A stretch of DNA of 24,902 nucleotides from a virus. The notes under the pieces are model-generated. The model saw only the letters and a list, made by a program, of their open reading frames with translations. It was not told the origin of the DNA and did not search any database. The DNA lies in IMG/VR virus record IMGVR_UViG_3300030419_002355, positions 1 through 24,902 of that record. The stretch is one strand, 5' to 3'. Positions 1-24,902 of the stretch are shown one piece after another. Numbering within the stretch: position 1 is the stretch's first letter; every line of letters starts with the position of its first letter. The translations under genes were made by a program, and so were the position numbers.

Positions 1-56
1 CCGTCTTCACTCCATTCCATAAATACTTTGGTATCTCTACTAAAGAAAAATGCCAT
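1..56 (-). CDS. N-terminus of probable major tail (tube/sheath) protein, partial
   Basis: Only the first 18 codons lie in the window; the peptide begins MAFFFSRDTKVFMEW. The ATG is preceded by GGAGA about six bases upstream, a good ribosome binding site. It is the next gene after the tail terminator-like gene, where the major tail tube protein normally lies, and the start resembles major tail proteins of marine phages. The function rests mainly on position. Confidence 0.55.
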   Translation of the reverse strand, partial: MAFFFSRDTKVFMEWSED

Positions 57-68
57 ATTATTTCTCCA

Positions 69-530
69 TCAATATCGAATCTCGCAGGTGATTTCTCCTA
101 CACCTAGCGGTTCGAGTACGCCTTCATCTGTATCTACTGTCATAATATTTGTTTGTACAGTAGTATGAGATGTACCTGTCGAGTCCGTGTAGGTTAAAGG
201 ATCATTATCCTCCAACACGGTTTCGACATCTTCTAACAATTCTTCGAGTGCTTCGATGACATCACTATCATCACTTACATAACATCGAACTGTTATTCTT
301 AAAAATCTAAATCGAAAGCCGCCGCCGTCATATTCTCTTGTTTCAGCTCCCGCTCCTATATGTATAGTAGGAAACTCGTCTACTTCGTCCCAAAATTTAA
401 GTCGTCTTTCGACTTTTGCGACTGAAGTTCTAAACGGAGCCTGTCCGTTTATTTTCTCAAGTGCTTCTGCAATTGCTTCTACAATGGCTCTACGACGCGA
501 CGAATATCTTCTTGCTGTTGTTGAATCCAT
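69..530 (-). CDS. tail terminator / tail-completion-like protein
   Basis: The 153-residue protein has an N-terminal helix (VEAIAEALEKI), a middle strand pair around FPTIHIGAG and FRFRFLRITVRCYV, an acidic helix (VIEALEELLEDVETVL) and a C-terminal strand (EPLGVGEITCEIRY). This alternating order fits the tail terminator or minor tail protein U-like fold that caps the tail tube and joins it to the neck. It lies between the connector/neck genes and the first tail gene, as expected. Its start overlaps the stop of the 593-residue gene as TAATG. The assignment comes from fold pattern and gene order, not a diagnostic motif. Confidence 0.6.
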   Translation of the reverse strand: MDSTTARRYSSRRRAIVEAIAEALEKINGQAPFRTSVAKVERRLKFWDEVDEFPTIHIGAGAETREYDGGGFRFRFLRITVRCYVSDDSDVIEALEELLEDVETVLEDNDPLTYTDSTGTSHTTVQTNIMTVDTDEGVLEPLGVGEITCEIRY

Positions 531-2311
531 TATACTCTCCTAATATGTAGGAATTTGTCCCCCATAATACTTTGAGCAATCTCTCTAATACTTTCCCCTA
601 TTATTCTTCTTGGGTCTCTATTAATACTACCTTGTGCGAATCCTGGTTCAAAAGTTTGATAAGGCATCTTCATATAGGTATAATCTATCATAGTTTTCCC
701 TCTTGGTCCCATCATTATATTATCTACCTGAGCACTTTCTGCAAATCGTCCAGTTCTATATACTAGTGCTGGAGCTTCCATTTTTCCTGCTATAGTCTTT
801 GCAAGAGCAGCGTTAATTAATCCTCGTAATGCTAGTGGATTTTGTCCTGCTTTTGCATTTACTTTGCTTTTTTGATGAGCTCTTGCTTTTACTGCTCCTG
901 AAGCTGCTACTCTTTTAGCCCTTTTACTTATTTTTTTACTTTTTTTCTTTCCCCCTGCAGCAAATGAAGTTTTCTGTCTTACTTGTTTATTCATATGGGC
1001 TTTTGCCTTTGCTACAAGTTCTTTATTTATAGTTTTTCTCATGTCAAGACCACCGTCTTTGGTTGTCTTTAATTTTCTTCTATCAATTTTTCCTGCTTTA
1101 GTTAAAAGACCTTTTGACATTAAATAAGGAACTATTGCGTCCATGTCATCTTTTAAACTTGGAGACCCTTTCATAGTAAGAAGGTCTATGCCTTGAAACT
1201 TTTTATGTGATGATAGGGCTTTTGCTAATATATCATCATGTTCTCTTAGAAACTCTTTAATTCCGTTTCTATCATACTTTCTCATAGCCTTTTGGTCACC
1301 TTCTAATTCTAATTGTACCCAAAATGACCTATCTATGTTACCTTTAGTGTCCCTAAAAGACTCTAACTTATATTCTTTATTAAGTACATTTTCAAAATAC
1401 TCTAAAGTTTCGGAAGTTACATCAGCTTTTTGAAAAACTTGATTAGAAGCATTACTAGATGTTTCTTTGTCATATACTGCAGATTTTATATCTTTCATTT
1501 CTCTAGATAGTCCTAATGTTGCTACTGTTCCTTGTACTTCTTCTCCTAACCAGCCTCTTTTAACTCTAACTTCTTCTCCGCCTAAATTCTGCTCAGTTTG
1601 CCCATGAGTTAATCTAGCTCTACCTCTACTGTACCCTCTCTTAAAATCAGGGTCTGATTGTAGAGACTTAACACCATGACCTTTTCCTTTAAATTTCTGT
1701 ATATATTCATCTCTAACTCCAATACCGCCTACTGTTTTTCCTGGTTCTGTACCAAATTGGTCTGCCATAAACTGCCAGTTTGTTTGCTTTACTAAAGCTG
1801 CTGCACGAGAATCTTTTTCTACCGTTCCTTCACCAAATAAATCATTAACTTTTACGCCTTCTCCTCTACGAACATCAATTTCTCCTGCTTCAAAATAAAA
1901 TTTTATATCTTTACCTCCAGGTAAGAAAGTAAACCATTTACCTCTAGCTTTGAAGTTAGGCATTCTATGACTACCTGCCTGGGCTCCTGCAATTGCTGCT
2001 TCAAATTCTTTGGCTTTTTCTCTTAATTTTTTAGTCCACACTGCTGTACTAGTTATTTTTTCTGCATGTTTTCTGCATAGTGTTTTAGCTAGTTTCGCGT
2101 CCCACGGTATAGTAGTAGTTCCTGTTCTATCTTGTTCTAACTCCGCACTCTTACTTATAACTCTTTTTAATTCTTCAAATAGAGCTCTTTCAACATCACT
2201 AACTTTTATATGAAAAGTGTGCTTCATTTGTTGGTCAATAAATCTTCTGTTTCTCTGATAAAATGCGTCATCAAGCATATCTTCAAAAGCCTCTCTAATT
2301 GACTCTATCAT
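530..2311 (-). CDS. large neck-region structural protein, function uncertain
   Basis: The 593-residue soluble protein has no signal peptide or membrane segment. The middle is rich in Lys and Gly, with a strongly basic stretch at about residues 445-490 (KKKSKKISKRAKR and similar). The last 100 residues (ALRGLINAAL, YRTGRFAESA, then an aromatic strand and a helix) resemble the end of HK97 gp10-type head-closure or neck proteins, which share an RTGRL-like element. It sits between the gp6-like connector and the tail terminator, the usual place of gp10, but is about four times longer. It may therefore be a gp10-like domain fused to a long N-terminal region. Its start overlaps the previous stop as ATGA. 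A virion role is likely; the exact function is unknown. Confidence 0.5.
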   Translation of the reverse strand: MIESIREAFEDMLDDAFYQRNRRFIDQQMKHTFHIKVSDVERALFEELKRVISKSAELEQDRTGTTTIPWDAKLAKTLCRKHAEKITSTAVWTKKLREKAKEFEAAIAGAQAGSHRMPNFKARGKWFTFLPGGKDIKFYFEAGEIDVRRGEGVKVNDLFGEGTVEKDSRAAALVKQTNWQFMADQFGTEPGKTVGGIGVRDEYIQKFKGKGHGVKSLQSDPDFKRGYSRGRARLTHGQTEQNLGGEEVRVKRGWLGEEVQGTVATLGLSREMKDIKSAVYDKETSSNASNQVFQKADVTSETLEYFENVLNKEYKLESFRDTKGNIDRSFWVQLELEGDQKAMRKYDRNGIKEFLREHDDILAKALSSHKKFQGIDLLTMKGSPSLKDDMDAIVPYLMSKGLLTKAGKIDRRKLKTTKDGGLDMRKTINKELVAKAKAHMNKQVRQKTSFAAGGKKKSKKISKRAKRVAASGAVKARAHQKSKVNAKAGQNPLALRGLINAALAKTIAGKMEAPALVYRTGRFAESAQVDNIMMGPRGKTMIDYTYMKMPYQTFEPGFAQGSINRDPRRIIGESIREIAQSIMGDKFLHIRRV

Positions 2312-2904
2312 ATTACCACCCTATATAAATCAAGTACTCTTTTTATATGGTCTGGAAAGTCAGTATTATCTCTAACTCCAGAAGTTCCTTGGTTTTGCAT
2401 AGTAGCGCCACCTAGAGTTTTTCTTTCTTTATGTTCATCTTTTAAATAGTAATTTACTAAATCATAGAGAGCGAGTTTTAAATCATTAGGTGTAGATGAA
2501 TACCCTGCTTTATAAGTAATTCTCACTGCTCCCATTCCTTTTGCCCAATTTGAGGGTTCTCCATTTTTTGTTGTTCTTATAATGGAGTCCGACTCAGTAT
2601 CGGCAAAATACTCATAATTAGTTGTAAGTAATTCTTTATACTCTTCTGAATAAGCTGTTCTTTCTTCTACTTTGTTCACTGAAACTAAAGGACTTTCACT
2701 CATTATTACGGTACTAGTATAGTTGTCTGTGATATTAAAAGTTTCCACTTTATTCGTAGAGTAATAATCAATAAATGTTATGCCGCAGTACTTCTTAGCT
2801 AAATCACTAACTAAAGGTATAAGGACATTTAGACGGTCATCATCTTTCTCGCCTCTTAGTCCTTCTGCGTCTTTGAATTCATTTACTGTTATTAAATCTG
2901 CCAT
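2308..2904 (-). CDS. head-tail connector protein, gp6-like
   Basis: The 198-residue protein has the pattern of phage gp6-like head-tail connectors. An N-terminal helical part (TVNEFKDAEGL, then DDRLNVLIPLVSDLAKKYCG) is followed by beta strands (SPLVSVNKVEER). A segment near VRITYKAGYSSTPNDLKLAL leads to a C-terminal helix starting YDLVNYYLKDE. The YKAGY..(T/P)xDLKxAL element is characteristic. In HK97-like phages this protein forms a ring under the portal and seals the packaged head. It follows the capsid gene after a terminator hairpin, so it may be made at a lower level than capsid. Confidence 0.8.
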   Translation of the reverse strand: MADLITVNEFKDAEGLRGEKDDDRLNVLIPLVSDLAKKYCGITFIDYYSTNKVETFNITDNYTSTVIMSESPLVSVNKVEERTAYSEEYKELLTTNYEYFADTESDSIIRTTKNGEPSNWAKGMGAVRITYKAGYSSTPNDLKLALYDLVNYYLKDEHKERKTLGGATMQNQGTSGVRDNTDFPDHIKRVLDLYRVVI

Positions 2905-2910
2905 AATCTT

Positions 2911-2940
2911 AAAAAGTGTGGGGATTTAGGTCTCCCCACA
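2911..2940 (-). terminator. intrinsic terminator or attenuator after the capsid gene
   Basis: Read on the minus strand, TGTGGGGA and TCCCCACA form a perfect 8-bp stem with an 8-base loop, followed by CTTTTT. It lies in the 56-base gap between the capsid stop and the connector start. This fits partial termination giving more capsid than connector mRNA. Confidence 0.8.
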
Positions 2941-2960
2941 AAACCATATTAAGCCAATAA

Positions 2961-5012
2961 TTAGCTAGCCTTATACATGTAAGCCCACTTAGATGTAGCT
3001 CCGTCGATTAAATCGAGGAATCCAATTCTTTGAGATGCAACAAGCACTCTTCTTTGGTTTGCTACTTCGTAGTCTGATTCAACAGTCATACCTCTAAGTC
3101 TAGGTACTACATAGTTTCTTGGGTTAACAGCGATTGCTGCAAACTTACTAACTGCAGGTGTAGCAAATTCGTCACATAATAGTACTCTTGAACCGAATAC
3201 TTGACCAATTTCACCTTTCAGTTTAGTTGCCATGTCGCCAACTAAGTTAGCATCTTGGAACTCAGAATCTTCTAGTAAGTTATAGTAAACTGTTTGTGAA
3301 ACAATATAAACTACTTCACTTGGGTTTACACCATATTTACCCATGTTCTTTCTCAACGCTAATAATTCAGCTGCTGTAACAGTATCACTTGCAAATGCAG
3401 TTGATGACTGTGTATAGTCTGAATCATTTCTTGCTAAGTGTAAAAGACCTTCAAAAGAAGCTCCGCCAGTACCGAAGGCACCATCAGCGTCATCACCAGC
3501 TAGGATAGCATTTTCTACTGCTCTAGCATGTGAACGAATCATGGATTCTCTAATTAAAGGTAGAATCGGCATGATTGCATCTTCTTCAGTCTCGTTACCT
3601 AAGTAAGATTGTGAGATAAGTTTTTTGGTTGAAAGAGTTCTTTCAGTAAGGTCTATACCACCATATGCTGAGCCATAAGTGTCACCTCTCTCGGCTAAGT
3701 TACCGTGAGGGCTAGAACCTGTAGCTGTTTGGTTGCCAGTAAACTCGGCATAACCACTATCTGGTAGGATAGGAATTATCATATTAGCTGCATTCATAGG
3801 AATTTCTCTAAATAGAGGTGCTAATACTAACTCATTCTGAATGTCTCTTTCAATGTTAGTTGAAACAACTTGCTCAAAGTCTGCTGAAGAAACGCCAACA
3901 CCTGAATGTGCGTTAACTTTTTCCATTACACCTTTAGCATAGTCAGTATCCCAACCTTTACCAGTTGCAAGACCAGCAAATTTTGCGTCAACTATATCGT
4001 TTTCGAAAGCTTTCTTCCAGTCACCTTGACCCTGTCTGTCTGAGAAAATTCTTTTTGATTCTCTGATATTCATGATTTCTTCAGATTTTTCCACTAGTTG
4101 AGCTTCTAACTCTTTAACTACTGTCTCTAAATCTTCATGTTTCTCATTGACTCTTTTCTCAACATCTTCTACGAGTCTTTCGGCGCCTGATAATCCAACT
4201 TGAACGATTTTCTTCTGTTCTTCCTGTTTAGCTTCTTGAGCAGCCTTTTCTTCAGCTTCTACTTCTGCTGCTTTTTCAGCGGCTTCAGCTTCTACTTTTT
4301 CTTGTGCTGCTTTTTGCTCTGCTTGTTTCATAGCAATAGAAGTTGCAGTTTTTTCCGCTACATCTTTCGCAAATGATTCTAAGTCAAAGCTTTCTGCTTC
4401 AGGAGATAGTTTTTCTTCTGACATATCAGTCTCCATTAATGAGGACTTCTCCTCGCTTGGCTGCTCAATTTTAACAGCGTCTGCTGCTGCAGTTGAGTTA
4501 GCCTTTACAAATTCACGCTTGAATTGATTGTATTCTTCCATACTATCAAATGACTTTGCTACAGAGAAAGTTGCTCCCTGATTGCAAGGTACTGATACTA
4601 CAGATACTTCAAATAATTCTGCGTCCTTGATTTTATATCCGTCAGTTTCTTTCATATAATCAGCGTCCTTGACCTTGAAACCAACGGAAAAGGCTCCAAG
4701 AACGCCATCTTTAATTAAGTCGGTTACTTCACCAGCAGCTTTAGATATACGCGCTGTAATATCTAGTCCGCCTTCTGTAACCTCTAAATCTTTTGCTCTA
4801 CCTATAGGTCTGTCATAATTATGATTGAACAAAATAATTGGATTATTTTTAAAGTTATTTAATCCGCCTGATTTTGTCCAAGCATCTGGTTCTATTATAT
4901 CTCCAGCTCTATCTAGTGCATTTGTACTTGCAGAACCTTTAATATCTAGTCCACCATCATCAGTTTCTATAGATTTAAAAGTATTAGTCCAGTGAAAAAT
5001 TTTCTCACTCAT
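2961..5012 (-). CDS. fused prohead protease - scaffold - HK97-type major capsid protein
   Basis: One 683-residue frame carries three parts. Residues 1-155 are an HK97-type prohead protease (U35 family): NHNYDRPIG holds candidate catalytic His64, GAFSVGF holds Ser109, and the family element ELFEVSVVSVPCNQGA is at 132-147. Residues 195-320 form an Ala/Glu/Lys-rich coiled coil, equivalent to the delta/scaffold domain. Residues 325-683 are the HK97 gp5-like shell protein. A cleavage point near 320-345 would release the mature shell subunit. Protease and capsid are separate genes in HK97, but fusions are known. Two in-frame ATGs at 4436 and 4424 have Shine-Dalgarno-like sequences and could give a protease-free scaffold-capsid product. 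The first codon overlaps the preceding small gene by 8 bases. Confidence 0.9.
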   Translation of the reverse strand: MSEKIFHWTNTFKSIETDDGGLDIKGSASTNALDRAGDIIEPDAWTKSGGLNNFKNNPIILFNHNYDRPIGRAKDLEVTEGGLDITARISKAAGEVTDLIKDGVLGAFSVGFKVKDADYMKETDGYKIKDAELFEVSVVSVPCNQGATFSVAKSFDSMEEYNQFKREFVKANSTAAADAVKIEQPSEEKSSLMETDMSEEKLSPEAESFDLESFAKDVAEKTATSIAMKQAEQKAAQEKVEAEAAEKAAEVEAEEKAAQEAKQEEQKKIVQVGLSGAERLVEDVEKRVNEKHEDLETVVKELEAQLVEKSEEIMNIRESKRIFSDRQGQGDWKKAFENDIVDAKFAGLATGKGWDTDYAKGVMEKVNAHSGVGVSSADFEQVVSTNIERDIQNELVLAPLFREIPMNAANMIIPILPDSGYAEFTGNQTATGSSPHGNLAERGDTYGSAYGGIDLTERTLSTKKLISQSYLGNETEEDAIMPILPLIRESMIRSHARAVENAILAGDDADGAFGTGGASFEGLLHLARNDSDYTQSSTAFASDTVTAAELLALRKNMGKYGVNPSEVVYIVSQTVYYNLLEDSEFQDANLVGDMATKLKGEIGQVFGSRVLLCDEFATPAVSKFAAIAVNPRNYVVPRLRGMTVESDYEVANQRRVLVASQRIGFLDLIDGATSKWAYMYKAS

Positions 5013-5280
5013 CTTCTTTTACCTCTTTCTTTGCCTTTTTAGCAGCTTTAGGTGTGGCTTTCGCCTTAACCTTTGGCTCTACGACAGGCGCTAGTGAAAT
5101 AGGATATCTAGCCTTCATTACTGACATAACTCTGTTCCAAGAACCAAATGCTCTTCTAAGCATATAGTCTTTAACAGGTACATCATTTCCGAAAGCCTTG
5201 TATTCGGCTAGTGTCATTCGTTCCACATCTTTTGATGCTACAAACTCGGACAAAGCCTTTGCCATCATATCTTTTGTCAT
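5005..5280 (-). CDS. small protein with HNH-associated repeat-like motif
   Basis: The 91-residue protein contains DYMLRRAFGSWNRVMSVM at about 38-55. This resembles the homing endonuclease-associated repeat (FGSWNxAL pattern), a small DNA-contacting unit. The C-terminus is a Lys/Ala/Pro-rich tail (KVKAKATPKAAKKAKKEVK), as in nucleic-acid-binding phage proteins. It lies between portal and capsid, overlapping both (TAATG with the portal, 8 bases with the capsid). A capsid-assembly or DNA-binding role is possible; neither is shown. Confidence 0.55.
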   Translation of the reverse strand: MTKDMMAKALSEFVASKDVERMTLAEYKAFGNDVPVKDYMLRRAFGSWNRVMSVMKARYPISLAPVVEPKVKAKATPKAAKKAKKEVKEDE

Positions 5281-6488
5281 TATTCTTCCTCGCTTGGCGG
5301 CGTTTCTGTTGGCCTGCCGCCTTCTTCGGGATTTGCGCTTGAACCTGCGATATTCGCAGGAACTCTCGGTGTATCAAATCCATCGATTGATTCAAGTCTC
5401 AATGCCTCCCTTGCTTCATTCGGTGACATAATCCCTGTATTTACAAGTGTTGCATAGTAACTTGCCTGGTCTCTTAACTCTGGCTGTAATGCAGGTATTC
5501 CTGATACATTCTCATCAAGTTTGAAACCGAAATATCTCTCGAAAGCATACGCTATTTTGTTTATTATAGGTAGTATGGTTTCTAAATAGTAAAGTCGATG
5601 GTTTGGTCTAATGTTTGCATTATTACCACCGTCCAATAAAATTGGTGGAATACCTAACGCTTTAAGTATGATTTTCTCATTGGCTGCAATGCCTTCTTGG
5701 AAATCTAAGTTCTTAAAGTTAATTTCTGTTAAGTTTTCAACCTCTAAACCACCGTCTAAAAACAATGGTCGTCTTCCACCTGATTGTGGGTTGTATCTAG
5801 CGACCCAAGCCTGTAACATTCTTTCTTTAATTTTCTCAGAAAGTGTATTAGGCGATTTTAAAACCAGTCCAGGAACTGCTCCATTTTTAAAGAAATTATC
5901 TTGGAATCTTCTCATACTTCCAAGCAATTGCATTGTTCTAAATGCAGGTTTGAGTCTTGGAACTCCACGATAAATGGAGTTAAAACTATTTTCTTTAATA
6001 TGGATAATTTCTGACGGTTTATAATCTATACTTGAATCATATTGATACTTTTCTACATAAGTATCTTCATCAGTATAGATGGTCATATGTTGGGCGGGAA
6101 GATGGTATAAATGTCTACCATCAAAATAGATAAATATATTACCGTCTATTAATAAGTCGATAATAAGATTCCTTTTAAAAGCGTTTATATCTTGAAAAGG
6201 ATTTGGCTCTTTATTTAGTAGTAATTCGACTCTAGTTCTTCTTAAATCCTTCATAATAGGACTCATTCCTAGAATCTTTTCGCCTACATCAAAAGGTATC
6301 TCCGCCACATCGTCCACTATCATGTTAACTGCGCGGTTTACTACCTCTAATTGTTCGTAAGCATTTCTGTAGTTTGTTACTACTTCACGGGTATTGATTG
6401 TAATACCTTCATCTCTAGAAATAAGATACTGAGAGGGATTTTCTTTTTCCTCTCTATCTATTCCTAAAAATCTATCATACCATGCCAT
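5280..6488 (-). CDS. portal protein, HK97 family
   Basis: The 402-residue protein matches the HK97 portal family. It has the N-terminal YRNAYEQLEVVNRAVNMIVDD helix, NPFQDINAFKRNLIIDLLIDGN, the central KNGAVPGLVL segment, and the LFLDGGLEVENL / ANEKIILKALGIPPILL stretch typical of these portals. The C-terminus is Pro/Glu-rich and probably disordered. Portals form the 12-fold ring through which DNA is packaged and to which the tail attaches. It overlaps the upstream HNH gene by 14 bases and the downstream gene as TAATG. Both its position and length are typical. Confidence 0.93.
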   Translation of the reverse strand: MAWYDRFLGIDREEKENPSQYLISRDEGITINTREVVTNYRNAYEQLEVVNRAVNMIVDDVAEIPFDVGEKILGMSPIMKDLRRTRVELLLNKEPNPFQDINAFKRNLIIDLLIDGNIFIYFDGRHLYHLPAQHMTIYTDEDTYVEKYQYDSSIDYKPSEIIHIKENSFNSIYRGVPRLKPAFRTMQLLGSMRRFQDNFFKNGAVPGLVLKSPNTLSEKIKERMLQAWVARYNPQSGGRRPLFLDGGLEVENLTEINFKNLDFQEGIAANEKIILKALGIPPILLDGGNNANIRPNHRLYYLETILPIINKIAYAFERYFGFKLDENVSGIPALQPELRDQASYYATLVNTGIMSPNEAREALRLESIDGFDTPRVPANIAGSSANPEEGGRPTETPPSEEE

Positions 6489-6846
6489 GTTTTTCTCTCT
6501 GTATTCTTACCCAATTCTCTTGTTTCTTTGCTGTTACGAGTCTTGGGCGTTTTCCATAAATGCTATGCAACCTTAAATGATGCATATGACAAAGTGTAAC
6601 AGCATGGTCATAAACTTTCTCATATTCGTCTTCAATGAATTGCTCACGAAGACCTAATATATCTTGTTCAGTATCTACGGTTAATTTATTCTTTTTTAAC
6701 CATGTTTCTAACAACTCGGTTAATCCATAAAAGTGATGAAAATCTAGCTTTTCTGTTGCTCCACAGATAAAACATTCCGTCCCTTTTTTATATTGGGACT
6801 TAGCCTTATCTCGAACATACTTAACTAAATCTCTCTTTAATGTCAT
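6475..6846 (-). CDS. HNH endonuclease, packaging-associated
   Basis: The 123-residue protein has an HNH zinc nuclease layout. CFIC (Cys25, Cys28) is followed by the LDFHHFYG core (His37, His38), then VTLCHMHHLRLH with Cys86 and His89/His90. Small HNH proteins next to terminase and portal genes, such as HK97 gp74, can stimulate terminase cleavage during packaging, and that role is the best guess here. The ATG at 6846 is chosen over a TTG at 6876 because the TTG lies inside the promoter spacer at 6867-6895. A homing nuclease role is less likely, as the gene is in register with its neighbours and follows a dedicated promoter. Confidence 0.82.
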   Translation of the reverse strand: MTLKRDLVKYVRDKAKSQYKKGTECFICGATEKLDFHHFYGLTELLETWLKKNKLTVDTEQDILGLREQFIEDEYEKVYDHAVTLCHMHHLRLHSIYGKRPRLVTAKKQENWVRIQREKHGMV

Positions 6847-6866
6847 AAACCTACTTCTATATAAGA

Positions 6867-6895
6867 ATTGTAACAAATTTTTAAGTTCAAGTCAA
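6867..6895 (-). promoter_or_regulatory. sigma-70 promoter for the HNH-portal-capsid genes
   Basis: On the minus strand TTGACT is followed by a 17-base spacer and TACAAT. An AT-rich TTCAAAAAATAG stretch lies just upstream, like the other promoters in the window. The predicted start site leaves a leader of about 15 bases before the HNH ATG at 6846. Confidence 0.75.
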
Positions 6896-6918
6896 GAACT
6901 ATTTTTTGAAGGGGTAGA

Positions 6919-8220
6919 CTAGAAAGTAACAGCACTTGTTTCGAACGAATATAACGCATAACGAAGGGCATCTGCCATGTGCGATGCATAGTTATGTTTG
7001 GGTTTTTCTTTTAATAAATTAGGGTTGGGGTCCCACTGATATTGGTCAAGGCAAATTAAACTTTCAGCGCATTTCTGATGAACGATTAATTTATCATTAT
7101 CTATAATACCCCCTACATGTCCAATACCATCTAGTACAGATTTCTTTGCGTTAAGAGTACTAATATCATAATTCTGTGCAAAGTCAAATCTGGTTTGTTG
7201 AGCTGCCGAATCAATATAAATATAATCAATATCCCATTTATCAATTAATTTTCTAATCTCTATTGCGTGTTGCTCGGTAGTTCGTTCTGAATTAAGGTAC
7301 TCGTCTAGAAGATAAAATACTTCTTTATCCCAATCGTACCCTATTACACAAAATGCTGTTGGGTCTTTGTACCCTACATCCATTCCTGCAAAAACATCCA
7401 TTTTGCTAGTTTCTATTTCGGATAAGTCTGCTATACATTCTTCGTGATTAAATGCCCATACTTGTCCTTCATAAACATTAAAGTCTGCCATATATTCCTG
7501 ATTGAATTCTGCTTCTGACATAGTTTTCTTTGCTTCTGCAATATCAGTCTCGGAAAGTCTTGGGTTTTCATGGTAGGTTGCTCGAACAGATGCCCACTCT
7601 GGATATTCTCCTGAGAAGCCTCTTTGCCAAAATTCAGCAAACCAATTATTTCTACCTCGTGGAGTAGATATAAAAAGTGCTTTTGAATTTTCTTTATCTA
7701 GGGTCGGACGGAGAGCCACATTGAAAGCATCTTTTCCGTCCACCAACGCAGCTTCGTCAAAGATGATGAGATCATAGGATCGGCCCACAACAGAATCGAC
7801 CTGATTAACCGAGCCCATGCGGATTGTAGAGTGGTTCGAAAGTTCAATAACTTTATCTTTAGCATTGTCTCTTAATACCTCTAAATCAAAATGCTTAATC
7901 AGTTGTCTTTGTAAATCAAATGATATTTGTGAAAGTGAGTAATTTGGTGACATCAGTAGTACATTACAGTTGGGAACTAGAGTGACTAACTGACCTATTA
8001 TATTTGCTATATAAGTTTTTCCTTGTCTTCTGGAAACGGCGGCAGTAATAAAACGATATTTAGGGTTATTTATTGCGTTTATAATCGCATTCTGGCTAGT
8101 ATTAGGATTAATGCCTAATAAATCCATATAACCTTCGATGGGGAGTTTGATGAATCTTCTGTCATCAAATTTCATTAATCCATCGGATAAAATATCCTTT
8201 CTGCTAACTTCTATACTCAA
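6919..8220 (-). CDS. terL: terminase large subunit
   Basis: The 433-residue protein has all landmarks of a packaging ATPase-nuclease. Walker A is SRRQGKT at 63-69 and Walker B is LIIFDE at 151-156. A coupling motif STP lies at 185-187. The RNase H-like nuclease carries acidic residues Asp281 (GMDVGY), Asp337 (IYIDS) and Asp417 (HMADALRYA). It pumps DNA into the prohead and cuts the concatemer. Length is near the family norm. The start overlaps the 76-residue upstream gene as ATGA. The small subunit candidate lies far away at 18502-18963. Confidence 0.95.
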   Translation of the reverse strand: MSIEVSRKDILSDGLMKFDDRRFIKLPIEGYMDLLGINPNTSQNAIINAINNPKYRFITAAVSRRQGKTYIANIIGQLVTLVPNCNVLLMSPNYSLSQISFDLQRQLIKHFDLEVLRDNAKDKVIELSNHSTIRMGSVNQVDSVVGRSYDLIIFDEAALVDGKDAFNVALRPTLDKENSKALFISTPRGRNNWFAEFWQRGFSGEYPEWASVRATYHENPRLSETDIAEAKKTMSEAEFNQEYMADFNVYEGQVWAFNHEECIADLSEIETSKMDVFAGMDVGYKDPTAFCVIGYDWDKEVFYLLDEYLNSERTTEQHAIEIRKLIDKWDIDYIYIDSAAQQTRFDFAQNYDISTLNAKKSVLDGIGHVGGIIDNDKLIVHQKCAESLICLDQYQWDPNPNLLKEKPKHNYASHMADALRYALYSFETSAVTF

Positions 8221-8447
8221 TGGATTATCTCTTTTTTAAATAAAAATTCTTCTCCCTCAGAGTCCAGCATACCTTTCTCCTGAGCCTTATTGTGTAAATA
8301 ACAATATGTTGCAGCCAGTTGTTTTAAGCTCTCCTCAGTATCTGTCAAAGGTCTTTTTTCTTCCGAATCTATTAACTTTGCCAGGAAGGTGAGTGCATGA
8401 GTCATACTCTCATCAAGCCATAATTGTCTGCCGTCTTTATATTCCAT
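8217..8447 (-). CDS. small acidic helical protein upstream of terL
   Basis: The 76-residue protein is mostly helical (SMTHALTFLAKLIDSEEK, ESLKQLAATYCYLHNKAQEKG) with no membrane segment. It is translationally coupled to terL by an ATGA overlap. Its place suggests a packaging or head-assembly accessory. It lacks the helix-turn-helix and oligomer core expected of a terminase small subunit. Family not recognised. Confidence 0.6.
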   Translation of the reverse strand: MEYKDGRQLWLDESMTHALTFLAKLIDSEEKRPLTDTEESLKQLAATYCYLHNKAQEKGMLDSEGEEFLFKKEIIH

Positions 8448-8451
8448 AAAT

Positions 8452-8721
8452 CTATACTCTTGTGTTTATAGGTGAAAGTAATACATTTGCATTACTCGCA
8501 TATATTTTATCAGTAGCGCCTTTTACTATAATTCCACTATCAGTTCCATTTACTCTGATTGAACCGATAACGGTATCATCAGAGTTAGTAACTGTTATAG
8601 TGTAATTAGTACCAGATGTAGCATTTACATACCAACGAACTTCAGAGGCTCCTTCAATTGTTGAAGAATCTCCTGTTCCAGTACCTGCAGCTCTATTTTC
8701 GCCTTCGATTTTATATCTCAT
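8452..8721 (-). CDS. small beta-rich protein, possible virion protein
   Basis: The 89-residue protein is rich in Thr, Ser, Gly and Val with alternating strands (YTITVTNSDDTVIGSIRV, SGIIVKGATDKIYAS). This composition is seen in head-decoration or fibre-like domains. It lies among packaging genes and ends 5 bases before the next start. No family is recognised; the virion role is inferred from composition and context. Confidence 0.55.
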   Translation of the reverse strand: MRYKIEGENRAAGTGTGDSSTIEGASEVRWYVNATSGTNYTITVTNSDDTVIGSIRVNGTDSGIIVKGATDKIYASNANVLLSPINTRV

Positions 8722-8722
8722 T

Positions 8723-8875
8723 TTAATATCCTCTACGCTTTTCGCGTCTTTTCCTGCGTTTCTGTGCTTTACGCCATTTGATTGCTCTTAGTCGGCGCTT
8801 AGCAGCTTTCTTAGTCTTAGAAACTCCAGAAGTATTGCTAATTTTCCAACCTTTTTTAGTTTTATTGATTGGCAT
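8723..8875 (-). CDS. very basic 50-residue protein
   Basis: This short gene encodes MPINKTKKGWKISNTSG followed by an Arg/Lys-rich tail (KAAKRRLRAIKWRK, KRRKRREKRR), with a net charge well above +20. The frame is closed by TAA and starts two bases after the previous stop. Such proteins in phage late operons usually bind DNA or are packaged with it. It lies between clear genes without overlap, which supports it as real. Function not known. Confidence 0.6.
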   Translation of the reverse strand: MPINKTKKGWKISNTSGVSKTKKAAKRRLRAIKWRKAQKRRKRREKRRGY

Positions 8876-8877
8876 TT

Positions 8878-9084
8878 TTAGTTCTCATAGAGCATTTTAT
8901 TAATTTGCTCCTCTCTAAAACTACATCTATTCATAGTAGTGTAGTCTTTTAATTTTGTTAATTTACGGAGATGACTTCTACGCTCGTATATTAAATGGGC
9001 TACCGCTCGCTCTATCGCTTGTAACTCCGCTGAAAGTTCAAACTTTTCGAATATTCTTGCGCTAGTTAAAGCGGTAGTCTTCAT
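8878..9084 (-). CDS. hypothetical small helical protein
   Basis: The 68-residue protein is largely helical and basic in the middle (ELQAIERAVAHLIYERRSHLRKLTKLKD). No membrane segment or metal site is seen. It is packed directly between the membrane protein at 9085 and the basic protein at 8875, with 0- to 2-base spacing. Family not recognised. Confidence 0.6.
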   Translation of the reverse strand: MKTTALTSARIFEKFELSAELQAIERAVAHLIYERRSHLRKLTKLKDYTTMNRCSFREEQINKMLYEN

Positions 9085-9261
9085 TTATTTATCCTTTGCT
9101 TTACCTACATTTAAGGCAAACCAGTCTAGGACTTTGTACATTTTCTTGACAATGCCGTCATCAACTGGTGTAGGAGTAAGGGCTGCTATAAGGGAGCATC
9201 CCATTACTAACCAAGGGATTACTGTTAACCACCTGATTATCCACTCGAAGAATTCTAACAT
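9085..9261 (-). CDS. small single-span membrane protein, holin-like candidate
   Basis: The 58-residue protein has one hydrophobic segment (IIRWLTVIPWLVMGCSLIAAL, residues about 8-28), a Pro-rich turn and a charged C-terminus ending KAKDK. The ATG at 9261 is preferred over one 12 bases upstream because GGAG-ATAACT-ATG gives ideal Shine-Dalgarno spacing. Lysis genes are expected near here and another holin-like gene is at 10555, so it may be a holin, antiholin or unrelated inner membrane protein. No lysozyme is visible in this window. Confidence 0.6.
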   Translation of the reverse strand: MLEFFEWIIRWLTVIPWLVMGCSLIAALTPTPVDDGIVKKMYKVLDWFALNVGKAKDK

Positions 9262-9298
9262 AGTTATCTCCATCTTGCCACAGTCCGTGGCGCTTTGC

Positions 9299-9766
9299 CT
9301 AATTCCAGATTAAAGATTCATCTAGAAGTACGCTACCAACAAACCAGGGCAATCTTAGTAAATCCTGTTCAAAAACTTGCATAGCAGTTACTAAGGTTCC
9401 ATTCATAACAAGTCGGTAAACTTTCTTAGTCGAGTAATCAATAAATGTAAGACCCCCGAATTTTCCCTGATTATTTTCGAATTGTTTAATCATGTTTAAG
9501 TCTTTAGCGACTACAGTTAGTAAAGCACTATCTGGTGCCCAACTAAAGGTTTTATCTCTATCCTGCCAATCTCCTGTGCCATTAAATGCAAAGTTTTCGT
9601 CTGTAAAATTAACAGTAAGAGTACCAACATGACAATACGCAATAAAACTCTCCATACCCCAATTATGATTATATCTAGTTCTGACAGTTTCGGGCTTTGG
9701 AGCCTTAGCTACAGTACCTCTTATACTCTTATAATAAAAGTATGCTTGAGTAGGTGTTCTATTCAT
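9299..9766 (-). CDS. hypothetical phage protein
   Basis: The 155-residue soluble protein is mixed alpha/beta with many aromatics (TQAYFYYKSIRG, YNHNWGMESFIAYCHVG, TFSWAPDSALL). It shows no signal peptide, repeat or catalytic motif that I recognise. It is coupled to the upstream EF-hand microprotein by an ATGA overlap. Position among late genes suggests a virion or host-interaction role, unproven. Confidence 0.65.
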   Translation of the reverse strand: MNRTPTQAYFYYKSIRGTVAKAPKPETVRTRYNHNWGMESFIAYCHVGTLTVNFTDENFAFNGTGDWQDRDKTFSWAPDSALLTVVAKDLNMIKQFENNQGKFGGLTFIDYSTKKVYRLVMNGTLVTAMQVFEQDLLRLPWFVGSVLLDESLIWN

Positions 9767-9909
9767 TCTGCTTTTTGTGGTTTGAAATTATCAATTTCCT
9801 TAGCGGCTTTATTCTCCGCTTTTATAAACTTATCTTTTATATCGACTTTGCCGTCTCTATTTAGGTCTTTGCCAGTCAATATATTCCATAATTTTCTTAA
9901 TTTTTCCAT
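9763..9909 (-). CDS. 48-residue protein with EF-hand/dockerin-like calcium loop
   Basis: The peptide starts MEKLRKLWNILTGKD and contains DLNRDGKVDIKD at 15-26. This fits the calcium-loop pattern DxNxDGxxxxxD, with oxygen ligands at positions 1, 3, 5, 9 and 12. A helix on each side (LRKLWNILTG, KDKFIKAENKAAKEID) completes a single EF-hand-like unit. A Shine-Dalgarno AGGA precedes the ATG and the stop overlaps the next start as ATGA. No domain attached to the loop is visible. Calcium binding is inferred from the motif only. Confidence 0.7.
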   Translation of the reverse strand: MEKLRKLWNILTGKDLNRDGKVDIKDKFIKAENKAAKEIDNFKPQKAE

Positions 9910-9928
9910 AATTTTTTCCTGTAAGGGT

Positions 9929-10011
9929 GGGTAGTGCGGGACCCCGAGTTATTTTCCGTGTCATGAAATATCTTCATGCTCTTGTGCTTAGTATTAGGTC
10001 ACCGACTACCC
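9929..10011 (-). other. structured intergenic element, tRNA-like outline
   Basis: GGGTAGT and ACTACCC can close a 7-bp stem around 69 bases that include the perfect hairpin CATGAA-GATAT-TTCATG. The outline recalls a tRNA acceptor and anticodon arm, but there is no T-arm TTCRA and the loop lacks the invariant U33. It lies in the 132-base gap between the zinc-finger and EF-hand genes. It may be a decayed tRNA or an mRNA control structure. Confidence 0.35.
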
Positions 10012-10041
10012 GAAACTTAATCTGTAAGACCACCTCCTTAA

Positions 10042-10203
10042 CTAAATCCAGCGAACTGGGTCGTCTGGACACTCTGCCCACCTTAATTTAGTTTTGAGGG
10101 GCATAAAACAGTTACAAATTCTGCATGTCTTCCAAAATTTATTATAATGGGGACACTTCTTACAAATCTTTAACCTTTCTTCGTGAGAAAGCTTTTGCTT
10201 CAT
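10042..10203 (-). CDS. zinc-finger-like microprotein
   Basis: The 53-residue protein has seven-residue and three-residue Cys spacings typical of a small zinc ribbon: CKKCPHY, then CRICNCFMP, then AECP near the end. A similar arrangement (CxxCxHY...CxxCxCFMPxKxKL...CP) occurs in small proteins of marine T4-like phages. Zinc binding is inferred. Its ATG overlaps the previous stop (ATGA) and it ends with TAG. Function unknown. Confidence 0.7.
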   Translation of the reverse strand: MKQKLSHEERLKICKKCPHYNKFWKTCRICNCFMPLKTKLRWAECPDDPVRWI

Positions 10204-10376
10204 CTTAAAGATTTAGGTAATTTTTGTCGTTTCATGCGCTGTAGCCTCTTTTTTCGAGCTAATTGTATTTTTACTCGTTTACTAAGAGGAGTTTCCTCTT
10301 TTGTATCCTCTACAGCCTCTCTCAATGCTGTTTCAATAGCTTTATTTGGTAATTTTCTTTCCTTTTTCTTAGCCAT
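10200..10376 (-). CDS. small basic protein
   Basis: The 58-residue protein has a Lys-rich start (MAKKKERKLPNKAIETAL) and a strongly basic C-terminal half (SKRVKIQLARKKRLQRMKR). It is linked to both neighbours by overlaps: 8 bases with the upstream gene and ATGA with the zinc-finger gene. Nucleic acid binding is plausible from charge alone. Family not recognised. Confidence 0.65.
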   Translation of the reverse strand: MAKKKERKLPNKAIETALREAVEDTKEETPLSKRVKIQLARKKRLQRMKRQKLPKSLR

Positions 10377-10545
10377 TGATAAAGTCCATTGCTTCTTCTT
10401 TACTTGGGAATGTATTTTTTAAGCCTTCTGGGGATACAGTCCACCAAAAACCTCTTTTTTCAAACATTTCCCAACCTTCTGGTATACTATTTCCCTTAAC
10501 TTTAGGGGACTTAGTAATGTCTTTCTTCTCGTAGTTTGCTTCCAT
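10369..10545 (-). CDS. hypothetical 58-residue protein
   Basis: The protein is MEANYEKKDITKSPKVKG followed by a compact aromatic part (PEGWEMFEKRGFWWTVSPEG) and a short helix (SKEEAMDFING). An AGGAG site six bases before the ATG supports the start. It overlaps the next gene by 8 bases. No known family; the small domain with paired Trp looks folded rather than random. Confidence 0.65.
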   Translation of the reverse strand: MEANYEKKDITKSPKVKGNSIPEGWEMFEKRGFWWTVSPEGLKNTFPSKEEAMDFING

Positions 10546-10554
10546 TGTTTTCTC

Positions 10555-10752
10555 CTAGCTATGCATCTGCCACATGGCAATAATGATGCCTGCTCCGCCG
10601 ACGATTACTGCTCCGGCGGCTGATATTAAAATTGTTTCGATTCTTGATATGCTTTCATCAATACTGTCAAAACGGTTAAATGCAGTTTTCCATCGCTCCG
10701 CGCAAACAGCCTCATGTTTCGCTAAATCTGTTGCCACCTTGTCGGCGTCCAT
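10555..10752 (-). CDS. holin-like protein (XhlA-type layout)
   Basis: The 65-residue protein has an N-terminal soluble amphipathic part (KHEAVCAERWKTAFNRFDSID, then ISRIETIL) and one C-terminal membrane span (SAAGAVIVGGAGIIIAMW, about 44-61). This coiled helix plus tail anchor layout matches XhlA-like holin or lysis-associated proteins. A GAGAGG ribosome site lies upstream. It is the first gene after a perfect promoter at 10800-10828, which fits a separately timed lysis gene. No endolysin is adjacent, so the lysis role is inferred. Confidence 0.65.
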   Translation of the reverse strand: MDADKVATDLAKHEAVCAERWKTAFNRFDSIDESISRIETILISAAGAVIVGGAGIIIAMWQMHS

Positions 10753-10799
10753 TTGTTTTCCTCTCTCTTTTTACTTTGTGAAGTTATCACTATGCATAA

Positions 10800-10828
10800 A
10801 TTATATCAAAGTCTGGACCGAATGTCAA
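10800..10828 (-). promoter_or_regulatory. consensus sigma-70 promoter
   Basis: TTGACA, a 17-base spacer and TATAAT on the minus strand match consensus fully. It begins just past the cyclase stop codon and drives the holin-like gene and downstream packaging genes, giving this segment transcription independent of the accessory cassette. Confidence 0.85.
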
Positions 10829-10831
10829 GTA

Positions 10832-12622
10832 CTATTTTCGTATGGTATAGATTTTGACAGGTTCAGACTTACCTTTTACAGTTACCTCGTCTAAAAAGTC
10901 GTAGTCATAACCATCAACTAAACTGTACTCAGAAATAATTAATCCTGTATCGTACTCTTTACAACTGCTCTCTAGCCTAGCAGCCAAATTGACGCTATCA
11001 CCAAGCACACTGTAATCGAAACGACTATTACTACCAAAGTTTCCGACGACACAGAGTCCGGTATTGATACCTGCACCTGTGTGAATCTCGTCCAGTCCTT
11101 CTTCTTTAAGTTTTTCATTTAATTCCTCCAACGATTCCCTCATTTCTAGAACCGCTTTAGTTGCATTCTCTTTATGATTCTCATCTTCAAGAGGCGCGCC
11201 CCAAAACGCCATAATACAGTCTCCCATATATTTATCTATTGTACCCCCGTGTTTCATAATTATCTCAGTCTGATTAGTTAAAAAACGATTAATCAGATTA
11301 GTAAGTCCTTGTGGATTCTTCTGGTATTTTTCAGAGATGGGGGTAAATCCTCGTATGTCAGAAAATAAGAAAGTTAGTTGTTTCGTCGACCCACCCAATT
11401 CAAGTAAATTTGGGTTTTTTTGTAATTTTTCAACCAAGTCCCTAGATACATATGTCCCAAATTGTTGTTTAATTTGTAAACGCATGAAATACTGCTGGAG
11501 AAAATTCCTGAAAGTTACAATACTCCAAAACAAAATCGAGATGATTACGATTCCAGAGATGTCCAATAAATAGGAAGATTGATAAGCATACCAGGTACCA
11601 TAAGATAGTCCACCAATAATTGCTAATAGAGTAGGTAAACTAACATATATCCAACCTGCAGTAATTAGAATAAGGAGCAAAGCCAGGACTGCAGCTCCTA
11701 GCTCCGCTGAAACAGCCCAATCTGGTGTAGAAGGGGCTGTACCTTCTATAAGGTTATGTAGTACATTCGCCTGTATCTCATGAGGATATTTTGGTCCTGC
11801 AGGTGTCGGTACTGGGTTAACTACTCCCTCTGCTGTTACTCCTATTATAATAAAAGGAGCTTCAATAGGGTTTCTTAAAAATTCTGCTGCTGTTTGTTTG
11901 TAGAACTTTGTATTCCAGTTAAGATATATTCTCCCATTTGGGTCTGTATTCATTTCTGGATATGCTGGTACTCTAACCCATTCTACTCCTGTTTCATTAG
12001 TACGAATTTGATAACTAATATCATCTACTGCAAGTCTAAGCATTTCTAGTGCAAAACTTGGATATAGTTTATCTTGAACATTAACTACTAGAGGTATTCT
12101 TCTGGTTACTCCATCGATTTCGGGACTTGCTGTAATTAATCCAACCCCATCAGCTGTTGTAGAGAGCATGGGTTCTTGTTTTAAAAGTCCAGGATAGTTA
12201 AAAAGCCACGGAAGTGGGTCTTCTCCAATTTGGGCAGTCCCTATGTGAGGGCCTTGTGTAGTTACTTGACTTGAAGCTGCGTATGCAAGTACTGCTTTTC
12301 TTTCCATAAAAGCATCTGCTAATTCAATATCGTTTTCAGCTCCTCGAATGTCTGGATTAGGCATTAGTACCGTAATACCTGAAACCCCGTGTGTCCTTTC
12401 TACTAGAGTTGCATATAATTCTCTAGGTAATGGATATCCGTTATATGCATCAATGATTTCCTCATCTAAATCAATGATTAAGATATTCTCGTTTTGAACT
12501 TCCTCAGTATTCATTATTAAATAATCAAATACTTTTAATTCTAGTATTTTAAAAGGATAGGGATTCCAGGCCAGTAATAAAACGAAGCCTATTGCTAGTA
12601 GTGCGTTAGTTAGTGTTTTCAA
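10832..12622 (-). CDS. CHASE2-domain class III adenylate/guanylate cyclase
   Basis: The 596-residue membrane protein has a signal anchor (1-20), a periplasmic CHASE2 sensor (about 25-300), two to three membrane spans (about 303-370) and a cytoplasmic class III cyclase domain (about 412-596). Catalytic features are intact: metal-binding Asp422 (FSDIRGFT) and Asp468 (DKYMGD), purine-contacting Lys464 with Ser538, and transition-state Asn545/Arg549 in GDSVNLAARLES. The Lys/Ser pair favours ATP as substrate, so cAMP is the likely product. Translation probably starts at TTG 12622, preceded by AAGGA at good spacing, right after the curlin gene stop. CHASE2 cyclases are typical of bacteria; one in a phage late operon is unusual. 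Next to FecR and curli genes it may signal secretion or surface state. Confidence 0.92.
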   Translation of the reverse strand: MKTLTNALLAIGFVLLLAWNPYPFKILELKVFDYLIMNTEEVQNENILIIDLDEEIIDAYNGYPLPRELYATLVERTHGVSGITVLMPNPDIRGAENDIELADAFMERKAVLAYAASSQVTTQGPHIGTAQIGEDPLPWLFNYPGLLKQEPMLSTTADGVGLITASPEIDGVTRRIPLVVNVQDKLYPSFALEMLRLAVDDISYQIRTNETGVEWVRVPAYPEMNTDPNGRIYLNWNTKFYKQTAAEFLRNPIEAPFIIIGVTAEGVVNPVPTPAGPKYPHEIQANVLHNLIEGTAPSTPDWAVSAELGAAVLALLLILITAGWIYVSLPTLLAIIGGLSYGTWYAYQSSYLLDISGIVIISILFWSIVTFRNFLQQYFMRLQIKQQFGTYVSRDLVEKLQKNPNLLELGGSTKQLTFLFSDIRGFTPISEKYQKNPQGLTNLINRFLTNQTEIIMKHGGTIDKYMGDCIMAFWGAPLEDENHKENATKAVLEMRESLEELNEKLKEEGLDEIHTGAGINTGLCVVGNFGSNSRFDYSVLGDSVNLAARLESSCKEYDTGLIISEYSLVDGYDYDFLDEVTVKGKSEPVKIYTIRK

Positions 12623-13435
12623 TTAATTTCCTTGTGTTACAGTAATATTACAACCGCCAGTAGTTATACAGTTCTGGCTTAGTGTGTAGTTTTGAGTAGT
12701 GTTTCCTCTTTGTAATAAGTCTAAAATAGTCGGCTGACTACCATTAAGTGTGATGGTGGCATTGTGTTCGCCATTGTTTTTCTGACTAATACTGACTTCA
12801 TTGTCGTCATTATAAATATAAAGTGTTAATTCTTTGTCTCCGTTCTGCATTTGCTTTACAAAAACATCATTATTATCTGCATATATAAACGCTTTAATAC
12901 TGTGGTTTATAGAACTGCTATCTTGTTTTTGACTTCCTTTGAATTCATTATCATCTCCATGAATATCTAACTGTACGAAGTTTCCCCCAGGCTCAGTTCC
13001 ATCATAATTCCAATTTGGAGTTAAACTATTACCATTTTCATATCCTTGACCAAAAACAACCTTATTTTCGTCTCCCCAAACATGCATTTGGAAGTCGTTT
13101 TCATTACAACTAGAAGCAGAGCATTTTTGTTTAATTGTCAGTTCATTACCTAAACCATCTACATCACCACCCCAATTATAACCAGACCCCCATATATCAG
13201 TATACCCAATATAATTATTATTTCCATATTGGAATAAATCTAAAGTATTATCATCATGATTGAAGGAGAATCTTATTAAATTATTATGTCCTACTTGGTC
13301 AATTTCAAGACTAAAATTGTCTCCACTTTGTACTTGGTCAATATGTACATGGTTATCGTCTGCTTGTAGCTGTTCGCCAAAAACGAATATTACTACAATA
13401 AATAATATTAAAGCACTTTTTAAAAATTTAATCAT
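12623..13435 (-). CDS. secreted curlin-repeat protein (CsgA/CsgB-like)
   Basis: The 270-residue protein begins with a signal peptide (IKFLKSALILFIVVIFVFG, cleaved near EQLQA). It then has repeated short strands with the curlin pattern IxQxGxxN: HIDQVQSGDNF, EIDQVGHNNL, DLFQYGNNNY, later VSISQKNNGEHN and LDLLQRGNTTQN. Such repeats stack into a beta solenoid and polymerise as amyloid in E. coli curli. Repeats here are separated by irregular acidic segments with Cys pairs. The ATG at 13435 is chosen because the signal peptide begins there and it overlaps the upstream stop as TAATG. It probably leaves the cell through the CsgG pore encoded nearby. Confidence 0.82.
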   Translation of the reverse strand: MIKFLKSALILFIVVIFVFGEQLQADDNHVHIDQVQSGDNFSLEIDQVGHNNLIRFSFNHDDNTLDLFQYGNNNYIGYTDIWGSGYNWGGDVDGLGNELTIKQKCSASSCNENDFQMHVWGDENKVVFGQGYENGNSLTPNWNYDGTEPGGNFVQLDIHGDDNEFKGSQKQDSSSINHSIKAFIYADNNDVFVKQMQNGDKELTLYIYNDDNEVSISQKNNGEHNATITLNGSQPTILDLLQRGNTTQNYTLSQNCITTGGCNITVTQGN

Positions 13436-13599
13436 TATGTTATCCAACAGACTGGGTATACACACCAATAAGGATTAGCAAATCCTAAAAACCATAGAAT
13501 TAGTATCCATAGCGGTATCTGTATCCAAGTCTTCCCTTTAGACCACTCTCTAAATCTTAGAGCATATGGAGCTAGTTTATTAAATAATTTTATTACCAT
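13435..13599 (-). CDS. 54-residue membrane protein
   Basis: The peptide has an N-terminal amphipathic basic part (VIKLFNKLAPYALRFREW) and one hydrophobic Trp-rich span (IQIPLWILILWFLGFA), then a short Cys-containing tail (YWCVYPVCWIT). The stop overlaps the curlin start (TAATG) and the start overlaps the upstream stop by 7 bases, so it is embedded in the operon. It may assist export of the neighbouring curlins. Family not recognised. Confidence 0.65.
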   Translation of the reverse strand: MVIKLFNKLAPYALRFREWSKGKTWIQIPLWILILWFLGFANPYWCVYPVCWIT

Positions 13600-13892
13600 T
13601 TTACTTTATTTGCCCAATAAGCTGCGGACATTTTTCCTTTCTTTATGTTCTTTGCGTGACGAGCCTTAAATGAGGCTCTACGCTTTTTCTGGGCGGCTGA
13701 TTTAGGAGACTTTCCTGCTCCCTTGACTCCTTGTTGTCCAAATCTAATAGTCTTTGTTCTTTTGCCTACTTTTGCGACTACTACATGAGATTTAGTTTTA
13801 TGTTTTGGAGTTCTTTTTGGTTTATTATATCCAGATACTCCAGCTCTCTTAAGTTTACCGTTTCTTTTCTTTCTAGCTCTTTTTCTTGCCAT
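13593..13892 (-). CDS. conserved-type basic phage protein (DUF5872-like)
   Basis: The 99-residue protein is Lys/Arg-rich. It carries the ordered elements GYNKPKRTPKHKTKSHVVV, KTIRFGQQGVKG, RRASFKARHAKNIKKGKMS and AAYWANKVKW. I associate this pattern with a small basic family in marine phages, from memory as DUF5872; the name needs checking. The ATG at 13892 is preferred to one at 13937, since GGGG lies upstream and the longer start would run inside the 28-residue gene. Nucleic acid binding is likely from charge. Confidence 0.75.
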   Translation of the reverse strand: MARKRARKKRNGKLKRAGVSGYNKPKRTPKHKTKSHVVVAKVGKRTKTIRFGQQGVKGAGKSPKSAAQKKRRASFKARHAKNIKKGKMSAAYWANKVKW

Positions 13893-13959
13893 GTTTCTTT
13901 CCCCTTTTCTTCTTAGGTCGTCCTCGACGCTTTCCATATGTTCCTTTACCTTTTGGCAT
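13873..13959 (-). CDS. 28-residue AT-hook-like peptide
   Basis: The peptide is MPKGKGTYGKRRGRPKKKRG followed by a Lys-rich tail. RRGRPKKKRG matches the AT-hook core (RGRP flanked by basic residues), which inserts in the minor groove of AT-rich DNA. A perfect AGGAGG lies four bases before the ATG, one of the strongest ribosome sites in the window. It overlaps the next gene by 20 bases. DNA binding is inferred from the motif. Confidence 0.65.
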   Translation of the reverse strand: MPKGKGTYGKRRGRPKKKRGKKHGKKKS

Positions 13960-13967
13960 ATTTCCTC

Positions 13968-15083
13968 CTAATTAGTCTGTCGTATGATTATACTAATAGA
14001 CTCTCCATCACCTGTTGTGATTATACTTTCTTTTTCATCAGTTATAGTCTGAATTCGAGCATTGGCATCTATAGGCAGTTTAATACTGATTATACCAGTA
14101 ACTTGTCTATAAAACCAAATTTGTCCACTATCATCAATTATAGTATTATATTGAGTTTGTGGGTCAAGTCCTGGTTTTGTTCCTTCAATAGAAACTTGTT
14201 CAAAACCACCACTATCTCTGTTTCTATCAAGTAAGTCTGATTCCTCTATGATTTCTAGTAAGTCTTGTAAAAAGTCTACATCTAATAAATCAATGTCTAA
14301 TTCTGAGAAACTCCAATCTTTATCTTCTTCTAAGTAATCAGTTTCTAATTCATTAAATTCTAGAAAATCTGCAGTTAGTATATTACTTGCACTATTTTCA
14401 GTTCTTACTTCCTCTACTGCTGTTTGTATTTCTGCTGGAGGAGATACAATAAATAAGTTATCAATTTGTGCTACAGTAACATCAGTTAATTGTACAGGTT
14501 TTACAGGGGGACTTGATATAGTTGATACCATAGTAGCCTGAAACGCCTGATTTAAAGTAACTGTACCGCCTTCATTTGTTACTGTTATCTCTCCAGAAGC
14601 GTCTCCATTTGCATCAGGTAAGAGAATTATTAGTGACCTTCCTAATTCATCAATTGTAGTAGTAAAGTCTGTTCCTCTAATTCCTATTTGTGCAGTAGGA
14701 GTTTCGATAGTAATATTTGCTTTGTTCATGTTAGCAGACATACCAGAGGTAAATCGTGCTGTTCCCATAGCAAACTTCATTACCATCTTTGATTTAGATG
14801 GATTAGGGTCATAAATTACTTCGTCAATTAAAACCCTGCTATGTTCGGTTAAACGGAGATTTGAGTCATCAAGAAATTCTACTTTCATTCGTCCGTTGCC
14901 TGTGTTAAGCAAGTCATATAATAATACATCTTGGTCAACTGCGGCAACGAACTCCTGATTATTTCGTGTAAGTGCGCCTTTACCCGTCTGTTCCGTAATA
15001 TCACCAATAGGATTGGCTAATGCTAAACTAGGTACTAGACTAATCGCTAGTATCTTTTTGATTAATTGTAATCGTCGCATCAT
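13968..15083 (-). CDS. secreted FecR-domain protein
   Basis: The protein of about 371 residues begins with a basic signal peptide (RRLQLIKKILAISLVPSLALA). A FecR domain follows: TEQTGKGALTRNNQ, VKVEF-like strand LDDSNLRLTEHSRVLID, the family signature TPTAQIGIRGTDF, then LITVTN-type strands. The C-terminal half is acidic with DLLDVDFL-like repeats. FecR proteins read an outer membrane receptor state and pass it to a sigma factor. A stand-alone periplasmic FecR, without an anti-sigma N-terminus, is common next to CHASE2 cyclases. The start region overlaps the upstream curlin gene by about 44 bases, with no strong ribosome site, so the exact ATG (15083 or 15080) is uncertain. Confidence 0.85.
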   Translation of the reverse strand: MMRRLQLIKKILAISLVPSLALANPIGDITEQTGKGALTRNNQEFVAAVDQDVLLYDLLNTGNGRMKVEFLDDSNLRLTEHSRVLIDEVIYDPNPSKSKMVMKFAMGTARFTSGMSANMNKANITIETPTAQIGIRGTDFTTTIDELGRSLIILLPDANGDASGEITVTNEGGTVTLNQAFQATMVSTISSPPVKPVQLTDVTVAQIDNLFIVSPPAEIQTAVEEVRTENSASNILTADFLEFNELETDYLEEDKDWSFSELDIDLLDVDFLQDLLEIIEESDLLDRNRDSGGFEQVSIEGTKPGLDPQTQYNTIIDDSGQIWFYRQVTGIISIKLPIDANARIQTITDEKESIITTGDGESISIIIRQTN

Positions 15084-15756
15084 CTGAAGTAATATCAAGA
15101 TTAATCACACCTGAACAAGAAGTAACACCCTGAGGGCAGCTTCCTGACTGCTGTATAATATCAATATCTGCATCGTCCCCGTTAAACTCTGCTATTAGGA
15201 TTTGGTCCTCATCTTTTTGTTGAGTATTAATGTTATTACCGTCACCAGTAATATCCCATTCCCATTTAACACTATCTGCATCTACTAATGTAGTAAATAT
15301 ATTAGTACCTCCAGTAAGAGTTAAATCATAGTTAAAGCTTTCGGAAGATTGGTTATACCCCAAATCAAAGTCCCACTCATTTGAATCCCCTGTAACATCT
15401 AAATCTAAGTCCAGACTATCTGCAGAGCCAGTATATCCAATGTTCCAATCAAATATGTTACTGTCCCCTGTAAATACCATGTCTATATTAGCTGAGTCTA
15501 ATACGATAGGTCCAAATAATTGGTTACTATTTCCTATTTGGTCTAAATTAAAGGTTATGTCACTACCTGTGATTTCCATATCAGTAGCACAAGCTCCTGA
15601 TGCAATAGTTCCACAAAATTTGTTTCCATAACCTATCTGGTCAATTGTCAAAGTCAAAGTATCACCCTCTTGTTCAAGAAAAATCTCGTTATCGGTTGAT
15701 TGTGCGAAAATTGACACAGAAAGGAAAAGTGCAAATATAGTTAAATATTTATTCAC
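15040..15756 (-). CDS. secreted curlin-like repeat protein 2
   Basis: The 238-residue protein has a signal peptide (NKYLTIFALFLSVSIFAQS). Curlin-like strands follow: LTIDQIGYGNKF, FNLDQIGNSNQL, NINTQQKDEDQ, IDIIQQSG and ITINQKD. Between them are Asp/Ser-rich units of the form DLDVTGDSNEWDFDLGY. GTG at 15756 is chosen: GGGAG lies six bases upstream and the signal peptide begins there. It overlaps the csgG stop by 8 bases. Being directly after csgG, it is the most likely secreted substrate. Its Cys pairs could form disulphides. It is longer and more acidic than E. coli CsgA. Confidence 0.8.
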   Translation of the reverse strand: MNKYLTIFALFLSVSIFAQSTDNEIFLEQEGDTLTLTIDQIGYGNKFCGTIASGACATDMEITGSDITFNLDQIGNSNQLFGPIVLDSANIDMVFTGDSNIFDWNIGYTGSADSLDLDLDVTGDSNEWDFDLGYNQSSESFNYDLTLTGGTNIFTTLVDADSVKWEWDITGDGNNINTQQKDEDQILIAEFNGDDADIDIIQQSGSCPQGVTSCSGVINLDITSDDATITINQKDTSD

Positions 15757-16618
15757 TATTTTCTCCCTTATGCTCTTGGATATTCCAAAAGCCTCTTTCG
15801 TCACCTTGATAAATAAAGGCGACAACTGCAGCTTCAATCGCTGCACGGGTTGCAACAGTAACGCTTTCGTTCTCCGCAACTCCGTCTTCTATTTCTACTA
15901 GTTGAGTATCCATATCGACAAATTTAAATACATCGAAACCTCCACCAACTGATAGAATAGTCTTCTTGGCCTGAACATTTAACAAAATTTCTCCTGTTAA
16001 AGTGCTTATGCCCCTTAGACTTACTGTGACCACATCTCGTCTATATTGAGTTGACCTGCCCACCCCTAAAGTCCTTGCTCCTCGTCCGCCAGATTCTATA
16101 TTAGAGTCATATCCTATGATACCACCTTCTATAATTATTCCTGCGAAGAGTAGTGGCTGTATGCCTTTGTTCTCTGTTTCATCGCTTTCCTCTCTAGTAC
16201 TTCTAACAATTTGTCTTTCTCGTACTAGATGGTCTATTTGAGCTCTTTCAACTACACGGAACCATGTTCCATTTCCTGCAGTTTTTAAAGCATCAATAAG
16301 TAATTCTGTTCCACCTTGGGTTACTGCAGTACTAAAGTCTGCTAAATTATCTCTACGCTTTCTTTGTCCAGTTAAATCATTAAATCCATAAACTGCAACT
16401 ATTGGCATTTTTTCCGCTGGGGGTAAATTTAATAGTCTTTCGTAAGTAGGAAGTTCAACTATCTCTGGTCCTTCAACACAGGTAAATGGAATTGCCTTTT
16501 CAACCATAGTTTTTACATCAACTATGTCAGGGTCACAATTAGTGTCGTCCCTATCCATTCTAGGAACGCTTGCACACCCCGCTATTAAAAATACTAGCAA
16601 AATGGCTAGTAGCCTCAT
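15749..16618 (-). CDS. csgG: CsgG-family curli secretion lipoprotein
   Basis: The 289-residue outer membrane lipoprotein has a lipobox (LIAGC, lipidated Cys15). CsgG signatures are clear: ADFSTAVTQGGTELLIDAL, WFRVVERAQIDHLVRERQIVR, IIIEGGIIGYDSN, YRRDVVTVSLRGISTLTGEILLNV and TRAAIEAAVVAF. In E. coli nine copies form a pore for curli subunits, with a constriction of Tyr51, Asn55 and Phe56. Here Phe56 is kept (Phe95), but the Tyr and Asn positions align with acidic Asp90 and Asp94, so the channel may suit a different substrate. A strong GGAGG lies six bases before the ATG, which overlaps the csgF stop (TAATG). Confidence 0.92.
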   Translation of the reverse strand: MRLLAILLVFLIAGCASVPRMDRDDTNCDPDIVDVKTMVEKAIPFTCVEGPEIVELPTYERLLNLPPAEKMPIVAVYGFNDLTGQRKRRDNLADFSTAVTQGGTELLIDALKTAGNGTWFRVVERAQIDHLVRERQIVRSTREESDETENKGIQPLLFAGIIIEGGIIGYDSNIESGGRGARTLGVGRSTQYRRDVVTVSLRGISTLTGEILLNVQAKKTILSVGGGFDVFKFVDMDTQLVEIEDGVAENESVTVATRAAIEAAVVAFIYQGDERGFWNIQEHKGENSE

Positions 16619-17100
16619 TAGAATCCTCCAGTACCGATTGGGATTGTGATTACTGTTTCACTTCCCTCGCTGTCAGTTATAGTCATGATTATAACTTCTA
16701 CACATACTCCATCTTCCCCGCATTGCTCGGTTCTTTGATAGGTAATAGTATTCCCTTCTAGGGTAAATGAGCCTGAATAACTAGACTCTTCATTTCCGAA
16801 CATATTATCTACTAATTGTTTTGATAATTGTGCGTATATTCTTGATTCTAAGTTTCGAATGAACTTAGCTAAAGTTGTATTTTCTAATGCTCTCTGTTCA
16901 GCTTTTAGTGCTGCTTCGATGTCATCTTGTAATTTATCTCGTCTTGATTTTTCTTGGTTTTCAATCGTTAAATAGTGAGCAGAAGTACCTACTCCACTAA
17001 AAGACGGATTTTTGAATTCGTGTGTAATTTCGTCGCTTAAGACTAATGGTGTAAAGAAGAAGATAATTGCTATCCATCTACTTGTCTCTTTTCTTTTCAT
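16618..17100 (-). CDS. csgF: CsgF-like curli assembly factor
   Basis: The 160-residue protein has a signal peptide (about 1-22). Its mature N-terminus, HEFKNPSFSGVG, matches the CsgF element FRNPNFGGN that threads into the CsgG pore. A helical part (LAKFIRNLESRIYAQLSKQLVDNM) and C-terminal strands (FTLEGNTITYQ, EVIIMTITD, TVITIPIGTGGF) follow, as in CsgF. It caps CsgG and links secretion to nucleation on the cell surface. It immediately precedes csgG. There is no CsgE or CsgB-type dedicated nucleator in the window. Confidence 0.85.
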   Translation of the reverse strand: MKRKETSRWIAIIFFFTPLVLSDEITHEFKNPSFSGVGTSAHYLTIENQEKSRRDKLQDDIEAALKAEQRALENTTLAKFIRNLESRIYAQLSKQLVDNMFGNEESSYSGSFTLEGNTITYQRTEQCGEDGVCVEVIIMTITDSEGSETVITIPIGTGGF

Positions 17101-17329
17101 TTTCTTTCATCTGTAAAACGGTGTTTACCTTTTGCTGTAAACGAATCATATCGTTGTCGAGCATTCGTATCTGGTCGATTAGTTTTATCAGTGTTAAATG
17201 CATGCTTTTAATTGTCGGTCCAATTACTTTTGTAAATGTGTACCATACATAGTAAACAAAATACCCCAATCCCACCATAGCAACAATCGGAAATCCAAAC
17301 TGTTGTATGGCATCAATCACGCCTGACAT
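17078..17329 (-). CDS. small membrane protein, BhlA/holin-like (paralogue 1)
   Basis: The 83-residue protein has one N-terminal membrane span (QFGFPIVAMVGLGYFVYYVW) and an amphipathic/coiled C-terminal half (LIDQIRMLDNDMIRLQQKV). It resembles BhlA/UviB holin-like proteins. It shares a common pattern with the next gene (PI-TM-...-M-ND-IRL), so the pair is a tandem duplication. It overlaps csgF by 23 bases. It may be a holin component or an accessory of the export system; position favours neither. Confidence 0.65.
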   Translation of the reverse strand: MSGVIDAIQQFGFPIVAMVGLGYFVYYVWYTFTKVIGPTIKSMHLTLIKLIDQIRMLDNDMIRLQQKVNTVLQMKENEKKRDK

Positions 17330-17606
17330 CTAACCTACCGTCCTCGATAAAATTTTCAGCTCTCGCAATTCTGTCTAAATCTGGTGTAAGTTCGAGAGCT
17401 GCGCTTACACTAGTGTCTAATCTAATTATGTCATTGTTCATAGTTTTCACACGAGTGATAAGACTATTCGCAAATCCTTCAAGTGTCTTTACTTGCCCAA
17501 CTACTCCACTCATTATTTGCTTCATAATTGTAAAAATAAAAACACCTGCTACCAGGGCTCCAGCTATAGGGGCACCTACTTGTGCTATTAAGTTCCAAAT
17601 ATCCAT
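17313..17606 (-). CDS. small membrane protein, BhlA/holin-like (paralogue 2)
   Basis: The 97-residue protein has an N-terminal span (QVGAPIAGALVAGVFIFTIM) and a coiled segment (ITRVKTMNNDIIRLDTSVSAAL). It aligns with its downstream neighbour along both parts, with MNNDIIRL matching LDNDMIRL. It starts at TAATG with iscA and overlaps paralogue 1 by 17 bases. Two similar one-span proteins may form a hetero-oligomer, as holin/antiholin pairs do; this is inference. Confidence 0.65.
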   Translation of the reverse strand: MDIWNLIAQVGAPIAGALVAGVFIFTIMKQIMSGVVGQVKTLEGFANSLITRVKTMNNDIIRLDTSVSAALELTPDLDRIARAENFIEDGRLDVRRD

Positions 17607-17923
17607 TAGAATCCTACACTGACACCACAGCCACAGCTTGCCTGTTCTTGTGGATTAATAAACTTAAACTGTTCATTAACTCCATCAACAACCCAATCTA
17701 TTGTCATACCTTGTATATAAGGGCCTGACACCGGGTCTATATTAAATTTAATTTCGCCATAATCGATAACAAAATCATTTTCTTTTGGTTCTTTACAGTA
17801 GTCAAATATATACTCATATCCAGCACAGCCACCGCCAGTTAATCCTATTCTAAAAGCATAGGTTTTCTCACGGGAGGCTCTTTCTACTAATTTGGAATAA
17901 GCTTCATTTGTTACTTCAATCAT
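17606..17923 (-). CDS. A-type iron-sulfur carrier protein (IscA/ErpA family)
   Basis: The 105-residue protein has the three conserved Cys of A-type carriers: Cys33 in TGGGCAGYEY and Cys97/Cys99 in SCGCG near the C-terminus. The fold strands (FRIGLTGGG, FNIDPVSGPYIQGMTIDWV) are intact. It accepts Fe-S clusters from IscU or passes them to apo-proteins. The ATG at 17923 is used because the upstream TTG would lie deep in iscU. It overlaps iscU by 8 bases, as in a real Isc operon. Cyanophages carry A-type proteins, but pairing with IscU is rarer. Confidence 0.9.
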   Translation of the reverse strand: MIEVTNEAYSKLVERASREKTYAFRIGLTGGGCAGYEYIFDYCKEPKENDFVIDYGEIKFNIDPVSGPYIQGMTIDWVVDGVNEQFKFINPQEQASCGCGVSVGF

Positions 17924-18317
17924 TCTGTTTTCGTTCCCAATCAAGTATTGCTTCTCTTATAGCTGATTCAGCTAGTACTGAGCAGTGCAATTTAATTGGA
18001 GGCAATTGCAATGCTTCTGCAATTTCTTTGTCTTTTATTTCTCTAGCCTCTGCTAAAGTTCTGCCTTTTAGCATATCGACGAACATTGTGGAACTCGCGA
18101 TTGCTGAACCACAACCATATGTTTTGAACTTAACATCTTCTATAATTTCGTCTTTGTTAAGTTTAATCTGAAGTCTCATGACATCACCACACGCTGGTGC
18201 TCCTACTTGTCCAGTAGCTACAGCGGGGTCTTTAGGGTCAAATCTACCTACGGAAAATTGTCCGGGAGCGTTTAGTACTTCTTCGAATCTTTTTACGACC
18301 TCTTTGCTATATGCCAT
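17916..18317 (-). CDS. iscU: IscU Fe-S cluster scaffold
   Basis: The 133-residue scaffold has all ligand residues: Cys43 with Asp45 (GAPACGDV), Cys69 (TYGCGSAIASS), His111 and Cys112 (LHCSVLAE). The LPPIK at 105-109 matches the LPPVK motif recognised by the HscA chaperone. It begins MAYSKEVVKRFE. It should build a cluster from host IscS sulfur and hand it to the IscA-like protein next door. Length is typical. No IscS, HscA or HscB is in this window, so host partners would be needed. Confidence 0.93.
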   Translation of the reverse strand: MAYSKEVVKRFEEVLNAPGQFSVGRFDPKDPAVATGQVGAPACGDVMRLQIKLNKDEIIEDVKFKTYGCGSAIASSTMFVDMLKGRTLAEAREIKDKEIAEALQLPPIKLHCSVLAESAIREAILDWERKQND

Positions 18318-18505
18318 TAAACCTTCTTAATTCCTAGGACATAGTTCTCAGCAGCACTTTCTGCATAGTCTTCACTATGTCCGATATATTTCTCTTCTCC
18401 GATTTTTTCGCCATGTTTATTGTAAAATATTGCTCCAAAATCTCCTTTGTCTATAAATGTTTCTGCGACTAAGTCTCCTTCTCTAAAGCTGCTAAGTATT
18501 GTCAT
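18317..18505 (-). CDS. hypothetical small protein
   Basis: The 62-residue protein has a strand-rich part (GDLVAETFIDKGDFGAIFYN, EEKYIGHSEDYAES) and an end ENYVLGIKKV. Similar small proteins occur near structural genes of marine phages, but I know no function. It overlaps the TerS-like gene as ATGA and abuts iscU directly. Confidence 0.65.
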   Translation of the reverse strand: MTILSSFREGDLVAETFIDKGDFGAIFYNKHGEKIGEEKYIGHSEDYAESAAENYVLGIKKV

Positions 18506-18963
18506 TCTTCTTTTAGTAATTTTTCCATGAGTTTGCCATAATTACCTTGTCCAAAAGGTAACTCTGAATTAATCTGGACATTATTCATGGTTTTAACATT
18601 AACCCCTTTAGCTTTTTCTAATTCAGCCATAGCCTTAATCTCGTCCATACGCATCTTATGTGCTAGTGCATATAAGTCTGCCAGGTCTTTATTAGTGTAT
18701 ATTTGACTTTCTTCTGCTTCTTCTAATTTCTTGTCAATAATTTCATCGAGTGCAGCAGATAGTTTAAATCTGTTACGATAACCAGTATCTAAATAAACCT
18801 GGTCTATGTACGCTTTGATTTCCCGTTTTCCTAAGTATTCTTGTACGGTATTTTCGTCAACACCCATCTTCGTGCATACCGCTGGGATATTCCCTAGTTC
18901 CAAATATGCGTTGGCTATTTCTAATCCTTCGGGACTCATTTTTGTCGCAATTTCATTCTTCAT
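18502..18963 (-). CDS. terminase small subunit-like protein
   Basis: The 153-residue protein has an N-terminal helix-turn-helix-like part (LEIANAYLELGNIPAVCTKMGVDENTVQEYL) and then a helical oligomer-like part (YIDQVYLDTGYRNRFKLSA, ALDEIIDKKLEEAEES). The C-terminus is QINSELPFGQGNYGKLMEKLL. This order fits small terminase subunits that bind packaging sites. It is the first gene of the leftward late operon, 10 kb from terL. The ATG lies six bases after TATAAT, so the message may be leaderless. The TerS call is by fold and context. Confidence 0.65.
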   Translation of the reverse strand: MKNEIATKMSPEGLEIANAYLELGNIPAVCTKMGVDENTVQEYLGKREIKAYIDQVYLDTGYRNRFKLSAALDEIIDKKLEEAEESQIYTNKDLADLYALAHKMRMDEIKAMAELEKAKGVNVKTMNNVQINSELPFGQGNYGKLMEKLLKEE

Positions 18964-18969
18964 ATGTGA

Positions 18970-18998
18970 ATTATATCAAATTTTATATCTGATGTCAA
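18970..18998 (-). promoter_or_regulatory. consensus late promoter
   Basis: TTGACA, 17-base spacer and TATAAT match consensus exactly, preceded by TTCAAAAATAATTC. It drives the long leftward operon beginning with the TerS-like gene. TATAAT is only six bases from the ATG, so transcription would begin at or next to the start codon. Confidence 0.88.
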
Positions 18999-19012
18999 GA
19001 ATTATTTTTGAA

Positions 19013-19027
19013 TGCATCGTCACGATG
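19013..19027. repeat. inverted repeat in divergent control region
   Basis: GCATCG-TCA-CGATGC is a perfect 6-bp hairpin just upstream of the late promoter. No T-run follows on either strand, so it is more likely a protein-binding or packaging-site element than a terminator. The rest of 18999-19168 has G/C runs (seven Cs at 19118-19124) but no gene that I can support. Confidence 0.4.
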
Positions 19028-19168
19028 CCGTAGACTGCGTCTATTTCGATTCGCGATTTTTCAAAAAGTTTTACGCGTGAGGGGGCAAATTTTAGCGAGA
19101 GAAACAAGGTCTATTAACCCCCCCTTTTCCATTCATACTTTTTTTATTTTGTCAAGGTATTAATTCAA

Positions 19169-19184
19169 TGTTCCATGTGGAACA
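19169..19184. promoter_or_regulatory. parS-like site 1
   Basis: TGTTCCATGTGGAACA matches the chromosomal parS of Pseudomonas (TGTTCCACGTGGAACA) at 15 of 16 positions. A near-identical copy is at 23414. ParB/Spo0J-type proteins bind such sites. No parB gene is seen in the window. Confidence 0.6.
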
Positions 19185-19217
19185 CTCTAAACATTTGTGT
19201 ATTGTTTAGAAAAAGAT

Positions 19218-19223
19218 TATAAT
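19218..19223 (+). promoter_or_regulatory. -10 element for the rightward operon
   Basis: TATAAT lies six bases before the ATG at 19230. A weak TTGTGT is 17 bases upstream. The parS-like site covers the region just upstream of this promoter, so ParB binding could regulate it. Confidence 0.45.
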
Positions 19224-19229
19224 TATATT

Positions 19230-19508
19230 ATGGAAAACAAAAAAGGAATGAAAATGAAATTACTAGAAGAAAGAAAATTGATTTTAACTGAATGGGATAA
19301 TTCAGAAGAAAGCCAAGAAAACTATTTCAAGGCAATAGCTGAATTAAAGAAAGAGAATATTCCATTTAAAATTGTTAAGAGAAGAATGATTACAGAATAT
19401 GCCAAGAAATTATATTTTACTTATTCGATCATTTTAGACACGATTTTAATATTGGGAATTATTGTAGCTTTCCTTAATCTTGAAAAATTAATTAAGGTGT
19501 TTTCATAA
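19230..19508 (+). CDS. small protein with C-terminal membrane anchor
   Basis: The 92-residue protein has a charged N-terminal half (LLEERKLILTEWDNSEESQEN) and a C-terminal hydrophobic span (FTYSIILDTILILGIIVAFL). The ATG at 19230 is directly downstream of TATAAT; a second ATG at 19254 has AAAGGA upstream and could be the real start. It ends in TAATG with the next gene. It opens the rightward operon. Function unknown. Confidence 0.6.
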   Translation: MENKKGMKMKLLEERKLILTEWDNSEESQENYFKAIAELKKENIPFKIVKRRMITEYAKKLYFTYSIILDTILILGIIVAFLNLEKLIKVFS

Positions 19509-19588
19509 TGGGTATTGAATGGGATTTACTAATTGGAATAATCGCTTTCAATACCTTAATTCTATATTTAATTTGGGGGGCAAGATGA
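19508..19588 (+). CDS. 26-residue transmembrane micropeptide
   Basis: The peptide MGIEWDLLIGIIAFNTLILY plus LIWGAR is almost wholly one membrane span. It starts in TAATG with the previous gene and ends in ATGA with the HAD gene, so the frame is fixed by both sides. The tight coupling supports a translated unit, though it may mainly link translation. Confidence 0.5.
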   Translation: MGIEWDLLIGIIAFNTLILYLIWGAR

Positions 19589-20073
19589 TAACAAGACTTT
19601 ACAATCCTAATCCTATAATCGCTATCTATGATTTAGATAACACAATCATTGATAGCGAACATAGGCAACTTTCAAATGATGATGGCTCAATCAATCTTGA
19701 ACATTGGTTTGAGAATTGCACAGAAGAAAAAATAAATAAAGATACATTACTGCCTTTATATAATAAATTGGTTAAGCAATATAAAGAGGGCAACACAATC
19801 ATTCTATGCACAGCTAGAAACATGGGTAAATATGATTATGAATATCTTTATAAAAATAATATTTGGCACGATAAAATCATATCAAGACCTAAAGACTGCA
19901 CAACTAAAGATTATATTTTAAAGGCACAACAATTAAAATATCTATTCAATCTAAAACAATATGCCAAGATACAAAAAGAATTTTATGACGATAATACCGA
20001 TAACCTAAAAGCATTATTCAAATTAGGGGCAAAGGTATTCAATGCCATAGAATTAAATGAGGAAATGAAATGA
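19585..20073 (+). CDS. HAD-superfamily phosphatase-like protein
   Basis: The 162-residue protein has HAD motifs in order: motif I YDLDNT with nucleophile Asp16 and Asp18, motif II Thr76 in IILCTAR, and motif IV acidic pair in YDDN (Asp135/Asp136). Such enzymes remove phosphate, for example 3'-phosphates from DNA or RNA (T4 PseT-like), or nucleotides. The ATG at 19585 follows GGGGGG at the right distance. Its end overlaps the PPK2 gene by 4 bases, so the two are probably made together. Substrate not predictable. Confidence 0.82.
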   Translation: MITRLYNPNPIIAIYDLDNTIIDSEHRQLSNDDGSINLEHWFENCTEEKINKDTLLPLYNKLVKQYKEGNTIILCTARNMGKYDYEYLYKNNIWHDKIISRPKDCTTKDYILKAQQLKYLFNLKQYAKIQKEFYDDNTDNLKALFKLGAKVFNAIELNEEMK

Positions 20074-20708
20074 ATGAATTAGAAATACAACAGGCACGAC
20101 TAAACCGAATATTAAAAAAGGATTTTGGAAAGGTTGCCGTTATCCTAGAGGGTAGAGATACTGCTGGAAAAACAGGAACAATCAGAACGCTAACACACTA
20201 TATGCCAATAGATAAATTCTCAATTCATCTATCCACTAAACCAAGCCAAGCAACAATGAATAATTGGTTTAGATTTTGGACAAATAAATTAGAAATGGCT
20301 AATAATAAAATGGTTATCTTTGATAGGTCATGGTATTCAAGGGGTTTAGTCCAAGCAATTAATGGGTGGTGTTCAGAGGAACAATATGCACACTTCATGG
20401 AAAATGTGCAATCATGGGAAGAAAAGAAAGAAGATATAAGATACATTAAATTTTGGTTATCCATATCAGAAGAAACACAAAAAAGACTAATTGAGAAAAG
20501 GGAAAATTCACCATTAACAAATTGGAAACTATCACCGAATGACAGACTTGCTCTATCCTACTTTGACAAAATGACTATCTACAAAGAAAGGGTAATTACT
20601 TCCACTAAATATTGGAATGTAATTGACTACAACGACAAAAAGAAAGGGCAACTAGAATTAATCACAACTTTAAATAACATATTAGAAAAGGGGTTAAAAA
20701 ATGACTAA
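20070..20708 (+). CDS. polyphosphate kinase 2 (PPK2) family protein
   Basis: The 212-residue protein matches the PPK2 P-loop fold. Walker A is LEGRDTAGKTG (GRD 28-30, Lys34). Walker B FDRSWYSRG is at 84-92. Lid elements follow: IKFWLSISEETQKRLIEKR and NWKLSPNDRLALSYFDKM, with the family triad WKLSPxD. PPK2 enzymes transfer phosphate between polyphosphate and nucleotides (ADP/GDP to ATP/GTP, or AMP to ADP). GKTG replaces the more usual GKGG. The protein is at the short end of the family but has all core elements. A PPK2 in a phage early operon is unusual and could raise NTP supply from host polyphosphate. It overlaps genes on both sides. Confidence 0.88.
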   Translation: MNELEIQQARLNRILKKDFGKVAVILEGRDTAGKTGTIRTLTHYMPIDKFSIHLSTKPSQATMNNWFRFWTNKLEMANNKMVIFDRSWYSRGLVQAINGWCSEEQYAHFMENVQSWEEKKEDIRYIKFWLSISEETQKRLIEKRENSPLTNWKLSPNDRLALSYFDKMTIYKERVITSTKYWNVIDYNDKKKGQLELITTLNNILEKGLKND

Positions 20709-20946
20709 ACAAATAGGACATAAAGAATTTATGAGATTAAGACATAAACTAGAAAAGAAAAGAACACAGATAAAAATTAACAAGGAAGAATGGATAGCCG
20801 ACTTGGGATCTGGTTATTTAATATCAGATATGACAAAGGAACAGGTAAGGATTTTTAAAAATTTTGAAAAGGCAATTAATTCCATTAATGCCAAAATAAG
20901 AACATTAAAGACTTGGGAAAAATCCCAAGATCTAAATGTAGGTTAA
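20701..20946 (+). CDS. hypothetical small protein
   Basis: The 81-residue, basic, helical protein (KEFMRLRHKLEKKRTQIKIN, QVRIFKNFEKAINSINAKI) has AAGGGG before its ATG. It overlaps the PPK2 gene by 8 bases. No motif recognised. Confidence 0.6.
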   Translation: MTKQIGHKEFMRLRHKLEKKRTQIKINKEEWIADLGSGYLISDMTKEQVRIFKNFEKAINSINAKIRTLKTWEKSQDLNVG

Positions 20947-20989
20947 AAGATATGACCTTTATGTATATCTTAAATTTAAAGGAAAAAAT

Positions 20990-21175
20990 ATGAATACTTT
21001 AAAAAAAGCGAATAAGCCGAAATTCTTTAAAGATGAAACCAAAGAACAAATGGTTAGAATTATTAGAGAGCAATCTGGCTTAAAACTTCCTGCACTTGTA
21101 AGAGCTACTAAAGATGATATAGAAGAACTTGCAAAGGCATTGGAAGTGAATGCAAATTATGAGGGTGGCAAATAA
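20990..21175 (+). CDS. hypothetical small protein
   Basis: The 61-residue protein starts MNTLKKANKPKFFKDETKEQ and has a helical middle (EQMVRIIREQSGLKLPALV, DDIEELAKALEV). AAAGGA lies upstream of the ATG. Its last base is shared with the next ATG (TAATG). Family not recognised. Confidence 0.6.
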   Translation: MNTLKKANKPKFFKDETKEQMVRIIREQSGLKLPALVRATKDDIEELAKALEVNANYEGGK

Positions 21176-22020
21176 TGTCACCTTCTAATTTGAATAATGT
21201 AGCGTGTGTGATAGATACAGAATGCACATACATATCAAGAACGCCCCGAATGGTTTATCATTTTGGGGCAACTATTGGTAATCTTGATAATGATAATAAA
21301 TTTGATGTGATAACAATGGATTATTATGTCAAAGAAATTATTGAAGATATTGGTATGTTTCTTCACACTAATTCTAAAGGGAATGATTATAGCTATAATA
21401 AAAATATGGCTCATTCTTGGAAAGACGCTATTAATAATCCACACAAGGTTAAATCTTGGAAAAGCATAATTAAGGAATGGAAAAAATTGATGAAAATTCA
21501 TAATGTTTCATATCTTACTTCATACAATTTCAATTTCGATCTTGGTGTGGGTGATAAAATTGGCACTATAAGGAAAACTCATTCCCAATTAACAGATGAA
21601 ACTTTTTATCTGCCTAGAGGGGTTGAGTATTTCTGCCTTATGGATATTTGTGCTAATCTTCTGATGAATAAACCATATTTCCATTGGTTAGATAATCTTT
21701 CAGATGAAGAACTTGCTCAAATGACTACTGAAAAAGGCAATAATAAATATTCTGCTGAAAGCGTGAATAGGTATATTAACAAAGACCTATGGTATGCTGA
21801 ACAGCACACAGCAAAAAGAGATAGTTTGCTTGAATATGGTATATTGCTCTATGTATGGAAAAAATATAAAGCAATCATTAAGAAAAATTTTGTTAATGAT
21901 GTTCGCTTTGTTCATTTCCTAGATGTAGCCACAGGGTTATCAACTGCCGAGAAAATGAGGAAAAGGTTGAATAAACCTATTCCTAAAAATTCTAAACAAA
22001 TGCAATTAAAGGGGGTATAA
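21175..22020 (+). CDS. DEDDh exonuclease-like protein
   Basis: The 281-residue protein has the acidic set of DnaQ-like 3'-5' exonucleases: Asp14/Glu16 in VIDTECTY, Asp122 in TSYNFNFDLGVG, and His211/Asp216 in HTAKRDSLLEYG. The spacing is the DEDDh subgroup. These enzymes remove nucleotides from 3' ends of DNA or RNA. In a phage early operon it may act in DNA repair, replication or host nucleic acid breakdown. No polymerase domain is present, so it is not a polymerase exonuclease segment. Confidence 0.75.
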   Translation: MSPSNLNNVACVIDTECTYISRTPRMVYHFGATIGNLDNDNKFDVITMDYYVKEIIEDIGMFLHTNSKGNDYSYNKNMAHSWKDAINNPHKVKSWKSIIKEWKKLMKIHNVSYLTSYNFNFDLGVGDKIGTIRKTHSQLTDETFYLPRGVEYFCLMDICANLLMNKPYFHWLDNLSDEELAQMTTEKGNNKYSAESVNRYINKDLWYAEQHTAKRDSLLEYGILLYVWKKYKAIIKKNFVNDVRFVHFLDVATGLSTAEKMRKRLNKPIPKNSKQMQLKGV

Positions 22021-22023
22021 CTT

Positions 22024-22233
22024 ATGCGACAATTAGAATTAAAATTTAATCCGAAACCTAACCATAACATTCCAGATTTTAGGGAATGGTTATATAGGGT
22101 TAATGATGAAAGAAGATTATGGAAAGAAAAGCCATACAGAATAAAAGAGGGATTAGCTAAATATAATCGCTTGATTGATGATGGCTTTACTTTTCCAGAT
22201 TGGAATAAATATGAGAAAGGGGGTGAAAAATGA
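22024..22233 (+). CDS. hypothetical small protein
   Basis: The 69-residue protein (MRQLELKFNPKPNHNIPDFR, then WLYRVNDERRLWKEKPYR) is basic and aromatic-rich with no membrane segment. GGGGG lies upstream of the ATG. It overlaps the next gene as ATGA. Function unknown. Confidence 0.6.
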   Translation: MRQLELKFNPKPNHNIPDFREWLYRVNDERRLWKEKPYRIKEGLAKYNRLIDDGFTFPDWNKYEKGGEK

Positions 22234-22427
22234 AAAACTTTATGTTTGGTTTTACTCTTTCCCTTTCTGGTTTTGTGTTCTTCTACTTCACCGACCATTT
22301 AGGAACTGTTGCAACAGGTGTTGCTATGTTGCTGATGTTGTTTGGTGTTGCACTTGGAATGTCAATGTCATTGGTTTTAGAAGAACTTGGATATTGGCTA
22401 AATTCAAGGGGGGTCAGAAGAAGATGA
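22230..22427 (+). CDS. small two-span membrane protein
   Basis: The 65-residue protein has two hydrophobic spans (MFGFTLSLSGFVFFYFTDHL and TVATGVAMLLMLFGVALGM) and a basic end (SRGVRRR). It is in an overlap chain (ATGA on both sides). Early membrane proteins of phages often act in superinfection exclusion; no evidence favours this beyond position. Confidence 0.6.
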   Translation: MKNFMFGFTLSLSGFVFFYFTDHLGTVATGVAMLLMLFGVALGMSMSLVLEELGYWLNSRGVRRR

Positions 22428-22636
22428 AAATTGAAAGATTAATATTCATAATTGCTATGGTAATAATCTTTTTAGGGCTACAGGGTATCTTACCGATACC
22501 CTTCCCTTTTTCCCTTTGGTTTATTATCACAGGAAATATTTTGATGATTTGGTATTCTTCATTCACTAAAAACACAGAATTATTAATAATCACTTTATTA
22601 ATGATGACTGCCCAAGCTACACAGGTCATGCTATGA
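22424..22636 (+). CDS. small multi-span membrane protein
   Basis: The 70-residue protein starts MKIERLIFIIAMVIIFLGL and has two more hydrophobic stretches (FSLWFIITGNILMIWYSS, LLIITLLMMTAQATQVML). It starts inside the previous stop (ATGA) and ends with ATGA into the next gene. It makes a membrane pair with the previous protein. Function unknown. Confidence 0.6.
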   Translation: MKIERLIFIIAMVIIFLGLQGILPIPFPFSLWFIITGNILMIWYSSFTKNTELLIITLLMMTAQATQVML

Positions 22637-22803
22637 GAAGAAAATCAGAAAAGGAAATTATGTTTGAATATGGAAAAAAGGCATTAATAAAAGGTGATTT
22701 CCAATATATGACTGTTCCACAATATAATAAATTGATTATCCAATTAGCAAAAGAAAAAAGAGAAAAAGAAAAATTATCTAAAAGCCAAAAATCATATCCT
22801 TGA
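22633..22803 (+). CDS. hypothetical small basic protein
   Basis: The 56-residue protein (MRRKSEKEIMFEYGKKALIK, then MTVPQYNKLIIQLAKEKREK) is the last gene of the rightward operon. It overlaps the previous gene and ends just before the terminator. It is charged and helical; no family recognised. Confidence 0.6.
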   Translation: MRRKSEKEIMFEYGKKALIKGDFQYMTVPQYNKLIIQLAKEKREKEKLSKSQKSYP

Positions 22804-22829
22804 TTATACTTGCTTAAATTGGCTTTTTA

Positions 22830-22867
22830 GGGGCATTAGGGTTTATCCGACACAATGCCCCTTTTTT
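22830..22867 (+). terminator. rho-independent terminator of the rightward operon
   Basis: GGGGCATT and AATGCCCC form a perfect 8-bp stem around a 16-base loop, followed directly by TTTTTT. It lies 27 bases after the last stop codon. Confidence 0.93.
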
Positions 22868-22870
22868 GTG

Positions 22871-22976
22871 TGTGGATAAATCTGTTAATAAACGCACACT
22901 TATCCACAAACTTCCACAGATCCAACGCACAAAATAATCCCACTTTATCCACAGCTTATCCACAGAGTTATCCACA
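22871..22976. other. DnaA-box cluster, putative replication origin (left part)
   Basis: Five exact TTATCCACA boxes lie at 22871-22879 (minus), 22900-22908, 22945-22953, 22956-22964 and 22968-22976 (plus). The last three are spaced 11 and 12 bases, about one helical turn. Such clusters are bound by DnaA at chromosomal, plasmid and some phage origins. An AT-rich stretch follows at 23228-23270. No coding sequence occupies this segment. Confidence 0.75.
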
Positions 22977-22979
22977 ATT

Positions 22980-22998
22980 GTAAATGATAATCATTCTC
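22980..22998. promoter_or_regulatory. Fur-box-like site
   Basis: GTAAATGATAATCATTCTC matches the 19-bp Fur consensus (GATAATGATAATCATTATC) at 16 positions and keeps the inverted repeat AATGAT-A-ATCATT. It sits between the DnaA boxes and the GC hairpin, in the path of the promoter at 23198. Iron-Fur binding here is a prediction. Confidence 0.5.
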
Positions 22999-23003
22999 AT
23001 TTA

Positions 23004-23022
23004 GGCGCGGCAGCGCCGCGCC
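23004..23022. repeat. perfect GC-rich hairpin
   Basis: GGCGCGGC and GCCGCGCC pair completely around AGC. No T-run follows, so it is not a standard intrinsic terminator. It could end or stabilise the minus-strand transcript from 23198-23226. Confidence 0.6.
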
Positions 23023-23093
23023 GCAGTGCAGTTTCGAAACGAAGTGTTACATCTACCTGCGCCAGAGTGCCAAAGTGAAGTGGAAAAGTGATG
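23004..23093. repeat. repeat module B (paralogue of 23866-23976)
   Basis: The module has, in order, a GC hairpin, AGTGCAGTTTCGAAACGAA, ACA, TGCGCC, AGTGC and AAGTGATG. It matches module A element by element, including the identical 15-mer CAGTTTCGAAACGAA. Two degenerate 13-base units lie at 23063-23088. Confidence 0.65.
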
Positions 23094-23197
23094 TCTTTCT
23101 GCCAGGATATGTGTTTATTTTGGACATTTAGCGGGTCTCTCAGCGTATTAATACATTAGTCGGCGAAGCCGAGCCAGCCCGCCCGCCTCACCCTATT

Positions 23198-23226
23198 ATT
23201 ATAGCAGAATTTTTCTCGTTTGTCAA
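23198..23226 (-). promoter_or_regulatory. consensus promoter for RNA B
   Basis: TTGACA, 17 bases, TATAAT on the minus strand, preceded by an A/T-rich TTTTTTCAAAAAATCTC. No gene lies downstream before the convergent operon's terminator. Confidence 0.85.
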
Positions 23227-23260
23227 GAGATTTTTTGAAAAAAATTGAATTATTTTCAGA

Positions 23261-23326
23261 TAAAAAAAATCCGACATTTGTTGCTTCAGACTTTTCCCTC
23301 ATCATACTACACAACATCTGTCGGAT
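23261..23326 (-). terminator. leftward intrinsic terminator
   Basis: Read on the minus strand, ATCCGACA and TGTCGGAT form an 8-bp stem extended inward by TGTTG/CAACA across a 2-base mismatch, with a 28-base loop. Eight Ts follow. It ends the transcript of the 49-residue gene and separates it from promoter B. Confidence 0.85.
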
Positions 23327-23413
23327 TAATTCGCTTTCGCTTCGTCAGTTTAGACACTTGTCGCGGGTGTGGTCAGAACTTTGAGTTATAAACGAGTTCT
23401 TGGCGTTCAGAAT

Positions 23414-23429
23414 TGTTCCATGTGGAACT
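23414..23429. promoter_or_regulatory. parS-like site 2
   Basis: TGTTCCATGTGGAACT shares 15 of 16 bases with site 1 at 19169, including the same TG centre where classical parS has CG. It touches the stop codon of the 49-residue gene. The region 23327-23413 otherwise holds no gene I can support. Confidence 0.55.
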
Positions 23430-23578
23430 TAAAGACTTAGCAATTTCTTGATGGTCACTTTGTTGCTTCTCTCTAGGCTATCAAGTTCGCCTTTGTTTAG
23501 AGAGAATTTTTCTTCAACTTGTCTGACCAATGCTACTTTAGTTAATTCAACTTTTTTAGTTTCTTTCACTTTTTGCAT
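23429..23578 (-). CDS. 49-residue protein in origin-like region
   Basis: The protein is MQKVKETKKVELTKVALVRQ, then a short helical part (EEKFSLNKGELDSLERSN) and TIKKLLSL. The SLNKGELDSL segment looks like a small helical turn of a DNA-binding protein, but this is a weak hint. AAGGAG nine bases upstream supports ATG 23578. An in-frame ATG at 23599 directly after TATAAT could give a leaderless longer form. It is the only gene in a 1.4-kb noncoding region, so a regulator of replication or the local RNAs is a fair guess. Confidence 0.55.
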   Translation of the reverse strand: MQKVKETKKVELTKVALVRQVEEKFSLNKGELDSLERSNKVTIKKLLSL

Positions 23579-23606
23579 TTTTTCGTTCTCCTTAATCATG
23601 TATATA

Positions 23607-23634
23607 ATTATACTGATTTTTTGTCCCATGTCAA
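23607..23634 (-). promoter_or_regulatory. promoter of the 49-residue gene
   Basis: TTGACA, a 16-base spacer and TATAAT. The ATG at 23599 lies seven bases after TATAAT. Confidence 0.8.
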
Positions 23635-23662
23635 TAGGAAAATCACATTTTTTGAAAAAAAC

Positions 23663-23682
23663 TTATCCACAGGTTATCCACA
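23663..23682. other. two DnaA boxes (right part of origin-like region)
   Basis: Exact TTATCCACA boxes at 23663-23671 and 23674-23682 (plus strand) are 11 bases apart. They lie between two tandem promoters that read toward the 49-residue gene, so DnaA could also control that gene. Confidence 0.7.
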
Positions 23683-23696
23683 GCCAAATCGCGCCG

Positions 23697-23725
23697 ATTA
23701 TACCACACTCTCCTAGATTTGTCAA
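23697..23725 (-). promoter_or_regulatory. second consensus promoter upstream of the 49-residue gene
   Basis: TTGACA, 17 bases, TATAAT on the minus strand. Its transcript would cross the two DnaA boxes before reaching the 49-residue gene. The adjacent 23726-23825 is AT-rich and holds no gene I can support. Confidence 0.82.
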
Positions 23726-23825
23726 GAGAAAATTTAAATTTTTTTCAACTTTTTATAAACTCGTGTCTTTTATCTATTTGATACCTTAAGTTATCGCTTT
23801 TTGCCCTATTTTTTCGCATTTTTCC

Positions 23826-23858
23826 TTAAAAATACCCGTATAAAGCGCTTTTGCGGGT
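23826..23858 (-). terminator. candidate terminator of RNA A
   Basis: On the minus strand ACCCG and CGGGT pair around an inner AAA-GCGC-TTT, followed by ATTTTT. It lies about 180 bases from the predicted start of RNA A. Confidence 0.5.
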
Positions 23859-23865
23859 GTTTGGG

Positions 23866-23976
23866 GCGCTTTGCGCCGACCAAAGTACAGTTTCGAAACG
23901 AAATATTTTACACCCGCGCCGAAGTGCGAATTCGAAGTACTAAAACGAAGTACCAAATCGAAGTGCTAAAGTGATG
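23866..23976. repeat. repeat module A (paralogue of 23004-23093)
   Basis: It has the same order as module B: GC hairpin GGCGC-TTT-GCGCC, AGTACAGTTTCGAAACGAA, ACA, CGCGCC, AGTGC and AAGTGATG. The 15-mer CAGTTTCGAAACGAA at 23888-23902 is identical to 23029-23043. Confidence 0.65.
23920..23971. repeat. four 13-bp iterons
   Basis: CGAAGTRC-NAAWN units repeat with an exact 13-base period; GAAGTRC starts at 23921, 23934, 23947 and 23960. Direct repeats next to DnaA boxes are typical of Rep-bound iterons, but no Rep gene is seen here. Confidence 0.75.
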
Positions 23977-24014
23977 AAAAACACCCGCAGCGGGTATATA
24001 ATTATCTTAATCAT

Positions 24015-24043
24015 ATTATATCAGAAGTTTTTGCGGGTGTCAA
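24015..24043 (-). promoter_or_regulatory. consensus promoter for RNA A
   Basis: TTGACA, 17 bases, TATAAT on the minus strand. The octamer ACACCCGC overlaps the -35 element. Confidence 0.83.
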
Positions 24044-24047
24044 GAAG

Positions 24048-24077
24048 AAATTTGAAGTAATTTGAAGAAATTTGCGT
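24048..24077. repeat. short AT-rich tandem repeat
   Basis: AATTTGAAGW repeats about three times with a 10-base period. It is AT-rich and upstream of the RNA A promoter, so it may act as an UP element or an unwinding element. The rest of 24078-24169 has no gene I can support. Confidence 0.45.
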
Positions 24078-24169
24078 TTTTGCGAAGGTTTGACACGAAG
24101 ATGTGAGGTTTCGCGTCCCGCCCCCCGAAGTTAGACTGTGATTTTTTCCTAGAAAATTCGAATTTTTTC

Positions 24170-24197
24170 TTGACATTTATGAAAAAAGCATTATAAT
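24170..24197 (+). promoter_or_regulatory. promoter for the 24206 gene
   Basis: TTGACA, 16-base spacer, TATAAT, then eight bases to the ATG at 24206. It has the same TTTTTTCTTGACA context as the other promoters. Confidence 0.85.
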
Positions 24198-24205
24198 ATA
24201 ACTAT

Positions 24206-24454
24206 ATGAAAAATCAAGAAAAGATTGAAATATACGAAGTAGAACTTACTGCTGAAGATGAGAGAGCAATCACAACCTATATTCAATGCAGAATTGCTGG
24301 TTTATCCAAAGAGAATGCATTGTTGATGATATTCCGATTGGAGTATTCACCAAGCATGGTCGTCTTTGAACTTATCGGCTCTGGAGAGATTGAAGAATGT
24401 GTTAGTGAACCTACAGAACATCTTCAAGATTTAGAAGAAATCACATTTCATTAA
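24206..24454 (+). CDS. hypothetical acidic small protein
   Basis: The 82-residue protein (MKNQEKIEIYEVELTAEDER, then a helix ALLMIFRLEY and VVFELIGSGEIEECV) is acidic and mixed alpha/beta. It has its own strong promoter, and the ATG lies eight bases after TATAAT with no ribosome site, so translation may be leaderless. Placed at the start of the next rightward unit, it is a candidate early protein such as an anti-host factor. Family not recognised. Confidence 0.65.
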   Translation: MKNQEKIEIYEVELTAEDERAITTYIQCRIAGLSKENALLMIFRLEYSPSMVVFELIGSGEIEECVSEPTEHLQDLEEITFH

Positions 24455-24472
24455 AATAATTCAATCTTTTTC

Positions 24473-24501
24473 TTGACAAAACAAGTCAAAGCATATATAA
24501 T
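24473..24501 (+). promoter_or_regulatory. consensus promoter for the last gene
   Basis: TTGACA, 17 bases, TATAAT on the plus strand. Transcription would start near 24508. Confidence 0.87.
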
Positions 24502-24663
24502 ATATGTATTATGAAAAAAGATAAAAGAAACAAGAATAAAGTGAGACATGGGTATAGATTACCCGAAAATTCAGCTTCATTCAACAAGTTTCTGGATTGC
24601 ATTGACTATCTAAATCATAAAAGAAATCAATTTTTTAACGCTATCAAAAACGGGAGTAAAGAA

Positions 24664-24902
24664 ATGGCACAAGCAAAAAATTACACAGACGAAATGGTCA
24701 GCGAAATGACCAAAAGATACACTGAATCTCCTACAAGAGAAACAGTTGACGCATTAGCACAAGACATGGGCAAAACTGTAAGAAGTATCATTGCCAAACT
24801 TTCAAGAGAAGGTGTCTATGTTGCTCAACCTAGAACTACTAAATCAGGCGAACCTGTAATCAGCAAATCTGAATTAGTTGCTCAAATCAATGAGCATTTT
24901 GG
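24664..24902 (+). CDS. HTH-type regulator-like protein, 3' end cut by window
   Basis: At least 79 residues are present, beginning MAQAKNYTDEMVSEMTKRY. The segment RETVDALAQDMGKTVRSIIA is a helix-turn-helix-like element, and KLSREGVYVAQPRTTKSGEP follows. This order is seen in small DNA-binding proteins of T4-like and other marine phages. ATG 24664 is chosen because GGGAG lies seven bases upstream. The frame is also open upstream to an ATG at 24511 (MKKDKRNKNKVRHGYRL...), nine bases after TATAAT, so a 51-residue extension is possible. Confidence 0.65.
   Translation, partial: MAQAKNYTDEMVSEMTKRYTESPTRETVDALAQDMGKTVRSIIAKLSREGVYVAQPRTTKSGEPVISKSELVAQINEHF

Follow-up and report, generated by a model that had tools for sequence, protein, structure and literature searches.

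A phage-borne curli-type secretion cassette with a FecR-domain protein and a CHASE2 cyclase

Gene content and phage background

The window, that is, the whole 24,902-nucleotide stretch of IMG/VR record IMGVR_UViG_3300030419_002355 analysed here, had been predicted to carry a curli-like cassette of six genes. The ORF list and Pfam scan recovered all six at 10832–17100 on the minus strand (CsgF, CsgG, curlin-1, FecR, curlin-2 and CHASE2 cyclase), and the central claim, a phage curli-type secretion set with two curlin-like substrates, a FecR protein and a CHASE2 cyclase, is borne out at the sequence level. The features of the region are as follows.

18970–18998, minus strand: perfect promoter TTGACA-N17-TATAAT before TerS (12/12 consensus bases)
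17313–17606, minus strand: small membrane protein A, 97 aa (phrog_18771, 3.4e-25)
17078–17329, minus strand: small membrane protein B, 83 aa, overlapping A and CsgF (phrog_18771, 1.8e-25)
16618–17100, minus strand: CsgF, secreted outer-membrane partner of the CsgG pore (PF10614, 7.5e-14; phrog_35372, 2.3e-41)
15749–16618, minus strand: CsgG, lipoprotein pore of type VIII secretion (PF03783, 8.8e-47; lipobox LIAGC at the N-terminus)
15040–15756, minus strand: curlin-1, secreted curlin-repeat protein (alignment with phage curlins, pattern count)
13968–15083, minus strand: secreted FecR-domain protein (PF04773, 2.9e-9; phrog_37870, 1.8e-71)
13968–14003, minus strand: strand-Q tail of the FecR protein, curlin-2-like, ending ...ISIIIRQTN (tail pattern)
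13593–13937, minus strand: basic 114-aa protein between FecR and curlin-2 (phrog_7595, 2e-36)
12623–13435, minus strand: curlin-2, secreted curlin-repeat protein, predicted beta-solenoid (PF07012, 4.9e-5, over the cut-off)
10832–12622, minus strand: CHASE2 sensor plus class III nucleotide cyclase (CHASE2 PF05226, 1.7e-32; PF00211, 5.4e-21)
10800–10828, minus strand: perfect promoter 3 nt past the cyclase stop codon, predicted start of the next unit (consensus match)

The genes had been described as tightly overlapped, which holds at most joints and fails between FecR and curlin-2, because the phrog_7595 ORF intervenes there. This ORF occurs in four of seven assessable T5-type loci, 0/77 unassigned and 0/5 T4-type loci, and its product probably stands outside the system. 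The starts of curlin-1 (GTG, 15756), FecR (ATG, 15083) and curlin-2 (ATG, 13435) probably lie later than those listed. Hydrophobic N-termini prevail among phage homologues of CsgG (50/56), CsgF (66/67), curlin-1 (66/69), curlin-2 (65/71) and FecR (66/70). Against three relatives, pN/pS ranges from 0.15 to 0.49 across all six genes, with silent sites near saturation; since amino-acid change is lower than silent change in every gene, both curlins appear to be constrained.

The cassette is located between TerS and TerL. Among the best 30 of 1219 matches, TerL shares 48–50% identity with phages that we take to be T5-like, and the major head protein shares 35–39% identity with such phages among the best 30 of 1017 matches; by sequence, the packaging and head genes are T5-like. 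An HTVC023P-type identity was ruled out by comparison with 023Pt_psg01, whose TerL displays no significant similarity to ours (best E 0.15).

Perfect promoter sites number six in the window against 0.00 expected in shuffles; a loose scan yields 35 sites against 34.3 in shuffles and so shows no enrichment. The site before TerS is probably the start of the cassette transcription unit. In 74 of 100 T5-type loci a perfect site follows the cyclase stop within 200 nt, and of the 76 post-cyclase perfect sites over all groups, 74 begin 3 nt after the stop.

Secretion components and curlin-like substrates

The CsgG profile matches solved CsgG chains (E 1.4e-44), and a lipobox is found in 47 of 56 phage CsgG proteins. 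CsgF exceeds the PF10614 family cut-off and is 43–44% identical to CsgF of phages HTVC008M and Melnitz. The CsgE gate is absent from some curli systems, and none was detected among the ten ORFs scanned with Pfam. A Salmonella phage record with CsgG (1.5 kb, unverified) was set aside, as it clusters with bacterial CsgG.

A strand-Q-turn pattern is present in five copies in curlin-1 and eight in curlin-2, numbers reached in either case by 0/1000 shuffles. Curlin-1 has no match in the Pfam scan and is 29 and 31% identical to the curlin genes at the same position in HTVC008M and Melnitz, respectively; position, alignment and pattern count are the only grounds of its identification. The curlin-2 profile matches the solved curlin-repeat protein 8c50 (E 2.8e-4). 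Foldseek returned no PDB match at E <= 0.001 for either the curlin-2 or the FecR model. A second structure comparison of the curlin-2 model pointed to proteins with a right-handed beta-helix, for instance SufD (Z 17.1, rmsd 2.7, 202 aligned), and curlins were not among the structures listed. Of 23 assessable loci seeded from the cyclase, only 11 yielded a second curlin.

Conservation of the cassette among phages

Related phages do not carry merely scattered single members, the case that would have spoken against a unit: of 52 IMG/VR loci whose flanks are long enough on either side, 49 carry all eight genes (the six plus the two small ones) in order, the sample being made up of the relatives nearest to this CsgG. 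Likewise, csgG is present in all nine loci that extend 9.5 kb or more upstream of a related terminase, and the HTVC008M and Melnitz records carry the six genes in identical order. Marker genes placed only 23 of 139 CsgG loci, 16 as T5-like, seven as T4-like and none as podophage, leaving 116 unplaced. The two small membrane proteins belong to the cassette as constant partners, two such ORFs being found upstream of csgF in 132 of 132 assessable loci. Pfam detects no kinase domain in A or B, and eight relatives likewise show none.

These data bear on a different use of the pore, put forward in PMC9004378 and PMC7029224, as far as their available text goes, from csgGF and an apparent lack of curlin genes. 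The CsgG–CsgF pore would be repurposed for nutrient uptake or lysis timing (the pinholin/secretin idea of PMC9004378), the curlin-like proteins being remnants or plugs. Small protein B indeed has a weak match to a holin family (phrog_4898, E 0.04), and Melnitz infections were described in the accessible part of PMC9004378 as showing no clumping in cytograms or electron micrographs, which, Melnitz being a six-gene carrier, also counts against a strong aggregation effect. However, curlin genes are present in those very Melnitz and HTVC008M records, all 58 loci that reach 6.5 kb or more downstream of csgG contain a curlin ORF and a FecR ORF, and both curlins are under constraint. We therefore regard a repurposed pore as unlikely.

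The FecR-domain protein

In the predicted model, the FecR protein comprises a signal peptide, a FecR domain, an acidic linker and a C-terminal beta domain. Its sole hydrophobic segment is N-terminal, ahead of the FecR domain; because this signal peptide is the only such segment, a transmembrane helix leading to a cytoplasmic anti-sigma part is absent by hydrophobic-segment analysis and in the model. The best structural matches, in a search that scarcely probes the C-terminal domain, are the periplasmic anti-sigma signalling domains 6ovk (PupR-like, Z 15.9) and 4m0n (Z 14.1).

The C-terminus displays a strand-plus-glutamine pattern, defined after inspection of the tails. Of 112 distinct FecR tails from phages, 111 have it, against a mean of 4.6 and a maximum of 11 in shuffles; of 75 cellular FecR ORFs, none does. 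Among the other cassette proteins it is present in 96/103 curlin-2, 3/119 curlin-1 and 26/125 cyclase tails. When the C-terminal domain of FecR is compared with curlin-2 by profile, homology is not supported (probability 3.0, E 0.015).

A curlin-2-like tail would also suit a structural anchor or nucleator comparable to CsgB, with the N-terminal domain at the cell surface, the tail templating curlin and the cyclase answering something else. Consistent with this, the N-terminal part of the FecR model matches 5ix9, a 'cell surface anchoring domain' (Z 10.1, rmsd 2.3, 73 aligned, 23% identity) for which a literature search on the structure id found no publication, and two surface proteins of Leptospira, Lsa33 (4.9e-5) and LipL45 (0.0027), give weak NCBIfam matches that fall far short of the cut-offs. 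By contrast, the best matches of the model are the signalling domains named above, and cellular FecR recurs beside CHASE2 with no curli genes nearby: in 16 of 68 cellular loci a CHASE2-type ORF lies no more than 2.5 kb from FecR, and no csgG or csgF match was found at the FecR–CHASE2 loci examined. A purely structural role thus seems rather improbable, though it keeps some weight.

The outputs of the cellular CHASE2 partners vary, with a cyclase in locus L373 and SpoIIE in L311, L340 and L364. In the last two, which are SAR11 loci, the output is a SpoIIE phosphatase domain; a FecR–cyclase pair of SAR11's own was accordingly dropped as a candidate, as the two SAR11 CHASE2 proteins tested do not end in a cyclase.

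In the available portion of PMC9599517, FecR is suggested to regulate the module in response to iron. The FecR domain and fold agree with this, as do the IscU and IscA-like genes that adjoin the cassette. However, besides the missing transmembrane and anti-sigma parts, no sigma factor was detected among the ten ORFs scanned with Pfam, and Fe-S genes are not constant neighbours (4/7 T5-type, 8–9/77 unassigned and 0/5 T4-type loci). On these grounds iron regulation was rejected as the main reading and is, in our estimate, very unlikely.

The CHASE2 cyclase

The CHASE2 protein is probably an adenylate cyclase. Its best solved relative is CyaB 3r5g (E 4.2e-38), and the metal-binding Asp, Lys, Asn and Arg positions, to which we ascribe their presumed roles in catalysis, are kept in 64–66 of 66 cyclase rows. 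The Lys at the specificity position suggests ATP as the substrate; the second specificity position is Ser in 64/66 rows. No cNMP-binding (PF00027) protein was found in 3/3 SAR11 genomes, leaving no evident cAMP target if the host is SAR11.

PADLOC matches the catalytic domain to Pycsar cyclases (best 2.1e-29), as might be expected if the enzyme countered host defence or signalling, for instance by saturating a receptor for cyclic nucleotides, and were merely a neighbour of the curli genes. Yet the match is confined to the class III catalytic domain and CyaB-type cyclases score higher, so that a Pycsar identity was rejected; moreover, in 56 of 58 loci the CHASE2 sensor remains adjacent to FecR and the curli genes. 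There is little to recommend such an anti-defence role, and we give it scarcely any credence.

Proposed function

The reading we prefer, a phage-encoded curli exporter monitored by a FecR–CHASE2 sensor, is in our judgement about evenly poised between right and wrong. The host-type promoter upstream of TerS would drive the cassette unit in the infected cell. The curlins would cross the inner membrane via their signal peptides, leave through the CsgG–CsgF pore and form amyloid-type fibres on the infected cell, and these fibres may protect it against competing phages or retain neighbouring cells. The FecR protein would bind subunits of the fibres, either in the periplasm or at the outer membrane, and signal through CHASE2, the cyclase making cAMP according to fibre state. 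Because cells pair FecR with CHASE2 proteins of varied outputs, the phage pair may represent the sensing half of the module.

A more specific and speculative version, which we consider unlikely, treats the cassette as an amyloid-assembly sensor. Its premise is that the terminal strand of the FecR protein is of curlin type, so that the protein would be pulled into, or released from, curli subunits, driving the CHASE2 cyclase. If so, phages would have welded curli export and FecR–CHASE2 sensing into one fibre-state circuit.

Several marine phage groups, including SAR11 phages, keep the module as a block. If it works as proposed, it would give infected ocean bacteria a phage-made amyloid surface, with a bearing on superinfection, aggregation and gene exchange. 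The T5-like carriers, the small proteins, the FecR tail and a FecR–CHASE2 pair with exchangeable output replace the loose notion of an iron regulator with a cyclase by a sensor model that can be tested.

Comparison with known systems

Bacterial curli operons (E. coli csgBAC/csgDEFG; alphaproteobacterial csgF-csgG-curlin) share with the cassette the CsgG pore, CsgF and curlin-repeat substrates; FecR, CHASE2-cyclase and small-protein matches were absent from the 15-kb neighbourhoods of 5/5 alphaproteobacterial csgF genes. Cellular FecR–CHASE2 pairs resemble the phage cassette in setting a secreted FecR-domain protein beside a CHASE2 sensor. In the portions available, PMC5192318 describes such a pair in a Burkholderia biofilm operon (BiofilmReg) with a histidine kinase as output, and PMC9239204 describes FecR with CHASE2 adenylate cyclases in Campylobacterota clusters. 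The FecI–FecR–FecA iron system has the FecR domain and fold in common with the phage protein, whereas the latter lacks the transmembrane helix and cytoplasmic anti-sigma part, and a sigma factor is missing from the scanned neighbours.

The closest counterpart is the type VIII secretion (T8SS) module of SAR11 phages (PMC9599517; also PMC7029224 and PMC9004378), which has the same six genes in the same order, csgF-csgG-curlin-FecR-curlin-cyclase. The original prediction had presented the full set as an advance over known systems; this does not stand, as the consulted part of PMC9599517 (2022) already describes the curli set of SAR11 myo- and podophages, including FecR, an adenylate cyclase and the second curlin. 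As a kind, the gene set is thus published and not new. The same text reports metatranscriptome signal for the phage curli genes and SAR11 hosts without curli genes of their own; CsgG was found in 0/3 of the SAR11 genomes that we examined. One or two small genes precede csgF there too and are called histidine kinase, which probably corresponds to our small proteins A and B.

The module described in that text is carried by myophages or HTVC023P-type podophages, and the present phage is neither. It differs in its T5-like packaging and head genes, its TerS–TerL insertion site and the phrog_7595 insert before curlin-2; T5-like carriers of phage curli genes are not named in the available portions of the three papers. 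New here are the T5-like carriers, the FecR tail, and two small membrane proteins that constantly accompany the cassette and show no kinase domain.

Gene content and synteny of the cassette

The window, a 24,902-base IMG/VR record, holds the six genes named in the original prediction, CsgF, CsgG, curlin-1, a FecR-domain protein, curlin-2 and a CHASE2 cyclase, within the following setting.

530-8220, same strand as the cassette, which stands further right: phage packaging and head genes
10832-17100 (-): the six cassette genes
17606-18317 (-): IscU (TIGR01999 match 1.5e-48, under the family cut-off) and an IscA-like protein (PF01521), adjoining the cassette and reading the same way
20070-20708 (+): polyphosphate kinase 2-like protein in a phage (TIGR03707 4.1e-47, under its cut-off)
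22945-22979: 35-base exact match to a replication initiator gene of bajarodmic virus 1126 (5.6-kb record); megablast of the whole window against the phage collection gave no other hit

Four of the six genes match PHROGs families strongly (cyclase 1.5e-159, FecR 1.8e-71, CsgG 5.7e-68, CsgF 2.3e-41), and relatives were therefore already in phage databases. The original prediction proposed searching related phages for conserved synteny, and a complete ordered set of eight genes, including two small membrane ORFs upstream of csgF, was indeed found in 49 of the 52 CsgG loci with both flanks; two of the exceptions lack the cyclase and one the second curlin. The sample comprised 139 CsgG loci from two scans (best 80 each of 567 and 130 relatives), so that these figures describe the nearest CsgG relatives and not all phage CsgG. 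csgF and the two small ORFs are present in 132/132 loci with at least 1.5 kb upstream, and the 58 loci with at least 6.5 kb downstream contain a curlin (58), a second curlin (57), FecR (58) and the cyclase (56). Among cyclase-seeded loci, 23 of 80 were assessable; all 23 have csgF, csgG, curlin and FecR, and a second curlin between FecR and the cyclase was detected in only 11.

The cassette adds one more member to a kind already in the literature. In a tblastn search of 50,697 phage records, CsgG was found in 7 and the cyclase in 8, both being present in HTVC008M and four Melnitz strains. The annotated regions of these phages have the same order as the window (csgF, csgG, curlin, FecR ORF, second curlin, cyclase), two places in HTVC008M being annotated as hypothetical; the genes of both phages were also aligned with those of the window. 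Earlier papers report a curli cluster in pelagimyophages, with sibling capture proposed (PMC7029224), propose a pinholin or secretin role, clumping not being seen (PMC9004378), and describe the whole module, FecR, the second curlin and the adenylate cyclase included, in podo- and myophages, with signs of between-family transfer and of expression (PMC9599517). The observation of the six genes is confirmed. The interpretation as a phage-borne curli-like secretion and signalling cassette is partly supported and largely in agreement with published work, and the mechanism is a proposed one. The additions made here are the T5-like phages as carriers, the two small proteins, with their constancy and their nature, the tail of the FecR protein, and the comparison of FecR-CHASE2 pairs.

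The small ORFs encode 83-115 aa in the window, HTVC008M and Melnitz, and include one phrog_18771 pair. Each appears to consist of a single membrane helix and, after it, a charged one. No kinase family was found for them in Pfam (ten proteins, E up to 10). We infer that they are probably the genes labelled histidine kinase (HK) in PMC9599517, and that this label is doubtful.

Promoters and constraint

Perfect TTGACA-N17-TATAAT sites number 6 in the window versus 0.00 expected. One precedes TerS, the terminase small subunit gene, and another begins 3 nt past the cyclase stop, which is why the cassette appears to end one transcription unit, one that also includes TerS and, in the window, IscU and the IscA-like gene. 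The window's right end has the other four, three of them clustered.

23198-23226, 23697-23725, 24015-24043 (-), 24473-24501 (+): further perfect TTGACA-N17-TATAAT sites

A perfect site within 200 nt past the cyclase stop is present in 74/100 T5-type loci, and across all groups 74 of 76 post-cyclase perfect sites begin 3 nt past the stop. IscU/IscA-like genes lie near the cassette in 4/7 T5-type, 8-9/77 unassigned and 0/5 T4-type loci. Against three independent relatives, pN/pS was 0.15-0.22 for FecR, 0.23-0.27 for CsgG, 0.20-0.30 for CsgF, 0.19-0.31 for curlin-1, 0.28-0.41 for the cyclase and 0.27-0.49 for curlin-2. Silent sites were close to saturation in these comparisons, and three of the six row sets repeated the same contigs. 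The genes are maintained as proteins, curlin-2 being the fastest-changing.

The carrier phages

The large terminase subunit (TerL) of the window is 48-50% identical to those of Vibrio phage VspSw_1, Pectobacterium phage My1 and Klebsiella phages, among others (best 30 of 1219), and its fused protease-capsid protein is 35-39% identical to those of phages such as DT57C and T5_ev212 (best 30 of 1017); we take all of these to be T5-like. TerL does not significantly resemble its counterpart in 023Pt_psg01, an HTVC023P-type phage. Among 72 new loci collected with the window terminase as query, csgG is present in 9/9 with at least 9.5 kb upstream of the terminase, and the cyclase in 22/23 with at least 4.5 kb. 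In the T5-like group of the window, the cassette is constantly present, standing between TerS and TerL. The term T5-like is absent from the three phage-curli papers (PMC7029224, PMC9004378, PMC9599517).

The CsgG tree comprised 56 phage rows, left from 162 complete phage-locus CsgG once near copies had been taken out, and five alphaproteobacterial rows, from which the phage rows are separate. T5-type rows occupy at least two separate places, 30 phage rows having no group placement; such scatter is compatible with movement between phage lineages. Four unassigned cassette-bearing phage contigs (L118, L127, L090, L044) may constitute a further carrier group; they also encode DNA methyltransferases, and L127 encodes a CobS-type ('porphyrin biosynthesis') protein as well. 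The cassette is also found on the contig L306 (PAPS01000029.1), which a genome collection bins as Saprospirales and whose length (20,286) equals that of the IMG/VR record behind L124, and on the genome-bin contigs L307-L309 and L317; these are probably phage contigs inside bins.

The cyclase and the FecR protein

The cyclase consists of CHASE2, hydrophobic segments near 301 and 349 and a class III domain nearest to CyaB among solved structures. Expected catalytic positions are retained in 64-66 of 66 aligned rows; the Melnitz cyclase (L003:11655-13706) deviates from the others in the alignment around the catalytic-domain Asn and the second specificity position. Neither a PF00027 protein nor CsgG was found in three of three SAR11 genomes, which may be incomplete.

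Apart from its signal peptide, the FecR protein lacks hydrophobic segments. In its model (50 sequences, mean pLDDT 79, pTM 0.52), the FecR domain is followed by a low-confidence linker (~206-293) and then, from ~300, by a C-terminal beta domain that is predicted with confidence. The FecR domain resembles PupR (6ovk; Z 15.9, rmsd 2.4, 135 aligned) and the 'cell surface anchoring domain' 5ix9 (Z 10.1, rmsd 2.3, 73 aligned). A strand-plus-Q pattern, defined after the tails had been inspected, ends 111 of 112 distinct phage FecR tails (shuffled tails: mean 4.6, maximum 11), the lone exception being a fragment from a locus (L133) that also has a matching tail. I369 and Q371 are among 39 invariant columns of the 50-row alignment. 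The same pattern ends 96/103 curlin-2, 3/119 curlin-1 and 26/125 cyclase sequences, and is therefore neither common to both curlins nor exclusive. It is absent from 75 complete cellular FecR ORFs, which are distant and mostly have the FecR domain in common. The resemblance to curlin-2 may be convergent, since hhalign of the C-terminal domain against curlin-2 gave a probability of 3.0 (E 0.015).

FecR and CHASE2 in cells and phages

Among the 68 cellular loci whose FecR ORF is complete, 16 have a CHASE2-type ORF no more than 2.5 kb away; this count leaves out L306-L308 and L317 (csgG or csgF, phage-type cassettes in genome bins) and L309. Neither csgG nor csgF was seen at those 16. Four cellular CHASE2 proteins were tested: in L373 the output is a cyclase, and in L311, L340 and L364 it is a SpoIIE phosphatase domain. 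L340 and L364 come from SAR11 single-cell genomes, in which the FecR protein stands beside the CHASE2-SpoIIE protein. FecR has been reported beside CHASE2 histidine kinases (PMC5192318) and beside CHASE2 cyclases (PMC9239204). In these combinations the FecR-CHASE2 pair is constant and the output variable.

CsgF exceeds the cut-off in 5 of 385 genomes of Labrenzia's class (Alphaproteobacteria). Whereas all five of these bacterial curli neighbourhoods are without FecR, cyclase and small proteins, the phage cassette has them all. Given these five neighbourhoods and the 16/68 pairs without csgG or csgF, and with joined bacterial operons possible elsewhere, curli and FecR-CHASE2 stand apart in the cells of our sample and are combined in phages.

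Follow-up and report, generated by a model that had tools for sequence, protein, structure and literature searches.

A predicted sensor adenylyl cyclase in the curli module of a marine T5-like phage

What use would a phage have for a membrane-bound sensor cyclase? The question is raised by a gene in the IMG/VR virus record IMGVR_UViG_3300030419_002355, which we analyzed over its whole 24.9 kb (24,902 nucleotides, hereafter the window; it is probably a fragment). The original prediction, made from the letters alone, was that a phage here encodes a CHASE2 cyclase with all catalytic residues intact, an enzyme that might redirect host metabolism, motility or biofilm by way of cAMP and might be limited in its expression by a TTG start codon. 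The carrier is indeed a phage, as the window has genes for terminase subunits, portal, capsid, connector and tail. The features of the locus are collected in Table 1.

Table 1. Features of the cyclase gene and its surroundings, in order of transcription (window coordinates; TM, transmembrane; AF2, AlphaFold2).
Feature	Coordinates	Strand	Details and basis
Perfect sigma-70 promoter ahead of the terminase small subunit gene and the block	18970..18998	-	
Terminase small subunit, upstream boundary	18502..18963	-	phrog_3802
IscU/NifU-type scaffold, same presumed transcription unit as the curli block	17916..18317	-	PF01592
IscA-type Fe-S protein, same presumed transcription unit as the curli block	17606..17923	-	PF01521
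Small TM and coil protein, 97 aa, relative of HTVC008M gp11	17313..17606	-	phrog_18771
Small TM and coil protein, 83 aa, relative of HTVC008M gp12	17078..17329	-	Sequence, relatives
CsgF	16618..17100	-	PF10614, 7.5e-14
CsgG, outer-membrane curli export pore	15749..16618	-	PF03783, 8.8e-47
First curlin-like protein, GTG start	15040..15756	-	
FecR-domain protein, exported (signal peptide); C-terminal tail curlin-like, ...ISIIIRQTN	13968..15083	-	PF04773, 2.9e-9; alignment, tail test, model
Small basic protein within the block; position differs among relatives	13593..13937	-	phrog_7595
Second curlin-repeat protein, ending ...CNITVTQGN	12623..13435	-	PF07012, 4.9e-5
AAGGA ribosome-binding site, 6 nt upstream of the TTG start	12629..12633	-	Sequence
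CHASE2 sensor and class III nucleotidyl cyclase	10832..12622	-	596 aa, TTG start
CHASE2 domain, residues 14-318	11669..12583	-	Pfam PF05226, E 1.7e-32; AF2 pLDDT 90
Class III cyclase catalytic domain, residues 413-594	10841..11386	-	Pfam PF00211 Guanylate_cyc, E 5e-21
Perfect sigma-70 promoter directly past the cyclase, opening the next unit	10800..10828	-	
Terminase large subunit, T5-like, downstream boundary	6919..8220	-	

Pfam and a check of each position confirmed a CHASE2 cyclase with all six catalytic residues exactly as they had been numbered. Both Pfam matches clear their cut-offs by a wide margin (113 bits vs. 26 for CHASE2), and the CHASE2 span takes in the first transmembrane helix, the periplasmic sensor and the start of the second transmembrane helix. 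The catalytic domain holds two metal-binding aspartates (D422 and D468), the transition-state pair of Asn (N545) and Arg (R549), and K464 with S538, which form an adenylyl-type purine pair (Lys with the Asp/Thr/Ser class). Nearly the whole protein is matched by PHROG 35576 (function unknown; E 1.5e-159), thus phage relatives were already present in that collection. Structure prediction of the sensor, proposed at the outset as a check, gave a mixed alpha/beta CHASE2 domain; the AlphaFold2 model of the protein (56 sequences, pLDDT 90) runs from one transmembrane helix through this domain to three transmembrane helices and the cyclase domain, with helices at residues 2-19, 303-321, 325-348 and 356-388. 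From the model we infer a membrane orientation in which CHASE2 would be extracytoplasmic and the catalytic domain cytosolic.

The modeled catalytic domain matches CyaC of S. platensis (Z 26.5, 1.7 A, 184 residues), CyaB of P. aeruginosa (Z 25.9) and the guanylyl cyclase Cya2 (Z 25.4). CyaC and CyaB resemble the phage cyclase in catalytic fold, at 35-39% identity, and differ from it in their sensor domains. The presence of Cya2 among the best structural matches would fit cGMP, or some other cyclic nucleotide, as the product instead of cAMP; however, CyaC and CyaB match at least equally well, and in class III cyclases a Lys and Ser purine pair is of adenylyl type while guanylyl enzymes have Glu/Cys. 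The residues K464 and S538 therefore argue for ATP as the presumed substrate and make a product other than cAMP improbable. We consider it very likely that the phage CHASE2 protein is an active adenylyl cyclase.

Frequent loss of catalytic residues among close relatives had been named beforehand as one of two results that would refute the prediction. Such loss is rare. All six residues are intact in 102 of the 103 distinct viral relatives that cover them, and in all 80 bacterial relatives; D422, K464, D468 and R549 are invariant across the viral relatives covering each, with a single exception each, N545 is kept and position 538 is occupied by S, T or D. The six residues are conserved far above chance. 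The sole viral relative not intact is that of the isolate Melnitz, a phage of OM43 (locus L083), in which the transition-state Asn is replaced by Ser. One further cyclase gene (L077) is frameshifted near residue 453 and is either a pseudogene or an assembly error. Median dN/dS, from about 170 non-independent pairs, is 0.13 for the whole cyclase, 0.15 for CHASE2 and approximately 0.06 for the catalytic domain, which is under strong purifying selection. The L077 frameshift and the altered Melnitz active site could be taken to mean that the cyclase arrived with a bacterial curli operon and has been kept by linkage without a function, but the intact sites (102 of 103) and low dN/dS across a deep viral tree speak against such a passenger, a reading that is already disfavored and that we consider extremely improbable.

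The suggestion that the TTG start limits expression found no support beyond the codon itself: a good AAGGA site precedes it, and relatives mostly start otherwise (ATG 82, TTG 8 and GTG 5 among 95 cyclase genes). The TTG is a local, unconserved oddity, and we dropped the idea that it serves in regulation.

The cyclase gene comes last in a minus-strand block, csgF-csgG-curlin-FecR-curlin-cyclase, placed between the genes for the terminase small and large subunits. Reading from the upstream promoter (18970-18998), the order is terminase small subunit, a short ORF, IscU, IscA, the two TM-coil proteins, CsgF, CsgG, curlin, FecR, the basic protein, curlin, cyclase and the second promoter. Perfect sigma-70 promoters number 8 in the window against 0.07 expected; beyond the two flanking the block, six more (TTGACA-N16/17-TATAAT) lie on both strands in approximately 1.3 kb at 23198-24501. 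The same gene order is found in HTVC008M, Melnitz, other viral lineages and one bacterial contig (L085). The terminase large subunit gene lies downstream on the same strand in 77 of 80 close viral relatives, and CsgG, FecR and the cyclase are all present in each of the 25 relatives that span both terminase genes. A terminase-centered scan found the cyclase on 40 contigs; 39 others ended too soon to decide, and a single T5-like contig had no cyclase in the 7.6 kb it covers upstream of the terminase. The linkage of the cyclase to the curli block in viral contigs led us to reject a stand-alone "cAMP moron", and the initial picture of a cAMP tool acting on its own gives way to that of a member of a conserved curli module. 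We hold with considerable confidence that the cyclase is a functional part of this module. A curlin-repeat protein of HTVC008M, gp18 (L082, 8667-9992), has an N-terminal PA14 domain, suggesting a fiber with a putative glycan-binding head.

The FecR protein of the block has a signal peptide (by eye) followed by the FecR domain only. Pfam and alignment found neither an N-terminal cytoplasmic anti-sigma domain nor a single transmembrane helix, an architecture that led us to reject an iron-dependent anti-sigma regulator. The modeled N-terminal domain, compared over residues 22-211, matches the periplasmic signaling domain of PupR (Z 15.7) and 5ix9, a solved "cell surface anchoring domain" (Z 11.1); a FecR profile search of solved-structure sequences gave no match. 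The protein ends, much as the neighboring curlins do, in a strand whose Gln close to the C-terminus is invariant. A [VIL]x[VIL]xQ tail ends 57 of the 58 curli-module FecRs vs. 0 of the 13 FecRs found beside CHASE2 cyclases outside curli modules; it occurs in 0.65% of other ORFs, and 43% of curlins fit the strict pattern. Because the 58 curli-module FecRs share ancestry, the count is a measure of constraint and not of independent gains. A literature search, which was not exhaustive, found no published account of this tail, which offers a concrete candidate link between fiber export and signaling.

In bacteria, 12 of 16 FecR matches near CHASE2 cyclases fall within 2 kb, a zone that makes up 26% of the searched flank (P 6e-5). 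In S. meliloti, the cyclase CyaD1 makes cAMP constitutively when CHASE2 is deleted, and the nearby SMc02177 encodes a FecR domain (PMC5498481). This clustering and the S. meliloti neighbors together make FecR a candidate periplasmic partner of CHASE2, although we infer a contact between the two from gene neighborhood only; counting against the link, SMc02177 was dispensable for perceiving the one signal tested (PMC5498481). That FecR directly regulates the cyclase is thus a tentative proposal, to which we give somewhat less than even chances.

On balance we favor the reading that the protein is an inner-membrane sensor adenylyl cyclase of the phage curli (type VIII secretion) module, reporting the state of that module; what it would report is the state of curli export, probably through periplasmic FecR. 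After infection, CsgG and CsgF would build an outer-membrane pore exporting the curlins, and the FecR-domain protein would reach the periplasm by its signal peptide, where its curlin-like C-terminal strand could let it follow the export route or dock with it. The FecR domain would then touch CHASE2 and switch the synthesis of cAMP at the start, stalling or completion of export. This cAMP would act on a host CRP-type protein where there is one, or on an unrecognized target in SAR11-like hosts. A more specific form is a secretion checkpoint, in which the curlin-tailed FecR is a CsgG client or retention plug and the CHASE2 cyclase senses occupancy and signals it by cAMP, in hosts without a recognized receptor; we consider this form doubtful, and if true it would imply a hitherto unrecognized cAMP target in infected cells.

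The terminase large subunit shares approximately 50% identity with those of T5-like phages, both Vibrio and enterobacterial. Protease and capsid protein have a gene each in T5-like phages, and the capsid ORF of the window matches both, with 35-39% identity for the major capsid protein. A related contig appears, by eye, to encode an NAD-dependent ligase split in two, as in T5. By these likenesses the carrier is a marine relative of the T5-like siphoviruses, outside the podovirus and myovirus groups described earlier. Its head protease and major capsid protein form a single 683-aa ORF (2961-5012), which is two genes in T5-like phages. Elsewhere in the window are two adjoining plus-strand genes, HAD-like (19519-20073) and polyphosphate-kinase-2-like (20070-20708), both recognized by eye without a family match.

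About 180 kb of related contigs contain no tRNA genes that might point to a host. Terminase searches at E 1e-100, run without a positive control, gave no match in 247 SAR11 and 40 SAR86 genomes. Two phage-like contigs with the curli-cyclase module, L245 (contig G446:C11) and L246 (G410:C1), lie inside two SAR11-family assemblies; the former belongs to the same T5-like lineage, with a cyclase 69% identical to that of the window. Its placement weakly suggests SAR11 as host of the T5-like phage, weakly because binned contigs can be strays and the terminase searches gave nothing further.

We examined 60 SAR11-family genomes, picked out by their match to a 16S probe sequence for SAR11; the host of HTVC008M belongs to this family. 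The cyclic-nucleotide receptor domain PF00027 is absent from 58 of them. Class III cyclase is likewise absent from 58, the only ones found being those on the phage-like contigs L245 and L246. Nor was PF00027 found in 17 phage records (some of them fragments, but including the HTVC008M and Melnitz genomes), and a receptor encoded by the phage was set aside. If the host is SAR11, the phage would be bringing cAMP signaling into cells that mostly have neither a class III cyclase nor a known receptor.

That the phage changes host cAMP is plausible. The broad effect on host metabolism and motility first envisaged would need a cAMP receptor, and it lost ground with the absence of PF00027 from the 17 phage records and from 58 of 60 genomes of the weakly supported host family. 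A general takeover of the host, in which a CRP-type regulator of the host responds to raised cAMP and shifts metabolism, motility or biofilm, with curli as one of several outputs, does agree with the intact enzyme residues, with the frequency of CRP-type regulators in bacteria (PF00027 in 10 of 14 control genomes) and with the S. meliloti CHASE2 cyclases, which work through the CRP protein Clr (PMC5498481). Against it, the cyclase travels with the curli/FecR block in viral contigs that are long enough, and the receptor domain is missing from nearly all genomes of the family to which the HTVC008M host belongs; we judge it unlikely. The making of cAMP, or the use of ATP, might instead upset a cyclic-nucleotide defense or starve the cell, which would explain phage cAMP in a host lacking a receptor. 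Yet the sensor domain and the curli linkage would be unexpected, no link to defense was found, and a pure ATP drain would leave CHASE2 unconserved, so that this reading is highly improbable.

In a maximum-likelihood tree, all viral cyclases fall on one side of a fully supported branch together with L085, their sole bacterial companion; the other bacterial sequences are on the opposite side. L085 is a contig of a Caulobacteraceae MAG (CANGEH010000001.1) with the module CsgF-CsgG-curlin-curlin-FecR-CHASE2 cyclase; the genes upstream of it read as glycosyltransferases, those downstream as a peptidase and a TonB receptor. GC content drops from 0.655 to 0.52 where the module starts, and among 299 genomes of its order only this one has a full-length curli-type FecR; possible explanations are an ancestral module that was retained, an acquired island or an error of assembly. 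In five further bacterial curli operons neither gene is a neighbor of the curli genes, thus curli in general needs neither FecR nor a CHASE2 cyclase. Two Acinetobacter "phage" matches (H7 and H8) were set aside; H7 lies in a bacterial chromosomal neighborhood (mfd, hscA, iscU) and is not a phage cyclase.

Related blocks have already been reported in other marine phages, and the window phage is therefore a new carrier and not a new system. In podoviruses and myoviruses among the pelagiphages, Wittmers et al. (2022; PMC9599517) reported curli clusters that include FecR and adenylate cyclase, with an alphaproteobacterial origin; CsgGF was also discussed, with no mention of a cyclase, by Zaragoza-Solas et al. 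(2020) and Buchholz et al. (2022). The module of Wittmers et al. (PMC9599517) has CsgF, CsgG, curlin, FecR, second curlin and adenylate cyclase in the order seen here. Its carriers are HTVC023P-type podoviruses and myoviruses, whereas ours is T5-like, with the block between the terminase genes; and it has a histidine kinase in front, where the window has only the two TM-coil proteins of about 90 aa. These two are paralogous, show no kinase domain match, and are possibly what was called "histidine kinase" (PMC9599517); they accompany the curli module in several phage lineages, and were not detected in L085 or other bacterial curli operons. The cyclases of HTVC008M (gp019) and Melnitz (gp104) are full-length relatives at 37-38% identity in the same gene order; unlike the window phage, both isolates are T4-like myoviruses, and Melnitz lacks the transition-state Asn. 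L085 shares the curli genes, FecR and CHASE2 cyclase, but on a bacterial chromosome contig and possibly by acquisition. S. meliloti CyaD1 is likewise a CHASE2 adenylyl cyclase encoded near a FecR-domain protein; its locus differs in having no curli and in encoding a CRP-type receptor (Clr) nearby. New here are a third phage lineage (T5-like) for the curli module, with a fixed insertion site, a bacterial contig sharing the phage module gene order, the catalytic-site and selection statistics, the curlin-like tail of FecR, and the receptor gap. Phages of the most abundant marine bacteria carry curli machinery; an intact sensor cyclase kept by selection within the module suggests that the module is regulated and is more than a pore.

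Follow-up and report, generated by a model that had tools for sequence, protein, structure and literature searches.

The open reading frame at positions 20070..20708 (plus strand) of the viral DNA analysed here raises the question of what a polyphosphate kinase might do for a phage, and at which stage of infection. The window, that is, the whole stretch of 24,902 nucleotides that was analysed, is the IMG/VR virus record IMGVR_UViG_3300030419_002355. The frame starts with ATG and encodes 212 amino acids. An earlier note, made from the sequence alone, had assigned the product to the polyphosphate kinase 2 (PPK2) family, and this assignment is borne out: the PPK2 profile PF03976 matches at E 1.5e-41 (142.9 bits; cut-off 22.3) and aligns over positions 14–224 of its 229, so nearly the whole model is covered and a chance match is excluded. 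The motifs quoted in that note are all present, namely GRDTAGKTG (residues 28–36), FDRSWYSR (residues 84–91) and WKLSPND (residues 152–158), and the protein contains both family motifs, DTAGK and RSWY. The top NCBIfam match is TIGR03707 with 160.8 bits, which does not reach the equivalog cut-off of 301.8; the protein is thus not a typical representative of the P. aeruginosa type. A PHROG search with the window protein returned no family match.

The closest solved relatives by sequence are PA3455 (PDB code 3czp) and the PPK2 of Francisella tularensis (FtPPK2). An AlphaFold2 model of the window protein (mean pLDDT 83.9, pTM 0.82) has as its top Foldseek match FtPPK2 in complex with polyphosphate and nucleotide (PDB code 5llb, TM 0.84), and among the PDB matches listed for the model the best 50 are all polyphosphate kinases. 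The protein is therefore predicted to adopt the PPK2 fold with its lid. The alignment with FtPPK2 begins at residue 36 of the latter and spans the core, and the small size of the window protein is explained by the lack of an N-terminal extension together with a short C-terminus. Shortness had been proposed as a hint of changed specificity. It is not evidence for this. The virus relatives examined are mostly 202–216 amino acids long.

The Walker A motif (GRDTAGKT, residues 28–35; 20151..20174, plus strand) and the Walker B motif (FDRSWYS, residues 84–90; 20319..20339, plus strand) retain Asp30, Lys34, Asp85 and Arg86, which correspond, together with Arg144, to D62, K66, D117, R118 and R178 of FtPPK2. 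Alanine at K66, R118 or R178 of that enzyme lowers polyphosphate binding and activity (PMC8776046). Several basic residues of the proposed polyphosphate channel are altered in the phage clade, with Tyr in place of Ft H76, Thr or Lys at K184, and a variable residue at K229. The residue that follows the Walker B motif is class-specific, being Asn in class I, Gly in class II and Glu in class III (PMC8776046, PMC11641546). The window protein has Ser90 at this position, as do 80/80 phage relatives. The class I Asn is thus absent, and the protein has neither the signature nor the tree position of class II (Gly) or class III (Glu). Because the serine fits none of the three signatures, the preferred acceptor cannot be read from the sequence.

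The P-loop lysine is followed by Thr35, a position occupied by Ser or Thr in 80/80 phage relatives and by Gly in typical class I enzymes. The suggestion that the GKTG variant marks a changed specificity carries little weight, since GK[S/T] is common to the phage clade and a marine bacterial group; Ser90, at the class-signature site, would be the more telling substitution. A bacterial scan that picked sequences for such motifs, and whose frequencies are therefore biased, also shows Ser or Thr at both sites in SAR86, KB13 and OCS116; SAR202 and other bacteria have the serine at the signature position only. Ser90 was accordingly rejected as a phage-only mark. Loci L090–L099, L104 and L112, among others, are examples of SAR86, KB13 and OCS116 PPK2s that have Thr or Ser in the signature position.

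When the IMG/VR viral contigs were scanned with a single sequence as query, no relatives were found. With an alignment as query, relatives are encoded in 290 stretches, and with the phage alignment in 208; both counts include stretches beyond those examined, and the safe lower bound is at least 80. The best 80 of the 290 are 53–60% identical to the window PPK2. A maximum-likelihood tree with 85 rows groups the window protein with 17 representatives in a single clade (support 100/100) on a long stem of 1.48. The clade lies inside a wide class I branch together with the F. tularensis enzyme (100/100), apart from classes II and III, and its sister group (97/96) consists mostly of marine bacterial PPK2s with three huge-phage PPK2s. 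The phylogeny thus places the protein within PPK2 and not in another P-loop kinase family. Among close relatives in the clade the median dN/dS is 0.098 (137 pairs), which indicates purifying selection and a gene kept for its protein. An annotated phage collection contained no clade member, and its top hits were below 40% identity.

The remaining genes of the window identify the kind of phage that carries the gene. Blastp against T5 matches the large terminase subunit TerL (9e-140), the portal (1e-94), the capsid (2e-55) and the small terminase subunit TerS (3e-26), with the genes in T5 order; by these matches the phage is T5-like. The terS gene (18502..18963, minus strand; phrog_3802, 8e-37) is divergent from the PPK2 operon. 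A relative of 102.9 kb (G001, which holds locus L014) shares the gene order of the window, with 72–84% identity for most genes of head and packaging, and encodes a T5-like set comprising polymerase, primase, helicases, ligase halves, D2, D3, D5 and D10–D15. In the window, a single 683-residue open reading frame (2961-5012, minus strand) joins the prohead protease (Peptidase_S78) to the major capsid protein; the two are separate genes in T5.

Immediately upstream of the PPK2 gene, on the same strand, lies a homologue of T5 dmp, which encodes a deoxynucleoside-5'-monophosphatase with a HAD fold (19519..20073, plus strand; true start likely at 19585). It matches phrog_415, the family of T5 dmp, with 2.1e-22, and the T5 terminal-repeat copy by blastp with 4.8e-13. 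Its end overlaps the PPK2 start by four bases (ATGA), which suggests that the two genes form one operon. An 81-residue open reading frame that overlaps the PPK2 stop (20701..20946, plus strand) has no Pfam or PHROG family above cut-off and is probably part of the same operon. It is followed on the plus strand by a gene (20990..21175; cluster c1) for a small A2/D5-like DNA-binding protein, which has a counterpart in 76/81 loci; longer relatives of this protein have matches to phrog_323 and to phrog_1725, to which T5 A2 belongs. Next come a phrog_20187 protein, possibly a DnaQ-type exonuclease (21175..22020, plus strand), found near PPK2 in 27 loci, and an A2/D5-like DNA-binding protein truncated at the end of the window (24511..24902, plus strand; phrog_323, 5e-4; phrog_1725, 4e-3). 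Of the 40 loci with more than 4.5 kb upstream, 35 have the dmp homologue ahead of PPK2 in the same orientation, and 25 have a divergent terS. A MazG-like pyrophosphatase is encoded near PPK2 in 35/81 loci (e.g., L021:11585-12001), a further nucleotide-metabolism gene of this region.

The annotated terminal repeat of T5 contains dmp and A2, and this dmp-bearing repeat is the DNA that enters the cell first. The position of the window PPK2 and its dmp neighbour match this site of pre-early, first-transferred DNA. The description of the locus as a phage early operon accordingly holds as to its phage setting, and early timing is suggested by synteny and homology with T5 through the dmp homologue and the A2-like genes. 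Compared with the T5 pre-early region (dmp, A1, A2), the locus shares the dmp homologue, the small A2-like DNA-binding genes and the place next to terS. It differs in the presence of PPK2, in the failure to find the deoxynucleotide kinase gene dnk, and in the orientation of dmp, which lies on the opposite strand relative to terS. Neither A1 nor A2 was found by blastp in the 102.9-kb relative; A2-like genes were detected by profile only. Seven perfect (12-of-12) sigma-70 promoter matches occur in the window, six clustered at 23198-24501 on both strands and one at 18998-18970 (minus strand); the total of promoter-like sites is only slightly above that of shuffled sequences.

The reading that we favour, with confidence evenly divided between belief and doubt, is that the gene encodes a minimal PPK2 of a virus-only clade of T5-like phages, which is made early and moves host polyphosphate phosphate onto nucleotides. 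Polyphosphate-driven nucleotide phosphorylation is the most likely activity because the catalytic residues are kept, the predicted fold is that of PPK2 and the protein lies near class I. The enzyme would be produced early in infection, as its synteny suggests, and, in a host assumed to contain polyphosphate, would transfer phosphate from this store onto nucleotides. The acceptors would most likely be nucleoside diphosphates, as in class I, and may differ from these because the class-signature Asn is Ser. The products would be ATP and GTP or dNTP precursors, obtained without drawing on host metabolism.

A more specific role is conceivable, although we consider it unlikely: a PPK2-derived deoxynucleotide kinase could stand in place of T5 dnk and phosphorylate dNMPs or dNDPs, with polyphosphate or ATP as donor, to supply the synthesis of phage DNA. 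The dnk profile phrog_139 detects the gene in T5, used as a positive control, and in 0/10 PPK2-bearing records, one of which is the 102.9-kb relative with most T5 replication genes; a role of PPK2 in DNA precursor supply is therefore possible. The nearby nucleotide-metabolism genes (the dmp homologue, and MazG in the 35 loci), Ser90 in place of the class I Asn and the canonical-like GK[S/T] P-loop are consistent with such a role. However, the ten records may be incomplete, and dnk could have been exchanged for an unrecognised gene or its function supplied by the host. A search of the 102.9-kb relative for other kinases by a simple P-loop motif was set aside, as the dnk product of T5 does not itself match that motif. 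The polyphosphate-handling residues are, moreover, largely kept, and a concentration of clade-specific residues in the nucleotide pocket is unsupported: only 2 of the 14 clade-fixed differences fall in residues 85–101 (p 0.31). The full form of this proposal, in which an entire T5-like lineage swapped its dNMP kinase for a descendant of PPK2 that draws on host polyphosphate to make DNA precursors and is deployed with the first-injected genes, is decidedly speculative. If true, it would be a case of a virus paying for its replication with polyphosphate.

It is rather improbable that the protein is an ordinary class I NDP:polyphosphate phosphotransferase which the phage carries as cargo of host origin and which contributes nothing special to early takeover. 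The position of the clade inside the class I-wide branch agrees with this, and the same phages carry other host-like genes, the curli genes and NifU. By contrast, the long stem of the clade and its occurrence as a single group in virus contigs only indicate an old residence in phages and not a recent pick-up, and PPK2 keeps a stable place near dmp. The curli-like cluster lies between terS and terL (10832-17100, minus strand) and comprises CsgF (7.5e-14), CsgG (8.8e-47), FecR, a curlin-repeat protein, and CHASE2 with a nucleotide cyclase. It is collinear in the 102.9-kb relative at 39–76% identity, and is therefore phage cargo and not a chimera. Pelagimyophages are known to carry CsgF and CsgG but reportedly lack CsgA/B (PMC7029224); the cluster of the window, unlike these, includes a curlin-repeat protein. 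Genes for NifU_N and Fe-S_biosyn (IscA-like) proteins adjoin terS (17606-18317, minus strand), as they do in the 102.9-kb relative, and are possible phage iron–sulphur assembly genes.

The lid segment (residues 137–158; 20478..20543, plus strand) raises a question about the window copy itself, in which Leu140 and Gln194 could reduce or abolish an activity that other members of the clade may have. We regard this as very unlikely. Position 140 (Ft R174) is Arg in 80/80 siblings and in the compared bacterial PPK2s of all three classes, and Leu in the window only; position 194 (Ft R232) is Gln in the window and Arg in most sequences compared. The conserved PPK2 lid motif R-X2-3-R (PMC4748334) is present in 80/80 siblings, whereas the window has R139-X4-R144. 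Nevertheless, Arg139 adjoins the altered site, none of the catalytic residues Lys34, Arg86 and Arg144 is changed, the reading frame is uninterrupted and 61% identical to its nearest sibling, and Leu140 and Gln194 may be an assembly error. That PPK2 runs mainly in reverse, forming polyphosphate from host NTPs and thereby starving or signalling to the host, is extremely improbable, since most class I enzymes favour NDP phosphorylation and no feature of the window protein points there, even though synthesis is favoured by some class I enzymes (C. glutamicum, PA2428; PMC8776046).

The PPK2 of these T5-like phages can be compared with several known systems. Class I enzymes such as FtPPK2 and SMc02148 of S. 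meliloti share its fold, Walker A and B motifs, lid WKLSP, catalytic residues and wide tree branch; the phage clade differs in having Ser for Asn after DRSWY and GK[S/T] for GKG, in lacking the N-terminal extension, and in being viral with a long stem. The mostly marine bacterial PPK2s (SAR86, KB13, OCS116, SAR202) share the Ser/Thr signature and, in many cases, GK[S/T], and lie with the huge-phage copies on the sister side of the tree (97/96), but they are at most about 40% identical, longer, and encoded on bacterial chromosomes. The huge-phage PPK2s (LR745206, LR756501, LR756502) are likewise phage-borne, yet they are only 33–37% identical, possess an N-terminal domain and the Asn signature, and occupy a separate place in the tree.

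The virus-only PPK2 branch is large and previously unannotated. Li et al., cited in PMC13188868, reportedly studied virus-encoded polyphosphate kinases in 2025. In the open-access literature searched, we found no account of the clade, of its signature or of its location in T5-like phages. Both ppk1 and ppk2 on viral contigs have been listed as auxiliary metabolic genes from metagenomes, and the text consulted mentions neither a T5-like context or a clade nor a class signature or position (PMC9636769, PMC13188868). The view of the gene as an unusual phage auxiliary metabolic gene thus stands in part: virus-borne ppk2 is already known and the clade is common in virus contigs, whereas the clade and its genomic location appear to be new. 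Several hits labelled as phage in the public collection were rejected as bacterial DNA on their neighbour genes, namely the Mcat6 flank, MT835589, MT835605, Pseudomonas 'phage' Y15 and Acinetobacter MD-2021a. Phage-labelled PPK2 records with bacterial-looking neighbours such as xseA, dusA, purN, recC and ubiB include L003, L006, L007, L008 and L009. Such mislabelled records call for caution in surveys of auxiliary metabolic genes.

Viral use of polyphosphate has so far been deduced from scattered metagenome annotations. Here, it can be attached to a defined viral clade that is conserved, occupies a fixed position in the genome and shows a clear change at the class signature. The clade could yield compact polyphosphate-driven kinases with new acceptor specificity. 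It is open to direct expression and assay, and would tie the phosphate storage of the host to the first steps of infection.

What the first reader, a model, noticed from the sequence alone, without database searches (positions are those of the whole stretch)
23004..24043. Two paralogous promoter-plus-repeat modules: candidate ncRNA pair
Modules A and B share at least six ordered elements including CAGTTTCGAAACGAA. Each lies about 90-130 bases downstream of a perfect minus-strand promoter and contains no open frame. Predicted RNAs are about 180 and 188 bases, both ending near a GC-rich hairpin. They may be regulatory RNAs, replication primers, or transcribed iteron arrays. I know no described RNA family with this layout.
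Basis: partly seen in the sequence, partly recalled or inferred. Interest (0 to 1): 0.7.

Follow-up and report, generated by a model that had tools for sequence, protein, structure and literature searches.

The report
T5-type nick-site repeats, not ncRNAs
The two look-alike stretches are most likely DNA control sites of an uncultured relative of phage T5: short repeats that run up to a predicted single-strand nick site, in the region that corresponds to T5's enigmatic 'injection stop signal', rather than a new pair of regulatory RNAs.

Summary
In detail: modules A (about 23004-23191) and B (about 23826-24008) are paralogous (local score 42; best of 1000 shuffled pairs 28), each behind a 12/12 sigma-70-type minus-strand promoter. 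The ncRNA reading is not supported: no Rfam match, mean folding z -0.45 over 24 loci, window included, almost no covariation in a 10-row alignment, and a terminator-like hairpin near the module end only in the window and 3 of 17 relatives scanned.

The modules resemble parts of the T5 injection stop signal (ISS): 13-nt units leading into the T5 nick consensus R/GCGCRGG. The window's only two such 8-mers lie one in each module, both on the minus strand. In 30 loci (window included) the 8-mer occurs 22 times on that strand in 25 kb of this region and 0 times in 277 kb outside. DnaA boxes and Fur-box-like palindromes accompany it, as in T5 relatives. New is a lineage-wide variant: tandem units, duplicated modules, and near-consensus promoters reading through the predicted nick sites. 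Nicking, terminal repeats and a stop function are unproven; T5 A1 was not found.

The parts
24015..24043 (-). Promoter of module B (TTGACA-17-TATAAT); many relatives have TTGACACCCGC..TGTGATATAMT here
   Evidence: a promoter-like match left of the GC-rich element in 38 of 39 loci, near-identical ones included; L134 has only 54 bp there
23981..23997 (-). Terminator-like hairpin about 25 nt after the predicted start of module B (ATACCCGCTGCGGGTGT, then T run)
23921..23976 (-). Module B array of 13-nt units (minus strand ..TTTNGCACTTCR..)
   Evidence: only its last unit (23924) is within 3 mismatches of the T5 unit
23913..23920 (-). Predicted T5-type nick site of module B, G/GCGCGGG
   Evidence: consensus; nicking not tested
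23888..23902 (+). CAGTTTCGAAACGAA, variant unit, copy B
23828..23858 (-). Terminator-like hairpin (ACCCGC..CGGGTATTTTT) after module B; in the window, not general in relatives
   Evidence: by eye
23697..23725 (-). Second minus-strand 12/12 promoter; -10 followed by CGGCGCG, then DnaA boxes
23663..23682 (+). Two DnaA boxes TTATCCACA
23607..23634 (-). 12/12 promoter in front of the small ORF
23429..23629 (-). Conserved small ORF (66 aa or shorter), no PHROG match
23268..23327 (-). Terminator-like inverted repeat after the small ORF
   Evidence: I12
23198..23226 (-). Promoter of module A
23064..23093 (-). Module A array (CATCACTTTTCCACTTCACTTTGGCACTCT)
23056..23063 (-). Predicted T5-type nick site of module A, G/GCGCAGG
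   Evidence: nicking not tested
23029..23043 (+). CAGTTTCGAAACGAA, variant unit, copy A; continues on the minus strand as CTGCACTGCGGCGCGG
23004..23022 (.). GC-rich inverted repeat GGCGCGGCAGCGCCGCGCC
22983..23001 (.). Fur-box-like palindrome AATGATAATCATTCTCATT, as in the T5 ISS
22871..22976 (.). Five DnaA boxes (22871 minus; 22900, 22945, 22956, 22968 plus)
24107..24131 (.). Conserved GC-rich element GGTTTCGCGTCCCGCCCCCCGAAGT between the divergent promoters
   Evidence: (18-base core exact in 36 viral contigs)
24170..24197 (+). Divergent plus-strand 12/12 promoter of the next genes

Best explanation
The modules are two copies of a T5-type nick-site unit in the region of an environmental T5-like phage that corresponds to the T5 injection stop signal. 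SHOWN by sequence: on the minus strand an array of 13-nt units (..TTTNGCACTTCR..) runs into R/GCGC[AG]; a like unit next to the box occurs in T5 (GTCGGATTTGCACAAAA/GCGCAGGG, an annotated major nick), in Eos and Slocum, and in looser form in PR1, PG07 and VspSw_1; DnaA boxes and AATGAGAATCATT-type palindromes accompany it. INFERRED: a phage nicking system, positioned by a protein that binds the units, cuts the minus strand 5' of GCGC in each module, and the region acts as a control site for DNA entry, terminal repeats or replication. INFERRED, specific to this lineage: host RNA polymerase fires from a near-consensus promoter through each array and its nick site, so that any RNA is a leader or by-product of site activation.
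For: RGCGCRGG, a pattern taken from T5, occurs 22 times on the minus and 2 on the plus strand in 25,360 bp of this region, and 0 and 4 times in 276,793 bp outside it, over 30 loci; shuffled regions give 0.8 minus-strand hits on average, maximum 4 in 200. 20 of the 22 are listed behind a CAC-type unit; L127's is not, and L133 was not in that call. The window has two, one per module, both minus (the number alone is not rare, window shuffles average 0.5, maximum 3; the placement is the point). T5 unit at up to 3 mismatches, minus strand: 32 in the region against 2.8 in shuffles, maximum 9; 81 in eleven times more DNA outside. CACT spacing on the minus strand peaks at 13 nt (37 pairs); the plus strand has 3 pairs within 40 nt. 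T5: nine units, palindromes at five places, one DnaA box with three variants, and the nick lie within 9437-10490. Eos and Slocum have unit then exact 8-mer; PR1, PG07 and VspSw_1 have GCAC, 4-8 nt, then GCGCAG. DnaA boxes: 37 inside, 11 outside; palindrome: 9 inside, 2 outside. Terminase 48%, portal 38%, capsid 33% identical to T5. Contig ends cluster just left of the element: 15 of 36 within 1100 bp, 3.6 expected, 0 on the right, as a terminus, repeat or nick would cause.
Against: No nick was observed; it is read from sequence. 13 of 30 loci have no exact 8-mer on the minus strand; eight of these have under 500 bp of the region, but L117, L118, L124, L136 and L140 have more and carry variants. 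In the window only the last unit of module B is within 3 mismatches of the T5 unit, and none within 2. Three of the four T5 nicks checked have no 13-nt unit in front, so unit and box are separable; T5 also has a plus-strand RGCGCRGG inside its ISS at 10070 and unit copies elsewhere (12154, 78951). My1 has units but no RGCGCRGG beside them. T5 A1 (single sequence and four-member profile) and the T5.108 putative origin-binding protein were not found in five related contigs of 40-105 kb, while both were found in the three named phages searched, so two-step transfer is not established. RGCGCRGG is not confined to this region in whole contigs (G001 has 4). In seven relatives where I could read both (L116, L117, L118, L124, L125, L128, L138) the DnaA boxes lie on the other side of the units than in T5; the window has DnaA boxes on both sides of module A. 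The T5 ISS shows no near-consensus promoter, only a weak match at 10194 on the other strand; Slocum has one match of at most 2 mismatches on the unit strand.
Confidence: 0.66

Rival explanations
1. A pair of regulatory ncRNAs (about 180 and 188 nt), transcribed from the two promoters and acting by structure or by repeated protein-binding sites.
For: Promoters are near-consensus and conserved; module B of the window folds better than its 200 shuffles (z -3.4) and ends in a terminator-like hairpin.
Against: Module A z is -1.2; mean z over 24 loci is -0.45; covariation is negligible in ten; no Rfam match up to E 5. In a crude terminator scan of 18 loci, 3 relatives have a hairpin near the module end, 12 have their first hit at +406 or later, 2 have none, and the window's hit is at +25, before the units. 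The conserved box matches a T5 DNA nick consensus on a fixed strand.
Confidence: 0.1
2. A DnaA-dependent replication origin whose iterons bind a phage initiator; transcription from the module promoters primes or activates it.
For: Seven exact TTATCCACA boxes within 22871-23682 and none elsewhere in the window, iteron-like 13-nt spacing, divergent promoters.
Against: No initiator gene identified; the T5.108 putative origin-binding protein was not found in five related contigs; cumulative GC skew has its minimum near 19 kb, where gene direction switches, not here. It does not explain the strand-specific GCGCRGG, but is compatible with it.
Confidence: 0.15
3. A packaging or terminal-repeat boundary site: the conserved GC-rich element and modules mark where concatemers are cut.
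For: Contig ends cluster here; T5 units straddle the end of its terminal repeat at 10219; My1's repeat, measured from the spacing of its two A1 copies, ends at TTCGGGGGGCGG/AAAA, which resembles the element read on the minus strand.
Against: The similarity is short (16 of 22 bases), in opposite orientation, and absent from the T5 and PR1 ends; contig breaks may come from strain variation or from the paralogous modules themselves.
Confidence: 0.09

Closest known systems
Phage T5 injection stop signal region (AY543070, 9140-10149) and its major nick at 9748/9749
   Same: Non-coding; DnaA-type boxes; repeated AATGAGAATCATT-type palindromes; 13-nt units ending in GCAC on one strand; a unit next to R/GCGCRGG on that strand; in a phage with related terminase, portal and capsid
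   Different: The environmental phages have units in tandem at 13-nt spacing ending at the box, two modules with a small gene between, near-consensus promoters reading through them, and no A1 found; the T5 units are 25-137 nt apart with one gap of 344 nt
ISS-like regions of Eos, Slocum, PR1, PG07, VspSw_1 and My1 (Demerecviridae)
   Same: DnaA boxes in all six; a GCAC unit adjoining RGCGCAG in five of six; the palindrome in four of six by the exact pattern
   Different: The PG07 unit differs (GAGTGCGGATTCTAT, read by eye); My1 lacks the box beside the units; no paired near-consensus promoters were found in the stretches scanned, though Slocum has one weaker promoter match on the unit strand
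Site-specific nicks of phage tf and of the phiKMV group (PMC3517423, passages read)
   Same: Strand-specific consensus boxes of unknown function
   Different: Other consensus sequences; in tf 14 sites over the genome

Membership tests
T5-type single-chain interruption site | R/GCGCRGG consensus | tested here: met
   One per module in the window; 17 of 30 loci have at least one exact copy on the minus strand in the region
T5-type single-chain interruption site | All sites on one strand | tested here: inconclusive
   22 minus, 2 plus in the region, both minus in the window; over whole contigs the bias is not clear, and T5 itself has 5 matches on the other strand
T5-type single-chain interruption site | A ligase-sealable nick in virion DNA | not testable with these tools
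   No virion DNA or reads
T5 injection stop signal | Non-coding region with repeats, palindromes and DnaA boxes (description: PMC13250531, passages read) | tested here: met
   the window region also holds one small ORF
T5 injection stop signal | Lies at the inner end of a long terminal repeat with pre-early genes A1 and A2 | tested here: inconclusive
   A1 found in 0 of 5 related contigs, none of known completeness; A2 not tested; contig ends cluster here but no coverage data
T5 injection stop signal | Halts DNA transfer after the first step | not testable with these tools
   Needs infection experiments
Structured ncRNA family | Conserved structure with covariation | tested here: not met
Structured ncRNA family | Match to a described family | tested here: not met
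   0 Rfam matches up to E 5
DnaA-dependent origin | Replication starts here | not testable with these tools
   DnaA boxes are present

The most novel reading that the evidence does not exclude
A transcription-coupled nick site: host RNA polymerase fires from a near-consensus promoter through each unit array, on the strand to be nicked, and the resulting non-template-strand nick or R-loop either starts replication or holds the incoming genome, so that the modules are RNA-activated entry or replication gates duplicated on either side of a small regulator gene.
Probability: 0.17. Interest if true: 0.8.

Novelty: new variant of a known kind. Interest (0 to 1): 0.56.

Why it matters
What T5's nicks do is an old open question: PMC3517423 (passages read) says their biological significance has not been revealed, and PMC13250531 (passages read) says the mechanism of second-step transfer remains poorly understood. 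Environmental relatives that keep units, nick box, DnaA boxes and palindromes show what is constrained, and suggest a testable rule: GCAC-type units set 2-8 nt before R/GCGC. It also warns that conserved repeats behind strong phage promoters need not be RNA genes.

Tried and rejected
Rfam at permissive threshold: nothing. tRNA: none. Structured RNA: rejected for lack of a shared fold or covariation. Coding: rejected, the 13-nt period is not a multiple of three and no ORF of 60 aa or more overlaps a module. Host-derived repeat: a scan of genome contigs for AGTGCAGTTYCGAARCGA gave 8 scattered hits, no more than chance by my own estimate. The 15-mer scan of viral contigs gave 17 stretches, six of this group; the 18-mer scan gave 12, six of this group, the other six (L105-L110) not examined. 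Distant blastn against named phages found only short matches outside the T5 group. Neighbour-protein scans gave few relatives. Rho-binding (rut) array: considered because of the 13-nt spacing, set aside since the units are sequence-specific; not tested. T5 A1 and T5.108: not found in five related contigs. A strict unit-plus-box pattern matched 6 of 12 records and, as I wrote it, could not match the T5 ISS site; a DnaA-pair pattern matched 3 of 12, none of the five environmental contigs, whose boxes are spaced differently. My1 terminus resemblance to the GC-rich element: kept only as a lead. Literature: 'injection stop signal' is in 1 paper of the library and 'single-chain interruptions' in 3; a search for at least four of T5-like, marine, metagenom, nick, terminal repeats, Demerecviridae held 62 papers, of which I saw the listing of 12 and none on such sites by title or abstract start; further listings. 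Passages of PMC8108384, PMC3326045 and PMC8624392 say nothing of ISS repeats or nick sites. Davison's T5 review is not held.

Full report
Setting. The window is a 24,902-bp virus record. Its late genes are T5-like: terminase 48%, portal 38% and capsid 33% identical to T5. tblastn of the terminase against named phages matched 1219 records; the 20 listed are at 48-50% identity, and the six whose taxonomy I opened are Demerecviridae. Late genes run on the minus strand up to about 18,963, plus-strand genes fill 19,197-22,803, and the finding lies in the following stretch, left of the next plus-strand genes. In T5 the terminal repeat with the ISS lies between the late block and the early genes if the two repeats are thought of as one (my inference).

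Observation. The two modules are real paralogues (score 42, shuffle maximum 28 of 1000). Both promoters are 12/12. There are in fact four 12/12 minus-strand promoters (24043, 23725, 23634, 23226) and two plus-strand ones (24170, 24473) in 2.3 kb.

Relatives. A pattern scan with the variant unit gave 12 viral contigs, six of them of this group; a scan with a GC-rich element next to promoter B gave 36. In 38 of 39 loci examined, near-identical ones included, a promoter-like match lies on the minus strand left of the element; L134 has too little sequence. Eleven loci were printed over 900-1900 bp; by eye all eleven have both modules, and in ten the small ORF reads on the minus strand between them (in L112 it is on the other strand).

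Anatomy. Read on the minus strand, each module is a run of units with ..TTTNGCACTTCR.. ending at GGCGC[AG]; one search lists 61 contexts from 26 loci, about six of which look unrelated. CACT spacing peaks at 13 nt (37 pairs, then 30 at 8 nt, which with 5 nt makes up 13), while the plus strand has 3 pairs within 40 nt.

Link to T5. The T5 record marks a major single-chain interruption at 9748/9749 on the complement, inside the ISS, and gives the consensus NPu-pGCGCN for others; PMC3517423 (passages read) gives R/GCGCRGG. The T5 strand reads GTCGGATTTGCACAAAA/GCGCAGGG. The same unit occurs nine times in 9753-10490, all on that strand; single copies occur elsewhere, e.g. 12154 and 78951. Relative L128 has GTCGGTTTTCCACTCTG/GCGCAGGA. 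Eos and Slocum have unit and exact box; PR1, PG07 and VspSw_1 have GCAC, 4-8 nt, then GCGCAG; My1 has units without the box beside them. The palindrome AATGNNAATNATTNNCATT is found in 7 of 12 records, among them T5, My1, Eos and both Vibrio phages, and AATGATAATCATTCTCATT lies at 22983 in the window.

Statistics. In 30 loci RGCGCRGG occurs 22 times on the minus and 2 on the plus strand in 25,360 bp, and 0 and 4 times in 276,793 bp outside. Dinucleotide-shuffled regions give 0.8 on the minus strand, maximum 4 in 200. 17 of 30 loci have at least one; 13 have none, eight of them with under 500 bp of the region. For the window alone the count of two is not rare (shuffle mean 0.5, maximum 3); its force is that one lies in each module, behind the array. 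Over whole large contigs the 8-mer is not restricted to this place. The reversed-pattern control gave 1 and 1 inside and 31 and 5 outside; the outside excess probably comes from the GC-rich element, which contains that string. The T5 unit at up to 3 mismatches: minus strand 32 inside, 81 outside; reversed control 2 and 18.

RNA tests. Module B of the window folds well (z -3.4), A does not (z -1.2, 27 of 200 shuffles as good). Over 24 loci including the window the mean is -0.45, the lowest being the window (-2.6) and L083 (-2.5). RNAalifold on 10 of them gives -3.29 kcal/mol and one pair with a double change. In a crude terminator scan of 18 loci the first hit lies near the module end in 3 (L121, L129, L136), at +406 or later in 12, nowhere in 2, and at +25 in the window; the scan missed the window's later hairpin, read by eye. 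In the loci also printed the late hit lies after the small ORF. So B may often be a 5' leader rather than a separate RNA.

Contig ends. Of 36 contigs, 10 end within 500 bp and 15 within 1100 bp left of the element (1.65 and 3.63 expected), none within 2000 bp on the right, where 6.6 were expected. This fits a terminus, nick or repeat, but strain variation or the paired modules could also break assembly.

Against. A1 and T5.108 were not found in five related contigs, although found in all three named phages searched (profile), nicks were not observed, three of four T5 nicks examined lack the unit, and the window's own units are only loosely like T5's. I therefore claim resemblance and probable homology of the site, and only infer nicking and a stop or entry function.

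Noticed in passing
window 10832-17100: Phage-borne curli-type genes: CsgG (15749-16618), CsgF (16618-17100), a curlin-repeat protein (12623-13468), a FecR-domain protein and a CHASE2 adenylate/guanylate cyclase.
   Followed up: partly
window 17606-18317: Two iron-sulphur cluster assembly proteins side by side: Fe-S_biosyn type and NifU_N type.
   Followed up: partly
window 22983-23001 and T5 9552-9715: Fur-box-like palindromes sit in ISS-like regions of T5 and relatives, possibly sites for the host iron regulator; the Fur label is recalled, not tested.
   Followed up: partly
window 24107-24131: GC-rich element whose 18-base core is exact in 36 viral contigs; function unknown.
   Followed up: partly
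window 20070-20708: Polyphosphate kinase 2 gene; in L083 a similar gene, judged by eye, lies directly right of the element instead.
   Followed up: no
L117, L122, L128, L138 in this region: Palindrome GTAAGTGCTTAC: 5 copies in 4 of 30 loci, none outside the region (loci as read).
   Followed up: no
window 24000-24011 and relatives: Short inverted repeat (AATAAGNNTTATT type, changed on both sides in L115 and L122) at the predicted start of module B transcripts; weak in the window itself.
   Followed up: no
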